Assembly: GCA_039801085.1 (NCBI GenBank)
Contig: JBDRTY010000001.1
Location: forward strand, 571,538 to 635,537
Source of the DNA: a candidate division WOR-3 bacterium
GTDB taxonomy: Bacteria > Hydrothermota > Tepidihabitantia > Tepidihabitantales > Tepidihabitantaceae
Reading direction: 5' to 3'
DNA: 64,000 nt
Within the stretch, counting starts at the first letter, position 1. Each line of letters starts with the position of its first letter. The position numbers and the translations under genes were made by a program. Shown in pieces: positions 1-64,000 of this stretch. The notes under the pieces were generated by a model. The model worked only from the letters and a program-made list of their open reading frames with translations. It had not been told where the DNA came from and made no database searches.

Positions 1-413
1 TGACCACTCACTACATGGACGAGGCGGAATACTGTGACCGGATTGCGATCATTGATTACGGCCGGATAATTGCTCTGGGTACTCCGGCAGAGCTGAAAAC
101 CCGGTTGCAGGGAGATCAGGTGGTGCTGATGACCGCTGACAACCTCCGGGCAGCGACAGAAATCAGGAGGCTCTACGGGATTGAAATTGCGTTCGATCGG
201 GAAAAGTTAAGGTTTCAGGTGGCAGATGGGGCGCAATTTGTGCCCAGACTGGTCCGGGAACTGGGCGTGCCTATACTTTCAGTAATGGTGCGACCGCCAA
301 CACTGGATGATGTTTTTCTCACCCTGACCGGCCGGGAGATCCGGGATGAGGAGGCGGGCGAGCGGGAAAAATTAAAGAGTCGGCTTCAGCGGATGGGGCG
401 TGCTTGGCGTTAG
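1..413 (+). CDS. ABC transporter ATP-binding protein, C-terminal part (partial)
   Basis: Only the end of the protein is present; the reading frame enters the window at base 3. It opens with the switch-histidine region (TTHYMDEAEYCDRIAI) typical of ABC ATPases. It continues with the D-Y-G-R-I-I-A-L-G-T-P segment and a C-terminal accessory domain of the DrrA/CcmA export type, ending in PTLDDVFLTLTG. The Walker A and signature motifs lie upstream of the window. The stop codon overlaps the start of the following permease, so the two proteins probably form one ABC-2 exporter. The exported substrate cannot be told from the sequence. Confidence 0.93.
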   Translation, partial: TTHYMDEAEYCDRIAIIDYGRIIALGTPAELKTRLQGDQVVLMTADNLRAATEIRRLYGIEIAFDREKLRFQVADGAQFVPRLVRELGVPILSVMVRPPTLDDVFLTLTGREIRDEEAGEREKLKSRLQRMGRAWR

Positions 414-1174
414 CAAACGGTATGTTTGATTCTGCCTGTATTCATATGGTGTGGCGGCGCGATGTGCTTCGCTACTTCCGGGAGAAGAGCCAGCTTTATG
501 GGTCACTCACCAGACCGGTGCTGTGGCTTTTTATTCTCGGCCTCGGTTTACGCGGTGGTTACCGGGAGGTTGGCAGTGTCAATTATACTCAGTTCATCTT
601 TCCCGGAATTATTGCGATGACCAGTATCTTCACATCGATTCAGTCAGCAATCTCCATCATCTGGGACCGGGAGTTCGGGTTTCTGAAGGAGATTCTGGTG
701 GCACCGGTCCCGCGGACATCAATTGTCATTGGTAAGGGACTTGCCGGCACGACCCTTTCACTGATTCAGGGGTGTATCATTCTGCTGCTGGCACCGCTCG
801 TCCGGGTGAAGCTGGCGCTGGTGAACATTCTGCCGCTGATTCTAGTGATGGCAGTGATGTCCTTTGCCCTTACCGGTATCGGGATCGTGATTGCCGCCCG
901 GATGACCTCGTTTCAGGGGTTCGGTACAATCATGAATTTTATCATTATGCCGCTGTGGTTTCTCAGCGGTGCCCTTTATCCGCTTGAGGGGTTGCCCTGG
1001 TGGCTGGCGCTGCTGGTTCGTATCAATCCGCTGACCTATGGTGTGGATATGATCCGCCGGCTGGTGCTCGGATTTTCCTTCTATTCTCCCGGGTTTAATC
1101 TCGCATTTCTGGCAAGTTTCAGTATCCTGACAACAATGGCGGCAGTCTATTTCTTCAATCGCGGGGAATACTGA
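404..1174 (+). CDS. ABC-2 type transporter permease (DrrB-like)
   Basis: This 256-residue membrane protein has about six hydrophobic segments and the layout of ABC-2 export permeases: a cytoplasmic N-terminus, then TM pairs, with a conserved loop around WDREFGFLKEILVAPVPR and a late FLSGALYPLEGLPWW segment typical of the DrrB/NodJ group. A TTG start at 404 overlaps the ATPase stop by 10 nt; an ATG at 422 in the same frame is an alternative. Overlap with the preceding ATPase supports a two-component exporter. The substrate is unknown. Confidence 0.9.
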   Translation: MALANGMFDSACIHMVWRRDVLRYFREKSQLYGSLTRPVLWLFILGLGLRGGYREVGSVNYTQFIFPGIIAMTSIFTSIQSAISIIWDREFGFLKEILVAPVPRTSIVIGKGLAGTTLSLIQGCIILLLAPLVRVKLALVNILPLILVMAVMSFALTGIGIVIAARMTSFQGFGTIMNFIIMPLWFLSGALYPLEGLPWWLALLVRINPLTYGVDMIRRLVLGFSFYSPGFNLAFLASFSILTTMAAVYFFNRGEY

Positions 1175-1190
1175 AGACAGAGAGGCAGGA

Positions 1191-2153
1191 TTGGCGGGGA
1201 ATAGAAATAGATCTGAAAATTATTCCGGCGCACAGTTGAGCATCCAATTGCGTCTTAATGTTGAGCGTCTGTGGCAGGTACTGCAGGGAATCAGGCCTCC
1301 AAAGCAGTATGTCAATGTGGAAGGCGGGGGGATTGAGCAACAGCACGACTGGCGGCTGCGGTTGCATCACTGTGCCAACTATGCTGCGGCACTGACAATT
1401 CTGAGACAGGAAAACCGGCGTTTGCGACTCCTGGAGCTGGGCTGTGGTACCGGCGCACTTTCCTATGGACTGGCCCGGATCATGCCGCCGGAATGGAGCC
1501 TGATGGCGACAGACTATTCGCGGTATCTGATTGAGTATGCCCGCCAGCAGTATTCGGCTCCGAATCTTGTGTTTGACTGTCTTGATGTTAATGACATTTC
1601 CGCATCGGCACTCCGGGAGTTCGATGCGGTGCTCATGCTGGAACTGATTGAACACCTGAACTGTCGGGAAACCAGAGAGCTTCTCCACCGGCTGGGAGCG
1701 GGACTGAAACCTGCCAGTCTGGTGGTTATTTCCACTCCGGATCGTTCCGCCTTTCCGCGTGATCATTCCGGTTATTATCCCCATAAAATCGAATACCGGT
1801 ATTCCACTCTGTTTCAGTTTCTCAGCGGTCTGCAGAACAATCCGTTCCGCAGTTTCGAGCTTTATCAGATAGTTGCGCCCGGAATCGTCCGGGCAGCGGT
1901 CCGGACTGAAAGACGGGGTGGTTACTTTTTCAATCGGGTTGCCGGACTGATTGAGCGGCTGAGTTCCCATCAGGTTCAATTTCGCCGCTACCAGAGAAGG
2001 GTGTTAAGCTGGTTAAGCCGGGTGTTCTGGCAATTGACCGGTGGCGGGCAGAGATGTGACATCACCCGGCTGCTTGATGATCTCCAGTTGACCGGGACTG
2101 ATAGCGGTGATCATCAGCTTTCATTCAGTCTGGTTGCAGTGCTGAGAAAATGA
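1191..2153 (+). CDS. class I SAM-dependent methyltransferase
   Basis: This 320-residue soluble protein has a Rossmann-type methyltransferase core. Motif I is LLELGCGTGALSYGLA (about residues 81-96), followed by an acidic residue at the end of strand 2 (ATDYS). Motif IV/post-IV is MLELIEHL, with VVISTPD after it. The ELIEHL segment recalls Hen1-like and type-12 methyltransferases, but I do not see the full Hen1 metal-binding set, so no substrate is assigned. The start is a TTG at 1191, 16 nt after the permease stop. The stop overlaps the next gene as ATGA, so it is translationally coupled to mtnA. Confidence 0.85.
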   Translation: MAGNRNRSENYSGAQLSIQLRLNVERLWQVLQGIRPPKQYVNVEGGGIEQQHDWRLRLHHCANYAAALTILRQENRRLRLLELGCGTGALSYGLARIMPPEWSLMATDYSRYLIEYARQQYSAPNLVFDCLDVNDISASALREFDAVLMLELIEHLNCRETRELLHRLGAGLKPASLVVISTPDRSAFPRDHSGYYPHKIEYRYSTLFQFLSGLQNNPFRSFELYQIVAPGIVRAAVRTERRGGYFFNRVAGLIERLSSHQVQFRRYQRRVLSWLSRVFWQLTGGGQRCDITRLLDDLQLTGTDSGDHQLSFSLVAVLRK

Positions 2154-3235
2154 AAAGAAGAGGACTGGAAATTCCTGATGTGCTGGTATATCAGCAGGGA
2201 TGTCTGCGGATTATCGATCAGCGGTTTCTGCCATCAAGGGTGATCTACCGGAAGCTGAGCAGCGTTCCGGCGGTTGCCGAGGCAATTCGACAGTTGCAGA
2301 TTCGCGGTGCACCATGGATCGGAGTGGCGGCGGCATACGGGATGGCAGTTGCGGCGGAGCGGTCAGGTGACCGGGAACTGATTACCCGATTGACAAAAGC
2401 CGCGGAAATGCTGATGGCGGCACGTCCGACTGCAGTCAATCTTGGCTGGGCGGTGAGCAGGATAATGGAGGTTGTTGAGCACACAAAGGGTGTTTCGCCA
2501 GCGGTGTTGCGGTACCGGGTGTTTAAGGAGGCGAAGGTGATTGAGGAGGATGAGCGCCGCCGGTCCCGGGCAATTGCCCGTCACGGTGCCAAACTCGTGC
2601 CAGAAAACGGAACTGTCATGACAATCTGTAATACCGGGATGCTCGCCGGACCCGGATTGGGAACGGCACTGGGGGTGATCTATCAGGCGTCTCAGGAGGG
2701 GAAAAATCCACTGGTGTATGTCTGTGAAACCAGGCCGCTGCTCCAGGGTGCCCGGTTGACCGCTTGGGAGCTAAAGCGGGCAGGCATCAATTTCCGGCTT
2801 ATTGTTGACAGTGCCAGTGCCGGCGTGATTGAGCATTGCGACCTAGTAATTGTTGGAGCAGACCGGATTGCAGCAAACGGGGATACTGCAAATAAAATTG
2901 GGACGCGGATGCTGGCATTACTGGCTAAGGCTGCCGGCAAACCGTTTTATGTGGCAGCTCCGTCATCCACATTTGACCTTAAGATCAGAGACGGCAAGGA
3001 AATTCCAATTGAAATCCGCAGTGGTGATGAGATTACCCGGATCGGAACCTGCGGGGTGGCACCGGCTGGAATAACCGCTTACAATCCGGCGTTTGATGTC
3101 ACGCCGGCGCGTTATATCGCCGCGTTTATTACCGAAAAAGGGGTTGTCCGTCCGCCTTACCGGAACCGTCTTCCCCGTCTGCTTCACTCGGTGGTAACAA
3201 AGACCCGTTCCATCACCACCGGTGGCCGGACCTGA
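2150..3235 (+). CDS. mtnA: S-methyl-5-thioribose-1-phosphate isomerase
   Basis: This 361-residue protein of the eIF2B-alpha/MtnA family should convert 5-methylthioribose-1-phosphate to the ribulose form in methionine salvage. Visible family marks are the early RGAPWIG segment, the catalytic-cysteine motif TICNTGMLAGPGLGTALG, and the catalytic-aspartate motif IVGADRIAANGDTANKIGT. Length is normal for MtnA. The start overlaps the methyltransferase stop by 4 nt. Its last 52 nt overlap, in the opposite direction, the last 52 nt of the cyclophilin gene on the minus strand. No other methionine-salvage gene lies in the window; other eIF2B-like sugar-phosphate isomerases are a less likely alternative. 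Confidence 0.93.
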   Translation: MKRRGLEIPDVLVYQQGCLRIIDQRFLPSRVIYRKLSSVPAVAEAIRQLQIRGAPWIGVAAAYGMAVAAERSGDRELITRLTKAAEMLMAARPTAVNLGWAVSRIMEVVEHTKGVSPAVLRYRVFKEAKVIEEDERRRSRAIARHGAKLVPENGTVMTICNTGMLAGPGLGTALGVIYQASQEGKNPLVYVCETRPLLQGARLTAWELKRAGINFRLIVDSASAGVIEHCDLVIVGADRIAANGDTANKIGTRMLALLAKAAGKPFYVAAPSSTFDLKIRDGKEIPIEIRSGDEITRIGTCGVAPAGITAYNPAFDVTPARYIAAFITEKGVVRPPYRNRLPRLLHSVVTKTRSITTGGRT

Positions 3236-3798
3236 CCGATCTTCTCCAGTACCTCCATGCCTTCTACGATTTTGCCGATCACGGTGTATTTACCATCCAG
3301 CTGGGGGAGCGGCTGGAGACAGAAGTAAAACTGGCTGCCCGAGGATTCGAGGTTGGGGTTTACCTGATCCGGCAGACGAGCCATCGCCATTGCTCCTTTT
3401 TCATGCTTGCGTTTGATTTCTGCAGGGACGGTGTAACCCGGGCCGCCGGTGCCGTCGCCTTTGGGGTCGCCCCCCTGAACCACAAAACCCGGTTCAATCC
3501 GGTGGAACGTGAGTCCGTTGTAGAATCCTTTGATTGCCAGATTGGCAACATTAGTGACATTCAGCGGCGCATCCTTGGTATACATTTCCACCTTGATTTT
3601 GCCGAAGTCCTTGACCAGAATGGTAATAAACAGCTTTTCCGGAAGGTTGGTTGAAATAAGCGTATCCTTGAGCAGACCCGGTGGTTGTGGAGTGGCGGTG
3701 CCGGCGGTGTCAGCTGGTGCCGGGTCTGTTTTTTTGGGAGCGCCACAACCGACTAAAAGGACAGCAATCATCAATGAGACTATTAAGAGTTTTGACAC
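3184..3798 (-). CDS. peptidyl-prolyl cis-trans isomerase, cyclophilin-type lipoprotein
   Basis: This 204-residue protein has a lipoprotein signal (hydrophobic run ending VLLVGCGAPKK, lipobox Cys at about residue 18), a short Pro/Thr-rich linker and a cyclophilin domain. The domain carries the family motifs FHRIEPGFVVQGGDP and a later GSQFYFCLQPLPQLDGKYTVIGKI. It probably assists folding of exported proteins in the periplasm. I chose the GTG at 3798 because AGGAGG sits just upstream and it places the signal peptide at the N-terminus; a longer frame upstream has no support. It is the last gene of the rpmF-plsX minus-strand run and overlaps mtnA tail to tail by 52 nt. Confidence 0.93.
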   Translation of the reverse strand: MSKLLIVSLMIAVLLVGCGAPKKTDPAPADTAGTATPQPPGLLKDTLISTNLPEKLFITILVKDFGKIKVEMYTKDAPLNVTNVANLAIKGFYNGLTFHRIEPGFVVQGGDPKGDGTGGPGYTVPAEIKRKHEKGAMAMARLPDQVNPNLESSGSQFYFCLQPLPQLDGKYTVIGKIVEGMEVLEKIGQVRPPVVMERVFVTTE

Positions 3799-3826
3799 AG
3801 TATACCTCCTTATATTTATTAATATT

Positions 3827-4957
3827 TCAATATCCCCAGCGCCGGGTGCGTTTTTTCCATGATTCCTCATAGGCAATGGTAAGATGGAGACGCCCGGCGG
3901 TTTCGCTGATGAATCCGGCCGGGGTTTCCCCTTTGCGGAATATTACCTCACCGGCAATATCCAGTGTGCCGAATTTGGGCAGCAGTACCCCGGTTCCCAA
4001 GTGAACAGCGGACTCGGAGATTCGTCCGCCGGCAACCGTGCTACAGTACCATCTGCCTGTAGAGTAGCCGAGGCGGAATGGATAGCCGGGAAACTGTTCA
4101 TACTCAATGCCTATTGAAGCCCGCCATACATTCTGATAACCGGCAGGCAAGTTATCAATGGTGGTATTTGCCCAGTTGCGTAGTTCAAAGCCGGTGCTGA
4201 TTTGGGTTTTATAGAATGGTCCGGCAGTAAACCCGAAGCTTAAAGTGGCAGGCAAATGGATCCGGTAGTTACGAAGTGAATCGCTAGCAACTCCGTGGAG
4301 ATGTTTGAACCTAGTGGCGGTAAGTTGGAACGGTAGGTCATAAAAACCGGTAAGGGTGAGACGGGCGAGTCTGCCGGCAGCTCCCAGCCGGAAAGTACGT
4401 GCCGAGTAATCAATTTCAATTGTGTCCGTAGCCACTAGGCCCTCAGCCCAGTAATGCCAGTTTTCCCGGGAGCCACCGATAAGCTGCTGAAATTGGGCAC
4501 CGAGGCAGAGTCGGTTAAACAGTGGCTGGGAAACGCCGAAATTGAAACTGTGGATTCCGCCCCGGCTGACAATATGAAAGCGGAGGATGGTATCGGCGAG
4601 CGATTCGGACCAGACATCAAAGTCCTGATTGAACCGGCTGTCAACACTTAGGAGAAGCCGGGTGTGAGTAGGGAGTGGTACCGCAGCATAGATGCCAGTC
4701 GGTCGTACCGTTCCCAGTGCACGCTGGTAGTAGTGCTGACGGGCAGTGAGTCCGGTGCCGGTCAGCGTGAGTTTGATGCGGGTTTGAGCAAGATCGAAAT
4801 AATTACCAGGATTCCCCGGGGTGAGGGCAGAGGGGTTGCCAAGGGCAATAAATCGGGCATCTGCCGGCAGTGTCACTTCCCCCAGACCGTTAGGGTTGAA
4901 GAATGACTGGGCGGTAAGTGCGGTAAATATCAGAAGCAGCAGTGCAATGGATTTCAT
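3827..4957 (-). CDS. outer-membrane beta-barrel protein, PorV-like
   Basis: This 376-residue protein begins with a signal peptide (MKSIALLLLIFTALTAQS). An N-terminal segment follows that resembles the PorV/UPF0164 opening (ADARFIALGNPSALTPGN), then many alternating amphipathic strands ending in aromatic residues. The final strand is RLHLTIAYEESWKK-like. Together these point to an outer-membrane barrel. The ATG at 4957 overlaps the stop of the upstream lipoprotein gene as ATGA, indicating coupling. It could be a PorV/PorQ-type T9SS partner or an unrelated barrel. The family assignment rests on overall pattern only and is uncertain; the barrel call is firmer. Confidence 0.6.
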   Translation of the reverse strand: MKSIALLLLIFTALTAQSFFNPNGLGEVTLPADARFIALGNPSALTPGNPGNYFDLAQTRIKLTLTGTGLTARQHYYQRALGTVRPTGIYAAVPLPTHTRLLLSVDSRFNQDFDVWSESLADTILRFHIVSRGGIHSFNFGVSQPLFNRLCLGAQFQQLIGGSRENWHYWAEGLVATDTIEIDYSARTFRLGAAGRLARLTLTGFYDLPFQLTATRFKHLHGVASDSLRNYRIHLPATLSFGFTAGPFYKTQISTGFELRNWANTTIDNLPAGYQNVWRASIGIEYEQFPGYPFRLGYSTGRWYCSTVAGGRISESAVHLGTGVLLPKFGTLDIAGEVIFRKGETPAGFISETAGRLHLTIAYEESWKKRTRRWGY

Positions 4958-6057
4958 CTTGAGAACCGGTCCGGAGGGGGAAGAATATACTGAATTTTCA
5001 GCTGGGGAGCGGTGTTGCCGGAGCGGGAGAGTTTCAGCCGGAACGGTCGCTGCCATTCCGGTTCGGCCGTGATCAGCAGACCGTGATTGGGAAAGGAATC
5101 CGGGTGTGATACCCAGTTCTGAACCAGCGTAGTAATGTCGAGGCTGACCATGGTGTCCTGTGCAACCAGAATGTAGGCGGTAGTGGCAGCAGCGTTTTCT
5201 TCGTAGCCGGCATGGCGGTTGCGCAGCTGATAGGATTCGGTCAGGCGGTGAACGCCAAGTTTCAGCGTGTCGGACCGGCGGTAAATGGTCCGGGGTGTAA
5301 ACAACAGTTGCGCCCGGAGAATTGTGACCTCAGGTGGCAGGGTGTCAAGCCGGAATTTCAGATAAGTGCGGAAGGCAAAACTGGCGCCGATCAGCAAATC
5401 GGTCAGCTGGCTGCAGATGTTGAGGGTATCAACGATGTGGGCGTCGCCGGTGGCATAATAGATCCTTTCCTTGCCATCGGCATAGTGGAAGACCAGTTTG
5501 GGTCCGGCTTTGGCATCGGTCATATTTGTGATCGCAGCGAATCCGGTATCGGTGGGGAGAAGCATTATCCCTGATGATTTCTGTACCAGCAGTGTCAGCC
5601 GGCTGCGGTCCAGTTCCACGACTGTGGATTCCCGGGTGAGCGTGGCGGTGCCCAGAGTAAATTCCCAGAGGTCGCCCCCCGGTGTAAGCCAGCGGGTGGC
5701 AGAGTCAGCCAGGAGCCAGGTCACCGCAGCGGTAGTCCACTCTGTTGAACAGGCACGACAGACGAATGTGACCGGAGTGCTGTCAATGGGGTGAAGAATC
5801 AGGCGCACGCCGGTGACCGAATCGAGTGCGCTGTCTTTTAGCGGGAATTTGAGCAGTACCCGGGATTCATACTGTTCGTCCCTGCCCAACAGCAGCCAGT
5901 CGGCATAACCGAGCGGAATATGCCGGCCGTAATAGTCGAGTGAATCCGGTACCAGTTCCAGCATGCCGCTTTCCGGCAGGGTGGTCAGCTGGTCAAAGCC
6001 GACCGGCAGCGTGTTGCAGGCAAGAAGTAGCAGCGTGAGGGGAAAGAAAAATTTCAT
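4954..6057 (-). CDS. DNRLRE-like repeat lipoprotein
   Basis: This 367-residue putative lipoprotein has a signal ending LLLLACNTLP, with the Cys near residue 15. The mature part contains two similar halves. Each has an aromatic/hydrophobic strand pair with R-V-L-L-K-F or R-T-Y-L-K-F, then an L-x-L-x-P segment, and a late V-Q-N-W-x(n)-N-H-G-L-L-I segment. This is the pattern of DNRLRE domains (beta-sandwich surface modules). The ATG at 6057 overlaps the plsX stop by one base; a GTG one codon upstream is possible. It sits between plsX and a PorV-like barrel, so it may be surface-displayed. No function is assigned. Confidence 0.6.
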   Translation of the reverse strand: MKFFFPLTLLLLACNTLPVGFDQLTTLPESGMLELVPDSLDYYGRHIPLGYADWLLLGRDEQYESRVLLKFPLKDSALDSVTGVRLILHPIDSTPVTFVCRACSTEWTTAAVTWLLADSATRWLTPGGDLWEFTLGTATLTRESTVVELDRSRLTLLVQKSSGIMLLPTDTGFAAITNMTDAKAGPKLVFHYADGKERIYYATGDAHIVDTLNICSQLTDLLIGASFAFRTYLKFRLDTLPPEVTILRAQLLFTPRTIYRRSDTLKLGVHRLTESYQLRNRHAGYEENAAATTAYILVAQDTMVSLDITTLVQNWVSHPDSFPNHGLLITAEPEWQRPFRLKLSRSGNTAPQLKIQYILPPPDRFSR

Positions 6058-7055
6058 CACCCGGAGTTCTGATCAGCAAATGCCTGGGCGATGTGCTGGG
6101 ACAGATTGTCGCGGACCGCCGAATAGGCGGTGCGGATGGCATTTTTCAGTGCCTGGGGTGTTGATCGGCCATGGGCAACCACAACGTTGCCCTGAACACC
6201 GAGCATCAGTGCGCCTCCGTATTCCTGATAATCCATCCGGCTGATGAACTCCTCCAGAACCGGGCGGGAAAACCAGCGGCGCAGCCGGTATTTGGATTCC
6301 GACTCATAATACTGTTCAAGGAGCTGGCGGAGAATTTCGCCCAGACCCTCACCATACTTCAGCAGCACATTGCCCACGAATCCGTCGCAGACAACGACAT
6401 CTACCTTGCCGGTCAGAATTTCGTTGCCTTCAACATTGCCGATGAAGTTGAGTTCGCTTTCCTTGAGCAGACGGTAGGCGGCAGTTGTCAGTTCGTTACC
6501 CTTGGTATCTTCCTGCCCGATATTGAGCAGACCAACCGAAGGATTGGCTTTACGAAAGAAAAAGGCGGCAGCGGTGGCACCCATGATGGCAAACTGGAGG
6601 AGCTGATTCGGCTTGGTATCAACATTGGCACCGACATCGAGCACGAGGGTACTCCCTTTGATTCTGGGGAAAAGGACCGCCAAGGTCGGACGGTGGACAC
6701 CGGGAACTGCTCCCAGTCGGGTCAGGGCGAATGCCATGACCGCACCGGTGTTGCCGGCACTTACCACCGCATCCACCTTTCCCTGCCGGTGCAGATCCAT
6801 GCAGACACCGATTGATGAGTTCTGTTTCCGTTTCACCGCCTCCGGTGCCGGTTCATGCATGCCGACGACCTCGGCTGCCGGCACAAACTCCACACGTTCA
6901 TCATGGTGGAAATCGGTACGGTCTGATTCCAAAATTTCCTGCCGGCCAACGATCACCAGACTACAGTCCGGGAGTTCCTCAAGGGCAAGCTGCACCGCAG
7001 CCAGCTCGGCACGCGGTGCGTTGTCCGAGCCCATGGCATCGAGTGCAATTTTCAC
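6057..7055 (-). CDS. plsX: phosphate acyltransferase PlsX
   Basis: This 332-residue protein should convert acyl-ACP to acyl-phosphate for phospholipid synthesis. The N-terminus (MKIALDAMGSDNAP) and the segments GNTGAVMAFAL and VVCDGFVGNVLLKYGEG are diagnostic of PlsX. Length is typical. The start codon directly follows the rpmF stop, which is the classic rpmF-plsX arrangement. The stop overlaps the start of a lipoprotein gene rather than a fab gene, which is less usual. Confidence 0.97.
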   Translation of the reverse strand: MKIALDAMGSDNAPRAELAAVQLALEELPDCSLVIVGRQEILESDRTDFHHDERVEFVPAAEVVGMHEPAPEAVKRKQNSSIGVCMDLHRQGKVDAVVSAGNTGAVMAFALTRLGAVPGVHRPTLAVLFPRIKGSTLVLDVGANVDTKPNQLLQFAIMGATAAAFFFRKANPSVGLLNIGQEDTKGNELTTAAYRLLKESELNFIGNVEGNEILTGKVDVVVCDGFVGNVLLKYGEGLGEILRQLLEQYYESESKYRLRRWFSRPVLEEFISRMDYQEYGGALMLGVQGNVVVAHGRSTPQALKNAIRTAYSAVRDNLSQHIAQAFADQNSG

Positions 7056-7241
7056 TTACTTCTTTTCTTCAATAGTTAATACCGGTTTGCCCGCATAGTA
7101 GCCGCAGTGCGGACAGACCCGATGGGGCATTTTCGGTTCGTGGCAGTGCGGACAATCAACAAGCGTCGGCGGCGTCAGTTTCCAGTGAGTACGGCGCTTG
7201 CGGCCACGCTGCCGTGAATGTCTTCGCTTCGGTAGTGGCAT
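7056..7241 (-). CDS. rpmF: 50S ribosomal protein L32
   Basis: This 61-residue basic protein starts MPLPKRRHSRQRGRKRR and carries a zinc-ribbon pair (CPHC...CPHC), the form of L32 with four cysteines. It has a good Shine-Dalgarno (GGAGG) before the ATG and a promoter at 7275-7302. It heads a minus-strand operon with plsX, a lipoprotein, a barrel and a cyclophilin. Confidence 0.96.
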   Translation of the reverse strand: MPLPKRRHSRQRGRKRRTHWKLTPPTLVDCPHCHEPKMPHRVCPHCGYYAGKPVLTIEEKK

Positions 7242-7274
7242 TGATATCCTCCAATTAAAAATTTATTTTTGATT

Positions 7275-7302
7275 ATATTACTGATATCCGGTTACGAGTC
7301 AA
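7275..7302 (-). promoter_or_regulatory. promoter of rpmF-plsX operon
   Basis: On the minus strand, TTGACT (7297-7302), a 16-nt spacer and TAATAT (7275-7280) lie about 34 nt upstream of the rpmF start. The -35 box overlaps the end of the Minf_1886-like gene. Confidence 0.7.
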
Positions 7303-7678
7303 GGATAAGCCCGTTACTCCAGTTTCGGGGCAGAGGATTGCTGATGTCCAGCATGGAGTTAAAATTGAACTCGGCGGGAAGTTCCTCATTAAAGTCAACT
7401 GTGTCCACCGGCAGCAGTCCGGCGTGAATGAGTCGAGTGAGCAGTTGAAGGATGTCGGCAGGTGTGATGATACCCCAGCTGGCGAGCACTGTCTCTGCCA
7501 GCAGTCCGTAGCGTTCAGTGGCGATAGTGCTGATGGCATTCAGCAGCTACAGGACGGTGATGTTCGTTTTCCCGCCGGTTTGCTGATAGACATGGTGCAG
7601 CCCGTTGCCGAGCAGAAGATAGGCGTCTACAGTGTACCGGGGGTCAGCCTGCAGCAGTTCATAAAAAAGGAGTACCAT
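7292..7678 (-). pseudogene. Minf_1886-family protein interrupted by an in-frame TAG
   Basis: Read from the ATG at 7678, the frame gives a 43-codon part, then TAG (7549-7547), then an uninterrupted 84-codon part in the same frame. The two parts join into a normal Minf_1886-family protein of about 128 residues. The first part has LADPRY-type sequence (LLQADPRYTVDAYLLLGNGL); the second has ATERYGLLAETVLASWGI and LIHAGLLPVDTVDFNEE. One base change at the TAG would restore Gln (CAG) or Glu (GAG). It could be a fresh pseudogene, a base-calling error or stop-codon readthrough. The upstream promoter appears intact and leaderless. The function of the family is unknown. Confidence 0.72.
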
Positions 7679-7686
7679 CAAATTTA

Positions 7687-7714
7687 ATTTTAATCCTCGT
7701 CGCAGCGAGGGCAA
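7687..7714 (-). promoter_or_regulatory. promoter of Minf_1886-like gene (leaderless type)
   Basis: On the minus strand, TTGCCC (7709-7714), 16 nt and TAAAAT (7687-7692). Only 8 nt separate the -10 box from the ATG at 7678 and there is no Shine-Dalgarno, so the transcript would start at or next to the start codon. Confidence 0.55.
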
Positions 7715-7727
7715 GCAGGGTAGAATC

Positions 7728-7755
7728 TTGACTGAGATACTTTTGAAGGTAGGAT
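7728..7755 (+). promoter_or_regulatory. promoter of DUF4177-like gene
   Basis: TTGACT (7728-7733), 16 nt, TAGGAT (7750-7755; 4 of 6 matches to consensus). It lies 26 nt upstream of the start codon, which has its own AAAGGAG ribosome site. Confidence 0.5.
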
Positions 7756-7781
7756 TAGCGTGAAGGACAAAAGGAGTTAAA

Positions 7782-8027
7782 ATGACAAAATGGGAATACA
7801 AGTTTCTGCAGATTGACATCCACATGAGCCCGGTGCTGAAGATGGCACGCTGGGGTGTCCAGGTTCCAGGCGAAAAAAAGGCACGGGATACGATGGAAGG
7901 GGTGGAGGCATATGTAAATGATCTGGGCCGGGAAGGCTGGGAGCTGGTGGCGGCGGTCAACGGTTCGGACCACAGCGGTATCATCACCAAGGCGGTCCTT
8001 TTTTTCAGACGGCCGCTGCCAGAATGA
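7782..8027 (+). CDS. DUF4177-like small protein
   Basis: This 81-residue soluble protein starts WEYK (MTKWEYKFLQID) and contains LGREGWELVAAV, followed by a final beta strand ending FFRRPLPE. These are the marks of DUF4177 (small alpha/beta proteins of unknown role). AAAGGAG precedes the ATG. It stands alone between a divergent broken gene and a CvpA-like gene. No function can be given. Confidence 0.8.
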   Translation: MTKWEYKFLQIDIHMSPVLKMARWGVQVPGEKKARDTMEGVEAYVNDLGREGWELVAAVNGSDHSGIITKAVLFFRRPLPE

Positions 8028-8112
8028 GCCTGCTTGTACGGACAGGCTAATGGAGTTTGGGTTTTGCCACCTAATTGTCCAGCTGTTGGAAGTCAGGGGT
8101 CAGAGTACTGAT

Positions 8113-8141
8113 TTGACAACCCGTTCCAGTACAGACAAAAT
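8113..8141 (+). promoter_or_regulatory. possible promoter of cvpA-like gene
   Basis: TTGACA (8113-8118), 17 nt, CAAAAT (8136-8141). The -35 box is perfect but the -10 box is weak. It is the only candidate in the 150-nt gap between 8028 and 8177, which also holds a 6-bp inverted repeat (AGCCTG/CAGGCT) just after the DUF4177 gene. Confidence 0.35.
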
Positions 8142-8177
8142 TATTATCTGTGACGAGAGCGGAGGAGGGATCAGGAT

Positions 8178-8669
8178 ATGAAGTTCAACTGGATTGATAT
8201 CGTTGCAATTGGAGTAGTAGCTTCAGCCGGTGCGGTTCAGTTTCTGCGCGCCACCCGCGATTTCTCTCAAGTGTTTTATGAAACAGTCATGCTCATTCTC
8301 GCGCTGGTGGGTGCGGTCCGGTTCTTTATGCCGGTGAGCCAGCGGCTCAATATTACACCCCCGCTCGCTCTGGGAGTTCTGTTTGCAGTTTTTACGGTGC
8401 TGGCACTGCTCGTTGCAACTCTGCTCAATCAGGGGCTGGGGTTCAGTCTTGGCGGGTTTGATTACCTTTTCGGACTGGCGCTGGGGATTGCCGGCGGTTT
8501 TGTCTTCGGTCATGCGACTATGCGGACGATGATGCTGCTTTTTCTTGAGCGCAAGCCGGAGCTCGCGGCAGCAATGCATCGTTCCTGGATGGCAAGTCAG
8601 GTGCTTTACTTCGGTGCGTTCCGGGAGCTGCTGGGTATTCTGAGAATCGCCCGGTATAATAATATTTAG
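8178..8669 (+). CDS. CvpA family membrane protein
   Basis: This 163-residue protein has four hydrophobic segments and the CvpA-family start (N-W-I-D-I-V-A-I-G-V). The second and third helices carry a G-rich FDYLFGLALGIAGGFVFG pattern. In other bacteria CvpA proteins affect envelope homeostasis and colicin V production; the molecular role is not known. GGAGGAGG lies upstream of the ATG. The last 4 nt overlap tail to tail with the tldE-like gene. Confidence 0.75.
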   Translation: MKFNWIDIVAIGVVASAGAVQFLRATRDFSQVFYETVMLILALVGAVRFFMPVSQRLNITPPLALGVLFAVFTVLALLVATLLNQGLGFSLGGFDYLFGLALGIAGGFVFGHATMRTMMLLFLERKPELAAAMHRSWMASQVLYFGAFRELLGILRIARYNNI

Positions 8670-10000
8670 CCGACAGTAAGTTCAGTCAGAAGCCAGGGGA
8701 GCACCGCAGAACCGGTTGCTTTCGTTTCTTTGCTTGCCAGTCTGATCTTGCGCATGAGATCAAGGGCATTGCCACTCACCGACCAGCGTCCGGCAGCGGG
8801 CAGATCGGTGAGTTCACCGTGCCGGATAATCCGACCGAAGTAGAGGGTGTTGGCAAAGTCGCCGGTGGTGCGGTTGGCGGTGTGAAACCCGAGTAGCACT
8901 TTAATCAAGAGGCCGTGTTCAATCTGCCGGATCATCTCATAAAGCGGAGTTGTTCCCGGTTCGATGAGGATGTCATTGATTGTGCAGCGGACCGGTGCCT
9001 CATGTTCCTCCTCAATCAGTACCGGACGGTGCCGGCCGTTACCGGTGGACTCCCGGTTTTCCCGGACAGCAGCGGTCCGGTCGTAGAGAAACTGCTTCAG
9101 AATGCCGTCTTTCACAATCAGATTTCTGCGGGCAGGCGTGCCTTCATCGTCAACCGGGAAGGTGCTTTCACCGAAGGGCATGGTGGCATCATCGCTTAAG
9201 GTAATGAGCGGCGACATTATCTGGTTCTCAAGCTGATACCGGGACATTCCCTCCTGAACGGTTGAGGCATAGAGATGTTCTGCCACTAGGCGCCGGAGCA
9301 TTTCCTCGGTGAATACCGGGTCCAGAATCGCTGGTATCGTTTTTCCTTTGAGTCCTTCCGTTTCGGGATCAGATTCGGTTACGGGCAGTTTGCGGGCAAC
9401 CGATTCCGCCAGTTGGGTTACCTGCACCAGTTCGGGCAGTTTTCTGCCGGCGACAAAGTCAAAATCCCGGGTGTTAACTTCCGCAAAGGCAGAGAGGGCG
9501 GTGCGTTCGGCAATAACGGGTCGGGAACTGTGCATAGTTGTAAAAAGCCGAGTTTCCTGACTGAGGTGCAACATGCCTTCCAGTGTCTCCACTCTTCCGG
9601 TCTCCCAGGCACGCTGCATCATGTCCCGCGCTATGTCCTTAATTTGGGCAGGAGAATTCAACAGTTTTGCTACTTCGGGGTCGAATGCCACTGTGGATGG
9701 AGTTTTACCGTCGTTTACTGCAAAAGAGTTAAACGGTGCAGGTTGTGCCTGACTGAGAGCGCTGCGGATCCCCAGTTCCAGCAGTGCCGGACTGGGTTCG
9801 GTGAAGGGGATAAAGCCGAGCCGGCTCTTTTTGAGAATCCGCAGCGAACCGGAGAAGATGTCCCTTTTCAGCTGAATGGTGATCTCACGGTTTTCAATCC
9901 GGACGTCGATTGATGTGCTGAGCGTAAGAAGGAGTTCAAAATCATCTAGGCCGGTACGCCGGGCAACTTTCCGTAGCTGCAGAATAAGCTGTTCCAGCAT
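8666..10000 (-). CDS. TldE/PmbA-like subunit of a TldD/TldE protease
   Basis: This 444-residue protein has the TldD/PmbA fold: an N-terminal domain with D-V-R-I-E-N-R-E-I-T-I and a C-terminal domain with the G-T-P-A-R-R-N-L and G-D-F-A-N-T-L-Y-F-G segments. It lacks the HExxxH metal motif, as TldE/PmbA subunits do. With its partner it would form the TldD/TldE metalloprotease that cleaves unfolded peptides or matures modified peptides. The start lies 3 nt after the stop of tldD, so the two are co-transcribed. Confidence 0.9.
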   Translation of the reverse strand: MLEQLILQLRKVARRTGLDDFELLLTLSTSIDVRIENREITIQLKRDIFSGSLRILKKSRLGFIPFTEPSPALLELGIRSALSQAQPAPFNSFAVNDGKTPSTVAFDPEVAKLLNSPAQIKDIARDMMQRAWETGRVETLEGMLHLSQETRLFTTMHSSRPVIAERTALSAFAEVNTRDFDFVAGRKLPELVQVTQLAESVARKLPVTESDPETEGLKGKTIPAILDPVFTEEMLRRLVAEHLYASTVQEGMSRYQLENQIMSPLITLSDDATMPFGESTFPVDDEGTPARRNLIVKDGILKQFLYDRTAAVRENRESTGNGRHRPVLIEEEHEAPVRCTINDILIEPGTTPLYEMIRQIEHGLLIKVLLGFHTANRTTGDFANTLYFGRIIRHGELTDLPAAGRWSVSGNALDLMRKIRLASKETKATGSAVLPWLLTELTVG

Positions 10001-10003
10001 GTT

Positions 10004-11506
10004 TCACCCCTGAATTGAAAGGTTGATGAACTCATTGTTGCGGATTTTCGTCCACTCCGGTCCGCCGTCGCCGACAAACTTGGTCTGGCCCTTGCCGCAG
10101 AACCCAACATCGGAGATTTTCACCGGACCGGCAAATCCTTCAACATAACGCAGGGCATGGAGGGTGCGGGCAGCGAAATTCGCCGGCTTAACCGTTCTGG
10201 TAATTCTGCCATTTTCGATCAGATAACCGATGAGCACTGATGAGGACATGCCGTCTTTGGAAACAGCACCTCCTGCTGTGCCTTCAAGAATAATGCCTTT
10301 CGGCACATCGGCAATCAACTGGTCAAGCCGGCGGAACCAGTTTTCCTTCGTTGCCGGCTGAATAAAGGTGTTGGACATGCGGGGTATCCGTATATCGCCC
10401 AGTTCGCTGAATCCGCCACCATTGGGTGTGGTGTTGAAATAGGCGGCGGTCTCACGATTGTGAATCATTCCCCGGACCACACCCCGTTCAGCCAGCAGTT
10501 TGGTCTGAACCTCCACTCCTTCATCATCAATGAATTCGGTACCAAAACCTTCTTCCGGCTTATCGGGCAGCGGTCCGTCCATAATATTGACAATCTCAGC
10601 GGCAACTACGCCCCGGGGTACACCCTTTTCATCAATGATACCCGAAGTACCTGCCTTGACGATATCAGCCTCAAAGTTATGTCCTAGCGCCTCATGAACG
10701 AACACGCCGATCGTGGTGTAATGGAGGATGAAATGGGTGAGCGACTGAATTTCCTCAGCACTCAGTGTTACCGCATGCTGAAGGGCGACGGTTTTTTCCA
10801 TCCAGCTCCGGATGTGACGGATTGCCGCTGGAGTCAACCGGTAGCCCTTTGAGCTGCGGGCGAGGAGAAATGAGAAGGGCAGAGGATTGCCAAGGCGAGC
10901 CCGAGTCTGGGTCAGCGTGCCGTCCGGTCCTTTGACCCGGGTGACAAGCTGGAGAAAGGTCCGGGGCATCACCTGCGTCTTGAACACCCCTTCAGTGTCA
11001 GCGATCGCCTTCTCCTCCCGCTGAGTGAAAAACCAGAATTCAGGTTTGATTTCCATTCCCGGGTTTTTCTGTTCAAGCTGGCGGGCAATGCGGTTGATAC
11101 CGGCGATCAGGGTGTTGAATATCCGGGTAGCAGGGAAAAGACGTGGCGCAGCGGTGCCATAGCGTACCCGGCCGGGATTGAGAATTGGGGCGAGCCGGAT
11201 CGGATGAGGTGGCGGAGGGGTGATATTGAGCAGGTTAACGCCGCTGTCAATCGCCGATTTGAGTGATTCGGGGCTGAGCGTGCCGACCTTGATTTCAACC
11301 TTTTTTCCCTGATGGAGCAGACGGAGCTGGACCCGGGCTTTGGCATTGAACGGTTTCTGCAGCAGGCGATCAGGCAGTTGCTGCAGTTCAATGCGCAGGA
11401 TTTTTTCATACAGAATGTCAGCATAATCGACGCGCTGCCGGGCATAACGGAGCGCCTGATTAAGAACGGTTTTCACGCGGGTTTCGTTTTCAATTTCAGG
11501 TGGCAT
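10004..11506 (-). CDS. tldD: TldD-like metalloprotease catalytic subunit
   Basis: This protein of about 500 residues carries the zinc motif HEALGHNFEAD and the family segments EFIDDEGV and EGTAGGAVSKDGMSSS. It should be the catalytic half of the TldD/TldE protease. A longer frame begins at a TTG at 11539, but the ATG at 11506 fits better. A promoter (TTGACT/TATACT) ends 6 nt before it, so the mRNA would be leaderless, and no Shine-Dalgarno is visible. The terminator of the RNA-binding protein gene sits directly upstream. Confidence 0.92.
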   Translation of the reverse strand: MPPEIENETRVKTVLNQALRYARQRVDYADILYEKILRIELQQLPDRLLQKPFNAKARVQLRLLHQGKKVEIKVGTLSPESLKSAIDSGVNLLNITPPPPHPIRLAPILNPGRVRYGTAAPRLFPATRIFNTLIAGINRIARQLEQKNPGMEIKPEFWFFTQREEKAIADTEGVFKTQVMPRTFLQLVTRVKGPDGTLTQTRARLGNPLPFSFLLARSSKGYRLTPAAIRHIRSWMEKTVALQHAVTLSAEEIQSLTHFILHYTTIGVFVHEALGHNFEADIVKAGTSGIIDEKGVPRGVVAAEIVNIMDGPLPDKPEEGFGTEFIDDEGVEVQTKLLAERGVVRGMIHNRETAAYFNTTPNGGGFSELGDIRIPRMSNTFIQPATKENWFRRLDQLIADVPKGIILEGTAGGAVSKDGMSSSVLIGYLIENGRITRTVKPANFAARTLHALRYVEGFAGPVKISDVGFCGKGQTKFVGDGGPEWTKIRNNEFINLSIQG

Positions 11507-11512
11507 AACCCA

Positions 11513-11539
11513 AGTATAAAAACTCCGGATAAAAGTCAA
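11513..11539 (-). promoter_or_regulatory. promoter of tldD-tldE (leaderless type)
   Basis: On the minus strand, TTGACT (11534-11539), a 15-nt spacer and TATACT (11513-11518). Six nt separate the -10 box from the ATG at 11506. The -35 box touches the terminator stem of the upstream gene. Confidence 0.6.
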
Positions 11540-11562
11540 GCGGGCTCACGAGGAGCCCGCTT
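11530..11562 (-). terminator. rho-independent terminator after the RRM gene
   Basis: A perfect 10-bp stem (11538-11547 with 11553-11562) and a 5-nt loop are followed, in minus-strand reading, by CTTTTAT. It separates the RNA-binding protein gene from tldD. Confidence 0.8.
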
Positions 11563-11581
11563 GCGTCAGGATTTTACTCCT

Positions 11582-11926
11582 TTACCAGCGTCGACCCGAA
11601 GAGAAACCGCCACTGTTGCGTCCACCTTTGCGTGGCCCGCGGGAGGGGCGGTTGGCACCGAAGCTGCCACGACTCTCGGTTCTTTCCCGGGCTTCGTTGA
11701 CATTCAATGCCCGGTCATCCAGGCTGTAGCCGTTCAGACCCTGAATTGCCGCCTGAGCGGCTTCATCCGTAGCCATCTCCACGAAGGCGAACCCACGGGG
11801 ACGATTGGTAAAACGGTCGGTTACGATGTTTACCGAGACCACCTCGCCATGCTGACCAAAAAGGTCACGCAGCTGGGATTCGGTTGCGCTGAAGGGCAGA
11901 TTGCCCACGAACAAGCGCCTTGTCAT
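11582..11926 (-). CDS. RRM-type RNA-binding protein with Arg/Gly-rich tail
   Basis: This 114-residue protein has a single RNA recognition motif: RNP2 is RLFVGNLPF and RNP1 is RGFAFVEM. The tail is rich in Gly, Arg and Ser (about residues 80-114). Such small proteins in bacteria bind single-stranded RNA and are often cold-induced. I chose the ATG at 11926, which has AAAGGAG 7 nt upstream, over a TTG 9 codons earlier. It has a near-consensus promoter at 12107-12134 and therefore a leader of about 170 nt, which could be an autoregulatory or cold-shock-type leader (inference). Confidence 0.92.
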   Translation of the reverse strand: MTRRLFVGNLPFSATESQLRDLFGQHGEVVSVNIVTDRFTNRPRGFAFVEMATDEAAQAAIQGLNGYSLDDRALNVNEARERTESRGSFGANRPSRGPRKGGRNSGGFSSGRRW

Positions 11927-12106
11927 ATCTTTACTCCTTTTTGTTTTGCTCAAGAATCGTTCAACAGGTGGGTTCGCACGGACCAGTTTAAGTCTCAGGT
12001 GCCAATGCCGGACACCAGCACCCGGAACGGTTCCAAGCTTCTTTTCCCGGGTTACATCTACTTTTTTATTGTATCGGTTGACAACCCGTAATCAGCCGAC
12101 TTAACT

Positions 12107-12134
12107 ATTATAACACCAAATCCCGGTATGTCAA
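12107..12134 (-). promoter_or_regulatory. strong promoter of the RRM gene
   Basis: On the minus strand, TTGACA (12129-12134), 16 nt and TATAAT (12107-12112), both perfect consensus boxes. Transcription would begin near 12100, leaving an untranslated leader of about 170 nt before 11926. Confidence 0.8.
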
Positions 12135-12471
12135 ATAAAATTTTACTTTGATTTCCGACATTCCCCCAGTCTGATTATTTATCAGTGCCGTAGAGACGGG
12201 CGGTTCACGAATGGTAGGTATGTGTGCGCAAACATGTGCAGATTTATCTTGAAATTGTTCAGTTATCTTCAAGCCTATGAATGGGTTATGATGCAAAGAG
12301 TGTTTTTGAGGTCTGCCCGGGGTTTACCCTGATGTTATTCAGGTGGCCGGGGTGAGTGTAGTGTTGCCGGTGACCCCGGTGATGTTCGGTAACCTGATTG
12401 AGTCAGTGGGTTGCGGAAAATCAGCCATTGGGGTTGGGGCTTTCCGGGCTATATGCGGGTGTTAGGTGTCC
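12135..12471 (+). other. gene-free stretch with interleaved inverted repeats
   Basis: No convincing coding frame lies between the divergent promoters at 12107-12134 and 12472-12499. Around 12328-12393 there are several short complementary pairs: CCTGA/TCAGG (12328-12332 with 12339-12343), CCGGGGT/ACCCCGG (12347-12353 with 12373-12379), and GTTGCCG/CGGTAAC with one wobble (12363-12369 with 12387-12393). The last two interleave, so they are either alternative folds or a pseudoknot. It may encode a small RNA; this is speculative. Confidence 0.3.
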
Positions 12472-12499
12472 TTGACTTTGGGGTGCTTTCGCTTATTAT
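12472..12499 (+). promoter_or_regulatory. promoter of ogt
   Basis: TTGACT (12472-12477), 16 nt, TATTAT (12494-12499), 29 nt upstream of the ATG at 12529. Confidence 0.65.
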
Positions 12500-12528
12500 T
12501 AAACAGATTGAAGCGTCGAATTAATACA

Positions 12529-13062
12529 ATGAGTGATACAACGGTTACACTGGATGGTGCCGGTTGGACTGAAGCACTGCTGGATTTCGGCTGGGTTCGG
12601 GTCCGGCATGACGGCAAGCTTGTCAGGCAGGTTGTGCTGGAGGAACCGGTGCAAGGACGGTCTGACCCGTGGATGACAAAACTCCTGCATCGGGTGTGGC
12701 ATTACGGTTTGAATGGGCTGGATTTGAAGTTTGACCTTTCAGGTCTGAGCCGGTTTGCCCGCAGGATACTGGCGGTCTGCGCCCGAATCCGGTTTGGGGA
12801 GGTGATAACCTATGGGGCATTGGCACAGGCCGCAGGTTATCGAGGTGCCGCCCGGGCAGTGGGTCAGGTGATGGCACACAACCGGTTTGCCATTTTCTTT
12901 CCCTGTCACCGCGTGGTGGGAGCGGATGGCCGGCTGGGAGGGTTTACCGGTGGCACGGGATTGAAGCGGCGGCTGCTCGAGCTGGAAGGATGGCAGATTG
13001 AGGGCCGGGGGTTCAATGCCCGACTGCTCAAATCCCGGAATAAAGTTTGCCGGGGAAGATGA
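12529..13062 (+). CDS. ogt: methylated-DNA--protein-cysteine methyltransferase
   Basis: This 177-residue DNA repair protein accepts the alkyl group from O6-alkylguanine onto a cysteine. The active-site motif FPCHRVV is present (Cys at about residue 126), with the helix-turn-helix region ITYGALAQAAGYRGAARAVGQVM before it and GGFTGGTGLKRRLLELEG after it. An upstream in-frame GTG at 12466 lies before the promoter -10 box, so the ATG at 12529 is the likely start. The stop overlaps the next start (ATGA). Confidence 0.94.
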   Translation: MSDTTVTLDGAGWTEALLDFGWVRVRHDGKLVRQVVLEEPVQGRSDPWMTKLLHRVWHYGLNGLDLKFDLSGLSRFARRILAVCARIRFGEVITYGALAQAAGYRGAARAVGQVMAHNRFAIFFPCHRVVGADGRLGGFTGGTGLKRRLLELEGWQIEGRGFNARLLKSRNKVCRGR

Positions 13063-13709
13063 TGGAACAGAAGACAGCACCGGTCATTGAACAGCTGGAG
13101 GTCGGGCCGCTTCAGACCAACTGTTACATACTGAAATCCGGAAACGAGCTGGCGGTGATTGATCCCGGCGGTGACGGTGCGGAGATCGTGCGTCGGGTGG
13201 AAGAGATGGAAGGAACGCTGAAGTTTGTGATCAACACCCATGGCCATATTGATCATATTGCTGCAAATGGCGAAGTAACTGCTGGGTATCCGGCGGAAAT
13301 CCTGGTTCACGAGCTGGATGCGTCGATGCTCACGGTTCCGGATATGAACCTTTCAACGCTGATGGGCATGGTTGTGAGTTCACCGGCGCCGTCAAGGCTG
13401 CTCCGGGAAGGCGACGAGATTGAGATCGGAAATGAGCGGCTCCAGGTAGTGCATACACCCGGTCATACACCCGGGAGCATCTGTCTTATCGGTGATAACT
13501 ATGCATTTACCGGCGATACTCTCTTCTTAGACTCGGTGGGCAGAGTGGATTTTCCGGGCGGTTCGGAACGGGCAATGCGGGAATCACTTGCCCGGCTCCA
13601 GCGGATTCTGCGTCAGGAGATGATGCTCTATCCGGGACACGGTCCTTGTGGCACTTTTGGCCGGGCGCTCCTCATCAACCCGTTTCTGGGCGGGGTCTGG
13701 ACTGTTTGA
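13059..13709 (+). CDS. MBL-fold metallo-hydrolase (glyoxalase II-like)
   Basis: This 216-residue protein has the metallo-beta-lactamase signature HGHIDH (residues 61-66), then HTPGHTPGSICL, FTGDTLFLDSVGR and YPGHGP, giving a complete dinuclear metal site. It resembles short glyoxalase II-type hydrolases (YcbL group), so hydrolysis of a thioester such as an S-acyl thiol is likely. The C-terminal lid domain of true GloB is missing. Two adjacent ATGs (13059, 13062) are possible starts; the first overlaps the ogt stop by 4 nt. Confidence 0.88.
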   Translation: MMEQKTAPVIEQLEVGPLQTNCYILKSGNELAVIDPGGDGAEIVRRVEEMEGTLKFVINTHGHIDHIAANGEVTAGYPAEILVHELDASMLTVPDMNLSTLMGMVVSSPAPSRLLREGDEIEIGNERLQVVHTPGHTPGSICLIGDNYAFTGDTLFLDSVGRVDFPGGSERAMRESLARLQRILRQEMMLYPGHGPCGTFGRALLINPFLGGVWTV

Positions 13710-13733
13710 CAATCTGAGAAAAATGTCTATTTT
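13706..13733 (+). promoter_or_regulatory. promoter of ino1
   Basis: TTGACA (13706-13711), 16 nt, TATTTT (13728-13733). The -35 box overlaps the stop codon of the metallo-hydrolase gene. Confidence 0.6.
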
Positions 13734-13764
13734 TTTATTCTGATGAATAATCACAGGAGGATGA

Positions 13765-14859
13765 ATGGCTAAGGTCAGAGTTGGTATTATCGGTGTTGGC
13801 AACTGTGCCAGCAGTCTGGTGCAGGGTGTCCATTATTACCGGAATGCCCGGGAAGATGAGATGATTCCGGGGATCATGCATGTGAATCTGGGCGGGTATC
13901 ATATCCGGGACATCGAATTTGCGGTGGCAATTGATATTGACAAGCGGAAAGTGGGCAAGGACCTCGCCCAGGCGATTTTCACCTATCCCAATAATACCTA
14001 CAAGTTTACCGATGTCCCCAAAACCGGGGTGAAGGTGATAAGAGGGATGACTCATGATGGCCTGGGTTATTATCTGTCCCAGATTATTGAGAAGGCACCA
14101 GGTCCGACCGCCGACATCGTCAAGGAGCTCAAGGAAAACAGGGTGGATGTGGTGGTAAACTATCTACCGGTGGGCAGTGAGGAGGCGACCAAGTGGTATG
14201 TGGAACAGGTGCTGAAGGCGGGCTGTGCCTTTGTCAACTGTATTCCGGTTTTCATCGCATCGCAGAAGTACTGGCACCGCCGTTTCAAGGCGGCCGGGCT
14301 GCCGGTGATCGGTGATGATATCAAGTCGCAGGTAGGAGCAACAATCGTCCACCGGACGCTGGTTTCGCTCTTCAATGACCGGGGTGTGAAGCTGCTGAAG
14401 ACGATGCAGCTGAATGTCGGCGGTAATACCGACTTCCTTAACATGCTGGAGCGGGAGCGGCTGCATTCCAAGAAAATATCCAAGACCGGCGCGGTAACTT
14501 CGCTTCTTAAGTACGACATCGGCGCCGAAAATATCCATGTGGGACCGTCAGATTATGTCCCCTGGCTTGAGGACCGGAAGTGGTGTTACCTGCGAATGGA
14601 GGGTCAGACCTTTGGCAATGTGCCGCTGAATATCGAATTAAAACTTGAGGTCTGGGATTCGCCCAATTCTGCGGGTGTGGTAATTGATGCCATCCGGTGT
14701 GCCAAGCTGGCGATGGATAACGGTCTGTCCGGAAGTATCATTGAGCCTTCAAGTTATTTTATGAAGACGCCGCCGGTTCAGTTTCCGGATGATGTCTGCC
14801 GGGAGAAAACCGAAGCATTTATCCGGCGCTACGGGAAGAAGGCGGGCAAATCTGACTGA
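13765..14859 (+). CDS. ino1: inositol-3-phosphate synthase
   Basis: This 364-residue protein should convert glucose-6-phosphate to 1L-myo-inositol-1-phosphate with bound NAD. It has the Rossmann motif [15 protein letters not shown] at the N-terminus and the family core [21 protein letters not shown] and [18 protein letters not shown]. It is of the short archaeal/actinobacterial type. AGGAGG precedes the ATG. Inositol could feed phosphatidylinositol lipids or compatible solutes; no downstream enzyme is in the window. Confidence 0.95.
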
Positions 14860-14902
14860 TCCCTGGCAGAAAAGAGGCTGTTTCTGAGCAGGCAGGTATG
14901 AG

Positions 14903-15541
14903 GTGCGGGGGTTGCTGATTACCTTTGAGGGTGTTGAGGGTTCAGGTAAGACCACGCAGGCGCTGAGACTGGTGGAATATCTGAAGGGGCGTGAATTTCC
15001 GGTGGTTTTTTCCCGGGAGCCCGGGGGGACGCAGATCGGCGAGCGGATCCGGGAGATCCTGCTTGACCCGGAGTCAAAGGGAATGCACCGTCTGACTGAG
15101 CTTTTTCTCTATCTCGCCAGCCGGAATCAGCACACCCGGGAGAAGATTCTGCCGGCACTGCAAAGCGGCAGTATTGTGGTGCTGGACCGCTATGCTGATT
15201 CCTCAGTTGCTTATCAGGGTTATGGGCGGGAGCTGGGTGAGAAACTGGTTTCACGGCTGAACAAGCTGGCAACCGCCGGGCTCAAGCCCGATTTGACGAT
15301 TGTGATCGATCTGCCGGTGGCGGTCGGACAGCAGCGCAAGGCGGATGGCAGTCCGGACCGGCTGGAGCAGGAGCTGTTGGAGTTTCATGAGCGGGTGCGG
15401 ACTGGCTATCTGAAACTGGCGCGCCGGGCGGCGGGCCGGTGCAAGCTGGTAAATGGCGACCAGCCGGAGGATCAGGTGGCGTTGAGAATCCGCGAGCTGG
15501 TTGAGGATTTTTTAATCAGAAAGGGAGTTGTAAGAACATGA
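14903..15541 (+). CDS. tmk: thymidylate kinase
   Basis: This 212-residue protein phosphorylates dTMP to dTDP. It has the P-loop FEGVEGSGKTT (residues 8-18), the DR(Y/F) motif VVLDRYADSSVAYQG and the substrate-binding FSREPGGTQIGERIR. The start is the GTG at 14903; an ATG 5 nt upstream is out of frame and closes quickly. The stop overlaps the next gene by 4 nt. Confidence 0.96.
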   Translation: MRGLLITFEGVEGSGKTTQALRLVEYLKGREFPVVFSREPGGTQIGERIREILLDPESKGMHRLTELFLYLASRNQHTREKILPALQSGSIVVLDRYADSSVAYQGYGRELGEKLVSRLNKLATAGLKPDLTIVIDLPVAVGQQRKADGSPDRLEQELLEFHERVRTGYLKLARRAAGRCKLVNGDQPEDQVALRIRELVEDFLIRKGVVRT

Positions 15542-17070
15542 GAAAACGGGCAGCAATTGTCGTGATTGTCATTGCCGCTGCTGTTGTCGGGGGTCTGGTG
15601 GGCAGGCTCTGGGCGCAGCGGGGGGCATCACTGGCGGAAAGTCTGCAGGCGTTTTCGCGGGTAGTGGGGATTATTCTGAACACCTATGTTGAGCCGGTTG
15701 ACAGTGATAAACTGGTGCGGGAAGCGATCCGGGGGATGCTGAATGCCCTTGATCCGTATTCTGAATATCTGGACGAATCCGACTTCAAGGAGCTGAAGAT
15801 CAAGACTGAGGCGCAGTTTGGGGGAATCGGTATTCACATTGGCATGGTTGAGCAGCAGCTGACGGTAATTGCACCGATTGAGGGAACACCGGCTGCAAGA
15901 GCCGGGGTGCGGGCTGGTGACCGGATTGTAGAGATTGAAGGGAAATCCACAAAAGGATTTACCACCGAGGATGCGGTCAAGTTGCTGCGGGGTCAGCCGG
16001 GAACGAAGGTCAAATTCAAGGTCAGCCGGCCCGGGGTGGAGGCACCGATTGAGTTTGAGCTGACCCGGGCGATTATCAACATCAAAGCGGTGCCCTATTC
16101 AGGGATGATTGCGGAAGGTATCGGTTACATCCGGCTGGCGGATATGTCGCGGGTTGCCTCGGGCGAGGTGCGCCGGGCACTGGATTCACTCTTCGGACTG
16201 GGTGCAAAGAAGCTGATATTTGACTTGCGGTATAACGGCGGCGGACTGCTGCAGGAGGGTAAGGAGGTCGCAGATCTCTTTCTCGGTCCGGGGAAGCTGA
16301 TCGTCCGGACCAAGGGGCGGGTGCCTCAGGCAAATCAGGATTTTGTTGCTGAAACCGAAGACCGGTATGGAGAATATCCAATGGCAGTGCTGGTGAACCG
16401 CGGTAGTGCGTCAGCCGCCGAGATCGTCGCAGGCGCGCTTCAGGACTGGGAGCGGGCGGTGATTATCGGCGATACCACTTTCGGTAAGGGATCGGTGCAG
16501 ACAATTCATCCTCTGGGACCGGAGACCGGAATGAAGATTACTACTGCCTACTGGTATACGCCAAGTGGCAGGTGCATCAACCGTCAGCAGGAGACCAGTG
16601 GGGTAGTGATTAAGGTTGAATCCCAGGGTGCGCCCAGAAGTTACCGGACACTGGGTAGACTGAAGCGGCCGCTATATGGTGAGGGGGGAATCGCCCCGGA
16701 TATTTATGTTCCGCCTGAGAAGATTGCCGGGCTGGCAGCCCGGGTGCCTACCGGTTCCTACTTTGACTTCGCGACCGAATATGCGAATTCCCATCCGGAT
16801 CTGACCATGGATTTCGTTGCCGATGAGCGCATTCTTGAGGAGTTCAAACAGTATCTGCGCAAAAAGAAGAATTTTGAATTTTCCGAAGCGGCTTTTGACT
16901 CCTCAAGGCAGGTGATCGCCCAGATGATCGAGATTGAAATGGGCGGGAAGATCGACGGTATGCACGGCGAGTATCAGATGCGACTGCGCCGGGACCCGGA
17001 AGTGAAAAAGGCAATTGAAGTGTTGAAACCGGCTGCTACTACCGAAGAGATTCTGCGCCGGCTGCGATAG
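15538..17070 (+). CDS. C-terminal processing peptidase, S41 family
   Basis: This 510-residue exported serine protease has an N-terminal membrane anchor or signal (residues 5-25), a PDZ domain (about 95-175, with GGIGIHIGM) and an S41 catalytic domain. The catalytic Ser is in NRGSASAAEIVAGAL (about 290-292) and the Lys in TFGKGSVQ (residue 317). It should degrade or trim periplasmic proteins from their C-termini. A C-terminal helical extension of about 100 residues is present. It is coupled to tmk by a 4-nt overlap. Confidence 0.95.
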   Translation: MRKRAAIVVIVIAAAVVGGLVGRLWAQRGASLAESLQAFSRVVGIILNTYVEPVDSDKLVREAIRGMLNALDPYSEYLDESDFKELKIKTEAQFGGIGIHIGMVEQQLTVIAPIEGTPAARAGVRAGDRIVEIEGKSTKGFTTEDAVKLLRGQPGTKVKFKVSRPGVEAPIEFELTRAIINIKAVPYSGMIAEGIGYIRLADMSRVASGEVRRALDSLFGLGAKKLIFDLRYNGGGLLQEGKEVADLFLGPGKLIVRTKGRVPQANQDFVAETEDRYGEYPMAVLVNRGSASAAEIVAGALQDWERAVIIGDTTFGKGSVQTIHPLGPETGMKITTAYWYTPSGRCINRQQETSGVVIKVESQGAPRSYRTLGRLKRPLYGEGGIAPDIYVPPEKIAGLAARVPTGSYFDFATEYANSHPDLTMDFVADERILEEFKQYLRKKKNFEFSEAAFDSSRQVIAQMIEIEMGGKIDGMHGEYQMRLRRDPEVKKAIEVLKPAATTEEILRRLR

Positions 17071-17099
17071 TCATGTCGCCTGATTAGGACAGTCAGCAG

Positions 17100-17930
17100 A
17101 TGCCGGAACTGCCTGAAGTGGAAACGGTCCGGCGCCGGCTTGCGCCGGAGCTCGAAGGCAGAGAAATTGTCGGTGTGGTGATACGCCGCCCGGATATCGT
17201 CGGTTATCCAACAGTCCCCAAGTTCCGGATTGGTGTCCTCGGCAGGCGAATTACCGGCGTCAGTCGGCGGGGCAAATATCTTGTTTTTTATCTGTCGGAT
17301 GAAAGACTGCTGGTGATTCATCTGCGGCTGAGCGGCCACCTGCGGGTGCTCGGTAATAGTGTCCCGCAACGGTTTGAGCGGATACGGTTCAGGTTAAGCG
17401 ATGGCCGGTCGCTGGTTTTTATTGAGCCCAGGGTTCTGGGCCGGGTCTACTTGGTTGCGCCCGACGAACTAGGTTTTGTGCTCAAGGGGCTGAGCCGGCT
17501 TGGCAAGGAACCGATCTCCGGGGAATTTAGTGCCGATTATCTGCAGCGTCATCTTGCCGGGCGGAGAACCAAGATCAAAAGCGTTATCATGGATCAGCGG
17601 GTGTGCGCAGGCGTCGGAAACATTTATTCGGATGAGGCGCTGTTTCGGGCAGGAATTTCGCCGATGCGTCCGGCAAACAGTCTCAGCCGGCAGGAGGTGG
17701 TAAGACTGGCCCAAGCGCTGCGGAAGGTGATCCGGGCAGGTATCCGGTATCTGGGGACAACAATGTCGGATGATCGTTATCTGCTTCCAGATGGCAGCCG
17801 GGGAAGGTTTGGCGAGTTACTGCAGGTATTCGGTCGCGAAGGGGAAGTCTGTTCAGTCTGCGGGACCGAGATCCGGCGGATCAAGATCAGCAACCGGAGC
17901 AGTTACTACTGTCCGGAGTGTCAGAGATAG
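17100..17930 (+). CDS. mutM: formamidopyrimidine-DNA glycosylase
   Basis: This 276-residue base-excision repair enzyme removes oxidised purines and nicks the AP site. It begins with the catalytic MPELPEVETVRR (Pro2, Glu3) and has the MDQRVCAGVGNIYSDEALF segment. The C-terminal zinc finger is C-x2-C-x16-C-x2-C. Length and order are typical. Confidence 0.97.
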   Translation: MPELPEVETVRRRLAPELEGREIVGVVIRRPDIVGYPTVPKFRIGVLGRRITGVSRRGKYLVFYLSDERLLVIHLRLSGHLRVLGNSVPQRFERIRFRLSDGRSLVFIEPRVLGRVYLVAPDELGFVLKGLSRLGKEPISGEFSADYLQRHLAGRRTKIKSVIMDQRVCAGVGNIYSDEALFRAGISPMRPANSLSRQEVVRLAQALRKVIRAGIRYLGTTMSDDRYLLPDGSRGRFGELLQVFGREGEVCSVCGTEIRRIKISNRSSYYCPECQR

Positions 17931-17939
17931 GGAGGGGTA

Positions 17940-18845
17940 ATGGATAATCGGACTGTAGCGATTATCTGTCACGGTGGCGCAGGAACGATTGTAGAAAAAG
18001 AAGATTATGCCCGCGGTCTGAGCGAAGCAATTGAAGAGGGATACCGGCTACTGCGTCAGGGGGCACCGGCACTGGAGGCGGTGCTGAGAGCGGTGGCAAT
18101 GCTTGAGGACAATCCGATTTTCAATGCGGGAACCGGTTCCAGTCTGACAATTGATGAAGTCGTTGAGATGGATGCGGGAATAATGACGCAGCACGGCAGG
18201 TTCGGTGGTGTGATCTGCATCCGGAATGTTAAAAATCCGGTTCTGGTCGCTGAGAAGGTAATGACCGAAACCGACCATCTGATTCTTGCCGGCGATGGTG
18301 CGATCCGGTTTGCCCGGAGTATGGGATTTGAAGATTACAACCCGGTGACGGAAAGGGCAAAGCGGCGCTTGGCAGAGCTGCGCCAGAATGGTTCCAAATT
18401 TTTCCCCCGGCTTAATCAGCGACTCGGAATTACTGAGCAAAAGTCAGGCACAGTTGGAGCGGTGGCGATCGACCACAATGGTAATATTGTTGCTGCCACT
18501 TCCAGCGGCGGAATTGCAGGGAGGATGACCGGCAGAGTTGGGGATTCCGGTATTCCCGGGGCAGGTGTATTTGCCTCACCGGCAGGCGGTGTTTCCTGTA
18601 CCGGGCACGGAGAAGAGATACTGAGAATGCTCCTGGCACGTGACATCGGGGAACGGATGAAGACTCTGCCGGCACAGACCGCAGTGACGCTGGCACTTGC
18701 TGAAGCCAAGAGAAAGAAGGTGCTCTGTGGCGCGATTGCGATTGATGCCCGGGGCGGAATTGGCTACGGGTATACCTCACCGGATATGGCTTACGGTTAC
18801 AAGGCAGCCGACCGGCTGTTTCTATTCACCGACCGCAGAAAATAG
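17940..18845 (+). CDS. isoaspartyl peptidase / L-asparaginase (Ntn hydrolase)
   Basis: This 301-residue family T2 protein is made as a precursor that cleaves itself before a Thr. The cleavage motif is KSGTVGAVAID (about residues 168-178) and the N-terminal HGGAGT motif is present, as is GAGVFASPAGGVSCTGHGE. It should hydrolyse beta-aspartyl dipeptides or asparagine in the cytoplasm, consistent with peptide catabolism. There is no signal peptide. GGAGGGG lies just upstream of the ATG. Confidence 0.93.
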   Translation: MDNRTVAIICHGGAGTIVEKEDYARGLSEAIEEGYRLLRQGAPALEAVLRAVAMLEDNPIFNAGTGSSLTIDEVVEMDAGIMTQHGRFGGVICIRNVKNPVLVAEKVMTETDHLILAGDGAIRFARSMGFEDYNPVTERAKRRLAELRQNGSKFFPRLNQRLGITEQKSGTVGAVAIDHNGNIVAATSSGGIAGRMTGRVGDSGIPGAGVFASPAGGVSCTGHGEEILRMLLARDIGERMKTLPAQTAVTLALAEAKRKKVLCGAIAIDARGGIGYGYTSPDMAYGYKAADRLFLFTDRRK

Positions 18846-18878
18846 CAGGATATGCCGGCTTTCGGTGTCTAAACTGTG

Positions 18879-21722
18879 ATGTCAATAATACCCGGCCGGG
18901 TACTCCCAAGAAGATCTGCCTTTATGGTTGCACCTTTAATTTTTTTGATTTTTCTTGCTGTCCCGCACGTTCCGGCTCAGTATGACTATTTTGGCAAGAA
19001 CAAAGTCCAGACCCGTGATTACCGGTTCAGTTCCTTTGAAACCGAACATTTCAAGATACTATTTTATCCCGGCGGAGAGGCGGTGGCGGAATTTGCTGCT
19101 GATGCTGCTGAGCGTTATTACCGGCAGGTCAGCCGGGCGCTGAACCGGCAGCTGGAGTCAAAGGTGCCGCTGATTGTGTACCTTTCGCCCAGCCATTTTT
19201 CGGAGACAAATGTAATTACGGACCTCCTTGAAGAGGGGGTGGGCGGGTTTTCCGAGCTGATTAAGAACCGGATCGTTGTGCCGTTTAACGGTTCGTATCA
19301 GGAGCTTTATCATGTAATCGGTCATGAACTCGTGCATATTTTTGAGTTTCAGATGTTTTACCGGTCACGCCTGGCAGCGCTGCTGGGGGCGGTGGGGGAA
19401 TTTCAGGTGCCGCTCTGGGTCATGGAAGGGTTTGCTGAATTCGTAAGCGGCTGGGTCCATGTTCAATCGGAAATTTTCATGCGGGATCTAGTTATTAATA
19501 ACCGGCTGCTCTCGCTTACGGAGCTGAATGACAATTATGGCTATCTTGCCTATCGTGAAGGTGAGGCACTGTTTCAGTACATAGCTGACCGTTACGGCAC
19601 AGAGAAGGTTTATGAGTTTATGAATACACTTGCTGCCCGGCGGAATCTGGATGCTACCTTCAATGCGGTCTTCGGGATGTCCCAGTCAAAATTCAGTGCG
19701 GAGTGGGAGCAGAGTCTCCGAATAAAATACTGGCCTCAGGTAACCAGACTGGCAAATTTTGACCGGATTGCTCAAAGGCTGACTGATCATACCAAGGACG
19801 GCTCGGTGTACAATACCGCACCGGCAATATCGCCATCAGGCATAAAGATCGCTTTTGTAACCGACCGTTCGGAGTATGTTGATATCTGTCTGATGTCGGC
19901 GCTTAACGGGGAGGTAATCAGACGGCTGGTGCGCGGTGAGCGCTCCGGTGGTTTTGAGGGGTTATCACGGCTCAGACCCGGGATTACCTGGTCGCCAGAT
20001 GAAAGGATGCTGGCGGTGGTTACCAGAAGTGCGGGGCGGGACAATATTGCCCTCGTGGATGCAGCCACCGGCAGAGTGCAGCGCCGGTTCTATCCGGAAC
20101 TGGACGGCATTTACACTCCGAAATTTTCCCCGGATGGCAGAAGGCTTGTTTTCGTCGGTCTGAAAAACGGGTTCAGTGATATCTATGTGATTGATGTTCA
20201 AACCCGGGAGACAAAACGGCTCACTTATGACATTTACGAGGACAAGGACCCGGCATTCTCGCCTTCCGGTGATTCCATTGTCTTTGTTTCTGACCGGCCG
20301 GAACCGGGAAATGAATGGGTTCCGGGACAGTACGGAGTCTGGCTTCGTGATGAAACAGATGGACTGGAGCAGCTGACCGCCAGTCGCGGGTTCTACGGCT
20401 ATCCGATCTGGACCGGTTCGGGCGATTATCTCTTCTGGGTTGCTGCGGATTCCTCAGCACAGAGCATCTGCGTTTACTCGCTGAAGGAAAAGCGGGTGGT
20501 CCGGAAGACCGATTTTCTGGGTGATGTTTCCTGTTTAAGTCTGGATGCCGGCAGCCGGAAACTGTCATTTGCCTATTTCAACAATGCCGGCTGGGATGTT
20601 GCTGTCATCCTTGATCCGCTGGAAAAGATTCCGGTTGACACGATGATTACTGCAGTCCGGACCGATACAGTGACATTCAGCCGGAGCGGTCTGGATTTCG
20701 ACAAGGTGAAACCGGTGGGTTTCAGTCTCGGGCTGGATTATGTGGCTGGTGCCGCCTCATATTCTTCCGGTGTTCAAGGATTTTCCGGCACGGTTTATCT
20801 GGAATTCAGCGACATCATGGGCAACCATCGCTTCGGTCTCTACACCGATCTCTACGGTGATATCCTTAACTCCAATGCGGTTCTGTGGTACTGGCTGCTG
20901 CCTTACCGGATTGACTACGGGTTTGCGGTTTTTCAGCTGTTTGACATTCCCTATTATGTTCCCCAGTCAGCGCTGGTCCAGCAGGTTGACCGGGGTGGGC
21001 AGGTGATCGCCAGCTATCCTTTTGACAAGTTTACCCGTCTGGAGCTGGGAATGACCGGGATGTATCGCGACTATACTGTCTGGTTATGGGAGGGTGGCTG
21101 GTATCCGGCTGGGCGCTTGGGCAGGAATCTTTTCTATGCCAGTGGTGCCTGGGTGTTTGACAATACCTTCTGGCCTGATTACCTTGGACCGGTGCGCGGC
21201 ACAAGGGTGCGGCTTGAAGCCGGTTCCTCCTTTCTTTCCAGCGACCAGTTCGAGATGATTTATGGTGATCTGAGAAACTATCTGCGGCTGGGCAGAAGGT
21301 TTGTTTTCGCCAGCAGACTGCTCGGTGCGGTAAACCTGGGAGAGGTATCGGGGTATTACCTTGGGGGCGAAAATGTCCGGGGATACAACTGGGGTGAGTT
21401 TTATGCGGATGAGGGACCCGGAATCGGTCTTTTCAACCTGGAGCTCCGTTACCCGTTCATTGACCGGCTGAAACTGGCATTTCCGCTGCCGGTTGACATC
21501 AAGGGCATCAGAGGGGTAATGTTTCTTGATGGCGGACTGATATTCCGGGAGGGCATGCGGATCTGGCAGGAAGGCAGGCTTGAGGATTTGAAGCTGGGTC
21601 TCGGGGCGGGAATCCGGATTCCCTTCACCTTTTTCAACATCAAGCTTGATTATGCCAAACCGCTTTCAGTAACGAATAACCGGGACTGGAAGCTGATTTT
21701 TGAACTCGGTTACGATTTTTAA
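18879..21722 (+). CDS. peptidase-MA / beta-propeller / outer-membrane barrel fusion protein
   Basis: This exported protein of about 947 residues has three parts. The first, about residues 50-290, is a gluzincin peptidase domain with HELVHIFEF and the third ligand in WVMEGFAEF. The second, about 310-620, is a TolB/WD40-like propeller with repeated S-P-D/S-G-x-x-I-x-F units. The third, about 650-948, is a C-terminal barrel of the Omp85/surface-antigen type ending LKLGLGAGIRIPF...FELGYDF. The metal-binding residues are intact. Start: ATG at 18879 (a GTG one codon earlier is also possible); an internal ATG at 18924 would give a shorter signal peptide. Its 3' end precedes a lipoprotein that starts 22 nt later. 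The substrate is unknown. Confidence 0.85.
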   Translation: MSIIPGRVLPRRSAFMVAPLIFLIFLAVPHVPAQYDYFGKNKVQTRDYRFSSFETEHFKILFYPGGEAVAEFAADAAERYYRQVSRALNRQLESKVPLIVYLSPSHFSETNVITDLLEEGVGGFSELIKNRIVVPFNGSYQELYHVIGHELVHIFEFQMFYRSRLAALLGAVGEFQVPLWVMEGFAEFVSGWVHVQSEIFMRDLVINNRLLSLTELNDNYGYLAYREGEALFQYIADRYGTEKVYEFMNTLAARRNLDATFNAVFGMSQSKFSAEWEQSLRIKYWPQVTRLANFDRIAQRLTDHTKDGSVYNTAPAISPSGIKIAFVTDRSEYVDICLMSALNGEVIRRLVRGERSGGFEGLSRLRPGITWSPDERMLAVVTRSAGRDNIALVDAATGRVQRRFYPELDGIYTPKFSPDGRRLVFVGLKNGFSDIYVIDVQTRETKRLTYDIYEDKDPAFSPSGDSIVFVSDRPEPGNEWVPGQYGVWLRDETDGLEQLTASRGFYGYPIWTGSGDYLFWVAADSSAQSICVYSLKEKRVVRKTDFLGDVSCLSLDAGSRKLSFAYFNNAGWDVAVILDPLEKIPVDTMITAVRTDTVTFSRSGLDFDKVKPVGFSLGLDYVAGAASYSSGVQGFSGTVYLEFSDIMGNHRFGLYTDLYGDILNSNAVLWYWLLPYRIDYGFAVFQLFDIPYYVPQSALVQQVDRGGQVIASYPFDKFTRLELGMTGMYRDYTVWLWEGGWYPAGRLGRNLFYASGAWVFDNTFWPDYLGPVRGTRVRLEAGSSFLSSDQFEMIYGDLRNYLRLGRRFVFASRLLGAVNLGEVSGYYLGGENVRGYNWGEFYADEGPGIGLFNLELRYPFIDRLKLAFPLPVDIKGIRGVMFLDGGLIFREGMRIWQEGRLEDLKLGLGAGIRIPFTFFNIKLDYAKPLSVTNNRDWKLIFELGYDF

Positions 21723-21744
21723 GCTCAAGATTATACTGAAGCGC

Positions 21745-22947
21745 ATGAGAAATTACCGGGGGCTGCTGATATTTTTCCTGCTGATCTCGGCGGGCTGTGT
21801 TCCGATGGTCAAAAAGACACGGGTTCTGCCTGAGGAGATTGATAGCCGGGTTTACCGCCGGCTTGCCGGAAGGAAGTCATTTGCCTTCAGTGTTGCTTAT
21901 CATACCGATGTGCCGGTGCTGCTGAGCGCTCACTCGCGTGGCGTCTGGCAGAGCCCGGACCGGGAAGCCTGGGATGGATTCTGGATCCGGGAGGAACAAA
22001 AAAACAAAATCCGGATGCGGGCAAACGGCGATGTTCAGTTCCTCTGGACCGATTCCGGCTGGCAGATTCAGCCCCGGGGTCTGGAGTCAAAGATTCTGGA
22101 TCAGCTTGAGCAGCTGCTGGCAGATGTTCAGCTCAGTTATCGCGGTGAATTTGCCGGCAGATACCGGTTTCAGTTCCAGCCGAAGATGAGTCTGATTGAT
22201 CCGCTGCGTCAGAGAAGTCTCTCCGGGATACTGGAGGTTGATGTTCATTCCGGACTGCCGGTGCGGGTATATGTCGGGGATCCGGAGCGCCGGGCGGAAT
22301 GGGAGGCAAGGTTTTCCGGGTTTGACCGTAAGGTCAAGGTGGAAATTCCATTTGTCCCGGTTCTCCGGCTGGAACTGGCACCGGAGCGGCGCCTCAGGGG
22401 CAGCGAGCGCTGGCTGGCGTCTGCCCGAATTGGGCATCGGCTCCGCCTGCTGGGAATTGACTGTCGGCAGAACTGGAAAAAGGGGAATCTTGAGCTTGTT
22501 CTGGATCAGGTTCTTTCACGGACAGCGGTCGAACTGCTGATCAGCCGGGGACAGGTGGAGTTGTGGCGGGGAAGATGGGTGAAGCCGGGGGAAAGCACCG
22601 GCGAGAGAGTGGTTCAGGCTGGCATTGATGCGGCGCGCCGGGTGGAACTTTCAGAGCGACTGGGTGATAACACCCAGCTGCGGGCAGAAATCGACACTTC
22701 AATTCCCCTGCAGCCCAAACTGACAGTTACCGGCCGATTTGCCTTTCAGGACAGCTCATCATATGTTCTGCTGACGGATCAGCGGGTGCTCGGTATTACT
22801 GAGCTTGCGGAACCGCTTGATGCCGGTGCCATCAGACTGCAGTTTTGCGATTCTGGTGGCGCTGATGTGGTTCGTGCCCTCCAGATGCTGTTCTCGGTTC
22901 CGCCGCTGCCGGTGTCACTCCGGGTCCTCAGTTACGAGCGGCGGTAA
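21745..22947 (+). CDS. lipoprotein with a C-terminal SecD-P1-head-like region
   Basis: This 400-residue protein has a lipoprotein signal (GLLIFFLLISAGCVP). The middle part, about residues 40-250, is beta-rich and resembles LolA/DUF4292-like outer-membrane lipoproteins in layout, which is a weak likeness. The last 110 residues carry a pattern recalling the SecD P1 head: Y-V-L-L-T-D-Q-R-V-L-G, A-G-A-I-R-L-Q-F, then a helix and P-P-L-P-V-S-L-R-V. I prefer the ATG at 21745 over a TTG at 21700 because it places the signal peptide first. It follows the large barrel protein and may act with it at the outer membrane. Confidence 0.6.
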   Translation: MRNYRGLLIFFLLISAGCVPMVKKTRVLPEEIDSRVYRRLAGRKSFAFSVAYHTDVPVLLSAHSRGVWQSPDREAWDGFWIREEQKNKIRMRANGDVQFLWTDSGWQIQPRGLESKILDQLEQLLADVQLSYRGEFAGRYRFQFQPKMSLIDPLRQRSLSGILEVDVHSGLPVRVYVGDPERRAEWEARFSGFDRKVKVEIPFVPVLRLELAPERRLRGSERWLASARIGHRLRLLGIDCRQNWKKGNLELVLDQVLSRTAVELLISRGQVELWRGRWVKPGESTGERVVQAGIDAARRVELSERLGDNTQLRAEIDTSIPLQPKLTVTGRFAFQDSSSYVLLTDQRVLGITELAEPLDAGAIRLQFCDSGGADVVRALQMLFSVPPLPVSLRVLSYERR

Positions 22948-22953
22948 GTATTC

Positions 22954-22981
22954 TTGACTGAACTGTCCGATGCGGTAATCT
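22954..22981 (+). promoter_or_regulatory. promoter of porU-like gene (leaderless type)
   Basis: TTGACT (22954-22959), 16 nt, TAATCT (22976-22981). Only 9 nt lie between the -10 box and the ATG at 22991 and there is no Shine-Dalgarno. Confidence 0.55.
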
Positions 22982-22990
22982 AACAGCATC

Positions 22991-25900
22991 ATGGGATTGC
23001 GGGTTTTCCTGCTGTTATTATTTTCTGTCGGGCTCGTCTTCGGCAGAGTGGAAATAATTCGTTCGGACAGCAGAGGGGTGGTGGTCAGTTATTATCCCGG
23101 AAAGATGAAGGTTACATCAATCGGCGGGAGGACGCAGATTGAATTTGAGGATGCGGAACCGGTTGCAGTATTTGGAGAGTATGATCTGCCGGCACGGGTT
23201 ATCCGGCTGGGTATTGCTCAGCAGGGTCATGTGCGGTTGAATTTCCGGGTGCACGAGGGAGGGACGATTCCGGATGCTGAGCCGCCAACAGTAGATTTCA
23301 TTCCCTTTGAGACAGACAGGCAACCGGAGCCAGAGGACCGGCTGCGGTCTGGTATCTTCCCCGCCAGCCCGGTTGCGATTGATTCGCCCCAGTTCCTGCG
23401 TTCGGTCCGGTTTGTTACATTGCGGTTCAATCCGGTTCAGTATGACGCCCGGCGCCGGAAACTGGTCTGGTTTGACCGGATTGAAGCGGAGCTGGAGTTT
23501 GAGCAGCCCGCAGTTAACAATCCCCGGTCCGAGCCGCTCGATGAGGCAATAGAGCAACTGCTGGCAAACGGCGAGGTGGCGAAAAACTGGAAGATTGATT
23601 TCGATTCACAGGGGCAGAACCCCTTTGACCACTTTCCTTTCTGGCTCAAGGTGGTGGTCGATTCCACCGGTATTTACCGGATCACCGGCCAGGAACTGGC
23701 ACAAGCCGGAGTTGGGTTAAGCGGACTTGACCCCAGAACTATCGGATTGTGGACCGTGCGCCGTAATTTCCAGACCGGGAATTATCCTGATACCTTCAAT
23801 CCGGTCGCGCTGATGATTACCGGTACTGAGGACGGCCGGTTTGATTCCAATGACACCCTGATTTTCTATGCGCTTGGTTCCGACTACTGGATGAGTGACT
23901 GTTCCACCCCTGTCCACAATCTTTATACCGGCGAAAATGTATACTGGCTTACCTGGGGTGCAGGTTCAGGCCGGCGCATTCCCGGCGGTTTCGGACCTGA
24001 TACCGCGGGTACCACGGTCCGCTGGCAGGAACGGGATGTACTGCATCAGGAGGTTGATGCAGACTGCCCGGCGCGTGCCGGGCTTTTGTGGATCTGGGCG
24101 ACACTGAACAAACCGGCAGACCGGACCAGCACATCGTTTACCTGCAGGCTGGACCTGAAATATCCGGTTCAGATTGAACGCATCCGGGGCAGGCTGTATA
24201 ACGAGACCGCCCAGAACGACATTGAGGTGCTGTTCAACAACCGTTCTGTTTTGAGGTTTCAGTTTGCTCAGTCGCCCTATCCGGCGCCGTATGATTTTGT
24301 CGTTGACTCTTTACTGCCCGCTGACTTCCGGACGAACATTCTGGAACTGCGCCTGAGCGGAAATGGCGAAAAGAAGGTGCACCTTGATTATCTACAGGTC
24401 AGATACCGGCGCCGGCTCTCGCTGGCAACCGGACCGCTCAGCTTTTACGTTGATGATACCGGCAGATTCCGGTTCCGGATCATTGATGTCCCGGCGCGAC
24501 CGCTGATTCTGGATGTTACTGACCCGGACAATCCGCGGGCGATTCTCGATTTTGAGTTTCATGGTGACACCGCTCAATTCTGCTATCAGATTCGGAAAAC
24601 AACCCTTTTCGCCATTGCCGCACCGCAGCAGCTGCGCCGGGTTAAACGGCTCGAGTTGAAGCGGCCCGGCAGGCTCTGGGCAGGACCGCCGGCCGATTAT
24701 TACATTATCACCCCGCGGGAGTTTCTGCCCGCTGCGAGCGAGCTCGCCCGTTACCGGAATGGCAGGATACCGGGAGTCAGCAATGGACGGGCTGAGGTGG
24801 TGGTGCTCGAGGATATCTATGATGACTTCAATTTCGGACTCAGTGAACCCCGGGCGGTCAAGCGGTTTCTGCAGGAGAAGCGTCCCGGATATGTGCTGCT
24901 GGTCGGCGATGCCACCTATGATTACCGGAACAATCTGAGAAGGACACAGACGCCGGGTGTGCCCGCTTATGAAATTGGCGAGGGGTTCAATCCTGAATCC
25001 GGAGACCGCCGGACACTGGCGCTTGATGCCTGGTATGCGGACCTGGAGGGTGAAGGTGCAAGTCCGGATCTGATTTTAGGCCGGGTGTGTGTCCGCTCCG
25101 GATACGAGCTGCGGGAATATGTCCGGAAGGTGATTGAGTATGAGAATCAGCCCGCCGGCTACTGGCACAGGCGTTTTCTCCTGCTGGCAGACGATGAATA
25201 CCAGCGCTATCCGGACCGGCCGGACGAACTTCGCTTTCGACACATCGAACAGTGTGAGGGAATAGGGGTGATGGCTGGAGAGCGGTTTGATCTCGTAAAG
25301 GTTTATCTTACTGAATTCCCTTTTCTCGGTCCCAAAAGCAAGCCGGGTGCCAATCAGGAGCTGATGCGGCAGTTGAATCTCGGAGCACTCGTCTGGTTTT
25401 TCTTCGGTCACGGCTCGGCATTTGCCCTGACCCACGAGGAGGTCCTGACTGTGACCCGGCTTTCGGACATCAGCAACGGCAACCGGGTGCCGTTCTGCTT
25501 CATGGGCAGCTGTTCAGTGGGCAGGTTTGATGACACCCGGCAGGAGTGCATTGCTGAGGAGCTGGTGCGGATGTCCGGCGGTGCGATTGCCTGTGTTGCC
25601 GCTTCAACCGCCACACCTTCCGGAAATAACCTGGTCTTTGCCCGCAATCTGCTGGCACCACTGCTCAGTGCGGGCGATACCGCACGCAGTATCGGATTCT
25701 GCTTCTTTCAAGCCTGGCCTACAGACCGGAGCTACCATCTCTTCGGTGATCCGGCAGTCAGACTGCAGATTCCGCGCCTTAATCCGGAACCGCCGGTGCT
25801 CAAACCTGAGACGCTGGCAACCGGCAGCAGGTTCCGGGTGCGCTCACTGCTGGCAGTGGAGAAGGCAAACACCGAATGGCGACTGTTCGGTCCGGTCCTG

Positions 25901-26824
25901 AACCGGACCTACAATTCGCCGCTGGGCATAAGTGCCACTTATCCTCTGCCCGGTGCGGAGCTGGCACGGGGCAATTTCCGGTTGAAGGACGGCAGATTTT
26001 ACTGCGAAGGTATTTTCCCGCGGGGAATTGTCGCAGACACGATATTTACCGGTAACGGATATTATGCACCACTGTCCGGTTCCTGCCGGTTCAGTGCGGT
26101 CCTTGCTACCGATTCCGGTCCGCTGGGTGTTTTAAGGGACAGAATTGAGTTTACAACCGCCCTGACCCCGGCGTCAGACAGCACCGGGCCAAGCGTTGTA
26201 TTCCGTTACCAGGGCAGGATGCTGAGAGATGATGATTTAGTGCCGGCAGATGCACTGCTGGAGATTGTGCTTGAGGACCCTTCCGGGATTCTGCTTGCAC
26301 CGATTCCCGGTATGGAACCGGTGCTGATGGTTAATGATTACCGGAATACAATACCGCTTGCGGACCGACTGATCTTTGACGACAGCTCCTATTCCCGCTG
26401 CCGTTGCCGGGTGCAGTTGCACCTTGAGGGTCCGCAGGATTCTATTTTTGTTTCAGCTGCGGACAACCTCCTGAACTCCAGCCGGATCGGGTTGCGGCTC
26501 AGACCGGTGGTCTCCGGTGTGCTGAAACTGGATTCGGTCCTGGTCTATCCCAATCCGGTCCGGCGCACCGCATTCTTCACCTTTACCCTCAGCCAGCCGG
26601 CAGCGGTGCGGGTCCGGATCTGGACACTCAGTGGCAGACTGGTCCGCGACCTCGGGATTCTGCCGTGCGGGTTCGGCTACAATCAGATTTTCTGGGATGG
26701 GAATGATGGGCAGGGGGTGCCGGTTGCAAACGGTATCTATCTTTTTACCGTGACTGCCGAATTCCGGAACGGAACCGATGTGCAGCGGGTTGCGGTCCGG
26801 GATAAACTGCTGGTGCAGCGGTAA
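22991..26824 (+). CDS. porU: PorU-like C25 peptidase (type IX secretion sortase)
   Basis: This 1277-residue protein has a signal peptide (residues 1-18) and a long beta-rich N-terminal part. A gingipain-type peptidase domain (about 565-930) follows, with His807 in FFGHGSAF and Cys841 in MGSCSVGRF. The motif EDIYDDFNFGLSEPRAVKRF is characteristic of PorU. The C-terminus has an FlgD/T9SS-type Ig domain (VYPNP, then W-D-G-N-D-x-x-G and NGIYLFTV). PorU normally cleaves the sorting domain of T9SS cargo and attaches it to the surface. A PorV-family barrel follows directly, as in known porU-porV pairs. A secreted gingipain is the alternative, but domain order favours PorU. Confidence 0.82.
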   Translation: MGLRVFLLLLFSVGLVFGRVEIIRSDSRGVVVSYYPGKMKVTSIGGRTQIEFEDAEPVAVFGEYDLPARVIRLGIAQQGHVRLNFRVHEGGTIPDAEPPTVDFIPFETDRQPEPEDRLRSGIFPASPVAIDSPQFLRSVRFVTLRFNPVQYDARRRKLVWFDRIEAELEFEQPAVNNPRSEPLDEAIEQLLANGEVAKNWKIDFDSQGQNPFDHFPFWLKVVVDSTGIYRITGQELAQAGVGLSGLDPRTIGLWTVRRNFQTGNYPDTFNPVALMITGTEDGRFDSNDTLIFYALGSDYWMSDCSTPVHNLYTGENVYWLTWGAGSGRRIPGGFGPDTAGTTVRWQERDVLHQEVDADCPARAGLLWIWATLNKPADRTSTSFTCRLDLKYPVQIERIRGRLYNETAQNDIEVLFNNRSVLRFQFAQSPYPAPYDFVVDSLLPADFRTNILELRLSGNGEKKVHLDYLQVRYRRRLSLATGPLSFYVDDTGRFRFRIIDVPARPLILDVTDPDNPRAILDFEFHGDTAQFCYQIRKTTLFAIAAPQQLRRVKRLELKRPGRLWAGPPADYYIITPREFLPAASELARYRNGRIPGVSNGRAEVVVLEDIYDDFNFGLSEPRAVKRFLQEKRPGYVLLVGDATYDYRNNLRRTQTPGVPAYEIGEGFNPESGDRRTLALDAWYADLEGEGASPDLILGRVCVRSGYELREYVRKVIEYENQPAGYWHRRFLLLADDEYQRYPDRPDELRFRHIEQCEGIGVMAGERFDLVKVYLTEFPFLGPKSKPGANQELMRQLNLGALVWFFFGHGSAFALTHEEVLTVTRLSDISNGNRVPFCFMGSCSVGRFDDTRQECIAEELVRMSGGAIACVAASTATPSGNNLVFARNLLAPLLSAGDTARSIGFCFFQAWPTDRSYHLFGDPAVRLQIPRLNPEPPVLKPETLATGSRFRVRSLLAVEKANTEWRLFGPVLNRTYNSPLGISATYPLPGAELARGNFRLKDGRFYCEGIFPRGIVADTIFTGNGYYAPLSGSCRFSAVLATDSGPLGVLRDRIEFTTALTPASDSTGPSVVFRYQGRMLRDDDLVPADALLEIVLEDPSGILLAPIPGMEPVLMVNDYRNTIPLADRLIFDDSSYSRCRCRVQLHLEGPQDSIFVSAADNLLNSSRIGLRLRPVVSGVLKLDSVLVYPNPVRRTAFFTFTLSQPAAVRVRIWTLSGRLVRDLGILPCGFGYNQIFWDGNDGQGVPVANGIYLFTVTAEFRNGTDVQRVAVRDKLLVQR

Positions 26825-26844
26825 CACCGGTGTCAGGGGTATGC

Positions 26845-26872
26845 TTGACCTGAGCTAACGGTTGCTTAATAT
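26845..26872 (+). promoter_or_regulatory. promoter of porV and downstream operon
   Basis: TTGACC (26845-26850), 16 nt, TAATAT (26867-26872), 32 nt before the porV start, which has AAAGGAGG. The genes from porV to korC (28020-33224) run closely spaced on the same strand and may share it. Confidence 0.6.
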
Positions 26873-26904
26873 TATATATCAGGATAAGTAAAGGAGGTCC
26901 GATA

Positions 26905-28020
26905 ATGAAGCGCAGAGTCTACTGGCTGCTGGTGCCGGTTGTCTTCAGTCTGGTATCAGCGAGCCAGAATCCGGGCGCGGTCTTTCTCATCATCTGGCCC
27001 GCTGCCCGTCCGACATCTCTTGCCGGTGCATTCACCGCCATCAGCGATGACGCCTCCGGTCTTTATTACAACCCCGGCGGGATGGCATTTCTCAACGGCA
27101 CTAATGCCACCCTGATGCACTGCAACTGGCTGCCCGGCCTCTGGCCCGGAATGTACTATGAGTATGCCGGAGTGGCACACAACTTTCCGGGTAAGGGTAC
27201 TGCGGGCTTCAATTTCATCTATCTCACCACCGGCGAGACCGATGTGATCAACGAGCGGGGTGAGTTTCTGGGCAGGTATACGACTTTTGACCTTGCGCCG
27301 ACACTCGGTTACGCCTTCCCGGTACTGCCCAATCTGGGCGTGGGCATCTCTGCCAAACTGATTTATTCCTTTCTGGTGCCGGACTGGGTATGGAAGGTGA
27401 TGCCGGAACTGGGGATTGAGGCAGGAGGTACCGGGATCAGCTGGGCATTTGATGCCGGGGTGCTTTACAAACCGGTTCATTTTCTCAATGTCGGAGCGTC
27501 TTTCGCAAACCTCGGACCCAACATCTCCTACACCTCCTCCGGCGAATCGGATCCGCTGCCCCGGATGCTGCGGGTCGGACTGGCTTATTATCCGCTCAAG
27601 CGGGATATGTTTTCGGTGGCAATCACCCCGGAAATCACGAAACTCATGGTGGGAATCTTCTCCGACTCCACCAAGAGCTTCGGTCAGCAGTTTGCAGCTG
27701 AATGGCGCGACGCCTGGAAGAGTCTGGGGCTGGAAGCCGGGGTGAATCTGGATGTGGTTGCCGCCTTTCTCCGGCTCGGCTATTTCGAAGATGTTACCGC
27801 CCAGCGCGGCGGACTGGTTTTTGAAAAGGATGGCCAGACCTATCACTACAGCGTCCAGGACCTCCTGACCCGGCGCGGGCTCGGCTCATTCAAATCACTC
27901 GGCTGGACCTTTGGTGCCGGCATCCGGTTTCAGCGCTTCCAGTTTGACATCGGGGTTGATCAGTTCATCTACGACTTCTCCACCTCCAACTACAAGTTTT
28001 CATTCTCCTACCAGTTTTAG
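26905..28020 (+). CDS. porV: PorV/PorQ-family outer-membrane protein
   Basis: This 371-residue barrel has a signal peptide and the family start R-P-T-S-L-A-G-A-F-T-A-I-S-D-D-A-S-G-L-Y-Y-N-P-G-G-M-A. A FadL-like barrel with strands such as FNFIYLTTGETDVI and a terminal F-S-F-S-Y-Q-F follow. In T9SS, PorV binds cargo sorting domains at the translocon and carries them to PorU. Position immediately after the PorU-like gene supports this role. A general PorV/UPF0164 barrel of other function cannot be excluded. Confidence 0.8.
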   Translation: MKRRVYWLLVPVVFSLVSASQNPGAVFLIIWPAARPTSLAGAFTAISDDASGLYYNPGGMAFLNGTNATLMHCNWLPGLWPGMYYEYAGVAHNFPGKGTAGFNFIYLTTGETDVINERGEFLGRYTTFDLAPTLGYAFPVLPNLGVGISAKLIYSFLVPDWVWKVMPELGIEAGGTGISWAFDAGVLYKPVHFLNVGASFANLGPNISYTSSGESDPLPRMLRVGLAYYPLKRDMFSVAITPEITKLMVGIFSDSTKSFGQQFAAEWRDAWKSLGLEAGVNLDVVAAFLRLGYFEDVTAQRGGLVFEKDGQTYHYSVQDLLTRRGLGSFKSLGWTFGAGIRFQRFQFDIGVDQFIYDFSTSNYKFSFSYQF

Positions 28021-28055
28021 TGCGGATACAACTGCGCTCCTCCTGAAATCCGGAC

Positions 28056-29357
28056 ATGGCAAATCTGACAATTGTCGGGACGCAGTGGGGTGATGAGGGC
28101 AAGGGTAAAATTGTTGATCTGCTTGCCCGGACCGCACAGCTGGTGGTCCGGTTCCAGGGCGGTCCGAATGCGGGTCATACGGTCTGTTCGCCCCGGGGCA
28201 GATTCACATTTCATCAGGTGCCCTCCGGGATCCTCTATGCCCGGACCCGCTGTGTCATCGGGCTGGGCTGTGTCCTTGACCCCTTCCGGCTCAACGAGGA
28301 GCTGGACGAAATTGAGAAAAACGGGATCCGGGTGGAAAAACGGCTGTTCATTGACCGCCGGACCCATCTGATTCTGCCCTATCACCGGGTCCTGGACCGG
28401 CTGCAGGAAGAACAGCTGGCAGACCGCAGAATCGGCACTACCGGCAGAGGCATCGGACCGGCATACGGAGACAAATACTCCCGGATCGGCATCCGTGCCG
28501 GTGACCTGCTCAATGAGGACCGGTTTGAGGAGAAACTCCGGCGCAATCTGGCAGCTGCCAACTTCCGGCTGATGGAGATTTACAAGGCAGAACCGCTGAA
28601 CTTCAAGCAGGTCTTCACCGAATACTGGGAGGCGACCCGCGGGTTGACACCGATGATTGTTGACGGCACCCTGCTGATTGAGCAGATGCTGCGACAGGAC
28701 CGGCGGGTGCTGTTTGAGGGTGCCCAGGGCACCCATCTGGACATTGACCTCGGCTCCTATCCCTATGTTACCACCTCCTCAACCGTGGTTGCGGGTGCGG
28801 CGCTGGGCAGTGGTATCAGCCCGTTCTGGCTGGAGGAGGCGGTCGGGGTTGCCAAGGCTTACACCACCCGGGTGGGTGCGGGTCCGTTTCCGACCGAACT
28901 GCAGGAAAAGGAAGGGGAACAACTGCGGGAGCTGGGAGCGGAATACGGTGCCACCACCGGCAGACCCCGGCGCTGCGGCTGGTTTGATGCCGGACTGGTC
29001 CGGGCAGCGGTGCGCTACAACCGGCTCAATGCGCTGGTCATTACCAAACTTGATGTCCTGGACTCCCTGCCGGAAATCAGAATCGGCACCGGCTACCGGT
29101 ATCAGGGGAAAAGGGTCCGGGAGTTTGATCCGTTTCTGGCAGACGGGCTTGAACCCGAGTTGATCACCCTGCCCGGCTGGTGCGAGCCGACTTCGGGCTG
29201 CCGGCGCTATGGTGACCTGCCGGTCCGGGCAAAAAAGTACATTGAAAAGATTGCTCAGCTTGTGGACTGTCCGGTGGCGATGGTCTCGGTCGGCTCCGGA
29301 AGGGAGCAGACGGTAATCGTGGATGCAAGGAGGCTCAGATGGCTGAAATCCGGCTGA
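28056..29357 (+). CDS. purA: adenylosuccinate synthetase
   Basis: This 433-residue enzyme joins IMP and aspartate with GTP in AMP synthesis. It begins with GTQWGDEGKGKIVD and has the IMP/GTP motifs GGPNAGHTV, GTTGRGIGPAY, FEGAQGTHLDID and TGRPRRCGWFDA. Full length. There is no clear Shine-Dalgarno. It lies 35 nt after porV and its last 19 nt overlap hypB. Confidence 0.97.
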   Translation: MANLTIVGTQWGDEGKGKIVDLLARTAQLVVRFQGGPNAGHTVCSPRGRFTFHQVPSGILYARTRCVIGLGCVLDPFRLNEELDEIEKNGIRVEKRLFIDRRTHLILPYHRVLDRLQEEQLADRRIGTTGRGIGPAYGDKYSRIGIRAGDLLNEDRFEEKLRRNLAAANFRLMEIYKAEPLNFKQVFTEYWEATRGLTPMIVDGTLLIEQMLRQDRRVLFEGAQGTHLDIDLGSYPYVTTSSTVVAGAALGSGISPFWLEEAVGVAKAYTTRVGAGPFPTELQEKEGEQLRELGAEYGATTGRPRRCGWFDAGLVRAAVRYNRLNALVITKLDVLDSLPEIRIGTGYRYQGKRVREFDPFLADGLEPELITLPGWCEPTSGCRRYGDLPVRAKKYIEKIAQLVDCPVAMVSVGSGREQTVIVDARRLRWLKSG

Positions 29358-30019
29358 TGCAGCCGATTCTGGCGTCAAACGACGCCCTGGCAGAAAAGCA
29401 GCTCGGTTTGCTCAACCGGCACCGGGTTTTAAGCATCAACATCATGTCCGGACCGGGTGCGGGCAAGACCAGCCTGATTGAGAGGACCGTTCAGGCGCTC
29501 AAGGACCGCTACCGGCTCTGGGTGATTGAGGGTGATATTCAGGGGGATCTGGATGCACAGCGGGTGGTGGCGCAGGGTGTGGGCTGCACCCAGCTCAATA
29601 CTCAGGGCGCCTGCCATCTTGACGGGATGATGCTTGAACCGGTGTTTGCCCGGCTGGAGCTGGAGGGACTTGACCTGCTCATCATTGAAAATGTGGGCAA
29701 CCTGGTCTGTCCGGCAGAGTTCCGCCTGCCTGCCCATTACAATGTTACGATCATTTCCACGCCGGAGGGCAGTGACAAACCGGAGAAATACCCGCTGATG
29801 TTCTCAAAATCGGATGTGATTATCATCAACAAGATTGACCTCCTGCCTTATGTTGACTTCAGCATTGAGCGCTTCAGCCGGGCGGTGCGGAAACTCAAGC
29901 CCAGGGTGCCGATTATCCGGCTTTCCTGCCGCACCGGTGAAGGGCTGAAGGCGTGGTTTGACTGGCTGGAGGGGACGCTGAAAAAGTTCAGAAGGAAAAC
30001 CACCAGCAAGGGGAAATAG
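29339..30019 (+). CDS. hypB: hydrogenase nickel incorporation GTPase HypB
   Basis: This 226-residue SIMIBI GTPase delivers nickel to [NiFe]-hydrogenase. It has the P-loop MSGPGAGKTSLIE, the switch segments IEGDIQGDLDAQR and TQGACHLDG, the metal-site motif IENVGNLVCPAEF and the guanine motif INKIDLL. The N-terminal His-rich stretch of some HypB proteins is absent. No other hyp gene or hydrogenase is in the window, so the client is elsewhere. It overlaps purA by 19 nt. Confidence 0.95.
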   Translation: MAEIRLMQPILASNDALAEKQLGLLNRHRVLSINIMSGPGAGKTSLIERTVQALKDRYRLWVIEGDIQGDLDAQRVVAQGVGCTQLNTQGACHLDGMMLEPVFARLELEGLDLLIIENVGNLVCPAEFRLPAHYNVTIISTPEGSDKPEKYPLMFSKSDVIIINKIDLLPYVDFSIERFSRAVRKLKPRVPIIRLSCRTGEGLKAWFDWLEGTLKKFRRKTTSKGK

Positions 30020-30021
30020 CC

Positions 30022-30501
30022 ATGCCGGAAATTGACCCTCGTACCGCCATGAACCTGGCGATTGAGCAGGCACTGCGGGCGATTGAGAACGGACAGGCAC
30101 CGTTCGGCTGTGTGCTGGTTAAAGACGGCAGAGTTATTGCCCGTGCCCACAACACCGTCTGGCAGGACACCGACCCGACCGCCCATGCGGAGATCAATGC
30201 GCTCCGGACCGCCTGCCAGCAGCTCAGAACGATTGATCTCTCGGGTGCTGAACTCTACACCACCTGCGAACCCTGTCCGATGTGCTATACTGCGGCACAC
30301 TGGGCGCGGATCAGCCGGGTCATCTTCGGTGCCCGGATTGAGGATGCCCGGAATGCCGGATTCAACGAACTGCCGGTTCCCAGCGAGACACTTAACCGGT
30401 ATAACCCGGCTCCGCCCGAACTTGTTCCCGGTTTCATGGCAGAGGAGTGCCGGCGCCTGTTTGAACTCTGGAAACAGCTCGGAGCGGGCAGACCCTATTA
30501 G
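30022..30501 (+). CDS. nucleoside/guanine deaminase (CDA superfamily)
   Basis: This 159-residue zinc deaminase has the motifs THAEI-type PTAHAEINALR and TTCEPCPMCYTAAHWARI. The segments APFGCVLVKDGRVIARAHN and the distal R-N-A-G-F-N-E-L are more like guanine deaminase (GuaD) than tRNA deaminase TadA. It probably acts in purine salvage or degradation. It sits 2 nt after hypB and 2 nt before the first KOR cluster. Confidence 0.85.
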   Translation: MPEIDPRTAMNLAIEQALRAIENGQAPFGCVLVKDGRVIARAHNTVWQDTDPTAHAEINALRTACQQLRTIDLSGAELYTTCEPCPMCYTAAHWARISRVIFGARIEDARNAGFNELPVPSETLNRYNPAPPELVPGFMAEECRRLFELWKQLGAGRPY

Positions 30502-30503
30502 CA

Positions 30504-30752
30504 ATGAAGAAGTTTCTCCTTGAAGAACCGGTGGAGGTCACAGGACCTAAAGGGCATAAGCACCGCTTAATCAAACACTTCTGCAAGGGATGCAGAATCT
30601 GCGTTAACTTCTGTCCGACTCAGACCCTGGGGCTGGATGAGCGGTTCCGGATTACGGTTCTTTATCCGGAGCGGTGTATCGGCTGCCGGATGTGTGAACT
30701 CCGCTGTCCGGACCTGGCGATCTTTGTTACACCGGCGGAGAGGAAGCGATGA
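30504..30752 (+). CDS. korD: 2-oxoacid:ferredoxin oxidoreductase, delta (ferredoxin) subunit, cluster 1
   Basis: This 82-residue protein has two [4Fe-4S] motifs, CKGCRICVNFCP and CIGCRMCELRCP. It is the electron-carrying subunit of the four-part oxidoreductase encoded here in the order delta-alpha-beta-gamma, with 4-nt overlaps between genes. Confidence 0.93.
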   Translation: MKKFLLEEPVEVTGPKGHKHRLIKHFCKGCRICVNFCPTQTLGLDERFRITVLYPERCIGCRMCELRCPDLAIFVTPAERKR

Positions 30753-31855
30753 GACAGCTTCTGTCCGGGAATGAAGCCTGTGCCATCGGTGCGCTCCGTG
30801 CCGGGGTGCGCTTCTTTGCCGGTTATCCGATCACTCCGTCAACTGAGATTGCTGAATACCTGGCGCGGGAACTGCCCAAGGTCGGCGGCACCTTCATCCA
30901 GATGGAGGATGAGATCGGCTCGATCTGCTGTATGAACGGTGCAACCGCTGCCGGCCTGAAGGCGATGACCGCAACTTCAGGTCCGGGTTTTTCCCTGATG
31001 CAGGAGGGGATCGGCTACTCGGTGATGGCAGAACTGCCCTGCATCATCGTCAATGTGATGCGCGGCGGACCGGCAACCGGCACTCCGACCCGCACCTCGC
31101 AGGCGGATGTGATGCAGGCACGCTACGGCACCCATGGCGATCATCCGATCGTTGCCCTCTGTCCCTGGAGTGTTCGCGAATGCTTTGACCTGACGGTTGA
31201 GGCGGTCAACATCTCGGAACGGCTCCGGGTTCCGGTGATTGTCCTGATGGATGAGATCGTGGGGCATATGCGCGAGGTGGTGGAACTGCCGGAGGAGGTG
31301 AAACTGTGGCAGCCGGCAAAACCGAAACCACCCCGGGAAGATTATTACCATTATGATGACACCAACAACTATGATGCTCCGATTGCCAGCTTCGGCGAGG
31401 GCTACCGGATTCACCTCACCGGTCTGACCCACCGCAAGGACGGCTTTCCCACTGACGAGCCCGAGATCATCAAGTGGAACCTGGACCGGCTCCGGGCAAA
31501 GATTGAGGACAACCGGAGCTGGCTCTGGGATCTGGACTATCAGGACCTCGGTGCCGAGACGGTGATTGTCTGCTATGGCAGTGCTGCCCGTTCTGCGATG
31601 GAGGCAAAGCATCAGGTTGAGCTCAAGACCGGCAGGCGGATTGGCATCCTGCGCCTGCGCATGCTCTGGCCCTTTCCGAGCCAGCGGCTGATCGGCCTGC
31701 TCCGCTCGGCGCGGCGGGTGATCGTGCCCGAGATGAACCAGGGTCAGCTCTACCGTGAGGTCGAGCGGACGGTCAACCTCAATGTGCCGGTGGTTTCGGT
31801 CCAGCGCTATGACGGGGAGATGCTCACCCCGGAGGAGATCATTGCGGCGATATGA
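30749..31855 (+). CDS. korA: 2-oxoacid:ferredoxin oxidoreductase, alpha subunit, cluster 1
   Basis: This 368-residue subunit carries the substrate/CoA-side signature FAGYPITPSTEIAEYLAREL and TATSGPGFSLMQEGIGY. The C-terminal domain has ILRLRMLWPFPSQRLI and IVPEMNQGQLYREVER. It forms the TPP-dependent enzyme with beta and gamma, oxidising a 2-oxoacid to its CoA ester and reducing ferredoxin. Architecture is of the 2-oxoglutarate (KorAB) type, but the exact substrate is not proven by sequence. Confidence 0.93.
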   Translation: MRQLLSGNEACAIGALRAGVRFFAGYPITPSTEIAEYLARELPKVGGTFIQMEDEIGSICCMNGATAAGLKAMTATSGPGFSLMQEGIGYSVMAELPCIIVNVMRGGPATGTPTRTSQADVMQARYGTHGDHPIVALCPWSVRECFDLTVEAVNISERLRVPVIVLMDEIVGHMREVVELPEEVKLWQPAKPKPPREDYYHYDDTNNYDAPIASFGEGYRIHLTGLTHRKDGFPTDEPEIIKWNLDRLRAKIEDNRSWLWDLDYQDLGAETVIVCYGSAARSAMEAKHQVELKTGRRIGILRLRMLWPFPSQRLIGLLRSARRVIVPEMNQGQLYREVERTVNLNVPVVSVQRYDGEMLTPEEIIAAI

Positions 31856-32676
31856 TTGACATCACTGCGGACCGGTTTCTCAACTTCTTCCGCCTGGATG
31901 AGCGGTTTCCCCATATTCTCTGTCCGGGCTGCGGGATCGGTACGATCATGGGCACGATGGTCCGGGCGTTTATTGACCTCGGCATCAGCCAGGATGAGCT
32001 GTGCGTCATCTCCGGGATCGGCTGTTCCTCCCGGGTTCCGGGCTATCTCGACTGCGACACCTTCCACACCCTGCACGGCAGAGCCCTGCCGGCTGCGACC
32101 GGGGTCAAGCTGGCAAAGCCCGAGCTCAAGGTGGTGGTGATCGGCGGTGATGGCGACATCATGGCGATCGGCGGCAACCACTTCATCCACACCGCCCGGC
32201 GCAACCTGGACATCACCGTCATCGTCGTCAACAACTTCACCTACGGCATGACCGGCGGTCAGTATTCACCCACCACCCCGACCCATGAAAAGGCATCAAC
32301 CGCACCCTTCGGTAATGTCGAGCGCTCCTTTGATGTCTGCTTCATCGCCAAAGCGGCCGGGGCGATGTTTGTTGCCCGCAGCACCACCTTCCATGTTGCC
32401 CACCTCAAGAAGATGATCGAGCTGGCGCTCAACAAGAAGGGGTTCAGCGTCGTTGAGGTCATCTCCCAGTGTCCGACCTTCTACGGGAGATATCAGGGCA
32501 TCGGCGATGCGGTCAAGATGCTCGAGTGGCTCAAGAGCCGTTCGGTTGATGTCAGCAGGGTTGCCGACCCCTGGCAGGTCAGGGACAAGTTCGTCATCGG
32601 CGTCCTCCATGACCAGGAGGAGGTTCCGCCCTATACCGAGCTTTACCAGTCGGTCCGGGAAAGGGCAAAGGAATGA
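31852..32676 (+). CDS. korB: 2-oxoacid:ferredoxin oxidoreductase, beta (TPP) subunit, cluster 1
   Basis: This 274-residue TPP-binding subunit has the cluster-binding CPGCGIGT, the glycine-rich HGRALPAATGVKLA and the TPP/Mg motif GGDGDIMAIGGNHF ... VVNNFTYGMTGGQ. Overlaps korA and korC by 4 nt each. Confidence 0.95.
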   Translation: MIDITADRFLNFFRLDERFPHILCPGCGIGTIMGTMVRAFIDLGISQDELCVISGIGCSSRVPGYLDCDTFHTLHGRALPAATGVKLAKPELKVVVIGGDGDIMAIGGNHFIHTARRNLDITVIVVNNFTYGMTGGQYSPTTPTHEKASTAPFGNVERSFDVCFIAKAAGAMFVARSTTFHVAHLKKMIELALNKKGFSVVEVISQCPTFYGRYQGIGDAVKMLEWLKSRSVDVSRVADPWQVRDKFVIGVLHDQEEVPPYTELYQSVRERAKE

Positions 32677-33224
32677 AGAAGTTTGAAATCCGGCTTGCCG
32701 GCACTGGCGGACAGGGGGTGATACTGGCGAGCGTGATTCTGGCGGAGGCGGCCGGGGTTTATGAAGGCTGGTATGCGGTCCAGACCCAGAGCTACGGACC
32801 GGAAGCCCGGGGCGGGGCGTCGCGCGCGGATGTCATCATCTCCGATCAGCCGATCCTCTATCCCAAATGCCGGAAACTGGACCTGCTCGTCGGCTTGAGC
32901 CAGCAGGCGATTGACAAATACCTCCCGGACCTCAAAATCCGCGGCCTAGCGGTCATTGACGAATTCTATGTCCGGGAATGTCCCCATCCCCAGACCCTGT
33001 GTCTGCCCCTCTCCCGGACCGCCCGGGAAAAACTGGGCAGGGAACTGTTCACCAACATCCTTACCCTCGGTGCGATTGCGAAAATCACCGGACTGGTCAG
33101 CCTCGAATCGCTCAAAAAGGCGGTCGCCACCCGGGTGCCGAAACAGTTTCTCGACTTCAACACCAGAGCGCTCGAGGCGGGCTGGGAACTGGGGGGAGGG
33201 GTCGGACATCAGACCCGAATCTGA
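32673..33224 (+). CDS. korC: 2-oxoacid:ferredoxin oxidoreductase, gamma subunit, cluster 1
   Basis: This 183-residue subunit has the family start LAGTGGQGVILASVILAEAA and YGPEARGGASRADVIIS. It ends the operon; a convergent DUF262 gene follows after 136 nt that contain inverted repeats. Confidence 0.93.
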   Translation: MKKFEIRLAGTGGQGVILASVILAEAAGVYEGWYAVQTQSYGPEARGGASRADVIISDQPILYPKCRKLDLLVGLSQQAIDKYLPDLKIRGLAVIDEFYVRECPHPQTLCLPLSRTAREKLGRELFTNILTLGAIAKITGLVSLESLKKAVATRVPKQFLDFNTRALEAGWELGGGVGHQTRI

Positions 33225-33259
33225 ACAGCGATAGCTAAATAATAAATATATGTTACGTT

Positions 33260-33338
33260 GAAGAGCGAGGATTTCAGATTGTCCCAGCAAATCAGGCACT
33301 TGGCTTCGCTTAGTGCCTAAATGAAGATTTAGCTCTTC
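33260..33338 (+). repeat. nested inverted repeats between convergent genes
   Basis: An outer pair GAAGAGC/GCTCTTC (33260-33266 with 33332-33338) encloses an inner hairpin AGGCACT/AGTGCCT (33294-33300 with 33312-33318). It lies between the ends of korC and the DUF262 gene and may act as a bidirectional terminator. No T-run directly follows either arm, so its role is uncertain. Confidence 0.45.
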
Positions 33339-33360
33339 AGATCCATATGGGTAGTATCGG

Positions 33361-34953
33361 CTAGATTGCGGTTCGCCTTTTAATTTCAGCCAGGATGGTA
33401 TTTTTTCTTTTATCCATGAAGCTCTGAATGTTGTCGTTGAGTAAATCGGATAATGCGTCCCTTGGTATGAGATGCGATTCGAGGATTTGGACTAGCCGGT
33501 CTTCTCCAAGTAAATTCAGCTTCTCACCGAAGTATTCTGATGGCTTTTTATTTATTTTGTGTCTATTGTCAGCAATGAGCGTTCGGTTTGCTATTCTGCT
33601 CTCTCCATATACTGATTTTGGGAAGATATGATCGTCTTCCACTTTATCTGGTTCAAAGTGCGGTCTCTGTCCGGAGTGAAAATCAAGGGCACCTTTCAGA
33701 ATTACCAGATTCATGATGCCCCTGTAGATTGCGGAAGATTGTTTATCTGTATCTATTTCGACAGTTCTAATGTCAAATTTACGCAAAGCTTCGGGGACGT
33801 TGTTGTTATCATTAAACCAGTTCTGCATATTGATATAATCCTGATGAGAGGTAGTATCAACAGCCTGATCATATCTGTTGTCAAATACCGATATCCAGTA
33901 CCATTTGTCAATCTTTTCATAATCGGGCATTGCGTTATGACGCTGGGGATGAACCTTACTACAATAATAAAGTATTCCAGCGAGAGGCACGATCATGGTA
34001 GTATAAGGTGCCCATTTATTGAAATTTATAATGCCGTAATCATTCTTCATTCTGTTGTAAGCCTTGTTAAGATAATCGCATGCCGTACGCCAGTCGCTTT
34101 CGAAGTTTTGGGGGGCAAGTTCCAGCAGATTCCTGCGCTTCAATTCAAGATTTCTTATCAGCGCGACAACTTTTAATATGTATTCCTCAGGTATGATTCG
34201 GGCAAACTCGTATTTGCTTTTGGCATCTTCCAGCATATCCCGCAGTTTAATATTATACTTGTATAACCGGGCGGTAAGGAGTTCAAAGATAGAGAGTGGG
34301 ACTCCGGTTCGATTTATACGTTCAAAAGTTTCGGCAATCCACTCGAGATCAACAGATACCTGAGGTGGTTCTATAGTGTAAATTTCTCGATTAACAAAGT
34401 TATTGACGAGGTTTATTATTTTCCCTAAAGCTTCGTTGTCAAATCTCATATTATAGATTTTTTGGGTCAAACTTCCAATATCAAAATAACCTCTTTGAAA
34501 GAGTAACGTAAATGGAATGATATAATCGTTTTGAATCCTTCGTCTGTTGGCACTAACCGCCGCAATCACGGCATCATTCCAGTCTCCGGCAAGGGCTTTT
34601 CCCAAGTCAAGGTAGAAACGATAAGGATTCTTTCTTCCTTTTAGTGGCAGGTCAGGTCCATGTAAAGCGTAGAACAATGCTGTGGTTCGCTGTTGACCGT
34701 CTAAAATTACAGTAACCGTAGTGGCGATTCTTGCATCATTATTTACTTCTCTAACCCCCTCAATCAGCCGGAGCCTAAACGGAGAATCTTCTGTGCTTAA
34801 TCTTATAACTAGCATGGTACCAATATGATAACCACCAATAACCGAAACCAGGAGTTCCCTAATATCCTCAGGTTCCCAGATGAAACTTCTTTGAAATTCG
34901 GGAATTACAACTTCGCCATTGTATACCCTGCTCATCAGTTCACTAATTCTCAT
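33361..34953 (-). CDS. DUF262 domain protein (GmrSD-like)
   Basis: This 530-residue protein has an N-terminal DUF262 domain with VVIPEFQRSFIWEPEDI and the nucleotide-handling motif ILDGQQRTTALF. A C-terminal HNH-like DUF1524-type region (about residues 435-490) carries DDHIFPKSVYG and NRTLIADNRHK. Proteins of this type include the GmrSD restriction enzymes against modified phage DNA and BrxU. The start at 34953 has AGGAGG upstream. Base composition is clearly more AT-rich than its neighbours, with many A/T-ending codons, suggesting acquisition by transfer. It is a stand-alone candidate defence gene; target unknown. Confidence 0.85.
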   Translation of the reverse strand: MRISELMSRVYNGEVVIPEFQRSFIWEPEDIRELLVSVIGGYHIGTMLVIRLSTEDSPFRLRLIEGVREVNNDARIATTVTVILDGQQRTTALFYALHGPDLPLKGRKNPYRFYLDLGKALAGDWNDAVIAAVSANRRRIQNDYIIPFTLLFQRGYFDIGSLTQKIYNMRFDNEALGKIINLVNNFVNREIYTIEPPQVSVDLEWIAETFERINRTGVPLSIFELLTARLYKYNIKLRDMLEDAKSKYEFARIIPEEYILKVVALIRNLELKRRNLLELAPQNFESDWRTACDYLNKAYNRMKNDYGIINFNKWAPYTTMIVPLAGILYYCSKVHPQRHNAMPDYEKIDKWYWISVFDNRYDQAVDTTSHQDYINMQNWFNDNNNVPEALRKFDIRTVEIDTDKQSSAIYRGIMNLVILKGALDFHSGQRPHFEPDKVEDDHIFPKSVYGESRIANRTLIADNRHKINKKPSEYFGEKLNLLGEDRLVQILESHLIPRDALSDLLNDNIQSFMDKRKNTILAEIKRRTAI

Positions 34954-34984
34954 TTTATCCTCCTGTGGATTATATTTTACCTTA

Positions 34985-35012
34985 ATCATAAAACTGAGAT
35001 TTTATATGTCAA
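34985..35012 (-). promoter_or_regulatory. promoter of the DUF262 gene
   Basis: On the minus strand, TTGACA (35007-35012), 16 nt, TATGAT (34985-34990), about 32 nt upstream of the start codon. Confidence 0.65.
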
Positions 35013-35150
35013 AGATTTTATTATATCGCAGTTGCGGTATTTATAATTAGAGTCCAAAAACCCGGGAAATTCACAGTTTTTGTTGAGTTGGGTTGGAGGT
35101 TTTTGTTTTAAGTTTCTGTTTTGCAAATTGTTAGGAAAATTGGGCATTGC

Positions 35151-35210
35151 AATTTTGCCGGTACCGTCCGGGCAGTTCCCCCCACCGTGCCGGTCTGGTT
35201 TGGCAAAATT
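35151..35210. repeat. imperfect palindrome in a gene-free stretch
   Basis: AATTTTGCC (35151-35159) is exactly complementary to GGCAAAATT (35202-35210). Shorter complementary pieces lie inside, including CCGGGCA against TGCCGG with a bulge. The gap 34954-35263 holds this element, the DUF262 promoter and the subtilase terminator; I see no gene in it. It could be a small structured RNA or the remnant of a small repeat element. Confidence 0.4.
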
Positions 35211-35246
35211 AAAAGGGCTGGAGTCAGCATCGCTGATCCAGCCCTT
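35203..35246 (-). terminator. rho-independent terminator of the subtilase gene
   Basis: A stem of about 15 bp with one bulged base (35213-35222 with 35237-35246, plus inner TCAGC/GCTGA) is followed in minus-strand reading by TTTTAATTTT. It lies 18 nt after the stop codon. Confidence 0.85.
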
Positions 35247-35263
35247 ACTGAATAAGGCTCGGT

Positions 35264-38218
35264 CTAACGGATAAGCACTGCCCGTTCGGTTAAGTTCATT
35301 CCCGGTGTCTTCAGCCGGATGAAGTAGACACCCGGTGTCAGCCCTTTTGCGGACCAGTGGTATTCACTGTTGCCCGGCAGGACTGTGCCCTGATGAATTT
35401 CGGCAATGGTTCTGCCCGCAATGTCGTGGAGGGTGAGCCGGACCGGTGCAGGAGCGGGCAGGTTGAGCCGGACGGTGAGGTTGCGGGTGAAGGGGTTGGG
35501 CGAGATGGTGAGCGCGGAGTTGAGCGGTGCGGTTCGGTCCTGGGGTTCTGCTGTGCCGATGTAGTGGCGATACCAGCGCTGGGCGCTGTCCGCATTGACC
35601 AAAGCAGATGCGATTGTATTACCGCCGACAAAGGCGACCGCAAACCGGATTGCGGAGAAGGGGTTGATGGTGAACGGTCCGGCAGAGGCGCAGAGCGCCC
35701 AGTTGTCAGGCCGGGTGGAGCGGGGGAGGCTGATCTGACCGCTCAGGAAGCGCCATTTCTGGGCATCGCGGAATGCGGAGTCGGGTTCGTAGTAGACCGC
35801 CGGGTCAATTGCGGTCAGGTGGATGCCGGAGTCGGGTTCCAGAATCTTGATTCCGGCAACCGGTGCGCTGTCACGGGCGCTTGTGATGTAGATGAAGCGG
35901 CGCAGGCTGTCCTGGTCGCAGATGTCGCCCGCGGTGTCAACCGTGAAGTCGGCGAAGATCCCGGGGTAGAAGCTGGAGACGGTGGTGGAGCCGTTGTTCT
36001 GAACTGTGTAGACGATGACAACAAAGTCGCGGTAGCCGGGCGTGCCGTCCGCATAGCTGTTCTGGCTGGCAACGAGCAGTTTGGAGCGGGGATGGTTGCG
36101 GTCCGAGAACCAGGCGCGGTAGTGCTCATGTCCTTTCTGGGGCGGGTAGATGTTGCGCAGGCTGTCCACAAGGAGAAATTCGGTGTCCGGCGGTGCGGTT
36201 ACCGGTCTGGTGTAGTAGCGGTCAACAACATAGAGGGTGTCAGTGCCCCAGGCAAGTGAGGCGTGGCGCAGGATTGAAGGGGCGGTCTTGGGATAGCAGA
36301 AGCCGGAGCCGGCACTTTCCGGTGCCAGATAGCCGAGCGCACCGAGGCAGGAGACGCTCAGCCGGCAGTTGTTGGTGTCGTGGTCAAAGATTATCTGTCC
36401 GGGCATGCCGACCCGGAGTTCAATGCCGAATCTGGTGGCATAATCTGCACTTTCGCCGGTAACATAAAGGGTGCAGGGGAGAAGCATGCCGGCGCGCAGG
36501 CTGGTGTCCGCAGTCAAAAAGAAGCGGTCAGCAAGGTTGTAGGCGCTGTCCTGAGGCGGGATTGTGCCCCAGGAGCCGGTGGAGTCGGTGACCTGAAGCC
36601 GGTAGTCAAAGGAGCGGAGAATGCCGCGGGTGTTGGCACAGAAGGCGTTGCCGTCGTTTCTGAGCCAGAAGCGCAGGCTGGCGCTCTCGCCCGGGTCAAT
36701 ATAGCCGTCGGTGTTCCCCGAAGAGTCGGCAAGGACAAACCGGAGCATCTTCAGATAAGGTCCTCTCGGCACCGCATTAACCGCAGCAAAGGCATCAATT
36801 CTGCCCGCACCGAAGTCATTGTCCTTGCCGCCAGGTCCGAGGTCGACCGCGGTCACCTCAAGGATTGAGTCCACCATTCTCGGAGTGAGGTTCGGGTTCT
36901 TCTGCAGCATCAGGCAGACCGTGCCCGCAGTGTGCGGAGTCGCCATCGAGGTGCCGTCCATGCTCTGATAACCGCCACCGATCCGGCAGGAGATGACCGC
37001 CACCCCGGGCGCACTCACATCCGGCTTGGTCAGTCCGGGCGGATAGGGGTAGTCGTTATAAGGAGCAACATTCTGCCAGGTGACCGGTCCGGGGCTGGAG
37101 AAGTAGGCGATCGCATCGGTTGAGTCGGTCGCACCGATCGAGATCACACCGGATAGGGCACCGGTGCCGGTGTTCTGCGGGTTCCACCAGGGCGGCGGCA
37201 CATTGCCCGGACAGCGGAGCGCACTCGGCGGAGTTGCCTGTCCCCGCTCATTGCCGGCAGCGATGATCTGGATCACACCCGCCGCATTGACATTGTCCGC
37301 CACCTGCCGCCAGGTCGCCTGGTGCGGGTTCCAGGAAAGCATCCAGCCCAAGGACATCGTGTAGAGGTCCGCACCATTTGCCGGTGAGAGCGGGGGCGAG
37401 ACCACAAACTGCATCGCCTGCCAGCACTGGCTCTCCGCCACCGAGTCCGCTACCGTCCGCACCCGGCAGACCATGATCCGGGCATCCGGCGCCACCCCGC
37501 ACTGGGTGCCCGAGGTGCCATCACTGGCAACCGTGCCTGCCGTATGGGTGCCATGCCCCTGCTGGTCCATCGGGTTGTTGCTGTTGTCCTCAAAGTTCCA
37601 GCCGTGATAGGGGTAGTTGGGGTCCTCCCACATGTGGTCTGCCAGGTCGGGATGGGTGTAGTCACAGCCGGTATCAATGTGCCCGCAGACCACACCCTGG
37701 CCGGTGTAGCCCTGTGCCCAGACCTCAGGCGCCCTTATCTTGCGCACACCCCAGGTCGCATCATACTGCGGCTCTGCCGGCGCACCCGGCTTCTCGAGCA
37801 GGTCCGGACACCAGGCAAGATCATAGTTGACATAGTGGACATCTGCCCGCTGCGAAAGCTCCCGGATCACCGCCGGTGTCGCCTCGCAGGCAACCGCATT
37901 GACAATCCAGATCGAGCGGATGTCCCGGACCAGGCCCTGTTGCTCCTTCTCCTCGAGATAGCTCAGGATGGAGGACTGCTCCCTCCGGGCAAACTCGCCG
38001 AGAATCTCTGCCACCCGCACCCGGCGCTCCCGCCGGCTCAGACCGTCAACCTGCGAGAAAAGCAGCCGGGTGTCATACTGGTTTTTCAGAACGATGTGGA
38101 CCGGCAGCTTCTGGTCAGCCGCCGCGGTGCTCAGATGCCGCTCCAGCTCCGGACTGATCATTCCGAAGCCGAAGGCAAAGAGCAGGATTGCGATACCCAA
38201 ACACAGCCTTAATTTCAA
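35264..38218 (-). CDS. secreted S8 subtilisin-like peptidase with T9SS sorting domain
   Basis: This 984-residue protein has a signal peptide, a propeptide-like region (about 20-150) and a subtilase domain with Asp182 (HIDTG), His222 (GHGTHTAG) and Ser424 (DGTSMATPH). A region of about 400 residues (488-888) follows that is also found in the C25 peptidase at 41778-45356. The end is a T9SS type A sorting domain (ISPNPF, then TPGVYFIRL). A TTG start is used, supported by AAGGAGG at the right distance and by the signal peptide. It is probably a surface or extracellular protease exported by the type IX system. Confidence 0.93.
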   Translation of the reverse strand: MKLRLCLGIAILLFAFGFGMISPELERHLSTAAADQKLPVHIVLKNQYDTRLLFSQVDGLSRRERRVRVAEILGEFARREQSSILSYLEEKEQQGLVRDIRSIWIVNAVACEATPAVIRELSQRADVHYVNYDLAWCPDLLEKPGAPAEPQYDATWGVRKIRAPEVWAQGYTGQGVVCGHIDTGCDYTHPDLADHMWEDPNYPYHGWNFEDNSNNPMDQQGHGTHTAGTVASDGTSGTQCGVAPDARIMVCRVRTVADSVAESQCWQAMQFVVSPPLSPANGADLYTMSLGWMLSWNPHQATWRQVADNVNAAGVIQIIAAGNERGQATPPSALRCPGNVPPPWWNPQNTGTGALSGVISIGATDSTDAIAYFSSPGPVTWQNVAPYNDYPYPPGLTKPDVSAPGVAVISCRIGGGYQSMDGTSMATPHTAGTVCLMLQKNPNLTPRMVDSILEVTAVDLGPGGKDNDFGAGRIDAFAAVNAVPRGPYLKMLRFVLADSSGNTDGYIDPGESASLRFWLRNDGNAFCANTRGILRSFDYRLQVTDSTGSWGTIPPQDSAYNLADRFFLTADTSLRAGMLLPCTLYVTGESADYATRFGIELRVGMPGQIIFDHDTNNCRLSVSCLGALGYLAPESAGSGFCYPKTAPSILRHASLAWGTDTLYVVDRYYTRPVTAPPDTEFLLVDSLRNIYPPQKGHEHYRAWFSDRNHPRSKLLVASQNSYADGTPGYRDFVVIVYTVQNNGSTTVSSFYPGIFADFTVDTAGDICDQDSLRRFIYITSARDSAPVAGIKILEPDSGIHLTAIDPAVYYEPDSAFRDAQKWRFLSGQISLPRSTRPDNWALCASAGPFTINPFSAIRFAVAFVGGNTIASALVNADSAQRWYRHYIGTAEPQDRTAPLNSALTISPNPFTRNLTVRLNLPAPAPVRLTLHDIAGRTIAEIHQGTVLPGNSEYHWSAKGLTPGVYFIRLKTPGMNLTERAVLIR

Positions 38219-38243
38219 ATTTACCTCCTTGGATTTATTAAAG

Positions 38244-38271
38244 ATTATACCTCCACTTTACCACAGGTCAA
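38244..38271 (-). promoter_or_regulatory. promoter of the subtilase gene
   Basis: On the minus strand, TTGACC (38266-38271), 16 nt, TATAAT (38244-38249), 25 nt before the TTG start. Confidence 0.75.
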
Positions 38272-38308
38272 ACCCGTTTCACCGGTTCGGAGTGTTGGCG
38301 ATTTTTCC

Positions 38309-38336
38309 TTGACCTTTTTTTATCCCGGATTATACT
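38309..38336 (+). promoter_or_regulatory. promoter of the EF-G-like gene
   Basis: TTGACC (38309-38314), 16 nt, TATACT (38331-38336). Divergent from the subtilase promoter; the start codon at 38377 has AGGAGG. Confidence 0.75.
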
Positions 38337-38376
38337 TCAGAACTTAAAATCGGAAGCTTTTTATTTTCAGGAGGAA

Positions 38377-40464
38377 ATGGTGAAAGATTATAAGGTTAAT
38401 GAAATCCGCAATCTCGGGTTTTTCGGCCATGGCGGCTGTGGCAAGACCTCAATCTGTGAGTCACTGCTTTTTACGATGAAGCAGAATAACCGGCTCGGTT
38501 CGGTTGATGCCGGGAGTTCGCTCCTGGATTATGATGAGGATGAGATTGCCCGCAAGATCAGTATCAACCTGGCGCTGGGCTATGGTGAGTACCGGAATAC
38601 GCTGATCAATCTCGTCGATGCGCCGGGTTATGCCGACTTTTTCGGTAATGTGATTTCCGCGGTGCGGGCGGTTGATGCGGCGGTGGTGGTGATTGACGCC
38701 ACCTCCGGGGTTGAGGTCGGAACCGAAATGGCGTGGCGGAGGCTGGATGAGGCGGGTCTGCCCCGGATCGTCTTCATCAATAAGCTGACTAAGGAGAATA
38801 CGAAGTTTGCGGTGGTGGCGGAGGAGGTGCGCAAGGTCTTCGGCACCAAGGTGACACCGGTCTATCTGCCGGTCGGGAGTGAAGCCGGGCTCAGGGGTGC
38901 GGTGGATCTGCTGAATGACAAGGCTTATGTGTATGAGAATGGCACGAGAAAGGAAGTGCCGGTGCCGGCGGAGCTGAAGGATGAGATCGCTGCCTGGAAG
39001 GAGAAACTGATTGAGGCGGCAGCCGAGGTGGATGAGACGCTGATGGAGAAGTTTCTCGAGGGGCAGGAGATAACCCCTGATGAGATGCGGCAGGCGGTGC
39101 GCAAGGGGATCAAGGCGGGGACGGTCTATCCGCTGCTCGGTGGTGATGCCCTGACTCAGGTCGGGGTGGATCTGATTCTCGAGCTGGCGGTCGATGTGCT
39201 GCCCAGCCCGGCAGAGATGCCACCGGTCAAAGGCAAGGCACCGGCGACCGGTGAGGAGATTCTGGTCAGCCCGGACCCGGACGGTCCGGTGTGCGCGCTG
39301 GTGTTCAAGACCATCTCCGAGGCGCATATCGGCGATATGCATTATGTCCGGATCTTCCGGGGGAAGCTGGAGTCGGGGATGGTGGTGATCAACGGCACGA
39401 CCCAGCGCGAGGAGAAGATCAATCAGATTTACATTGTCAAGGGCAAGGAGCGGAGTGAGATCAACCGGCTGACCACCGGGATGATCGGTGCGCTGGTCAA
39501 GCTCAAGGAGACCCATACCGGTGATACACTGGCAGACAAGAAGGAGCCGGTCCGGCTGGCACCGATTGAGTTTCCCAAGCCCTCAATCTCGGTGGCGATC
39601 GTGCCTCAGAGCAAGGGGGACGAGGAGCGGGTCTCGAACGGGCTGGCACGGCTCCATGAGGAGGACCCGACCTTCTCCTATGAGTACAATGCCGAGCTCG
39701 GTCAGCAGCTGATCAACGGCATGGGCGAGCTGCACCTCGATGTAATCGTCGGCCGGCTGAAGCGCCGGTTTGATGTCAATGTTGAGCTGGTGAAGCCGAG
39801 GATTCCCTACCGGGAGACGATTACGAAGAAGGCGGAGGCACAGGGTAAGCACAAGAAGCAGACCGGGGGCAGGGGGCAGTATGGTGATGTCTGGCTGCGG
39901 ATTGAACCGCTGCCGCGCGGAACCGGGTTTCAGTTTGTGGATGAGATTTACGGCGGTGCAATTCCGGGCAAGTTCATCCCCTCAGTGGAGAAGGGTGTGG
40001 TGGAGGCGATGGAGAAGGGGGTGCTTGCGGGTTACCGGATGATGGACATCAAGGCGACGGTCTATGATGGTTCCTATCATGAGGTTGACTCTTCAGACAT
40101 CGCCTTCAAGATCGCTGCCGGACTGGCGTTCAAGAATGCGTGCGAGAAGGCGGGAGTGGTGCTGCTGGAGCCGATCATGAATGTGGAGATTACTGTCCCG
40201 GACCGGTTTACCGGTGATGTGATGGGGGATCTGAATGCCCGGCGCGGCAGGATTATGGGGATGGAGGCACAGGGCGGTCTGCAGGTGATCAAAGCCCAGG
40301 TGCCGCTGGCGGAGATGTACAAGTATTCCAACAGTCTGCGCTCCATGACTCAGGGCAGAGGCTATTTCACGATGGAGTTTGACCATTACGAAGAGGTGCC
40401 GCGCGAGATCGCCCAGAAGATTATTGAAGAGGCGAAGCGGGCAAAGGAAGAGGCGCGGGAGTAG
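38377..40464 (+). CDS. elongation factor G-like GTPase (EF-G-2/FusA2 type)
   Basis: This 695-residue protein has all five EF-G domains. The G domain belongs to the EF-G-2 (FusA2-like) subgroup: the P-loop is GHGGCGKTS and the G3 motif is DAPGYADF instead of DTPGHVDF. The G4 guanine motif reads NKLT (135-138) where NKxD is expected, so the specificity Asp is replaced by Thr. Domain IV and V sequences (GRGQYGDVWLRIEPLPRG, GDLNARRGRIMGME) are well kept. It is probably not the housekeeping EF-G; EF-G-2 paralogues have uncertain roles in translation or ribosome rescue. Confidence 0.92.
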   Translation: MVKDYKVNEIRNLGFFGHGGCGKTSICESLLFTMKQNNRLGSVDAGSSLLDYDEDEIARKISINLALGYGEYRNTLINLVDAPGYADFFGNVISAVRAVDAAVVVIDATSGVEVGTEMAWRRLDEAGLPRIVFINKLTKENTKFAVVAEEVRKVFGTKVTPVYLPVGSEAGLRGAVDLLNDKAYVYENGTRKEVPVPAELKDEIAAWKEKLIEAAAEVDETLMEKFLEGQEITPDEMRQAVRKGIKAGTVYPLLGGDALTQVGVDLILELAVDVLPSPAEMPPVKGKAPATGEEILVSPDPDGPVCALVFKTISEAHIGDMHYVRIFRGKLESGMVVINGTTQREEKINQIYIVKGKERSEINRLTTGMIGALVKLKETHTGDTLADKKEPVRLAPIEFPKPSISVAIVPQSKGDEERVSNGLARLHEEDPTFSYEYNAELGQQLINGMGELHLDVIVGRLKRRFDVNVELVKPRIPYRETITKKAEAQGKHKKQTGGRGQYGDVWLRIEPLPRGTGFQFVDEIYGGAIPGKFIPSVEKGVVEAMEKGVLAGYRMMDIKATVYDGSYHEVDSSDIAFKIAAGLAFKNACEKAGVVLLEPIMNVEITVPDRFTGDVMGDLNARRGRIMGMEAQGGLQVIKAQVPLAEMYKYSNSLRSMTQGRGYFTMEFDHYEEVPREIAQKIIEEAKRAKEEARE

Positions 40465-40477
40465 CCTGCCCTTTTAA

Positions 40478-41143
40478 CTAATAGATCTCATACCAAGTGC
40501 GCCGGACCCGGCGCCGGATAAGCAGTCCGAACAGCACCCCGGCAATGAAACCACCGATATGGACAAAGTAGGCGATACCGCCACCGGTGCCCGGTGCTGA
40601 GGAACAGCCGTAGAGGAGCTGGAACAGAATCCAGAAACCGAGCAGGATTGACGCCGGGATGTAAATCAGGCGCATAAAGAAGAAGAAGGGCACCAGGGTC
40701 AGGACCCGGGCGCGGGGAAAAAGGACAAAATAGGCACCCATGACGCCGGAGATGGCACCTGAGGCGCCGATCGTCGGAATCCGGGAATATGGAGAGATCA
40801 GTACTTGGAGGAGACTGCCCGCAATCCCGGAAACCAGATAGACGATGAGATAGAAGAAATGGCCGAAGGCATCCTCAACATTGTCGCCGAAGATCCAGAG
40901 ATAGAGCATATTGCCGAGGAAGTGAAACCAGCCGCCATGCATGAACATGGAGGAGAGCAGGGTGAGAAGCCCCTGCCCCTGAATGATCCGGACCGGAACC
41001 ATCCCATACTTGAGGATAATCGCATCAAACTGTTCCGGCGAACGGGTAAACTGGGCGAGCCAGACCGCACTGCAGGCGGAAATCAGCAGGTAGTTGACCC
41101 AGGGCCGGCGGCTGGATCTGATGTCGTCGTATAAGGGAATCAT
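40478..41143 (-). CDS. rhomboid-family intramembrane serine protease
   Basis: This 221-residue membrane protein has six hydrophobic segments and the rhomboid dyad: Ser in TIGASGAISGVMGAY and His in YFVHIGGFIAGVLFG. The N-terminal MHGGWFHFLGNMLYLWIFG loop is also conserved. It cleaves substrates within the membrane. Its start overlaps the ispF stop by 4 nt. Confidence 0.94.
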   Translation of the reverse strand: MIPLYDDIRSSRRPWVNYLLISACSAVWLAQFTRSPEQFDAIILKYGMVPVRIIQGQGLLTLLSSMFMHGGWFHFLGNMLYLWIFGDNVEDAFGHFFYLIVYLVSGIAGSLLQVLISPYSRIPTIGASGAISGVMGAYFVLFPRARVLTLVPFFFFMRLIYIPASILLGFWILFQLLYGCSSAPGTGGGIAYFVHIGGFIAGVLFGLLIRRRVRRTWYEIY

Positions 41144-41634
41144 TTTACCGCAGCGAGCAGGACTGTTACCAGTGCACTGATGCTTTTTTCCGGCAGTGCC
41201 AGCCGGGTGCCTTCGGTGGTCTTTGCCTTGATGCCGATGCAGTTTTCCGGAACTTTCAGCAGGCAGGCAAGGTTCTGGCGGATTTCCGGAATGTGGGGTG
41301 CGAGTTTCGTTCTGTCGGTAACGAGGATTGAGTCCAGCTGGAGGAGCCGGTAGCCTTTCTGTCTGACCATGCGAAGCACGGTCTTTAGCAGTTGCCGGCT
41401 GTCCGCATTGCGGTAGGCCGGGTCGGTGTCCGGAAACAGCTGACCGATATCCGGCAGGGCAAGGGCGCCGAGCAGTCCGTCAATCAGGGCATGAAGCAGG
41501 ACATCGGCATCAGAATGGCCTGCCAGTCCGTAAGCTGCGGGGATTTCAGTTCCGCCGAGCATCAGTTTTCTGCCTTTTTTCAGACAATGGGCATCAAAAC
41601 CGATCCCGAGCCGCCATGGTAATCTGTTGCTCAA
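41140..41634 (-). CDS. ispF: 2-C-methyl-D-erythritol 2,4-cyclodiphosphate synthase
   Basis: This 164-residue MEP-pathway enzyme has the metal ligands in GFDAH and GHSDADVLLHALIDGLLGAL, plus DIGQLFPDTDP and IKAKTTEG. The only reasonable start is a TTG at 41634, with no Shine-Dalgarno. A promoter (TTGACC/TAAAAT) ends 6 nt before it, so the mRNA may begin at this TTG, an unusual arrangement. It is coupled to the rhomboid gene. Confidence 0.95.
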   Translation of the reverse strand: MSNRLPWRLGIGFDAHCLKKGRKLMLGGTEIPAAYGLAGHSDADVLLHALIDGLLGALALPDIGQLFPDTDPAYRNADSRQLLKTVLRMVRQKGYRLLQLDSILVTDRTKLAPHIPEIRQNLACLLKVPENCIGIKAKTTEGTRLALPEKSISALVTVLLAAVK

Positions 41635-41640
41635 TAAAAA

Positions 41641-41668
41641 ATTTTAATCAGTAATCGGCAGGGGTCAA
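41641..41668 (-). promoter_or_regulatory. promoter of ispF (leaderless type)
   Basis: On the minus strand, TTGACC (41663-41668), 16 nt, TAAAAT (41641-41646). Six nt separate the -10 box from the TTG start codon of ispF. Confidence 0.6.
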
Positions 41669-41695
41669 GATGGGGACAGATACCGAATAATTTAT

Positions 41696-41723
41696 TTGAC
41701 CGGTCGGGTGAAAATGTTAAAAT
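41696..41723 (+). promoter_or_regulatory. promoter of the secreted C25 peptidase gene
   Basis: TTGACC (41696-41701), 16 nt, TAAAAT (41718-41723), 54 nt before the GTG start. Confidence 0.65.
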
Positions 41724-41777
41724 AATCATCATACAAAGAATCGTGGCGCGGTCATTTCTATTCAAAGGAGGTTCCAA

Positions 41778-44700
41778 GTGTTAAAAAGAACAGTTTTGAT
41801 TGTAGCGGCAGTCGCCGGTCTGCTTGGCGCCGAGTGGCTGGGGACCGGAACAGTCGCAACTCCGCCGGAAATCACCATCGTGGAGCAGAATGTCAGCCGC
41901 ACCGTGTTTGAGGTCCGGGTGCCGGGTGTTGAGCTGGACCGGACCACAGTTGACGGTGAGGAGTTTACGGTTGTCAATCTGCCCGGTGAGGTGATGGCGG
42001 TCCTGGAGGAGGGCAGACCGCAGGTGCCGAAGGTTTCGGTTCTGCTCGGGATTCCGAGCGGGGCAAAGGTCAGTTACCGGATTCTGAACCGGGAAACCCG
42101 GACCTATCAGGTGGGCAGGGTCTACCCGCTGCAACCGCCGCTGATTGACGGTCAGGAGCCCGGTCCGTTTGTCATTGACCGGACATTCTATCAGCAGAAC
42201 CGGTTCTATCCGGATGCTGATATCGCATTGCTCAACACCGGGGTCTGGCGTGACCTTTCAGTCGCAAATCTGCAGGTCTATCCGGTGAAGGTTAACCCTG
42301 CAACCGGTGAGCTGGAGCTGACCACCGCAATCCGGGTGCAGGTTGACTATTATGGCGGAAGCTATCCGCGGTTTGTTGCGGACTGGATGGTGCCCCATTA
42401 TGCCGGTTATGTTGACAACTTCCGGTATCTGCCGGTTCAGCCGCTGACCGACTACAACCCGGGTGTGCGTTATCTGGTATTCTGCCATCAGCGGTATGAT
42501 ACCTGTACTTATCTGAATGACTCACTGCTGGGCTGGGTCAGACAGCGGGGTTATGAGGTGCGGAAGATCACCAAAGCCAGTTTTACCGCTCAGGAGATCA
42601 AGGACTCAATCCGGGCAGAATACAACCGGAACAACCCGAAGACCCTGCGCTGGGTTCTGCTCGTGGGTGAATATGGTGAAATTCCGATGGGCTCCTATTC
42701 CGGTGTAGGCAGAAGCGATTTCTGGTACACTGATCTTGAACCCTGGCCCGGTGGTGACAACTATCCGGAGGTCGGGCTGGGCAGACTTTCGCCGGCATCG
42801 GTGACTGACCTGAACAATCAGATTGCCAAGATTCTGAAATATGAGAAAAACCCGCCGAGCACCAATAACTGGCTGGACAAGCTGATTATGCCCGCTCATT
42901 CCGAGCAGTATCCAGGCAAGTACTCGGGTTGTGTGCGCGGGATTTACTTCATGCCTAAGCCCTACTGGAACCCGAGCGTGGTGGAGACGATCATGGGTCA
43001 GTTTACCGGTAACACCACGGTAACCAATGCGCTGAATCAGGGCAGAGGGATTGTCGCCTATCGGGGACATGGTGACTATACCGAATGGTGGCAGTGGGGA
43101 ACCGAAGGCTCCTGGTATAACTCCCATATCTATGCGCTGAATAATGGTGATATGACACCGGTGGTTTACAATGTCGCCTGCAATAACGGGGACATCTATC
43201 AGAGCGAGTGTCTGGCAGAAGCCTGGATGCGCAAGTATCCGGGCGGTGCAGCCGGAACATTCGGTGCCACTCAGGCATCCTATACATATCCGAATCACGG
43301 CATCTGCTCAACGCTGGTCCGGGCAACCTGTGATACCTGGACAATCACCGTGCCTGGAGTGCGCAATTACGGTCCGACCCCATATAATCTTGCAGATATC
43401 AAGTGCTATGGGGTTGATGCCTATGTGGCAAAATACTGGCCCGGAAGTCCGTATCCTGATAACATCTACATGTATCTGGTGCTCGGGGATCCGTCAATGC
43501 CGGTCTGGACCGGTATGCCTGCCACACCAACAGTGCAGTTGCCCGATTCGATTCCACTCGGTCCCTACAATCTGAATGTGACCGTGCGGGTGGGCACGCG
43601 GCCGGTTGAAGGGGCGCTGGTGTGTGCCTGGAAGGAGCCGGATGTGTATGTGGCAGAGCGGACCGATGCGAGCGGTGTGGCGACACTGGCGGTCAATGCC
43701 GGAACTCCGGGAACAATGCGGATTACCGTTTCTGAAGGGCACTGCGAGCATTCAGTATCCGGGGTTCAGCATACGCCGATTCTGCCCTATACCACGACCA
43801 GACCGGTTGGCGGTGGTGGTGCGCCCCAGCCCAATATGGTCTATGTGTTCAATATGGTAGTTGATTCACCTCCGGGCGGAAATAACAACGGCAGGTTTGA
43901 TCCGGGCGAAACCGGGAAAATCATCGTTACCCTGCGCAATACCGGCAATGCAACCGCCGAGAATGTGACCGCCCGACTGAAGTCCACCCATCCGCAGTTT
44001 GTGATTACCGATTCCACGAGCAGTTACGGCAACATTCCGCAGGATTCACTGCGCAATAACCGGTCTGATCCTTTTGTGGCACAGGCAGGTTCAGGAATTA
44101 CGCCCGGGACCTATGTGGTCTGTTCGCTGAAGGTGCGCTCGGATAACTATCAGCATGAGTGGAACTATGCTTTCAGCCTGCAGGTCGGACAGCCGCCAAT
44201 GCCCGGTCAGTTTGTGATTGACCTGGACACCGGTTCGGTCCTGCTTTCGGTCTGTGCGATCGGTTCAATCGGCTATGACGAACCGCCGGCACAGGATCTG
44301 GGACAGGGGTTCCGGGTGCCGAAGACCGCAGCCTCCTGTCTCTTTTACGGTGCAATCATGGCGGGTAATTCGCCGACCTACCTCGTGGACCACTTCTATT
44401 CCCAGCCGGCTAATTCCGGGACCAATCACGACTGGCAGACACCGGACAGCTTCCGGCTGGTAACACCGCCGGCACCGGCAGATGAGCACTGGATGAATAC
44501 CATGACCGATGGCGGCCACTCAACGCCGAAGGGTCTGCGGGTCAGTCAGCAGTGGTACATGAACAGCGATCCCGGTTATGACAACTGGGCGGTGCTGACC
44601 CTGGAGTTCACCAATAACGGCTCCCAGCCGATTAACGGACTGTATGCCGGTATTGTGGGCGATTTTGATATCGGTTCTTCATCGACCACCAATATCGTTG

Positions 44701-45356
44701 TTTCCGACACGGTGCGCCGGGCGGTACTGATGCGGCAGTCCTCAAGCGAGAATCCGAGCGCCGGTTTTGTGCTGCTGGAACCGGAGCGGTATGCGAACAT
44801 CGGCGCGCTGGATCATGCGATCTATGTTTATCCTGACTCCTGTGTTACCGATGGCCAGAAGTTCAGAATGCTTAACGGCACGATTGTTCAGCGGAATTCA
44901 AACCGGGCTTATGACTGGTCGGTGTTTGTCTCTGCCGGACCGAACGATCTGCCGGTGGGCGGTGTCTGGCGGGTTGCAATCGGTGTAATCGGTGCGACGA
45001 GCGTGAACGGGTTCTGGAGTTCGGTGGATACCTGTCAGCGCTGGTATGTCGCCAATCTCCTGGGCATTCAGGAGAAACCGGTGAATGTCATGGCAACGCC
45101 GGACCGACCACTCGTCATCAGTCCGAATCCCTTCCGGAACCGGACCGCAATTCATTACTTTGCCGCTCAGCGCGGAAATCTTGATCTGACCGTAATTGAC
45201 GCAACCGGCAGAGTGGTGAGTCAGGAACGGTTTGAGGTTGCTGCCGGAACCGGCACGGTAATCTGGAAGCCGAAGGCGCTGGCAGCAGGCATTTACTTCC
45301 TGAAGGTTCAGGGAGCGGGCGCCAGCACCAGTGCCAAGTTCCTGATTATGGAATAA
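41778..45356 (+). CDS. secreted gingipain-type (C25) cysteine peptidase with T9SS sorting domain
   Basis: This 1192-residue protein has a signal peptide, a propeptide-like region and a C25 catalytic domain (about 230-580) with His431 in YRGHGDY and Cys468 in YNVACNNG. An Ig-like domain (about 585-660) and a region of about 400 residues (688-1096) follow; the latter is shared with the S8 peptidase at 35264-38218. It ends in a T9SS type A sorting domain (ISPNPF ... AAGIYFLKV). The start is GTG at 41778 after AAAGGAGG. It lacks PorU-specific motifs and is probably cargo of the system rather than its sortase. Confidence 0.92.
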   Translation: MLKRTVLIVAAVAGLLGAEWLGTGTVATPPEITIVEQNVSRTVFEVRVPGVELDRTTVDGEEFTVVNLPGEVMAVLEEGRPQVPKVSVLLGIPSGAKVSYRILNRETRTYQVGRVYPLQPPLIDGQEPGPFVIDRTFYQQNRFYPDADIALLNTGVWRDLSVANLQVYPVKVNPATGELELTTAIRVQVDYYGGSYPRFVADWMVPHYAGYVDNFRYLPVQPLTDYNPGVRYLVFCHQRYDTCTYLNDSLLGWVRQRGYEVRKITKASFTAQEIKDSIRAEYNRNNPKTLRWVLLVGEYGEIPMGSYSGVGRSDFWYTDLEPWPGGDNYPEVGLGRLSPASVTDLNNQIAKILKYEKNPPSTNNWLDKLIMPAHSEQYPGKYSGCVRGIYFMPKPYWNPSVVETIMGQFTGNTTVTNALNQGRGIVAYRGHGDYTEWWQWGTEGSWYNSHIYALNNGDMTPVVYNVACNNGDIYQSECLAEAWMRKYPGGAAGTFGATQASYTYPNHGICSTLVRATCDTWTITVPGVRNYGPTPYNLADIKCYGVDAYVAKYWPGSPYPDNIYMYLVLGDPSMPVWTGMPATPTVQLPDSIPLGPYNLNVTVRVGTRPVEGALVCAWKEPDVYVAERTDASGVATLAVNAGTPGTMRITVSEGHCEHSVSGVQHTPILPYTTTRPVGGGGAPQPNMVYVFNMVVDSPPGGNNNGRFDPGETGKIIVTLRNTGNATAENVTARLKSTHPQFVITDSTSSYGNIPQDSLRNNRSDPFVAQAGSGITPGTYVVCSLKVRSDNYQHEWNYAFSLQVGQPPMPGQFVIDLDTGSVLLSVCAIGSIGYDEPPAQDLGQGFRVPKTAASCLFYGAIMAGNSPTYLVDHFYSQPANSGTNHDWQTPDSFRLVTPPAPADEHWMNTMTDGGHSTPKGLRVSQQWYMNSDPGYDNWAVLTLEFTNNGSQPINGLYAGIVGDFDIGSSSTTNIVVSDTVRRAVLMRQSSSENPSAGFVLLEPERYANIGALDHAIYVYPDSCVTDGQKFRMLNGTIVQRNSNRAYDWSVFVSAGPNDLPVGGVWRVAIGVIGATSVNGFWSSVDTCQRWYVANLLGIQEKPVNVMATPDRPLVISPNPFRNRTAIHYFAAQRGNLDLTVIDATGRVVSQERFEVAAGTGTVIWKPKALAAGIYFLKVQGAGASTSAKFLIME

Positions 45357-45373
45357 CCGGTTTTTCATTCCGG

Positions 45374-45403
45374 GCGGGGTGCTTTTTGCACCCCGCTTTT
45401 TTT
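45374..45403 (+). terminator. rho-independent terminator of the C25 peptidase gene
   Basis: A 9-bp GC-rich perfect stem (45374-45382 with 45388-45396), a TTTTT loop and a run of seven T. The T-run touches the stop codon of the convergent EamA gene. Confidence 0.92.
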
Positions 45404-46274
45404 ATTCAGTCTTCAGACTGGAGGTGGCAATGTAGATTGCAGTGAGGATCAGCAGTCCGCCGGAAATTTCCCAGACTGAGGGAAACTGATGGAGCAGGAG
45501 CATTGCAAGGATTATGGTGCCCACCGGTTCCCCAAGGATCGAGAGCGCGACTGTCGGTGCCGGGAGATAGGCGAGCGCCCAGTTGAAACTGGTGTGGCCA
45601 ATGATCTGGGGACCGAGAGCGAGCAGAAGAATGAAAAGCCAGGTGCGGCCGGAGTAACTTGTCAGCGGATAGCGCAGCGCCAGTACCAGCGTGGTGAGGA
45701 TAACTCCGGCGATGAGATAGACCGGGTAGACATAGCCGACAAGCGAGAGGCCTGGACGCAGTTTTCTGCCGATGAGGACATAAAGGGCGGCAAAGAGCGC
45801 ACCGGCGAGTGCCAGCAGATTGCCGGTTAAGTTTACCGGAGAGTTCAGCGCGGGCCGGTTGATGACCAGCGCTCCCAGGAGGCCGAGGCTGACCGCAATA
45901 TAGAGCCGTAGATCCGGTTTTTCCCTGAGCAGCAGAGGCGAAAGCAGGGCGACAAATAACGGGTTCATTGCCACGAGTACAACTGAACTGGCGACCGAGG
46001 TATGGTTCAGCGATTCAATCCAGAAACCGAAATGAGCGGCAAGGAAGATTCCGCCGAGCAGGCTCAAAAGCAGTTTCGGGCGCGTCAGCTCCTGCCGGCG
46101 CCGGAACTGACGGGTAATGAAGAACGGGGTGAGCAGGGTGGCGGCAAAAATCATTCTGCCGGCAGCGATTACCAGCGCGGGTGCCGGAGTGAGACGGATG
46201 AGGATTGAGGCAAAGGAGGCGGCAAGAATGCCCAGCGTGAGCACCAGGAAGATGCGGAGTCGTGAGGCGGGCAT
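45402..46274 (-). CDS. EamA/DMT-family transporter
   Basis: This 290-residue protein has ten hydrophobic segments arranged as two EamA repeats, with the typical A-A-H-F-G-F-W-I-E-S-L-N-H-T-S-V-A-S and a late N-W-A-L-A-Y-L-P-A-P-T-V-A-L. It is an inner-membrane metabolite or drug exporter/importer; substrate unknown. A TTGACT box lies at 46302-46307 on the minus strand but its -10 is weak; if used, the transcript would be close to leaderless. Confidence 0.93.
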   Translation of the reverse strand: MPASRLRIFLVLTLGILAASFASILIRLTPAPALVIAAGRMIFAATLLTPFFITRQFRRRQELTRPKLLLSLLGGIFLAAHFGFWIESLNHTSVASSVVLVAMNPLFVALLSPLLLREKPDLRLYIAVSLGLLGALVINRPALNSPVNLTGNLLALAGALFAALYVLIGRKLRPGLSLVGYVYPVYLIAGVILTTLVLALRYPLTSYSGRTWLFILLLALGPQIIGHTSFNWALAYLPAPTVALSILGEPVGTIILAMLLLHQFPSVWEISGGLLILTAIYIATSSLKTE

Positions 46275-46341
46275 GGATTAATTTCCTGATATTCAGGCGG
46301 GAGTCAAGCATACCGGAGCGGCGCGAAATTCTGATTTTTCC

Positions 46342-46369
46342 TTGACCTGCAGACCGCCGGTTTTATAAT
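46342..46369 (+). promoter_or_regulatory. promoter of the KOR-Hdr operon
   Basis: TTGACC (46342-46347), 16 nt, TATAAT (46364-46369), 17 nt before the first start codon, so the leader would be only about 10 nt. No Shine-Dalgarno is evident. It would drive genes 46387-55137. Confidence 0.78.
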
Positions 46370-46386
46370 TTCAGTCTATTCCGAAG

Positions 46387-46665
46387 ATGAAGCTCTGGCG
46401 TAAACCACTGGATGCAGAAGAGAAAAAACCGCCGCGGGGCGAGGTGCATATTCTGATTGAGCGGTGCAAGGGCTGCGGGTTCTGTATCACCTTCTGTCCG
46501 AAACAGGTGCTGGAATCATCAACCGATTTTAACCGCAAGGGGTATCATCCTCCAATCGTCAAATATCCGGAGCGGTGCGTGAACTGCGGGTTGTGCACCA
46601 TTATCTGCGGTGAGTTTGCCATCTGGACGACACCAGTTGAGGAGCCGGGTGATGGGAGAAAATAG
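46387..46665 (+). CDS. korD: 2-oxoacid:ferredoxin oxidoreductase, delta (ferredoxin) subunit, cluster 2
   Basis: This 92-residue protein has two [4Fe-4S] motifs, CKGCGFCITFCP and CVNCGLCTIICG; the second lacks the usual Pro after the last Cys. It is the first gene of the seven-gene redox operon and a paralogue of the ferredoxin subunit at 30504. Confidence 0.92.
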   Translation: MKLWRKPLDAEEKKPPRGEVHILIERCKGCGFCITFCPKQVLESSTDFNRKGYHPPIVKYPERCVNCGLCTIICGEFAIWTTPVEEPGDGRK

Positions 46666-47806
46666 GGCGATTCTTACCGGCGTCCATTTCTGGGATGGTG
46701 ATTACGCCTGCGCCGAAGGGGCAATTGCTGCCGGCTGCCGGTTCTTCGCCGGCTATCCGATTACCCCTTCCACCGAGATCGCCGAGCGGATCGCCCAGCG
46801 GTTTCCTTATGTCGGCGGGACCTTCATCCAGATGGAGGATGAGCTTGCCTCAATGGCAGCGATTCTGGGTGCTGCCTGGGCGGGAACCAAGGCGATGACC
46901 GTGACTTCTGGTCCGGGTTTTTCGCTGATGCAGGAGAATATCGGACTCGGGGCAATGACCGAGACGCCCTGTGTGGTGGTCGATGTCCAGCGGGGCGGAC
47001 CCTCAACCGGTCTGCCAACGCTTACCGGTCAGCAGGATATGATGCAGGCACGCTGGGGTTCGCATGGGGATTATGAGATCATTGCCCTCTCACCATCTTC
47101 ACCCCAGGAGTGTTTTGATCTGACAATTACCTGTTTTGATCTGTCGGAAAAATACCGGGTGCCGGTGCTGTTTATGATGGATGAGTGTGTCGGGCATATG
47201 ACCGAGAAGGTGACGGTGCCGGAGCCGGAGCGAATCAAGCCGTTTCCCCGACGCTGGTATCGCGGTCCGAAGAATGCCTACCGGCCGTTCAAGCCCGATG
47301 CGGACGGTGTGCCGCCAATGGTGCGGGCGGGTCAGGATTACCGGATTCATATCACCGGACTGACCCATGATGAGCGCGGTTATCCGATAATCAATGCCGA
47401 ATGTCAGCACTGGTGTGTAACCCGGCTGGTAAATAAAATCCGTGATAATGCGGATAAAATTGTGATGCTGGATGAGTATCAGATTGAGGATGCGGAGGTG
47501 GTGGTGGTCGCCTATGGTATCAGCGCCCGCGTGGCATTCCGGGCGATCGAGGAGGCACGGGCAAGAGGAGTCCGGGCAGGGATGCTGCGGCTGATCACCG
47601 TCTGGCCCTTTCCCGAGCGCCGGGTCCGGGAGCTGGCAGCACAGGTGAAGGCGATGGTGATGCCCGAGATCAATCTCGGGCAGGTGTATCTGGAGCTGGA
47701 GCGGGTGGTCGCCGGCAGGTGCCGGACCCGCCATGTGCCGCACTGCGGCGGCTGGGTTCATGACCCGAAGGATATTTTTGAGGCAATCATGGAGTGCACC
47801 AGATGA
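46652..47806 (+). CDS. korA: 2-oxoacid:ferredoxin oxidoreductase, alpha subunit, cluster 2
   Basis: This 384-residue subunit has FAGYPITPSTEIAERIAQRF, TVTSGPGFSLMQENIG and a C-terminal MLRLITVWPFPERRV. The ATG at 46652 is chosen because it has GGAG upstream and aligns with the start of the cluster 1 alpha subunit; it overlaps korD by 14 nt. Compared with cluster 1 it has a longer N-terminus. Substrate by type is a 2-oxoacid such as 2-oxoglutarate. Confidence 0.93.
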   Translation: MGENRAILTGVHFWDGDYACAEGAIAAGCRFFAGYPITPSTEIAERIAQRFPYVGGTFIQMEDELASMAAILGAAWAGTKAMTVTSGPGFSLMQENIGLGAMTETPCVVVDVQRGGPSTGLPTLTGQQDMMQARWGSHGDYEIIALSPSSPQECFDLTITCFDLSEKYRVPVLFMMDECVGHMTEKVTVPEPERIKPFPRRWYRGPKNAYRPFKPDADGVPPMVRAGQDYRIHITGLTHDERGYPIINAECQHWCVTRLVNKIRDNADKIVMLDEYQIEDAEVVVVAYGISARVAFRAIEEARARGVRAGMLRLITVWPFPERRVRELAAQVKAMVMPEINLGQVYLELERVVAGRCRTRHVPHCGGWVHDPKDIFEAIMECTR

Positions 47807-48678
47807 TTGAGCAGGTTGAACATCATCCGCTGGATGAACTGTTAAGGGTGGACCGGATTCCGCATATCTGGTGTTCGACCTGCGGGCTGGGAATTGTGCT
47901 TAATTCCTTCCTGACCGCAGTGCGCGAAAGCGGCATCCCCCGTCAGGATATTGCCGTGGTTTCGGGAATTGGCTGCACCGGACGGGCGGCCGGCTATGTG
48001 AATCTGGATTCGTTCCATACCACCCATGGCCGGGCACTGCCCTTTGCTACCGGACTGAAGCTGGGAAATCCGAAACTGAAGGTGGTGGTGATTTCCGGTG
48101 ACGGTGACCTCGTGGCGATCGGTGGTAATCATCTGATTCATTCTGCCCGGCGGAATATGGATATGACGGTGATCTGTGTCAATAACTTCAATTATGCGAT
48201 GACCGGCGGGCAGTTCGGTCCGACAACGCCGCCCGGGGCAAAGCTGACCACGGCACCGTTCGGCTCCTATGAGCATCCGTTCAATCTGCCGTTTCTGGTG
48301 GATTCGTGCGGTGCCACCTATGTTGCCCGCTGGACCGTGCTTCATGTCCGGCAGATGACTGATGCCTTCCGGGAGGCACTGGAGCATCCCGGGTTCAGTT
48401 TTGTAGAGGTGATTTCACCCTGTCCGACGGTATACGGAAGGAGAAATCAGCTGGGCTCGGGGCTGGATATTGTCAAGTATTACCGGGAGAAGTCGGTAGT
48501 AAGAAATGATATTGACACCCGGGAGTGTGAGATTGAACTCGGTGGTACGATTGTCGTCGGCAGGTTTGTGCGCAAGCAGAAGCCGACCTATCTGGAAAAG
48601 ATGAACGAGTATCTGCGCCAGAGTGTGGGCGAGGCGTTTGTGCCGTATTCAGGACCGATGGACGATGCAGGAGATTAA
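47803..48678 (+). CDS. korB: 2-oxoacid:ferredoxin oxidoreductase, beta (TPP) subunit, cluster 2
   Basis: This 291-residue subunit has CSTCGLGIVLN, HGRALPFATGLKLG, SGDGDLVAIGGNH and VNNFNYAMTGGQFGPTTPPG. The cluster Cys motif is C-S-T-C rather than the C-P-G-C of cluster 1. The ATG at 47803 overlaps the korA stop (ATGA). Confidence 0.94.
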   Translation: MIEQVEHHPLDELLRVDRIPHIWCSTCGLGIVLNSFLTAVRESGIPRQDIAVVSGIGCTGRAAGYVNLDSFHTTHGRALPFATGLKLGNPKLKVVVISGDGDLVAIGGNHLIHSARRNMDMTVICVNNFNYAMTGGQFGPTTPPGAKLTTAPFGSYEHPFNLPFLVDSCGATYVARWTVLHVRQMTDAFREALEHPGFSFVEVISPCPTVYGRRNQLGSGLDIVKYYREKSVVRNDIDTRECEIELGGTIVVGRFVRKQKPTYLEKMNEYLRQSVGEAFVPYSGPMDDAGD

Positions 48679-49213
48679 GCTTTCCGGTTTCGGCGGTCAG
48701 GGAATCATCATGATGGGGATGATCCTGGGCAAGGCGGCAACCCTTTATGATAACAAGTATGCGACCCTGACTCAGAGTTTCGGACCGGAGGCACGGGGTG
48801 GTGCCTGCTCCGCCCAGTTGATCATCTCCGAGACCAAGATTCTCTATCCCTATCTGACCGCACCCGACATTCTGGTGGCGATGTCCCAGGAGGCTTACGA
48901 GAAGTTTGAGCCGACGCTCAAGGACGGCGGGATTCTGATTCTGGAACAGAATCTGGTCAAGCCGCACAATCATGAGGGCCGGGTGCGGGAGTTTGCCATT
49001 CCGGCAACCCGGATTGCAGAAAGTCTGGGTAACCGGATGTTCGCCAATATGGTGATGCTGGGCTTTGTCTGTGCAGTGACCGGAGTTGTGCCGAAGGAGG
49101 CGCTGGTCAAGGCGGTCAAGGACACCCTGCCGGCACGGGTGCTGGAAAAGAACCTGACTGCGCTGGAGCAGGGTTATCAGCAGGGGATGGCACAGCTTGA
49201 GCAACAGCAGTGA
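48665..49213 (+). CDS. korC: 2-oxoacid:ferredoxin oxidoreductase, gamma subunit, cluster 2
   Basis: This 182-residue subunit has LSGFGGQGIIMMGMILGKAA and FGPEARGGACSAQLIISE. The start overlaps korB by 14 nt and the end overlaps the next flavoprotein gene by 17 nt, so the KOR and the flavoprotein are tightly coupled. Confidence 0.93.
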   Translation: MQEIKLSGFGGQGIIMMGMILGKAATLYDNKYATLTQSFGPEARGGACSAQLIISETKILYPYLTAPDILVAMSQEAYEKFEPTLKDGGILILEQNLVKPHNHEGRVREFAIPATRIAESLGNRMFANMVMLGFVCAVTGVVPKEALVKAVKDTLPARVLEKNLTALEQGYQQGMAQLEQQQ

Positions 49214-51050
49214 GCATTTGAACATACTGTTGAATATCCCTCCCGATGGTGTCGGACTGAAAATTGAGGGCATTGACGACGAATTTCAATTAAAGCCGGT
49301 TGCTGATTCGCCCTGCCGGGTCGGCTGTCCTGCCGGTGTTAATGTCAAGGCGTATGTCGGACTGATCGCCCGGGGTAATTTTGAACGGGCGCTGGCGGTG
49401 GTGCGGGAAAGAAATCCCCTGCCCGGCATCTGCGGCCGGGTCTGCACCCATCCCTGTGAATCGGAGTGCCGGCGGAACGAGATTGATGAACCGGTGGCGA
49501 TCCGTCAGCTCAAGCGGTTTATTGCCGATTATGCGCTCAGTTCCGCACCGGCGGTGCTGCCGGCAGAAACACCGCGACGGCGGGAAAGGGTTGCAATCGT
49601 TGGCGCCGGTCCGGCCGGTCTGACCGCCGCCAGTGATCTGCGCCGGCTCGGTTATCAGGTGACCATCTTTGAAGCACAGCACAAGCCGGGCGGGATGCTG
49701 GTCTGGGGAATTCCGCCCTTCCGCCTGCCGCGGAATGTGATTGAGGAGGAGATCAATTCGATTCTCAATCTGGGAATTGCTCTGGTGCTCAATACCCGGA
49801 TTGAAAATCCGGCCCAGCTTCTTGACGAAGGCTTCGCTGCCGTATTCTTTGCCCCGGGCCATCAGCAGAGCGTCAGGCTGGGTCTGCCGTTTGAGGATGA
49901 GCTGGAGGGGATTGTTGACAGTTTGAAGTTTCTCCGTGAATCTTATGAAGGTGCGGTGCGCAATCTGCATGGTCGGGTGCTGGTGATCGGCGGCGGCGAC
50001 TCCGCAATCGATTCTGCCCGGGTGGCAAAGCGGCTGGGGGCGCAGGAGGTGACGATTGTCTATCGCCGGACCCGTTCCGAGATGCCGGCAGCAGCGGAGG
50101 AGATAGAGGAGGCGGAGCGGGAAGGGGTCAGATTTGAGTTTCTGGTTCAGCCGGTGGGGCTGATGCACCGCGAACGGCGGTTGACCGGCCTGCGATGTGT
50201 GCGGTGCGAACTGGGAGAACCGGATGCTTCAGGCAGGCGCAGGCCAGTGCCGGTGCCGGGTTCGGAGTTTATCATTGATGCGGAGTGGGTGATCACCGCA
50301 CTGGGGCAGAAACCGGCGCAGCCGGTCTCCGGATTTCCCGACCGTGTGTTTATCGGCGGTGACGCTGCGGGCGGAGCGGCGACGGTGATCAATGCGATTG
50401 CAAGTGGCCATGAGGGGGCAAGGCAGATTGATGCCTTGCTTACCGGTAGAAAAGAAGCGGTAACTGCCATCCGGGCGCCGGAGCTGGAGCTGGCACCGGT
50501 GGTTCTGACCGCGGTCCGGCTCAGCCGGTCGCAGGCAAGACTCCTGCCGGTTCATTCCCGGCGGGGATTTGAAGAGATTGAGGCACCATTCACCCCCGAG
50601 CAGGCGCTTCAGGAGGCATCCCGCTGTCTGCGCTGCGGTCCCTGTAATGAGTGTGTGCTCTGCAGTTACAACTGTCCCAAACATCAACTGCTGCTGCAGC
50701 TGGAGGATATGTCAAAACCGGTGATTATGCGGGTGCATGGTCTGGAAGGTATGTTTTTCACCGATACAGGACCACGGGGAATTGAGATTGAATTTTCCCA
50801 GCCGGGAAGGGTGGTTAGCGGTCTGGTTCAACCGCTGGTGGTCCACACCGACCCTTATCTCTGCCGGGCATGTGGCAGATGTCTTGAGATCTGTCCGCAT
50901 CAGGCGCTGAAGACGGTAAAGTGGCAATCCGGAATTGAAGTAACTCAGGTTGATTATCAGCGGTGCCGGGGGTGCGGTACCTGTGTTACGGTCTGTCCCA
51001 GCGGCGCCCTGCAGTTGCCGACCCAAATTGTCCGGGCGGAAAATGGCTGA
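49197..51050 (+). CDS. GltD/NfnB-like FAD-dependent oxidoreductase with C-terminal ferredoxin domains
   Basis: This 617-residue protein has an N-terminal [4Fe-4S] domain (Cys40, 44, 79, 83, 87, 91) as in the glutamate synthase small subunit. An FAD site follows (VAIVGAGPAGLTAA, 133-146) with an NAD(P)H site (VIGGGDSAIDSARVAKRLG). A Cys-rich linker (CLRCGPCNECVLC) and two C-terminal [4Fe-4S] motifs (CRACGRCLEICP, CRGCGTCVTVCP) complete it. It probably passes electrons between NAD(P)H and ferredoxin or the Hdr proteins. The start is a TTG at 49197 overlapping korC; a TTG at 49218 is possible. No glutamate synthase large subunit is present, so a GOGAT role is unlikely. Confidence 0.87.
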   Translation: MSNSSEHLNILLNIPPDGVGLKIEGIDDEFQLKPVADSPCRVGCPAGVNVKAYVGLIARGNFERALAVVRERNPLPGICGRVCTHPCESECRRNEIDEPVAIRQLKRFIADYALSSAPAVLPAETPRRRERVAIVGAGPAGLTAASDLRRLGYQVTIFEAQHKPGGMLVWGIPPFRLPRNVIEEEINSILNLGIALVLNTRIENPAQLLDEGFAAVFFAPGHQQSVRLGLPFEDELEGIVDSLKFLRESYEGAVRNLHGRVLVIGGGDSAIDSARVAKRLGAQEVTIVYRRTRSEMPAAAEEIEEAEREGVRFEFLVQPVGLMHRERRLTGLRCVRCELGEPDASGRRRPVPVPGSEFIIDAEWVITALGQKPAQPVSGFPDRVFIGGDAAGGAATVINAIASGHEGARQIDALLTGRKEAVTAIRAPELELAPVVLTAVRLSRSQARLLPVHSRRGFEEIEAPFTPEQALQEASRCLRCGPCNECVLCSYNCPKHQLLLQLEDMSKPVIMRVHGLEGMFFTDTGPRGIEIEFSQPGRVVSGLVQPLVVHTDPYLCRACGRCLEICPHQALKTVKWQSGIEVTQVDYQRCRGCGTCVTVCPSGALQLPTQIVRAENG

Positions 51051-52536
51051 TCTTACGAGCGCCGGCAGGAAACTGATCTTTGTCTGTTCCCGGGTGAATA
51101 TTCCCGGTTTTGGAGGGCAGGAGCGGGTGACCGTCAAGCCGGTTTCCTGCATCGGTCAGGTTGGTGCCGGTGCAATTCTTGAGGCGCTGGCAGCAGGGAT
51201 GGAGGGGGTGACACTGGTTGGGTGTCCGGATGGCAGCTGCCGGCACGAGAAAGGCACGGAGATCGCCCACACTCAGGTGAAGCTGGTTCAGGAGCTGCTC
51301 CGGCAACTCGGTTTTGCACCGGAACTGGTCCGGTTTATTTCCGGCGATCCGCTGACAGCGGTTGAGCCGGCTGCCGATTTCCGGCCGGTTCCGGCAGTGA
51401 CGGAGGAGATTTCTGTGCCGCCAGCCGGCTTCGGTCCGGCAGATTTTGTCTGTCTGGACTGTGGCCGGTGTGCCGGAGTCTGTCCGGTTGCCCGCACCGG
51501 CATCGGGTTTTCGCCCCGCCGGCTGATTCAGCAGCAGCTCGAGGGGCAGGGCAGAGTTTCGACCCGGGCGCTCTATGCCTGTATCGGCTGTGACCTCTGT
51601 TCCACTGTCTGTCCTTCAGGCAGGAGTTTTGCCCGCACCGTTGAAAGATTGCGGGCGGTGGCATATGAGCACGGGTCAGCTCCAGTGCTGGCACACGGCG
51701 GGATTGTGCAGGCGCTCGGCAGAATTCAGGCACGTTCTGCGGTCCGGCAGCAGCGGCTTCTCTGGCTGAAACCGGAACTGCAGGTTGCGGATAAAGGGGA
51801 GACTGCGCTTTTTACCGGCTGTCTGCCCTATTTTCAGGTGCTGTTTGGCGATCTGGGAGTAAATCTGCTTCAGACCGCCAGTAATGCGATCGCCCTGCTG
51901 AATCAGGCGGGTGTCGTGCCGGTCCTGCTTCAGGATGAAGTCTGCTGTGGCCATGATCTTTTGTGGCTTGGAGATCGCCAGAATGCGCTCCGGCTTGCCC
52001 GGAAAAATGTTGAACTGCTGAAATCTGCCGGTGTCCGGCGGGTGGTATTTCTCTGTCCGGAATGCCTCCACACCTTCAGGGTTGAATATCCTGAGCTCGT
52101 GGGACCGACCGGGCTTGAGCTGTTGCACATCAGCGAATTTCTGGTCGCTGCCGGATGGAAACCACCGGAACGCGAAAAGGAATCTGTCAGCTGCAGGACC
52201 GTGACCTATCAGGATCCGTGCCGGCTTGGGCGACAGCTTGGTGTTTATGACGCCCCGCGTCAGCTGATTACCGGAATTTCCGGTATGAAACTGGTGGAGA
52301 TGGCACACAGCCGGTCGCAGGCGCTGTGCTGTGGCGGGACGCAGTGGCTGGAATGCGGGGCGGCGGTGAGGCTGCTGCAGGAACGGCGGCTGGCAGAGGC
52401 ACAGGCAACCGGTGCGGAGCTGCTCGTTACCGCCTGTCCGCGCTGTGATATTCACCTTGCCTGTGCCCGGCAGAGAAATGCAGAATCAGAAATTAAGATT
52501 CTAAATTTGATTGACCTGCTTAATTATGAAGGATAA
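51043..52536 (+). CDS. MvhD-HdrC-HdrB fusion protein
   Basis: This 497-residue protein has three parts. Residues 1-100 resemble the MvhD/FrhD iron-sulfur subunit, but with an altered cysteine pattern (C15, C36, C61, C66). Residues 135-195 carry two HdrC-type [4Fe-4S] motifs (C137/140/143/147 and C180/183/186/190). Residues 255-475 hold two complete HdrB CCG modules (C260-CC301/302-C338xxC341 and C393-CC429/430-C465xxC468), which bind the non-cubane clusters that cleave a disulfide in methanogen HdrB. The ATG at 51043 overlaps the flavoprotein gene by 8 nt. It probably forms a complex with the HdrA protein encoded next. Confidence 0.88.
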   Translation: MADLTSAGRKLIFVCSRVNIPGFGGQERVTVKPVSCIGQVGAGAILEALAAGMEGVTLVGCPDGSCRHEKGTEIAHTQVKLVQELLRQLGFAPELVRFISGDPLTAVEPAADFRPVPAVTEEISVPPAGFGPADFVCLDCGRCAGVCPVARTGIGFSPRRLIQQQLEGQGRVSTRALYACIGCDLCSTVCPSGRSFARTVERLRAVAYEHGSAPVLAHGGIVQALGRIQARSAVRQQRLLWLKPELQVADKGETALFTGCLPYFQVLFGDLGVNLLQTASNAIALLNQAGVVPVLLQDEVCCGHDLLWLGDRQNALRLARKNVELLKSAGVRRVVFLCPECLHTFRVEYPELVGPTGLELLHISEFLVAAGWKPPEREKESVSCRTVTYQDPCRLGRQLGVYDAPRQLITGISGMKLVEMAHSRSQALCCGGTQWLECGAAVRLLQERRLAEAQATGAELLVTACPRCDIHLACARQRNAESEIKILNLIDLLNYEG

Positions 52537-52548
52537 AATAGAAAGGAG

Positions 52549-55137
52549 ATGAATACACAGGTGAGCGAACCGCGGATTGGCGTGTTTGTCTGCCGTTGCG
52601 GCACCAACATCGCCGCCACCGTCAATGTTGAGCAGGTGGCAGAGTTTGCCCGGTCACTGCCCGGAGTGGTTTATGCCCAGACCGGGCTTTATGTCTGCTC
52701 CGAACCGGGGCAGAAGGAGATTCAGAAGGCGATTGCCGAACAGAATCTCAACCGGGTGGTGGTTGCCGCCTGCTCACCCCGGATGCACGAGCCGACCTTC
52801 CGTGCCTGTCTGGCACAGGCGGGAATGAATCCGTTTCTGCTGGAGATTGCCAATATCCGGGAGGGGTGTTCCTGGGTTCATTCAGCGGAGCCGGAGCGGG
52901 CGACGAAAAAGGCGTGTGACCTCGTGCGGATGGCGGTGGCAAAAGCCCGGTATCTGGCACCACTCAACGAGCGCCGTTTTCCACTCAAGGATGCGGTGCT
53001 GGTGGTAGGTGGTGGTGTTGCCGGGATTCAGGCAAGTCTGGATCTGGCGGATGCGGGCCATCAGGTTTATCTGGTGGAACGTTCGCCATCGCTGGGCGGT
53101 CTGATGGCACAGCTCCACAAGACCTATCCGACGATGGACTGTGCGATATGAATACTGGCGCCCAAGATGGCGGATGTCGGTCGACATCCCAGAATCAGAC
53201 TCCTGACCCTGGCAGAGGTCACCGAAGTTGCCGGGCATGTTGGTAACTTTAAGGTAACGGTCAGACAGAAGGCACGGTTTGTCAACGAAAAGGAGTGCAC
53301 CGCCTGCGGCGAGTGTGCCAAGGTCTGCCCGCAGCTGGTGCCGGATGAGTTCAATCTCGGGCTTTCACTCCGGCACGCAATCTACCAGCCATTTCCGCAG
53401 GCAATCCCTGCCGCCTATGTGCTCAATCCGGCTGATTGTCTGGGTTTGAATCCGATCGCCTGTGGCAAGTGCGCCCGTGCCTGTGACAAGAAATGTATCA
53501 ACCTTGAGGATCAGGACCGGGAGCTGAAGTTTGAGGTCGGCGCGATCATCGTTGCCACCGGCATGGAGCCGTTTGACCCGTTTGACAAGGGTGACTTCGG
53601 CTATGGTAAATACACCAATGTCATTACCGCCATGGAGTTTGAACGGCTGGCATCCTCGGGCGGACCGACCGGTGGTGAACTGCTCCGCCTGAGCGACCGG
53701 CGCAAGCCTTCAAGCATCGCATTTATCCAGTGTGTCGGCTCCCGCTGTGCAGAGCAGGGCACGCCCTACTGCTCCAATATCTGCTGTATGAATACGATCA
53801 AGGATGCGCTGGTGCTCAAGGAGCATTACCCGGATATGGAGGTCAAGGTCTTCTATATTGACCTGCGGGCATTTGCCAAGGGTTTTGAGGAGATGCTCTG
53901 GCGCTCCAAGCGGCTCGGGGTGAAATACATCCGCGGCATTCCTGGCGAGGTGGAGGAGGATGGAAAGACCGGCAACCTCCGTCTGTATGTGGAAAATACC
54001 GAGACCGGAAAAATTGAAAATCACGAGGTGGAAATGGTGGTCTTGGCAACCGGGGTGCGACCGGCGAAGACAACCGAGGCGCTCAAACAGCTGCTTTCGC
54101 TCCAGCTTCATCCGGAGGGGTTCCTGCTCGAGGCACATCCCAAACTTCAGCCGGTGGATTCGCCGATCCGGGGTGTTTTCTATGCGGGCGGAGCAGAAGG
54201 TCCGAAGGACATCAAGGATTCGGTAACTCAGGCGAGTGCTGCAGCGGGCAGGGCAGCAAGACTGCTGGCACAGGGTACACTGGCGGCTGAACCCTATACC
54301 GTGGCGGTTGATCCCGCAAAGTGCCGGGCATGCGGTGCCTGTCTAAAAGTCTGCTCCTATCAGGCGTTTGAATGGGAAAAGGGCAAGCCGGCAAAGCCGA
54401 TTGAGGCGGTCTGTGCGGGCTGTGGCACCTGTGCCGCGGAATGCCGTTTTGATGCGATTGAGGCGCATCAGTTCACCGATGAGCAGATAATGGCACAGAT
54501 TGAGGCGGCGCTTGCCGAAGAGTCCGAGTCCAAGTCACTGGTTTTTGCCTGCCACTGGTGCTCCTTTGCAGCTGCCGACACCGCCGGTGTTGCCCGCGGT
54601 CAGTATCCGGCGCGTCAGGTGTTGATCCGGACGATGTGTTCGGGCAGGGTGGCGGAGGAATTTGTGCTCAAGGCGTTTGCCCTGGGTGCGCCGGTTGTGC
54701 TGGTCTCCGGCTGTCACTTTGCCGACTGTCATTATCTCAATGCCAACCGGCACACCCAGCGCCGGGTTGAACGGCTCTGGGATAAGCTGGAAGCCTGGGG
54801 AATCAGACCGGAAAGGCTCCAGCTGGAGTGGATTTCCGCAGCCCAGGGACAGCGGTTTGTCTATACGATGCAGGAACTGGAAAAACTACGCCAGACGGTA
54901 ACGAAAGAGGAGATAGAAAAGACAATAACGATTCTCAAGAACCCGCCGCGGGTTGCCCCGCGTCCAGAGCCGAAAGAGCCGGGCGAGCAACCCTTCAGAT
55001 GCCTCCGCTGCGGCAAAGAGTTCAAACTCAATTATATTCCGGGCAAACCGCAGGAACGCACCTGCCCGTTCTGCGAGAGCAACTCGGTGCGAATGATGGT
55101 TCACAAAGAAGCGCCGGTTTCGGTTCCGGCAAAATAG
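52549..55137 (+). CDS. hdrA: HdrA selenoprotein with C-terminal MvhD domain and zinc ribbon
   Basis: The frame from 52549 to 55137 is open except for one TGA at 53149-53151 (codon 201). Reading it as selenocysteine gives an 862-residue HdrA. The parts are an N-terminal domain, an FAD site (VVGGGVAGIQASLDLADAG, about 152-170), the motif PTMDCAI-U-ILAPK, a ferredoxin motif (CTACGECAKVCP, 250-261), and two more cluster motifs (CRACGACLKVC, CAGCGTCAAEC). An MvhD domain follows (FACHWCSF, MCSGRV, GCHFADCHY), then a terminal zinc ribbon (CLRCG...CPFC). HdrA is a known Cys/Sec family at this position. A SECIS-like hairpin follows the TGA. HdrA carries the FAD that bifurcates electrons in Hdr complexes. 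Confidence 0.88.
53149..53190 (+). promoter_or_regulatory. UGA-Sec codon and candidate bacterial SECIS element in hdrA
   Basis: After the TGA (53149-53151), a perfect 7-bp stem (53172-53178 with 53183-53189) closes a GGTC loop (53179-53182). The loop begins 27 nt after the TGA, within the 16-37 nt range used for bacterial SECIS elements, and G is the first loop base as required. The Escherichia coli fdhF element also presents GGUC in its loop. Confidence 0.8.
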
Positions 55138-55441
55138 ATGCAGCTTTCAGTCTGACTAAAAATTTTTTAATTTCATAACTTCAGTTTATGCGTGTTCGGA
55201 AGCGGCCTGGTTTGTCATTTAAGCAGCGCCGCATTGGGGATTATGTTATGAGAGTTAAGATATTCCCCATAAAGTTAGAGCCGGTTCGGGCGCCAGAATT
55301 CACAGATTTTTTTATTTTGATTAATTAACACATTGAATTTACATGAGTTGTAATTTCAGCCCGCTTCTGCACACCGGGCAGTATAGGGGAGGGTACCGCC
55401 AGTCCCGGATGCGGGTCAGGTGCCGGTTTTCCGATTTTTTG
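55138..55441. other. gene-free stretch after hdrA
   Basis: No coding frame or tRNA is recognisable. There is one stem of 10 bp with a single mismatch (55235-55244 with 55260-55269, loop 15 nt). No T-run follows it, so it is not a clear terminator. The stretch ends at the promoter of the lipoprotein gene. Confidence 0.4.
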
Positions 55442-55470
55442 TTGACATTGCCGGGGTGTCAATTTATAGT
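55442..55470 (+). promoter_or_regulatory. promoter of the small lipoprotein gene
   Basis: TTGACA (55442-55447), 17 nt, TATAGT (55465-55470), 27 nt before the ATG at 55498, which has AAAGGAGG. Confidence 0.75.
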
Positions 55471-55497
55471 TCATTTGTGAGATCGAAAGGAGGTTTG

Positions 55498-55950
55498 ATG
55501 GTTCTGTGCAGGTTTGGCTTGATAGTGTGTATGCTGGTTCTGGCAGGGTGTGGCAGTAAAGATAGAGAAAGAAAAGGGACGCAGGTCAGTTCCGGCGCTT
55601 ACAGTCATACCGAGTTGAGTGATGACCTGAGTGCCCTGCCGGCGCAGTTCCGGTATCCGAATGTTGTGGTGCTGGACTGCGGTGAGGACAGCAGTGAGTC
55701 CGGAGTTAAGCGGGACTTTGTGCTCAGAAGCAGTGATTCCTTTCCGCAGGTGGTGAATTTCTACAAGCAGGCGTTTGACGGGCTGATGAATTACGGGATC
55801 GGCGCAGCATATTCAGACCGGACCGCACGGTTTACCGCCGAAAGCGACGCCGGCAATGAGAAGCTGATGTGCTTTCTGGTGCGGGAGGGGACGGGGACAC
55901 TGATCATCTTCATTCACGAACTGGATTTCCGCCAGCGGACAGAGGTATAG
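55498..55950 (+). CDS. small putative lipoprotein, function unknown
   Basis: This 150-residue protein has a lipoprotein signal (LIVCMLVLAGCGSKD). The mature part has a predicted strand (PNVVVLDCGED), then a helix rich in aromatic residues (FPQVVNFYKQAFDGL) and two late strands ending TLIIFIHELDF. I do not recognise a family. The ATG at 55498 is supported by AAAGGAGG and by the lipobox. It is followed after 8 nt by the first of two BNR-repeat secreted proteins and may be co-transcribed with them. Confidence 0.75.
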   Translation: MVLCRFGLIVCMLVLAGCGSKDRERKGTQVSSGAYSHTELSDDLSALPAQFRYPNVVVLDCGEDSSESGVKRDFVLRSSDSFPQVVNFYKQAFDGLMNYGIGAAYSDRTARFTAESDAGNEKLMCFLVREGTGTLIIFIHELDFRQRTEV

Positions 55951-55958
55951 TGGCGGAA

Positions 55959-57470
55959 ATGAACTGGATAATGAAATTTTTTCTGCTGTTTTTAAGTGCG
56001 GTTACCGGTGCTTCTGCCGGGTTCATTCCGTCGATCCGGGTTGACCATGAGTCCCGGGTTTCCCGGATGTGTTATAATTCTGCAATCGTGCTCGGTCCGG
56101 AGGATAGTTTCAGTCAGTCGGTTTATGTGGTGTTTGAGAATGATTCATTTGCCGGGAGTATAATTGTCCAGCAGGATATCTATTTTCAGCGGTCAACCGA
56201 TGGGGGATTGACCTGGCTGAGTGAGGACCGGCTGGTGCGGCGTGGGGCACCGTTTGCCTGTTATCCGGATATTGCGGTTGACCGTTCAGGTTGTATTTAC
56301 ATCGTTTATACAGAAAGGACGGATAATACCGCCCATATCTGCTGTATCCGCTCAACTGATATGGGTGAGAGCTGGTCTGAGCCGGTGCGGGTTGATGATA
56401 ATGGTGCCGGCGTGATGGCGGGCTGGGCAAGAGTTGCGGTGGACACCGGCGGAAACCTCTTCTGCGCCTGGAACGACCGGCGGCTGGGCAGGATGACAAT
56501 ATGGTCTGCTGTTTCAACTGACGGGGGCAGGAGCTGGTCAGCAGATGTGCGGGTGGATGATGATACGGTGCCGGGTGACTGTTTTCATACCGATGTGTTT
56601 GTTCAGCCGGGAACAAATCATTATCTCGTAACCGCAACTACGCCCTTCTGGGTACGGCCGGGCTATATCAATTCCAATGCCTCGTTTTTCCGTTCAACTG
56701 ATCAGGGGAGGACATTTGAGCCTGGAGTGGTGATTGATACCTTTTCTGACTACTGCGGTCAACCCCATGTGGTAGCAGATGCCGGACATATAATCTGTGA
56801 CTGGACCGGTTCTGGCGCCGGGATGGAGAACAGCCGGACCGAGGCGCGGGTGCTCTTTACCCCTGGTGACAGCTGGAGCATGCCGGTTGCAGTCAGTGAA
56901 CTGGATACCCTTTATACCTCCTATTACAACGGCGGAAAACTGGCGATTGACCCCAATGGCAATGTTCATTGTGTGCTGATGCTCGCTGAGGTGACTAATT
57001 ACAATTATGATATTTTTTACGCATTCAGCGATTGCCACGGACTTGTCTGGCAGGAACGGGAGCCGGTAAATGATGTCAAGGATGAAAATCAATGGGACCC
57101 GGATATTGCGGTTGACCGGAACGGCATAGCATATGTAGTCTGGCAGGACTGGAAAAATGGTCGGGGGGAAATCTGGTTTTCCACCAATCGGCAGACCGGG
57201 GTTGCAGAAAACCGGGCAGAAGACCGGCCGTTGGTGAGTATCACGCCCAATCCCTTCCGGGAACGGGTGGTGATTTTTGTCAATGGCACTCCGGCACAAA
57301 AGCCGGTTCTGGAAATTTTTGATCGGACCGGCAGGCGCATAAGGACACTGAGTATTACCGCTAATCAGGCGGTCTGGGACGGAATGGATGAATACGGTGT
57401 TCGGGTTGAAGCCGGAGCCTATTTCCTCTGTTATGGCGGTCATAAGAGCAGACTGGTGCTTGTGAGGTGA
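55959..57470 (+). CDS. secreted BNR/Asp-box repeat protein with T9SS sorting domain (copy 1)
   Basis: This 503-residue protein has a signal peptide (MKFFLLFLSAVTGASA after four residues). At least four Asp-box repeats (STDGGLTW, STDMGESW, STDGGRSW, STDQGRTF) indicate a six-bladed sialidase-type propeller. The C-terminal T9SS domain is SITPNPF...VWDGMDEYGVRVEAGAYF. Sialidase catalytic Arg residues cannot be assigned with confidence, so enzymatic activity is open; it may only bind glycans. Starts at 55959 (or the ATG at 55971). It is paralogous to the next gene, which overlaps it by 4 nt. Confidence 0.85.
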   Translation: MNWIMKFFLLFLSAVTGASAGFIPSIRVDHESRVSRMCYNSAIVLGPEDSFSQSVYVVFENDSFAGSIIVQQDIYFQRSTDGGLTWLSEDRLVRRGAPFACYPDIAVDRSGCIYIVYTERTDNTAHICCIRSTDMGESWSEPVRVDDNGAGVMAGWARVAVDTGGNLFCAWNDRRLGRMTIWSAVSTDGGRSWSADVRVDDDTVPGDCFHTDVFVQPGTNHYLVTATTPFWVRPGYINSNASFFRSTDQGRTFEPGVVIDTFSDYCGQPHVVADAGHIICDWTGSGAGMENSRTEARVLFTPGDSWSMPVAVSELDTLYTSYYNGGKLAIDPNGNVHCVLMLAEVTNYNYDIFYAFSDCHGLVWQEREPVNDVKDENQWDPDIAVDRNGIAYVVWQDWKNGRGEIWFSTNRQTGVAENRAEDRPLVSITPNPFRERVVIFVNGTPAQKPVLEIFDRTGRRIRTLSITANQAVWDGMDEYGVRVEAGAYFLCYGGHKSRLVLVR

Positions 57471-58993
57471 GGCCGATGCTGATAAATCATAATCGAATCT
57501 GGGGGGTGTTGGGTCTGATAATAGTCTCAGGAGTCAGTTTTGCCGAGTTCCTGCCGGCAGTCAGGGTTGATCAGGAGAATCGTCCGAATTATGCCTGTTA
57601 TCATGCGGATGTTGCCGTGGGTCCGGTGATTGCCGGGACACCGGTGATCTATGTCGCATTTGAGGATGATTCGGTGCCCTTTACAGTTCAGCGGAGCGAT
57701 ATTGCGTTTCAGCGGTCAACCGATGGCGGCAGAACCTGGCTCAGTGAGAATATCATCATCCGGCGCGGTAACCGTTTTGCCTGTTATCCGGAGTTGGTGG
57801 TTGGCAGGGATGGAACAATCTATCTGATGTATATTGACCGGATTGACGGTTCAAGGGGGCATATTCATTTTGTCCGCTCCACTGATATGGGCGAAACCTG
57901 GTCAGACCCGGTACAGGTGGATGATAATACCGGCACAGTGCCGATCGGCTGGGTGAAACTGGCGCTGGACAGTTCTGAAAATATCTTCTGTTCCTGGACT
58001 GACCAGCGGAGCGCATATCTGCGGGTTTATGCTGATGTGTCAACCGATGGTGGCAGAACCTGGGGGCGTGATGTGCGGGTGGATGATGATACGGTTTCAT
58101 TTAACTGTTATCCCCCGGATGTTTTTGTTCAGCCGGGCACAAATGACTATTTAGTAGTGGCTGATGCACCGGTGCGGGAAGGAAGCGGGATTGTGCTTCA
58201 TTCCCATTTTTACCGTTCCACCGACCAGGGCAGGAGTTTCAGCCCGGGTTTTCAGCTGGATACCTTTTCGGGCTATTCACGAATGCCCCATGTGGTGGCG
58301 GATGAGCAGCATATAATTACCGATTATACCGGTAATGGCTATGTGAATCAGTGCAAGACACTGGCACGGACCTGGTATGCGGATGGTGACACCTGGGGCG
58401 AGCAGGTGCTGGTGACCGAACTGGATACGATTTACAGTTCATTTACTCAGGGGGCAAAACTGGCGATTGATCCGATTAGTGTTGTCCATACCGCATTGAT
58501 GTTTGCCCACCGGGAAAGCACCATCTGGAACATTTATTATACTTACTCCACGGACCACGGCAGAACATGGGCACAGAGGGAGGCGGTGAGTCCAATGGCG
58601 ATGGTTCAGCAGTGGGACCCAAGCATTGCTGTTGATCAGGACGGGACGGTTTGTATTGTGTGGCAGGATATGCGCGAAGGCAAGGCAGAAATCTGGTTTT
58701 CTACCAACCGCCTGACCTCAGTGACCGAATCGGACGCAAGTGCACCCGGATTAAAAATTGAGTGTATGCCCACAGTTTTTCGTTCAAGAAGTTACTTTAA
58801 CATATCAGGTAAACTGGATGAAAATGCTATAGTTAAAATATATGACCTTTCAGGAAAGACTGTAAGAAGTTTGAGGATTTGTGAAGGCAGGGGATTCTGG
58901 GATGGGTGTGATGATGCCGGGAAAAGGTTGAATCCCGGTGTTTATATTGTGCGACTGGGTAATGTCACCAGTCGGGTAACCCTGCTGCCTTAA
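57467..58993 (+). CDS. secreted BNR/Asp-box repeat protein with degenerate sorting domain (copy 2)
   Basis: This 508-residue protein is a tandem paralogue of the preceding protein. It shares the Asp boxes (STDGGRTW, STDMGETW, STDQGRSF, STDHGRTW) and segments such as V-D-D-D-T-V and W-D-P-S-I-A-V-D. The C-terminal domain keeps F-W-D-G-C-D-D-A-G-K and P-G-V-Y-I-V-R-L, but the usual PNPF has become MPTVF. Start GTG at 57467 overlaps the upstream stop; the ATG at 57476 is an alternative. The last part of the gene (after about 58770) is more AT-rich than the rest. Confidence 0.83.
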   Translation: MRPMLINHNRIWGVLGLIIVSGVSFAEFLPAVRVDQENRPNYACYHADVAVGPVIAGTPVIYVAFEDDSVPFTVQRSDIAFQRSTDGGRTWLSENIIIRRGNRFACYPELVVGRDGTIYLMYIDRIDGSRGHIHFVRSTDMGETWSDPVQVDDNTGTVPIGWVKLALDSSENIFCSWTDQRSAYLRVYADVSTDGGRTWGRDVRVDDDTVSFNCYPPDVFVQPGTNDYLVVADAPVREGSGIVLHSHFYRSTDQGRSFSPGFQLDTFSGYSRMPHVVADEQHIITDYTGNGYVNQCKTLARTWYADGDTWGEQVLVTELDTIYSSFTQGAKLAIDPISVVHTALMFAHRESTIWNIYYTYSTDHGRTWAQREAVSPMAMVQQWDPSIAVDQDGTVCIVWQDMREGKAEIWFSTNRLTSVTESDASAPGLKIECMPTVFRSRSYFNISGKLDENAIVKIYDLSGKTVRSLRICEGRGFWDGCDDAGKRLNPGVYIVRLGNVTSRVTLLP

Positions 58994-58996
58994 GCT

Positions 58997-59857
58997 TCAG
59001 AGTCTTGCCTTAAGCCGTTCTTCAAGCTCCTCCGGTTCGTAAATCACTTCTATCCCGGCAGCCTGAAATGCCCGAATCTTCTCAGCCGCAGTGCCGGAGC
59101 CGGCAGATATGATTGCACCGGCATGACCCATCCGCTTGTCCGGTGGTGCGGTCTGACCCGCAATAAACCCGAATACCGGCTTGGTGACATATGATTTGAC
59201 AAATTCGGCTGCCCGCTCCTCATCCGAACCACCGATTTCGCCGACGATGACAATCGCCTCGGTCTCCGGATCATCCTGAAACAGTTTCAGACAGTCAATA
59301 AAACTGGTGCCGATGACCGGGTCGCCGCCGATGCCGACAACGGTGGACTGGCCGAATTCACCGGTATTGGCGGCGATTTCGTAAGTCAGGGTGCCGGAGC
59401 GGGAGACGACACCGACAACGCCGGGTTTGAATGCGGTAGCAGGCATGATGCCGATCTTTGCCTTGCCGGGGGAAATTACGCCCGGGCAGTTGGGTCCGAC
59501 AATCCGGACACCCCGGCTCCGGGCGACCGCAATTGCCCTGATCGCATCCAGTGTCGGCACACCTTCGGTGACACAGACTACCAGTTTGACACCAGCAAAG
59601 ACCGCTTCCAGCAGGGCGTCGCCGGCAAACTGGGCGGGGACGAAGATAATTGAGGCGTCAGCGCCGGTCGCCCGGACCGCCTGCTCCACCGAATCAAATA
59701 CCGGCACTCCTTCCACCTCCTGTCCCGCCTTACCCGGGGTGACACCGGCAACCACCTGAGTGCCGTATTCTCTCATCATCTTCGTATGAAAGGCGCCGTC
59801 TCTGCCGGTGATTCCCTGGACGAGCAGACGGGTGTTGTTGTCAATCAGGATGCTCAT
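58997..59857 (-). CDS. sucD: succinate--CoA ligase, alpha subunit
   Basis: This 286-residue subunit has the CoA-binding Rossmann start [37 protein letters not shown] and the phosphohistidine motif [14 protein letters not shown]. The ATG at 59857 has GGAGG upstream and overlaps the sucC stop by 4 nt. It interconverts succinyl-CoA and succinate with ATP or GTP formation, downstream of a 2-oxoglutarate oxidoreductase. Confidence 0.97.
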
Positions 59858-60993
59858 CTTCCCTCCTTTGCCTTGGTAACCGCGAGCCGGACCGCCTCCG
59901 CCATGGTGGTGGCAAAGAGAATCGGGCTGTTTTCTAGGAGCGAACATGCGCGGTCGGCATTGGTGCCGACGAGCCGGGCGATGACCGGCACCCGGATATC
60001 CGCCTGCTGGCGGGCGAGGAGGAGTCCCTGAGCGATGTCATCACAGCGGGTGATTCCGCCAAAGATGTTCACCAGAATCGCCTTCACATTCGGATCGGAC
60101 AGGATGATGCGCATCGCCAGTGCCATCTTATCCGGTGAAGAAGAGCCGCCGACATCCAGAAAGTTAGCCGGTTCGCCGCCGTAGCGCTTGATCAGATCCA
60201 TCGTTGCCATCGCCAGACCGGCACCATTGACAACACAGCCGACATTGCCCGAAAGCTTGATATAGGAGAGCCCCGCCTTCTTGGCTTCCACCTCGGCCGG
60301 TTCTTCGCTTGACAAATCTCGCAAGGCTTCGTTTTCCGGGTGGCGAAACAGGGCGTTGTCGTCAAAGTTGATCTTGGCGTCCAGGGCGAGCAGATTGCCG
60401 TTGCCGGCAAGCACGAGCGGATTGATCTCCACCAGTGAGCAGTCACGGTCAATAAACAGGCGGAACAGTTTCTGGGCAATGGCAGTAAACTGTTGTGCCA
60501 GTTTAGTGTCCTTTAACATCATCATCCCGGCGTTGCGTGCCTGAAATGGCAGCAGGCCGAGCAGGGGATCAATTGGCGTTTTGATGATCTTTTCCGGATT
60601 TGTCTTTGCCACCTCCTCAATCTCTACCCCGCCGGCCGCCGATGCGAGCAAAACAGGTGCACGAACGGAGCGGTCAATGGTGATTCCGAGGTAGTATTCG
60701 CTCTGGATCGCAACCGCTTCGGAAACTAAGACCCGCCGGACCTTAAGTCCCCTGATCGACATATTCAGGATACCGGCGGCAACGGTTTCCACCTCTTCCG
60801 GTGTTGCCGCCTTTTTCACACCTCCTGCCTTGCCCCTGCCACCAACCAGCACCTGTGCCTTGAGTACGACCGGCAAACCGAGTTCTTCAGCAATGGTTCG
60901 GGCTTCCGCTGGTGTAGCCGCTGTTTTTTCCCGGGGGACCGGGATGGTGTAAGCAGCGAAAATCTCCTTTGCCTGATATTCGTGGATTTTCAT
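59854..60993 (-). CDS. sucC: succinate--CoA ligase, beta subunit
   Basis: This 379-residue ATP-grasp subunit starts [13 protein letters not shown] and has the segments [42 protein letters not shown] and [16 protein letters not shown]. No Shine-Dalgarno precedes the ATG; the promoter -10 box ends 9 nt upstream, suggesting a leaderless transcript. It forms an operon with sucD and is divergent from dnaN. Confidence 0.97.
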
Positions 60994-61002
60994 ACGGTGT
61001 CT

Positions 61003-61030
61003 AATTTAGATGCCGGCGGGTAAAAGTCAA
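61003..61030 (-). promoter_or_regulatory. promoter of sucCD (leaderless type)
   Basis: On the minus strand, TTGACT (61025-61030), 16 nt, TAAATT (61003-61008). Nine nt lie between the -10 box and the sucC ATG. Confidence 0.6.
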
Positions 61031-61053
61031 TGATTTTGGAGGTGCGGGAAAAC

Positions 61054-61081
61054 TTGACTGTTAATTAATTCCCGGTAAAAC
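61054..61081 (+). promoter_or_regulatory. promoter of dnaN
   Basis: TTGACT (61054-61059), 16 nt, TAAAAC (61076-61081), 33 nt before the ATG at 61115, which has AAAAGGAGGAG. Back to back with the sucC promoter. Confidence 0.6.
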
Positions 61082-61114
61082 TTTACCAATGATGGATTTT
61101 GAAAAGGAGGAGCA

Positions 61115-62209
61115 ATGCGCTGTGCCTTGAACCGGGAGCTGCTGACTGAGGCGCTGGGAACAGTAGTTTCGATTGTGCCCAGCCGTTCCACCTATCCAAT
61201 ATTCAACAATATCCTCCTGGAAATTGAGCAGGGCCGGCTGGCAATTACCGGAACTGATGGTGACAATGTGGTGCGTCAGGAGGTGAAACTCGAAGGCAAG
61301 AGTGAGAATGGAAGTGCGCTGGTTGATGGCAGAAGGCTGACAGAGCTGGTGCGGATGAGCAATGCCGAGACGATAACTCTGAAGACAGCCGAGACCAAGA
61401 TTGCATTCGAATCGGGCAAAATGAAGGCAGAGCTGGTGCAGCTGGCACCGGAACAGTTTCCGGAACTGCCGAAACTGCCTCAGGAGATTCAGTTTGAATT
61501 TCCACTGGCAACGCTGTTTGAGATGTATGACATCTGCAGTTTTGCGGTCTCCCGGGATGATTCCCGTCCGGTGATGACCGCGATCAACTGGGAGGTGGGA
61601 AAGAGCGAATCCCGGATGGTGGCAACCGATGCGATCCGGCTGGCGTTTGTTTCCCGGAAGGTGAAGGTTCCGGTAAAGACAAAACTGCTGCTTGTGCCCA
61701 AGGCGGTGAATATTCTGCCCCGCGGGGAAGAGAAGGTTCAGGTCTATGCGGATCAGAAGATGGTCGGATTCAGACTGGAGAATACCATCTTGATTTCCCG
61801 CACAATCGAAGGTCCGTATCCGGATTATGAGCGGGTGATCCCGAAGAATATGCCGGCGAAGGCGGTGGTCAGCCGGGAGGCGCTGGTGGGTGCATTGCGC
61901 CGGGCAATGGTCATGGCACATCCGGTCAGCAAGCAGATCAGCATCGAGTTCACTGCCAAGAGCATGATTATCAGGGCGAGATGTGAGGAGACCGGTGATA
62001 GTGAAGAGGAACTGGATTGCAGTTACAAGGGGGATGAACTGACCGTCGGATTTAACGGCGGTTTTCTGCTGGATATTCTGAACCATATCGGCACCGAGGA
62101 ATTGACGATTGAGCTGTCAACTCCGATGTCGCCGGTAATGCTCAAGCCGGTATCAGAAGAGCAGAACGGGGAAGAGCTGTTCATTATGATGCCGGTGCGG
62201 CTGGATTAG
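61115..62209 (+). CDS. dnaN: DNA polymerase III sliding clamp (beta subunit)
   Basis: This 364-residue protein has the three-domain clamp pattern: N-terminal SRSTYPIFNNILLEIEQGRLAITGT-like region, a central DDSRPVMTAINWEV segment with VATDAIRLAF, and a C-terminal EELTIELSTPMSPVMLKP ending in the M-M-P-V-R-L signature. It encircles DNA and tethers the polymerase. No dnaA, recF or origin repeats are nearby. Confidence 0.96.
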   Translation: MRCALNRELLTEALGTVVSIVPSRSTYPIFNNILLEIEQGRLAITGTDGDNVVRQEVKLEGKSENGSALVDGRRLTELVRMSNAETITLKTAETKIAFESGKMKAELVQLAPEQFPELPKLPQEIQFEFPLATLFEMYDICSFAVSRDDSRPVMTAINWEVGKSESRMVATDAIRLAFVSRKVKVPVKTKLLLVPKAVNILPRGEEKVQVYADQKMVGFRLENTILISRTIEGPYPDYERVIPKNMPAKAVVSREALVGALRRAMVMAHPVSKQISIEFTAKSMIIRARCEETGDSEEELDCSYKGDELTVGFNGGFLLDILNHIGTEELTIELSTPMSPVMLKPVSEEQNGEELFIMMPVRLD

Positions 62210-62253
62210 TCAGTCCGGTTTGCGGTTATTGTAACAAAAGGAGGGAGGTCGGC

Positions 62254-63096
62254 ATGAAAGGAAAAACTGATTACCGGAAAAGTTTAGTTCCGGTCCTGAT
62301 CGGTCTGGGGGGGATGGTGTTAGTTTCAGTGCTGATTGTCGGATGCCAACAGCACGACCCGAACTATTCCGAGCCGATGATCAATGGCTACCTTTACCGC
62401 GGTGAGTACTATAACTATGCGGTCGAATATGAACGGTATGTTGAGGTGTTTGACCCCAAGGGGTTGAGGATGGTGCCGGTGGTCAGGCTGAATAATGAGG
62501 AGCTGAAGCCCTATTATTACACCTGGACGAAGTACGGTTATGGAGACAGCATGCATTTTGCGGATAATCAGTCTTATGAGCTGGAGGTAATTCATTATTT
62601 TGGCAGGGCGGGTGCAAGAGTGACAATGCCGGGCAACTTTACTGTTGTCACACCCCCTGAAGGCTATATTCTGGATCTGGATTCCACGCTTAATATTCAG
62701 TGGACCAGATCTGCCGGTGCGGAATGGTACTGGGTGGAGATCGATGTCGATTATGACTACCGGGATACGCTCGGAGAGGAGGACAACTTCAGTCTCCGGC
62801 TGGATACAATGCTGCAGGATACCTCGCTGGTACTGCCGCCGGAACGGATCTTCCCGGGATACATTCTTGATGTTTACGAGGGTGATGCCTGCGTGATGGT
62901 CTGGTCTGGCAACGGACCGGCGATTGAGCCCGGTGACCGGGGCAATATCACTGGTGCCGGCTTCGGGTTCTTTAATGCGATCAACGAACCGCGCGAAAAG
63001 TATTTCTTTGTCGGAGCACCGATTGCCACCCGGCGCTGTCCGGACGGCAAGATTTTGCGGTCGAATATGCTCCAGCGGTTGAAATCTCGAATATGA
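62254..63096 (+). CDS. putative lipoprotein, function unknown
   Basis: This 280-residue protein has a positively charged N-terminus, a hydrophobic stretch and the lipobox VSVLIVGCQQ. The mature part is rich in Tyr, Asp and Glu with beta-sheet character (GYLYRGEYYNYAVEYERYVEVF) and one segment resembling a fibronectin/Ig-like strand pair (TLNIQWTRSAGAEWYWVEI). I do not recognise a family. AAAAGGAGGGAGG precedes the ATG. It probably shares the dnaN transcript, since only 44 nt separate them. Confidence 0.75.
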   Translation: MKGKTDYRKSLVPVLIGLGGMVLVSVLIVGCQQHDPNYSEPMINGYLYRGEYYNYAVEYERYVEVFDPKGLRMVPVVRLNNEELKPYYYTWTKYGYGDSMHFADNQSYELEVIHYFGRAGARVTMPGNFTVVTPPEGYILDLDSTLNIQWTRSAGAEWYWVEIDVDYDYRDTLGEEDNFSLRLDTMLQDTSLVLPPERIFPGYILDVYEGDACVMVWSGNGPAIEPGDRGNITGAGFGFFNAINEPREKYFFVGAPIATRRCPDGKILRSNMLQRLKSRI

Positions 63097-63151
63097 CTGG
63101 GGAATAATTTACCAGCAAAAGGGGAAATTTTTACCATCCAACCTGCAACTG

Positions 63152-63179
63152 TTGACCAGCGAAGCTGATTTAATATAAT
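63152..63179 (+). promoter_or_regulatory. promoter of gdhA
   Basis: TTGACC (63152-63157), 16 nt, TATAAT (63174-63179). Transcription would start near 63186, leaving a leader of about 67 nt. Confidence 0.78.
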
Positions 63180-63185
63180 CTTCAT

Positions 63186-63205
63186 CGGCATTTTAATTAA
63201 TGCCG
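63186..63205 (+). promoter_or_regulatory. hairpin at the 5' end of the gdhA leader
   Basis: CGGCATT (63186-63192) pairs with AATGCCG (63199-63205) around a 6-nt AT-rich loop. It begins at the expected transcription start, so it could protect the mRNA end or, as a palindrome in DNA, be an operator. Confidence 0.4.
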
Positions 63206-63249
63206 GTTAAATAAAAGGTAAATACAATAAAATAAAAAAGGAGGATTAA

Positions 63250-64000
<751 letters not shown>

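What the first reader, a model, noticed from the sequence alone, without database searches (positions are those of the whole stretch)
22991..28020. porU-porV pair and several type IX cargo proteins in a probable non-Bacteroidota genome
Seen: a PorU-like C25 peptidase is followed at once by a PorV-family barrel. Four other window proteins carry T9SS-type C-terminal domains (subtilase, gingipain, two BNR proteins), and a PorV-like barrel lies at 3827-4957. Known: PorU and PorV form the attachment complex of the type IX system. The accompanying gene content suggests a lineage outside Bacteroidota, where the system is little studied.
Basis: partly seen in the sequence, partly recalled or inferred. 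Interest (0 to 1): 0.55.

Follow-up and report, generated by a model that had tools for sequence, protein, structure and literature searches.

The report
Type IX secretion without its motor
This uncultured bacterium has the outer-membrane gate, carrier and sortase of the type IX protein export system but no recognisable copy of the motor that powers that system elsewhere, so its export is either powered in another way or by a motor too changed to recognise.

Summary
The porU-porV pair is real. Window 22991-26824 is a full-length PorU-like sortase (404.7 bits, cut-off 420; catalytic His807 and Cys841 kept); 26905-28020 is a PorV/PorQ-family barrel. Five window proteins, PorU included, end in T9SS-type domains. 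The barrel at 3827-4957 is BamG-like, not PorV-like. The genome is WOR-3.

Sov/SprA is present here (1,873 aa, 498 bits) and in 143 of 147 WOR-3 genomes. GldM/PorM is found in 0 of 147, GldL/PorL over cut-off in 0 of 147, GldN/PorN over cut-off in 0 of 41. The GldM and GldL models work in two outgroup controls. Outside the phylum Sov and PorU co-occur (48 of 55 strong Sov genomes have PorU), yet GldM is missing from 62 of 63 Sov genomes tested.

Best reading: a type IX gate-carrier-sortase module without the Bacteroidota energy chain. A conserved ExbB-ExbD-ExbD-TonB operon is a candidate motor, but its marker is in only 79 of 147 genomes. Sov outside Bacteroidota is already in print.

The parts
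22991..26824 (+). porU-like gene: C25 sortase/peptidase, 1,277 aa
   Evidence: PF01364 214.3 bits; NF033707 404.7 bits, cut-off 420; aligned to 6za2
25409..25411 (+). codon of catalytic His807 (FFGHGS)
   Evidence: in register with 6za2; His in 23 of 23 PorU sequences aligned
25511..25513 (+). codon of catalytic Cys841 (GSCS)
   Evidence: in register with 6za2; Cys in 23 of 23 PorU sequences aligned
26543..26758 (+). C-terminal T9SS/FlgD_ig-type domain of PorU (residues 1185-1256)
   Evidence: own profile 78.4 bits (this sequence was one of the three seeds); TIGR04183 24.0 bits, cut-off 23
26905..28020 (+). porV-like gene: PorV/PorQ-family outer-membrane barrel, 371 aa
   Evidence: NF033709 157 bits, cut-off 90 met; PorV and PorQ equivalog cut-offs not met
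35264..38218 (-). subtilase cargo, 984 aa, C-terminal domain at residues 904-972 (35303-35509)
   Evidence: PF00082 167.3 bits; TIGR04183 29.8 bits; own profile 80.9 bits (seed)
41778..45356 (+). gingipain-type C25 cargo, 1,192 aa, C-terminal domain at residues 1114-1179 (45117-45314)
   Evidence: PF01364 155 bits; TIGR04183 39.4 bits; own profile 74.4 bits (seed); fold model
55869..57470 (+). BNR-repeat cargo, 533 aa, C-terminal domain at residues 458-520 (57240-57428)
   Evidence: own profile 61.3 bits; PF13860 27.7 bits, cut-off 27
57467..58993 (+). BNR-repeat cargo, 508 aa, overlapping the previous gene by 4 bp; C-terminal domain at residues 433-499 (58763-58963)
   Evidence: own profile 60.6 bits; PF13860 20.0 bits, below cut-off 27

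Best explanation
The pair encodes the sortase (PorU) and carrier (PorV) of a type IX outer-membrane export and attachment module in a WOR-3 bacterium. Shown here: PorU-like sortase, PorV-family barrel, a Sov/SprA translocon gene elsewhere in the genome, and cargo with type-IX-like C-terminal domains are present, and Sov and PorU are kept across the phylum. Inferred: cargo crosses the inner membrane by Sec and enters the Sov barrel; its C-terminal domain docks on PorV; the cargo-PorV complex leaves Sov sideways; PorU then cuts the domain and may attach the protein to the surface. The known energy chain for the release step (GldLM motor, GldKN ring) is not recognisable (GldL, GldM and GldN searched, GldK not). 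The replacement I think most likely, by inference only, is a proton-driven ExbB/ExbD/TonB-type motor. The best candidate is the operon at G000:C4 about 68-77 kb: a protein ending in a FlgD_ig domain, a PorV-like barrel with an Ig-like tail, a TPR protein, ExbB, two ExbDs, TonB and a FlgD_ig protein.
For: PorU architecture and catalytic residues. PorV family. Sov 497.8 bits against TIGR04189, cut-off 200, and SprA 6h3i E 2.8e-37. Sov in 143 of 147 WOR-3 genomes, PorU in 137 of 147. Sov-PorU co-occurrence in 243 genomes outside the phylum: both 48, Sov only 7, PorU only 22, neither 166, Fisher p=4.2e-26. porU-porV adjacency in 6 of 20 other loci. CTD fold: mirolase, NucA and PorU C-terminal domains rank first at Z 10.6, 10.3 and 10.0. 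No GldM in 0 of 147 and no GldL over cut-off in 0 of 147, with both models positive in G208 and G349. ExbD in 20 of 21 genomes; operon order kept in 10 of 15 relatives' loci. Precedent for Ton-type secretion: PopC in Myxococcus (PMC6434023, passages).
Against: No export, processing or energisation has been shown. PorU misses its formal cut-off by 15 bits and PorV meets only the broad family cut-off. CTD Z-scores stand less than 1 above unrelated Ig-like folds (9.9, 9.8) and Foldseek alone ranks such folds first. The operon's marker is at E<=1e-39 in only 79 of 147 WOR-3 genomes and missing from nearly complete Sov-bearing ones such as G019, G020, G025, G028 and G031; no motor gene sits beside sov. 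Weak GldL-model matches of 18.8-25.2 bits occur in 9 WOR-3 genomes. Broad searches scored only a few candidates per genome; G208 has GldL and GldM but no Sov or PorU match, so misses are possible.
Confidence: 0.65

Rival explanations
1. Hidden motor: a normal type IX system whose PorL/PorM (and PorK/PorN) have diverged beyond the family models.
For: The family models are built on Bacteroidota. Sov itself keeps only about 18% of the score that the control G349 reaches (498 of 2705 bits). Weak GldL matches in 9 WOR-3 genomes (18.8-25.2 bits). GldN had no positive control and GldK was not searched.
Against: A GldM as diverged as Sov should still score about 65-70 bits, by my scaling from the control scores of 362 and 394 bits; none reached E 0.01 in 147 genomes and G000 gave no first-look candidate. 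The ExbD-family hits in G000 lie in open frames of 142-158 aa, too short for a GldM with its long periplasmic part.
Confidence: 0.15
2. Motor-free release: the module needs no proton motor; PorU cutting the C-terminal domain, or folding of the cargo outside, pulls the cargo-PorV complex out of Sov.
For: In F. johnsoniae loading of the translocon needs no energy (PMC10994853, passages). PorU accompanies Sov in 48 of 55 strong Sov outgroup genomes. No ExbBD operon shared by every Sov-bearing genome was found.
Against: In F. johnsoniae substrates stay stuck on the translocon when gldL is deleted, and release is deduced to be the energy-requiring step (PMC10994853, passages). Ton-type ExbD genes exist in 20 of 21 WOR-3 genomes searched.
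Confidence: 0.2
3. Not a secretion system: the C25 protease, the barrel and Sov act separately, and the C-terminal Ig-like domains are ordinary FlgD-type domains.
For: The domains also match FlgD_ig and FlgD structures by sequence; the Ig-like fold is common.
Against: Sov, PorU and CTD proteins occur together in the genome; PorU keeps both catalytic residues in 23 of 23 sequences; porU-porV adjacency recurs; Sov and PorU co-occur outside the phylum.
Confidence: 0.07

Closest known systems
Type IX secretion system of Bacteroidota (P. gingivalis Por, F. johnsoniae Gld/Spr)
   Same: Sov/SprA translocon, PorV-family barrel next to a PorU-like sortase, cargo with C-terminal Ig-like domains
   Different: No GldL or GldM recognised in 147 WOR-3 genomes and no GldN in 41; Sov is shorter (1,873 aa against 2,403 for 6h3i)
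SprA outside Bacteroidota in the FCB superphylum (PMC12611786, passages; its table not seen)
   Same: Sov/SprA in phyla other than Bacteroidota; BamG-like protein also present
   Different: WOR-3 is not named in the main text (0 occurrences); motor, PorU and PorV are not discussed in the passages seen
Oar-dependent PopC secretion in Myxococcus xanthus (PMC6434023, passages)
   Same: ExbB, ExbD and TonB, with two ExbDs, used for a protein to leave through the outer membrane: a precedent for the candidate motor
   Different: The channel there is a TonB-dependent transporter, and that paper says the M. xanthus genome has no T9SS

Membership tests
Type IX secretion system | Sov/SprA translocon | tested here: met
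   497.8 bits, cut-off 200; 143 of 147 WOR-3 genomes at E<=1e-10
Type IX secretion system | PorL/GldL and PorM/GldM motor | tested here: not met
   GldM 0 of 147, GldL over cut-off 0 of 147; controls G208 and G349 positive
Type IX secretion system | PorK/PorN (GldK/GldN) ring | tested here: inconclusive
   GldN over cut-off 0 of 41, two matches of 12.6-12.8 bits, no positive control; GldK not searched
Type IX secretion system | PorW/SprE, PorT, PorG, PorZ | not tested
   The operon TPR protein matches PorW/SprE at 72 bits, cut-off 250, but YbgF (244) and BamD (199) higher, so this says little
Type IX secretion system | Cargo with conserved C-terminal domain | tested here: met
   TIGR04183 over cut-off in PorU, subtilase and gingipain; five window proteins by own profile; fold
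Type IX secretion system | CTD-dependent export and CTD removal | not testable with these tools
   needs experiment or proteomics
PorU sortase (NF033707) | Full-length match with the curated score of 420 bits | tested here: not met
   404.7 bits over 218-1260; hence PorU-like by the formal rule
PorU sortase (NF033707) | C25 catalytic His and Cys in the PorU fold context | tested here: met
   in register with 6za2; 23 of 23 sequences. That these are the catalytic residues of P. gingivalis PorU is recalled
PorV/PorQ family (NF033709) | Family cut-off of 90 bits | tested here: met
   157 bits over 25-371
PorV proper (NF033710) | Equivalog cut-off of 250 bits | tested here: not met
   77 bits; so a PorV/PorQ-family protein, PorV by position only
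BamG (NF053685), for the barrel at 3827-4957 | Equivalog cut-off of 250 bits | tested here: not met
   61.5 bits over 33-392 of 397 positions; called BamG-like only

The most novel reading that the evidence does not exclude
The Sov-PorV-PorU export module is separable from, and more widespread than, the GldKLMN energy chain. WOR-3 and many other lineages run it with another proton-driven motor of ExbB-ExbD-ExbD-TonB type, or with none, and the rotary motor and track were added in, or kept only by, Bacteroidota. [quoted passage not shown]
Probability: 0.4. Interest if true: 0.85.

Novelty: new variant of a known kind. Interest (0 to 1): 0.6.

Why it matters
In the papers seen, type IX export is a machine whose energy-requiring step, release of the cargo-carrier complex from the gate, is paid for by the GldLM proton motor (PMC10994853 and PMC12635249, passages). 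A phylum that keeps gate and sortase in nearly every genome but shows no recognisable motor makes two questions testable: what the motor is needed for, and whether gate or motor came first. A survey whose T9SS model includes GldK, L, M and N reports the system only in Bacteroidetes (PMC4793230, passages); that such models overlook motor-less modules is my inference.

Tried and rejected
The barrel at 3827-4957 as a second PorV: rejected, its only hit is BamG. The ExbBD operon as an obligate partner of Sov: not supported by its distribution. Motor genes next to sov: none seen; the neighbours, which I read by eye as folD, ispA, dxs and comEA, are kept in 5 of 7 relatives' sov loci (L025, L026, L028, L029, L030; not L027, whose contig starts at sov, nor L031). 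Structure of PorV: AlphaFold with two sequences failed (mean pLDDT 30.4) and was not used. Sequence search of solved structures with PorV, with the 3827 barrel and with the operon barrel alignment: no hits. Foldseek on the CTD model ranks unrelated Ig-like domains first, mirolase CTD 24th; only the VIA-align second look puts T9SS CTDs on top. Rfam and tRNA scans of the window: nothing. A shortened Sov N-terminus as a sign of a lost periplasmic dock: the alignment at about 20-23% identity is too loose to tell. Searches in print: 'WOR-3' with 'type IX secretion' gave 0 papers. No title, abstract start or passage I saw reports Sov and PorU without GldLM, but supplementary files were out of reach, the body of Extended Data Table 2 of PMC12611786 was not seen, and most subscription journals are not held.
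Full report
Observation. The pair stands at the stated coordinates. Window 22991-26824 (+) encodes 1,277 aa with a C25 peptidase domain, a C25 propeptide and a C-terminal FlgD-type Ig domain. It matches the PorU model over residues 218-1260 with 404.7 bits, 15 under the cut-off, and aligns to P. gingivalis PorU (6za2, E 2.2e-19) with the GHG and Cys motifs in register. His807 and Cys841 are kept in all 23 PorU sequences that I aligned: the window one, its paralogue, and 21 genes from 20 other loci. That these two positions are the catalytic pair of P. gingivalis PorU is recalled. Eighty bases on, 26905-28020 encodes a PorV/PorQ-family barrel (157 bits, cut-off 90). Five window proteins end in a T9SS-type domain: PorU, a subtilase, a gingipain-type C25 protein and two BNR proteins (the profile was seeded with the first three, so only the two BNR hits are independent of the seed). 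The barrel at 3827-4957 is not PorV-like; its only hit is BamG (61.5 bits, cut-off 250).

Where it is. The window lies in G000, a 1.91 Mb assembly, 96.8% complete. The one relative found among named genomes is candidate division WOR-3 bacterium SKW181 (PorU 92% identical in the best segment, same order of neighbours). Contig C8 of G001, a genome of the same genus, is exactly as long (542,397 bases) as the SKW181 contig, so I take G001 to be SKW181. G000 has 15 C25 peptidase genes. A second PorU-like gene on G000:C2 (L061 2955-6752) is 38% identical to the window one and scores 399 bits; by eye its neighbours are not PorV-like.

Sov is present. A single ORF of 1,873 aa at G000:C1 about 884-890 kb scores 497.8 bits against TIGR04189 (cut-off 200) and aligns in several stretches to F. 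johnsoniae SprA (6h3i, E 2.8e-37). At E<=1e-10 it is found in 143 of 147 WOR-3 genomes; the four without it are 53, 77, 77 and 87% complete. PorU at E<=1e-40 is found in 137 of 147.

The motor is not found. GldM: no match over cut-off in 41 relatives, one of 12.6 bits at E 0.05, and 0 of 147 in the phylum at E<=0.01. GldL: none over cut-off in 41, three genomes with matches of 12-13.5 bits. Over 390 genomes two are over cut-off, both outside the phylum, and nine WOR-3 genomes have matches of 18.8-25.2 bits, mostly within long open frames. GldN: none over cut-off in 41, two matches of 12.6-12.8 bits. rang nowhere, and the tool warned that this does not show absence. I therefore put GldM to the two GldL-positive outgroups, G208 and G349, where it scored 362 and 394 bits; the genes beside them I read by eye as gldK and gldN. 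One search was given 65 genomes: G000, G208 and 63 Sov-bearing outgroups including G349; that is 63 of the 82 Sov-bearing outgroups, those with the stronger matches. Only G208 and G349 rang. GldN had no positive control and GldK was not searched. A GldM as diverged as Sov (about 18% of the control's score, 498 of 2705 bits) should give some 65-70 bits; this scaling is my inference.

Co-occurrence outside WOR-3. Of 243 genomes outside the phylum, 82 have Sov at E<=1e-10, 55 of them at E<=1e-40, and 70 have PorU at E<=1e-40. With the stricter Sov set: both 48, Sov only 7, PorU only 22, neither 166, Fisher p=4.2e-26. With the looser set: 50, 32, 20, 141, p=8.6e-15. These counts ignore relatedness, and the broad searches scored only two candidates per genome. 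One result against: G208 has GldL and GldM but no Sov or PorU match, so either the search missed them or that genome lacks them; and G349, with Sov and motor, has no PorU match.

Linkage. Of 20 other PorU loci read, 6 have a PorV-family gene directly downstream on the same strand: L085 (SKW181), L086, L093 and L094 in WOR-3, L101 and L102 outside it. In P. gingivalis the two genes are also neighbours (recalled). sov lies among genes that I read by eye as housekeeping genes, kept in 5 of 7 relatives' loci, with no motor gene beside it.

Candidate replacement motor. ExbD genes were found in 20 of 21 genomes. G000 has three sets: one that looks Tol-Pal-like by eye (L045); an ExbB-ExbD-ExbD-TonB set near a gene that looks like a TonB-dependent receptor by eye (L044); and an operon (L046 6197-15043) of a 570-aa protein with a C-terminal FlgD_ig domain, a PorV-family barrel with an Ig-like tail (85.9 bits, cut-off 90), an 823-aa TPR protein, ExbB, two ExbDs, TonB and a FlgD_ig protein. 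Ten of 15 relatives' loci show this order, though in some an ExbD was not picked up; one is partial (L075) and four held other ExbD genes. The barrel's profile (A1) has matches at E<=1e-39 in 79 of 147 WOR-3 genomes (my hand count; order not checked there) and, over nearly full length, in four listed outgroups (G171, G210, G318, G354). It is missing at that level from nearly complete Sov-bearing genomes such as G019, G020, G025, G028 and G031. The operon is a candidate, not a demonstrated partner. A precedent: in Myxococcus an ExbB/ExbD/TonB system with two ExbDs is needed for protease PopC to leave through the outer membrane (PMC6434023, passages).

CTD fold. The gingipain CTD, with the four other window CTDs as its alignment (A3), gave a model of mean pLDDT 89.9 with seven strands. 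VIA-align ranks first the mirolase CTD (8qb1, Z 10.6, rmsd 2.1 over 77), the NucA substrate CTD in a type 9 complex (8glk_D, Z 10.3, 2.2 over 75) and the PorU CTD (6za2, Z 10.0, 2.7 over 85), with PorZ at rank 16 (5m11, Z 9.4); unrelated Ig-like domains follow from Z 9.9 down, so the margin is within a tie. Foldseek alone puts the mirolase CTD 24th.

Against what is known. In F. johnsoniae loading of the translocon needs no energy, and release of the cargo-carrier complex is deduced to be the energy-requiring step, powered through GldLM (PMC10994853, passages). PMC12635249 (passages) infers that the system first evolved as part of the gliding machinery of Bacteroidota. SprA outside Bacteroidota is in print: PMC12611786 calls it FCB-specific and lacking in Chlorobiota (passages). 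PMC11285876 names other FCB phyla in which T9SS may be present, WOR-3 not among them (passage). PMC4793230 reports T9SS only in Bacteroidetes, with a model that includes GldK, L, M and N (passages). I found no report of Sov and PorU without GldLM in the searches listed under Tried and rejected.

Verdict. It works, by inference from parts, like type IX export and surface attachment. By cut-off it belongs to the Sov/SprA family and the PorV/PorQ family; the sortase is PorU-like, just under the formal cut-off but with full-length match and catalytic residues. It is not filed as a complete type IX system, because the motor was tested and not found. I call it a new variant of a known kind.

Noticed in passing
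window 3827-4957 (-): Barrel protein that matches BamG (61.5 bits, cut-off 250), an essential partner of BamA in Bacteroidota; PMC12611786 (passages) reports BamG in most FCB phyla, so WOR-3 may have a Bacteroidota-like BAM complex.
   Followed up: partly
window 18876-21722 (+): 948-aa protein joining a Peptidase_MA_2 domain, a TolB/PD40-type propeller and a C-terminal Omp85 barrel domain, just upstream of porU's neighbour; an ORF of the same length lies at the matching place in L017.
   Followed up: no
L044 2754-5927 (+), G000:C1 about 759-762 kb: 1,057-aa protein with a short SprA-like stretch (TIGR04189 23.8 bits, positions 597-651) near an ExbB-ExbD-ExbD-TonB set; similar short matches appear in many relatives.
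   Followed up: no
G000:C2, L061 2955-6752 (-): Second PorU-like gene, 399 bits, 38% identical to the window one, both catalytic residues kept.
   Followed up: partly
L053 (G208): Outgroup genome with GldL and GldM but no Sov or PorU match in the broad searches: a search miss or a real loss.
   Followed up: no
window 46610-55137 (+): Run of 2-oxoacid:ferredoxin oxidoreductase subunits, an FeS-flavoprotein, a CCG/FlpD protein and an HdrA-like protein.
   Followed up: no
window 33361-34989 (-): Protein with a GmrSD restriction endonuclease N-terminal domain (85.6 bits) upstream of the subtilase in window order.
   Followed up: no
G000, whole genome: 15 C25 peptidase genes in 1.9 Mb; most of those whose C-terminus was read carry the T9SS-type domain.
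   Followed up: partly
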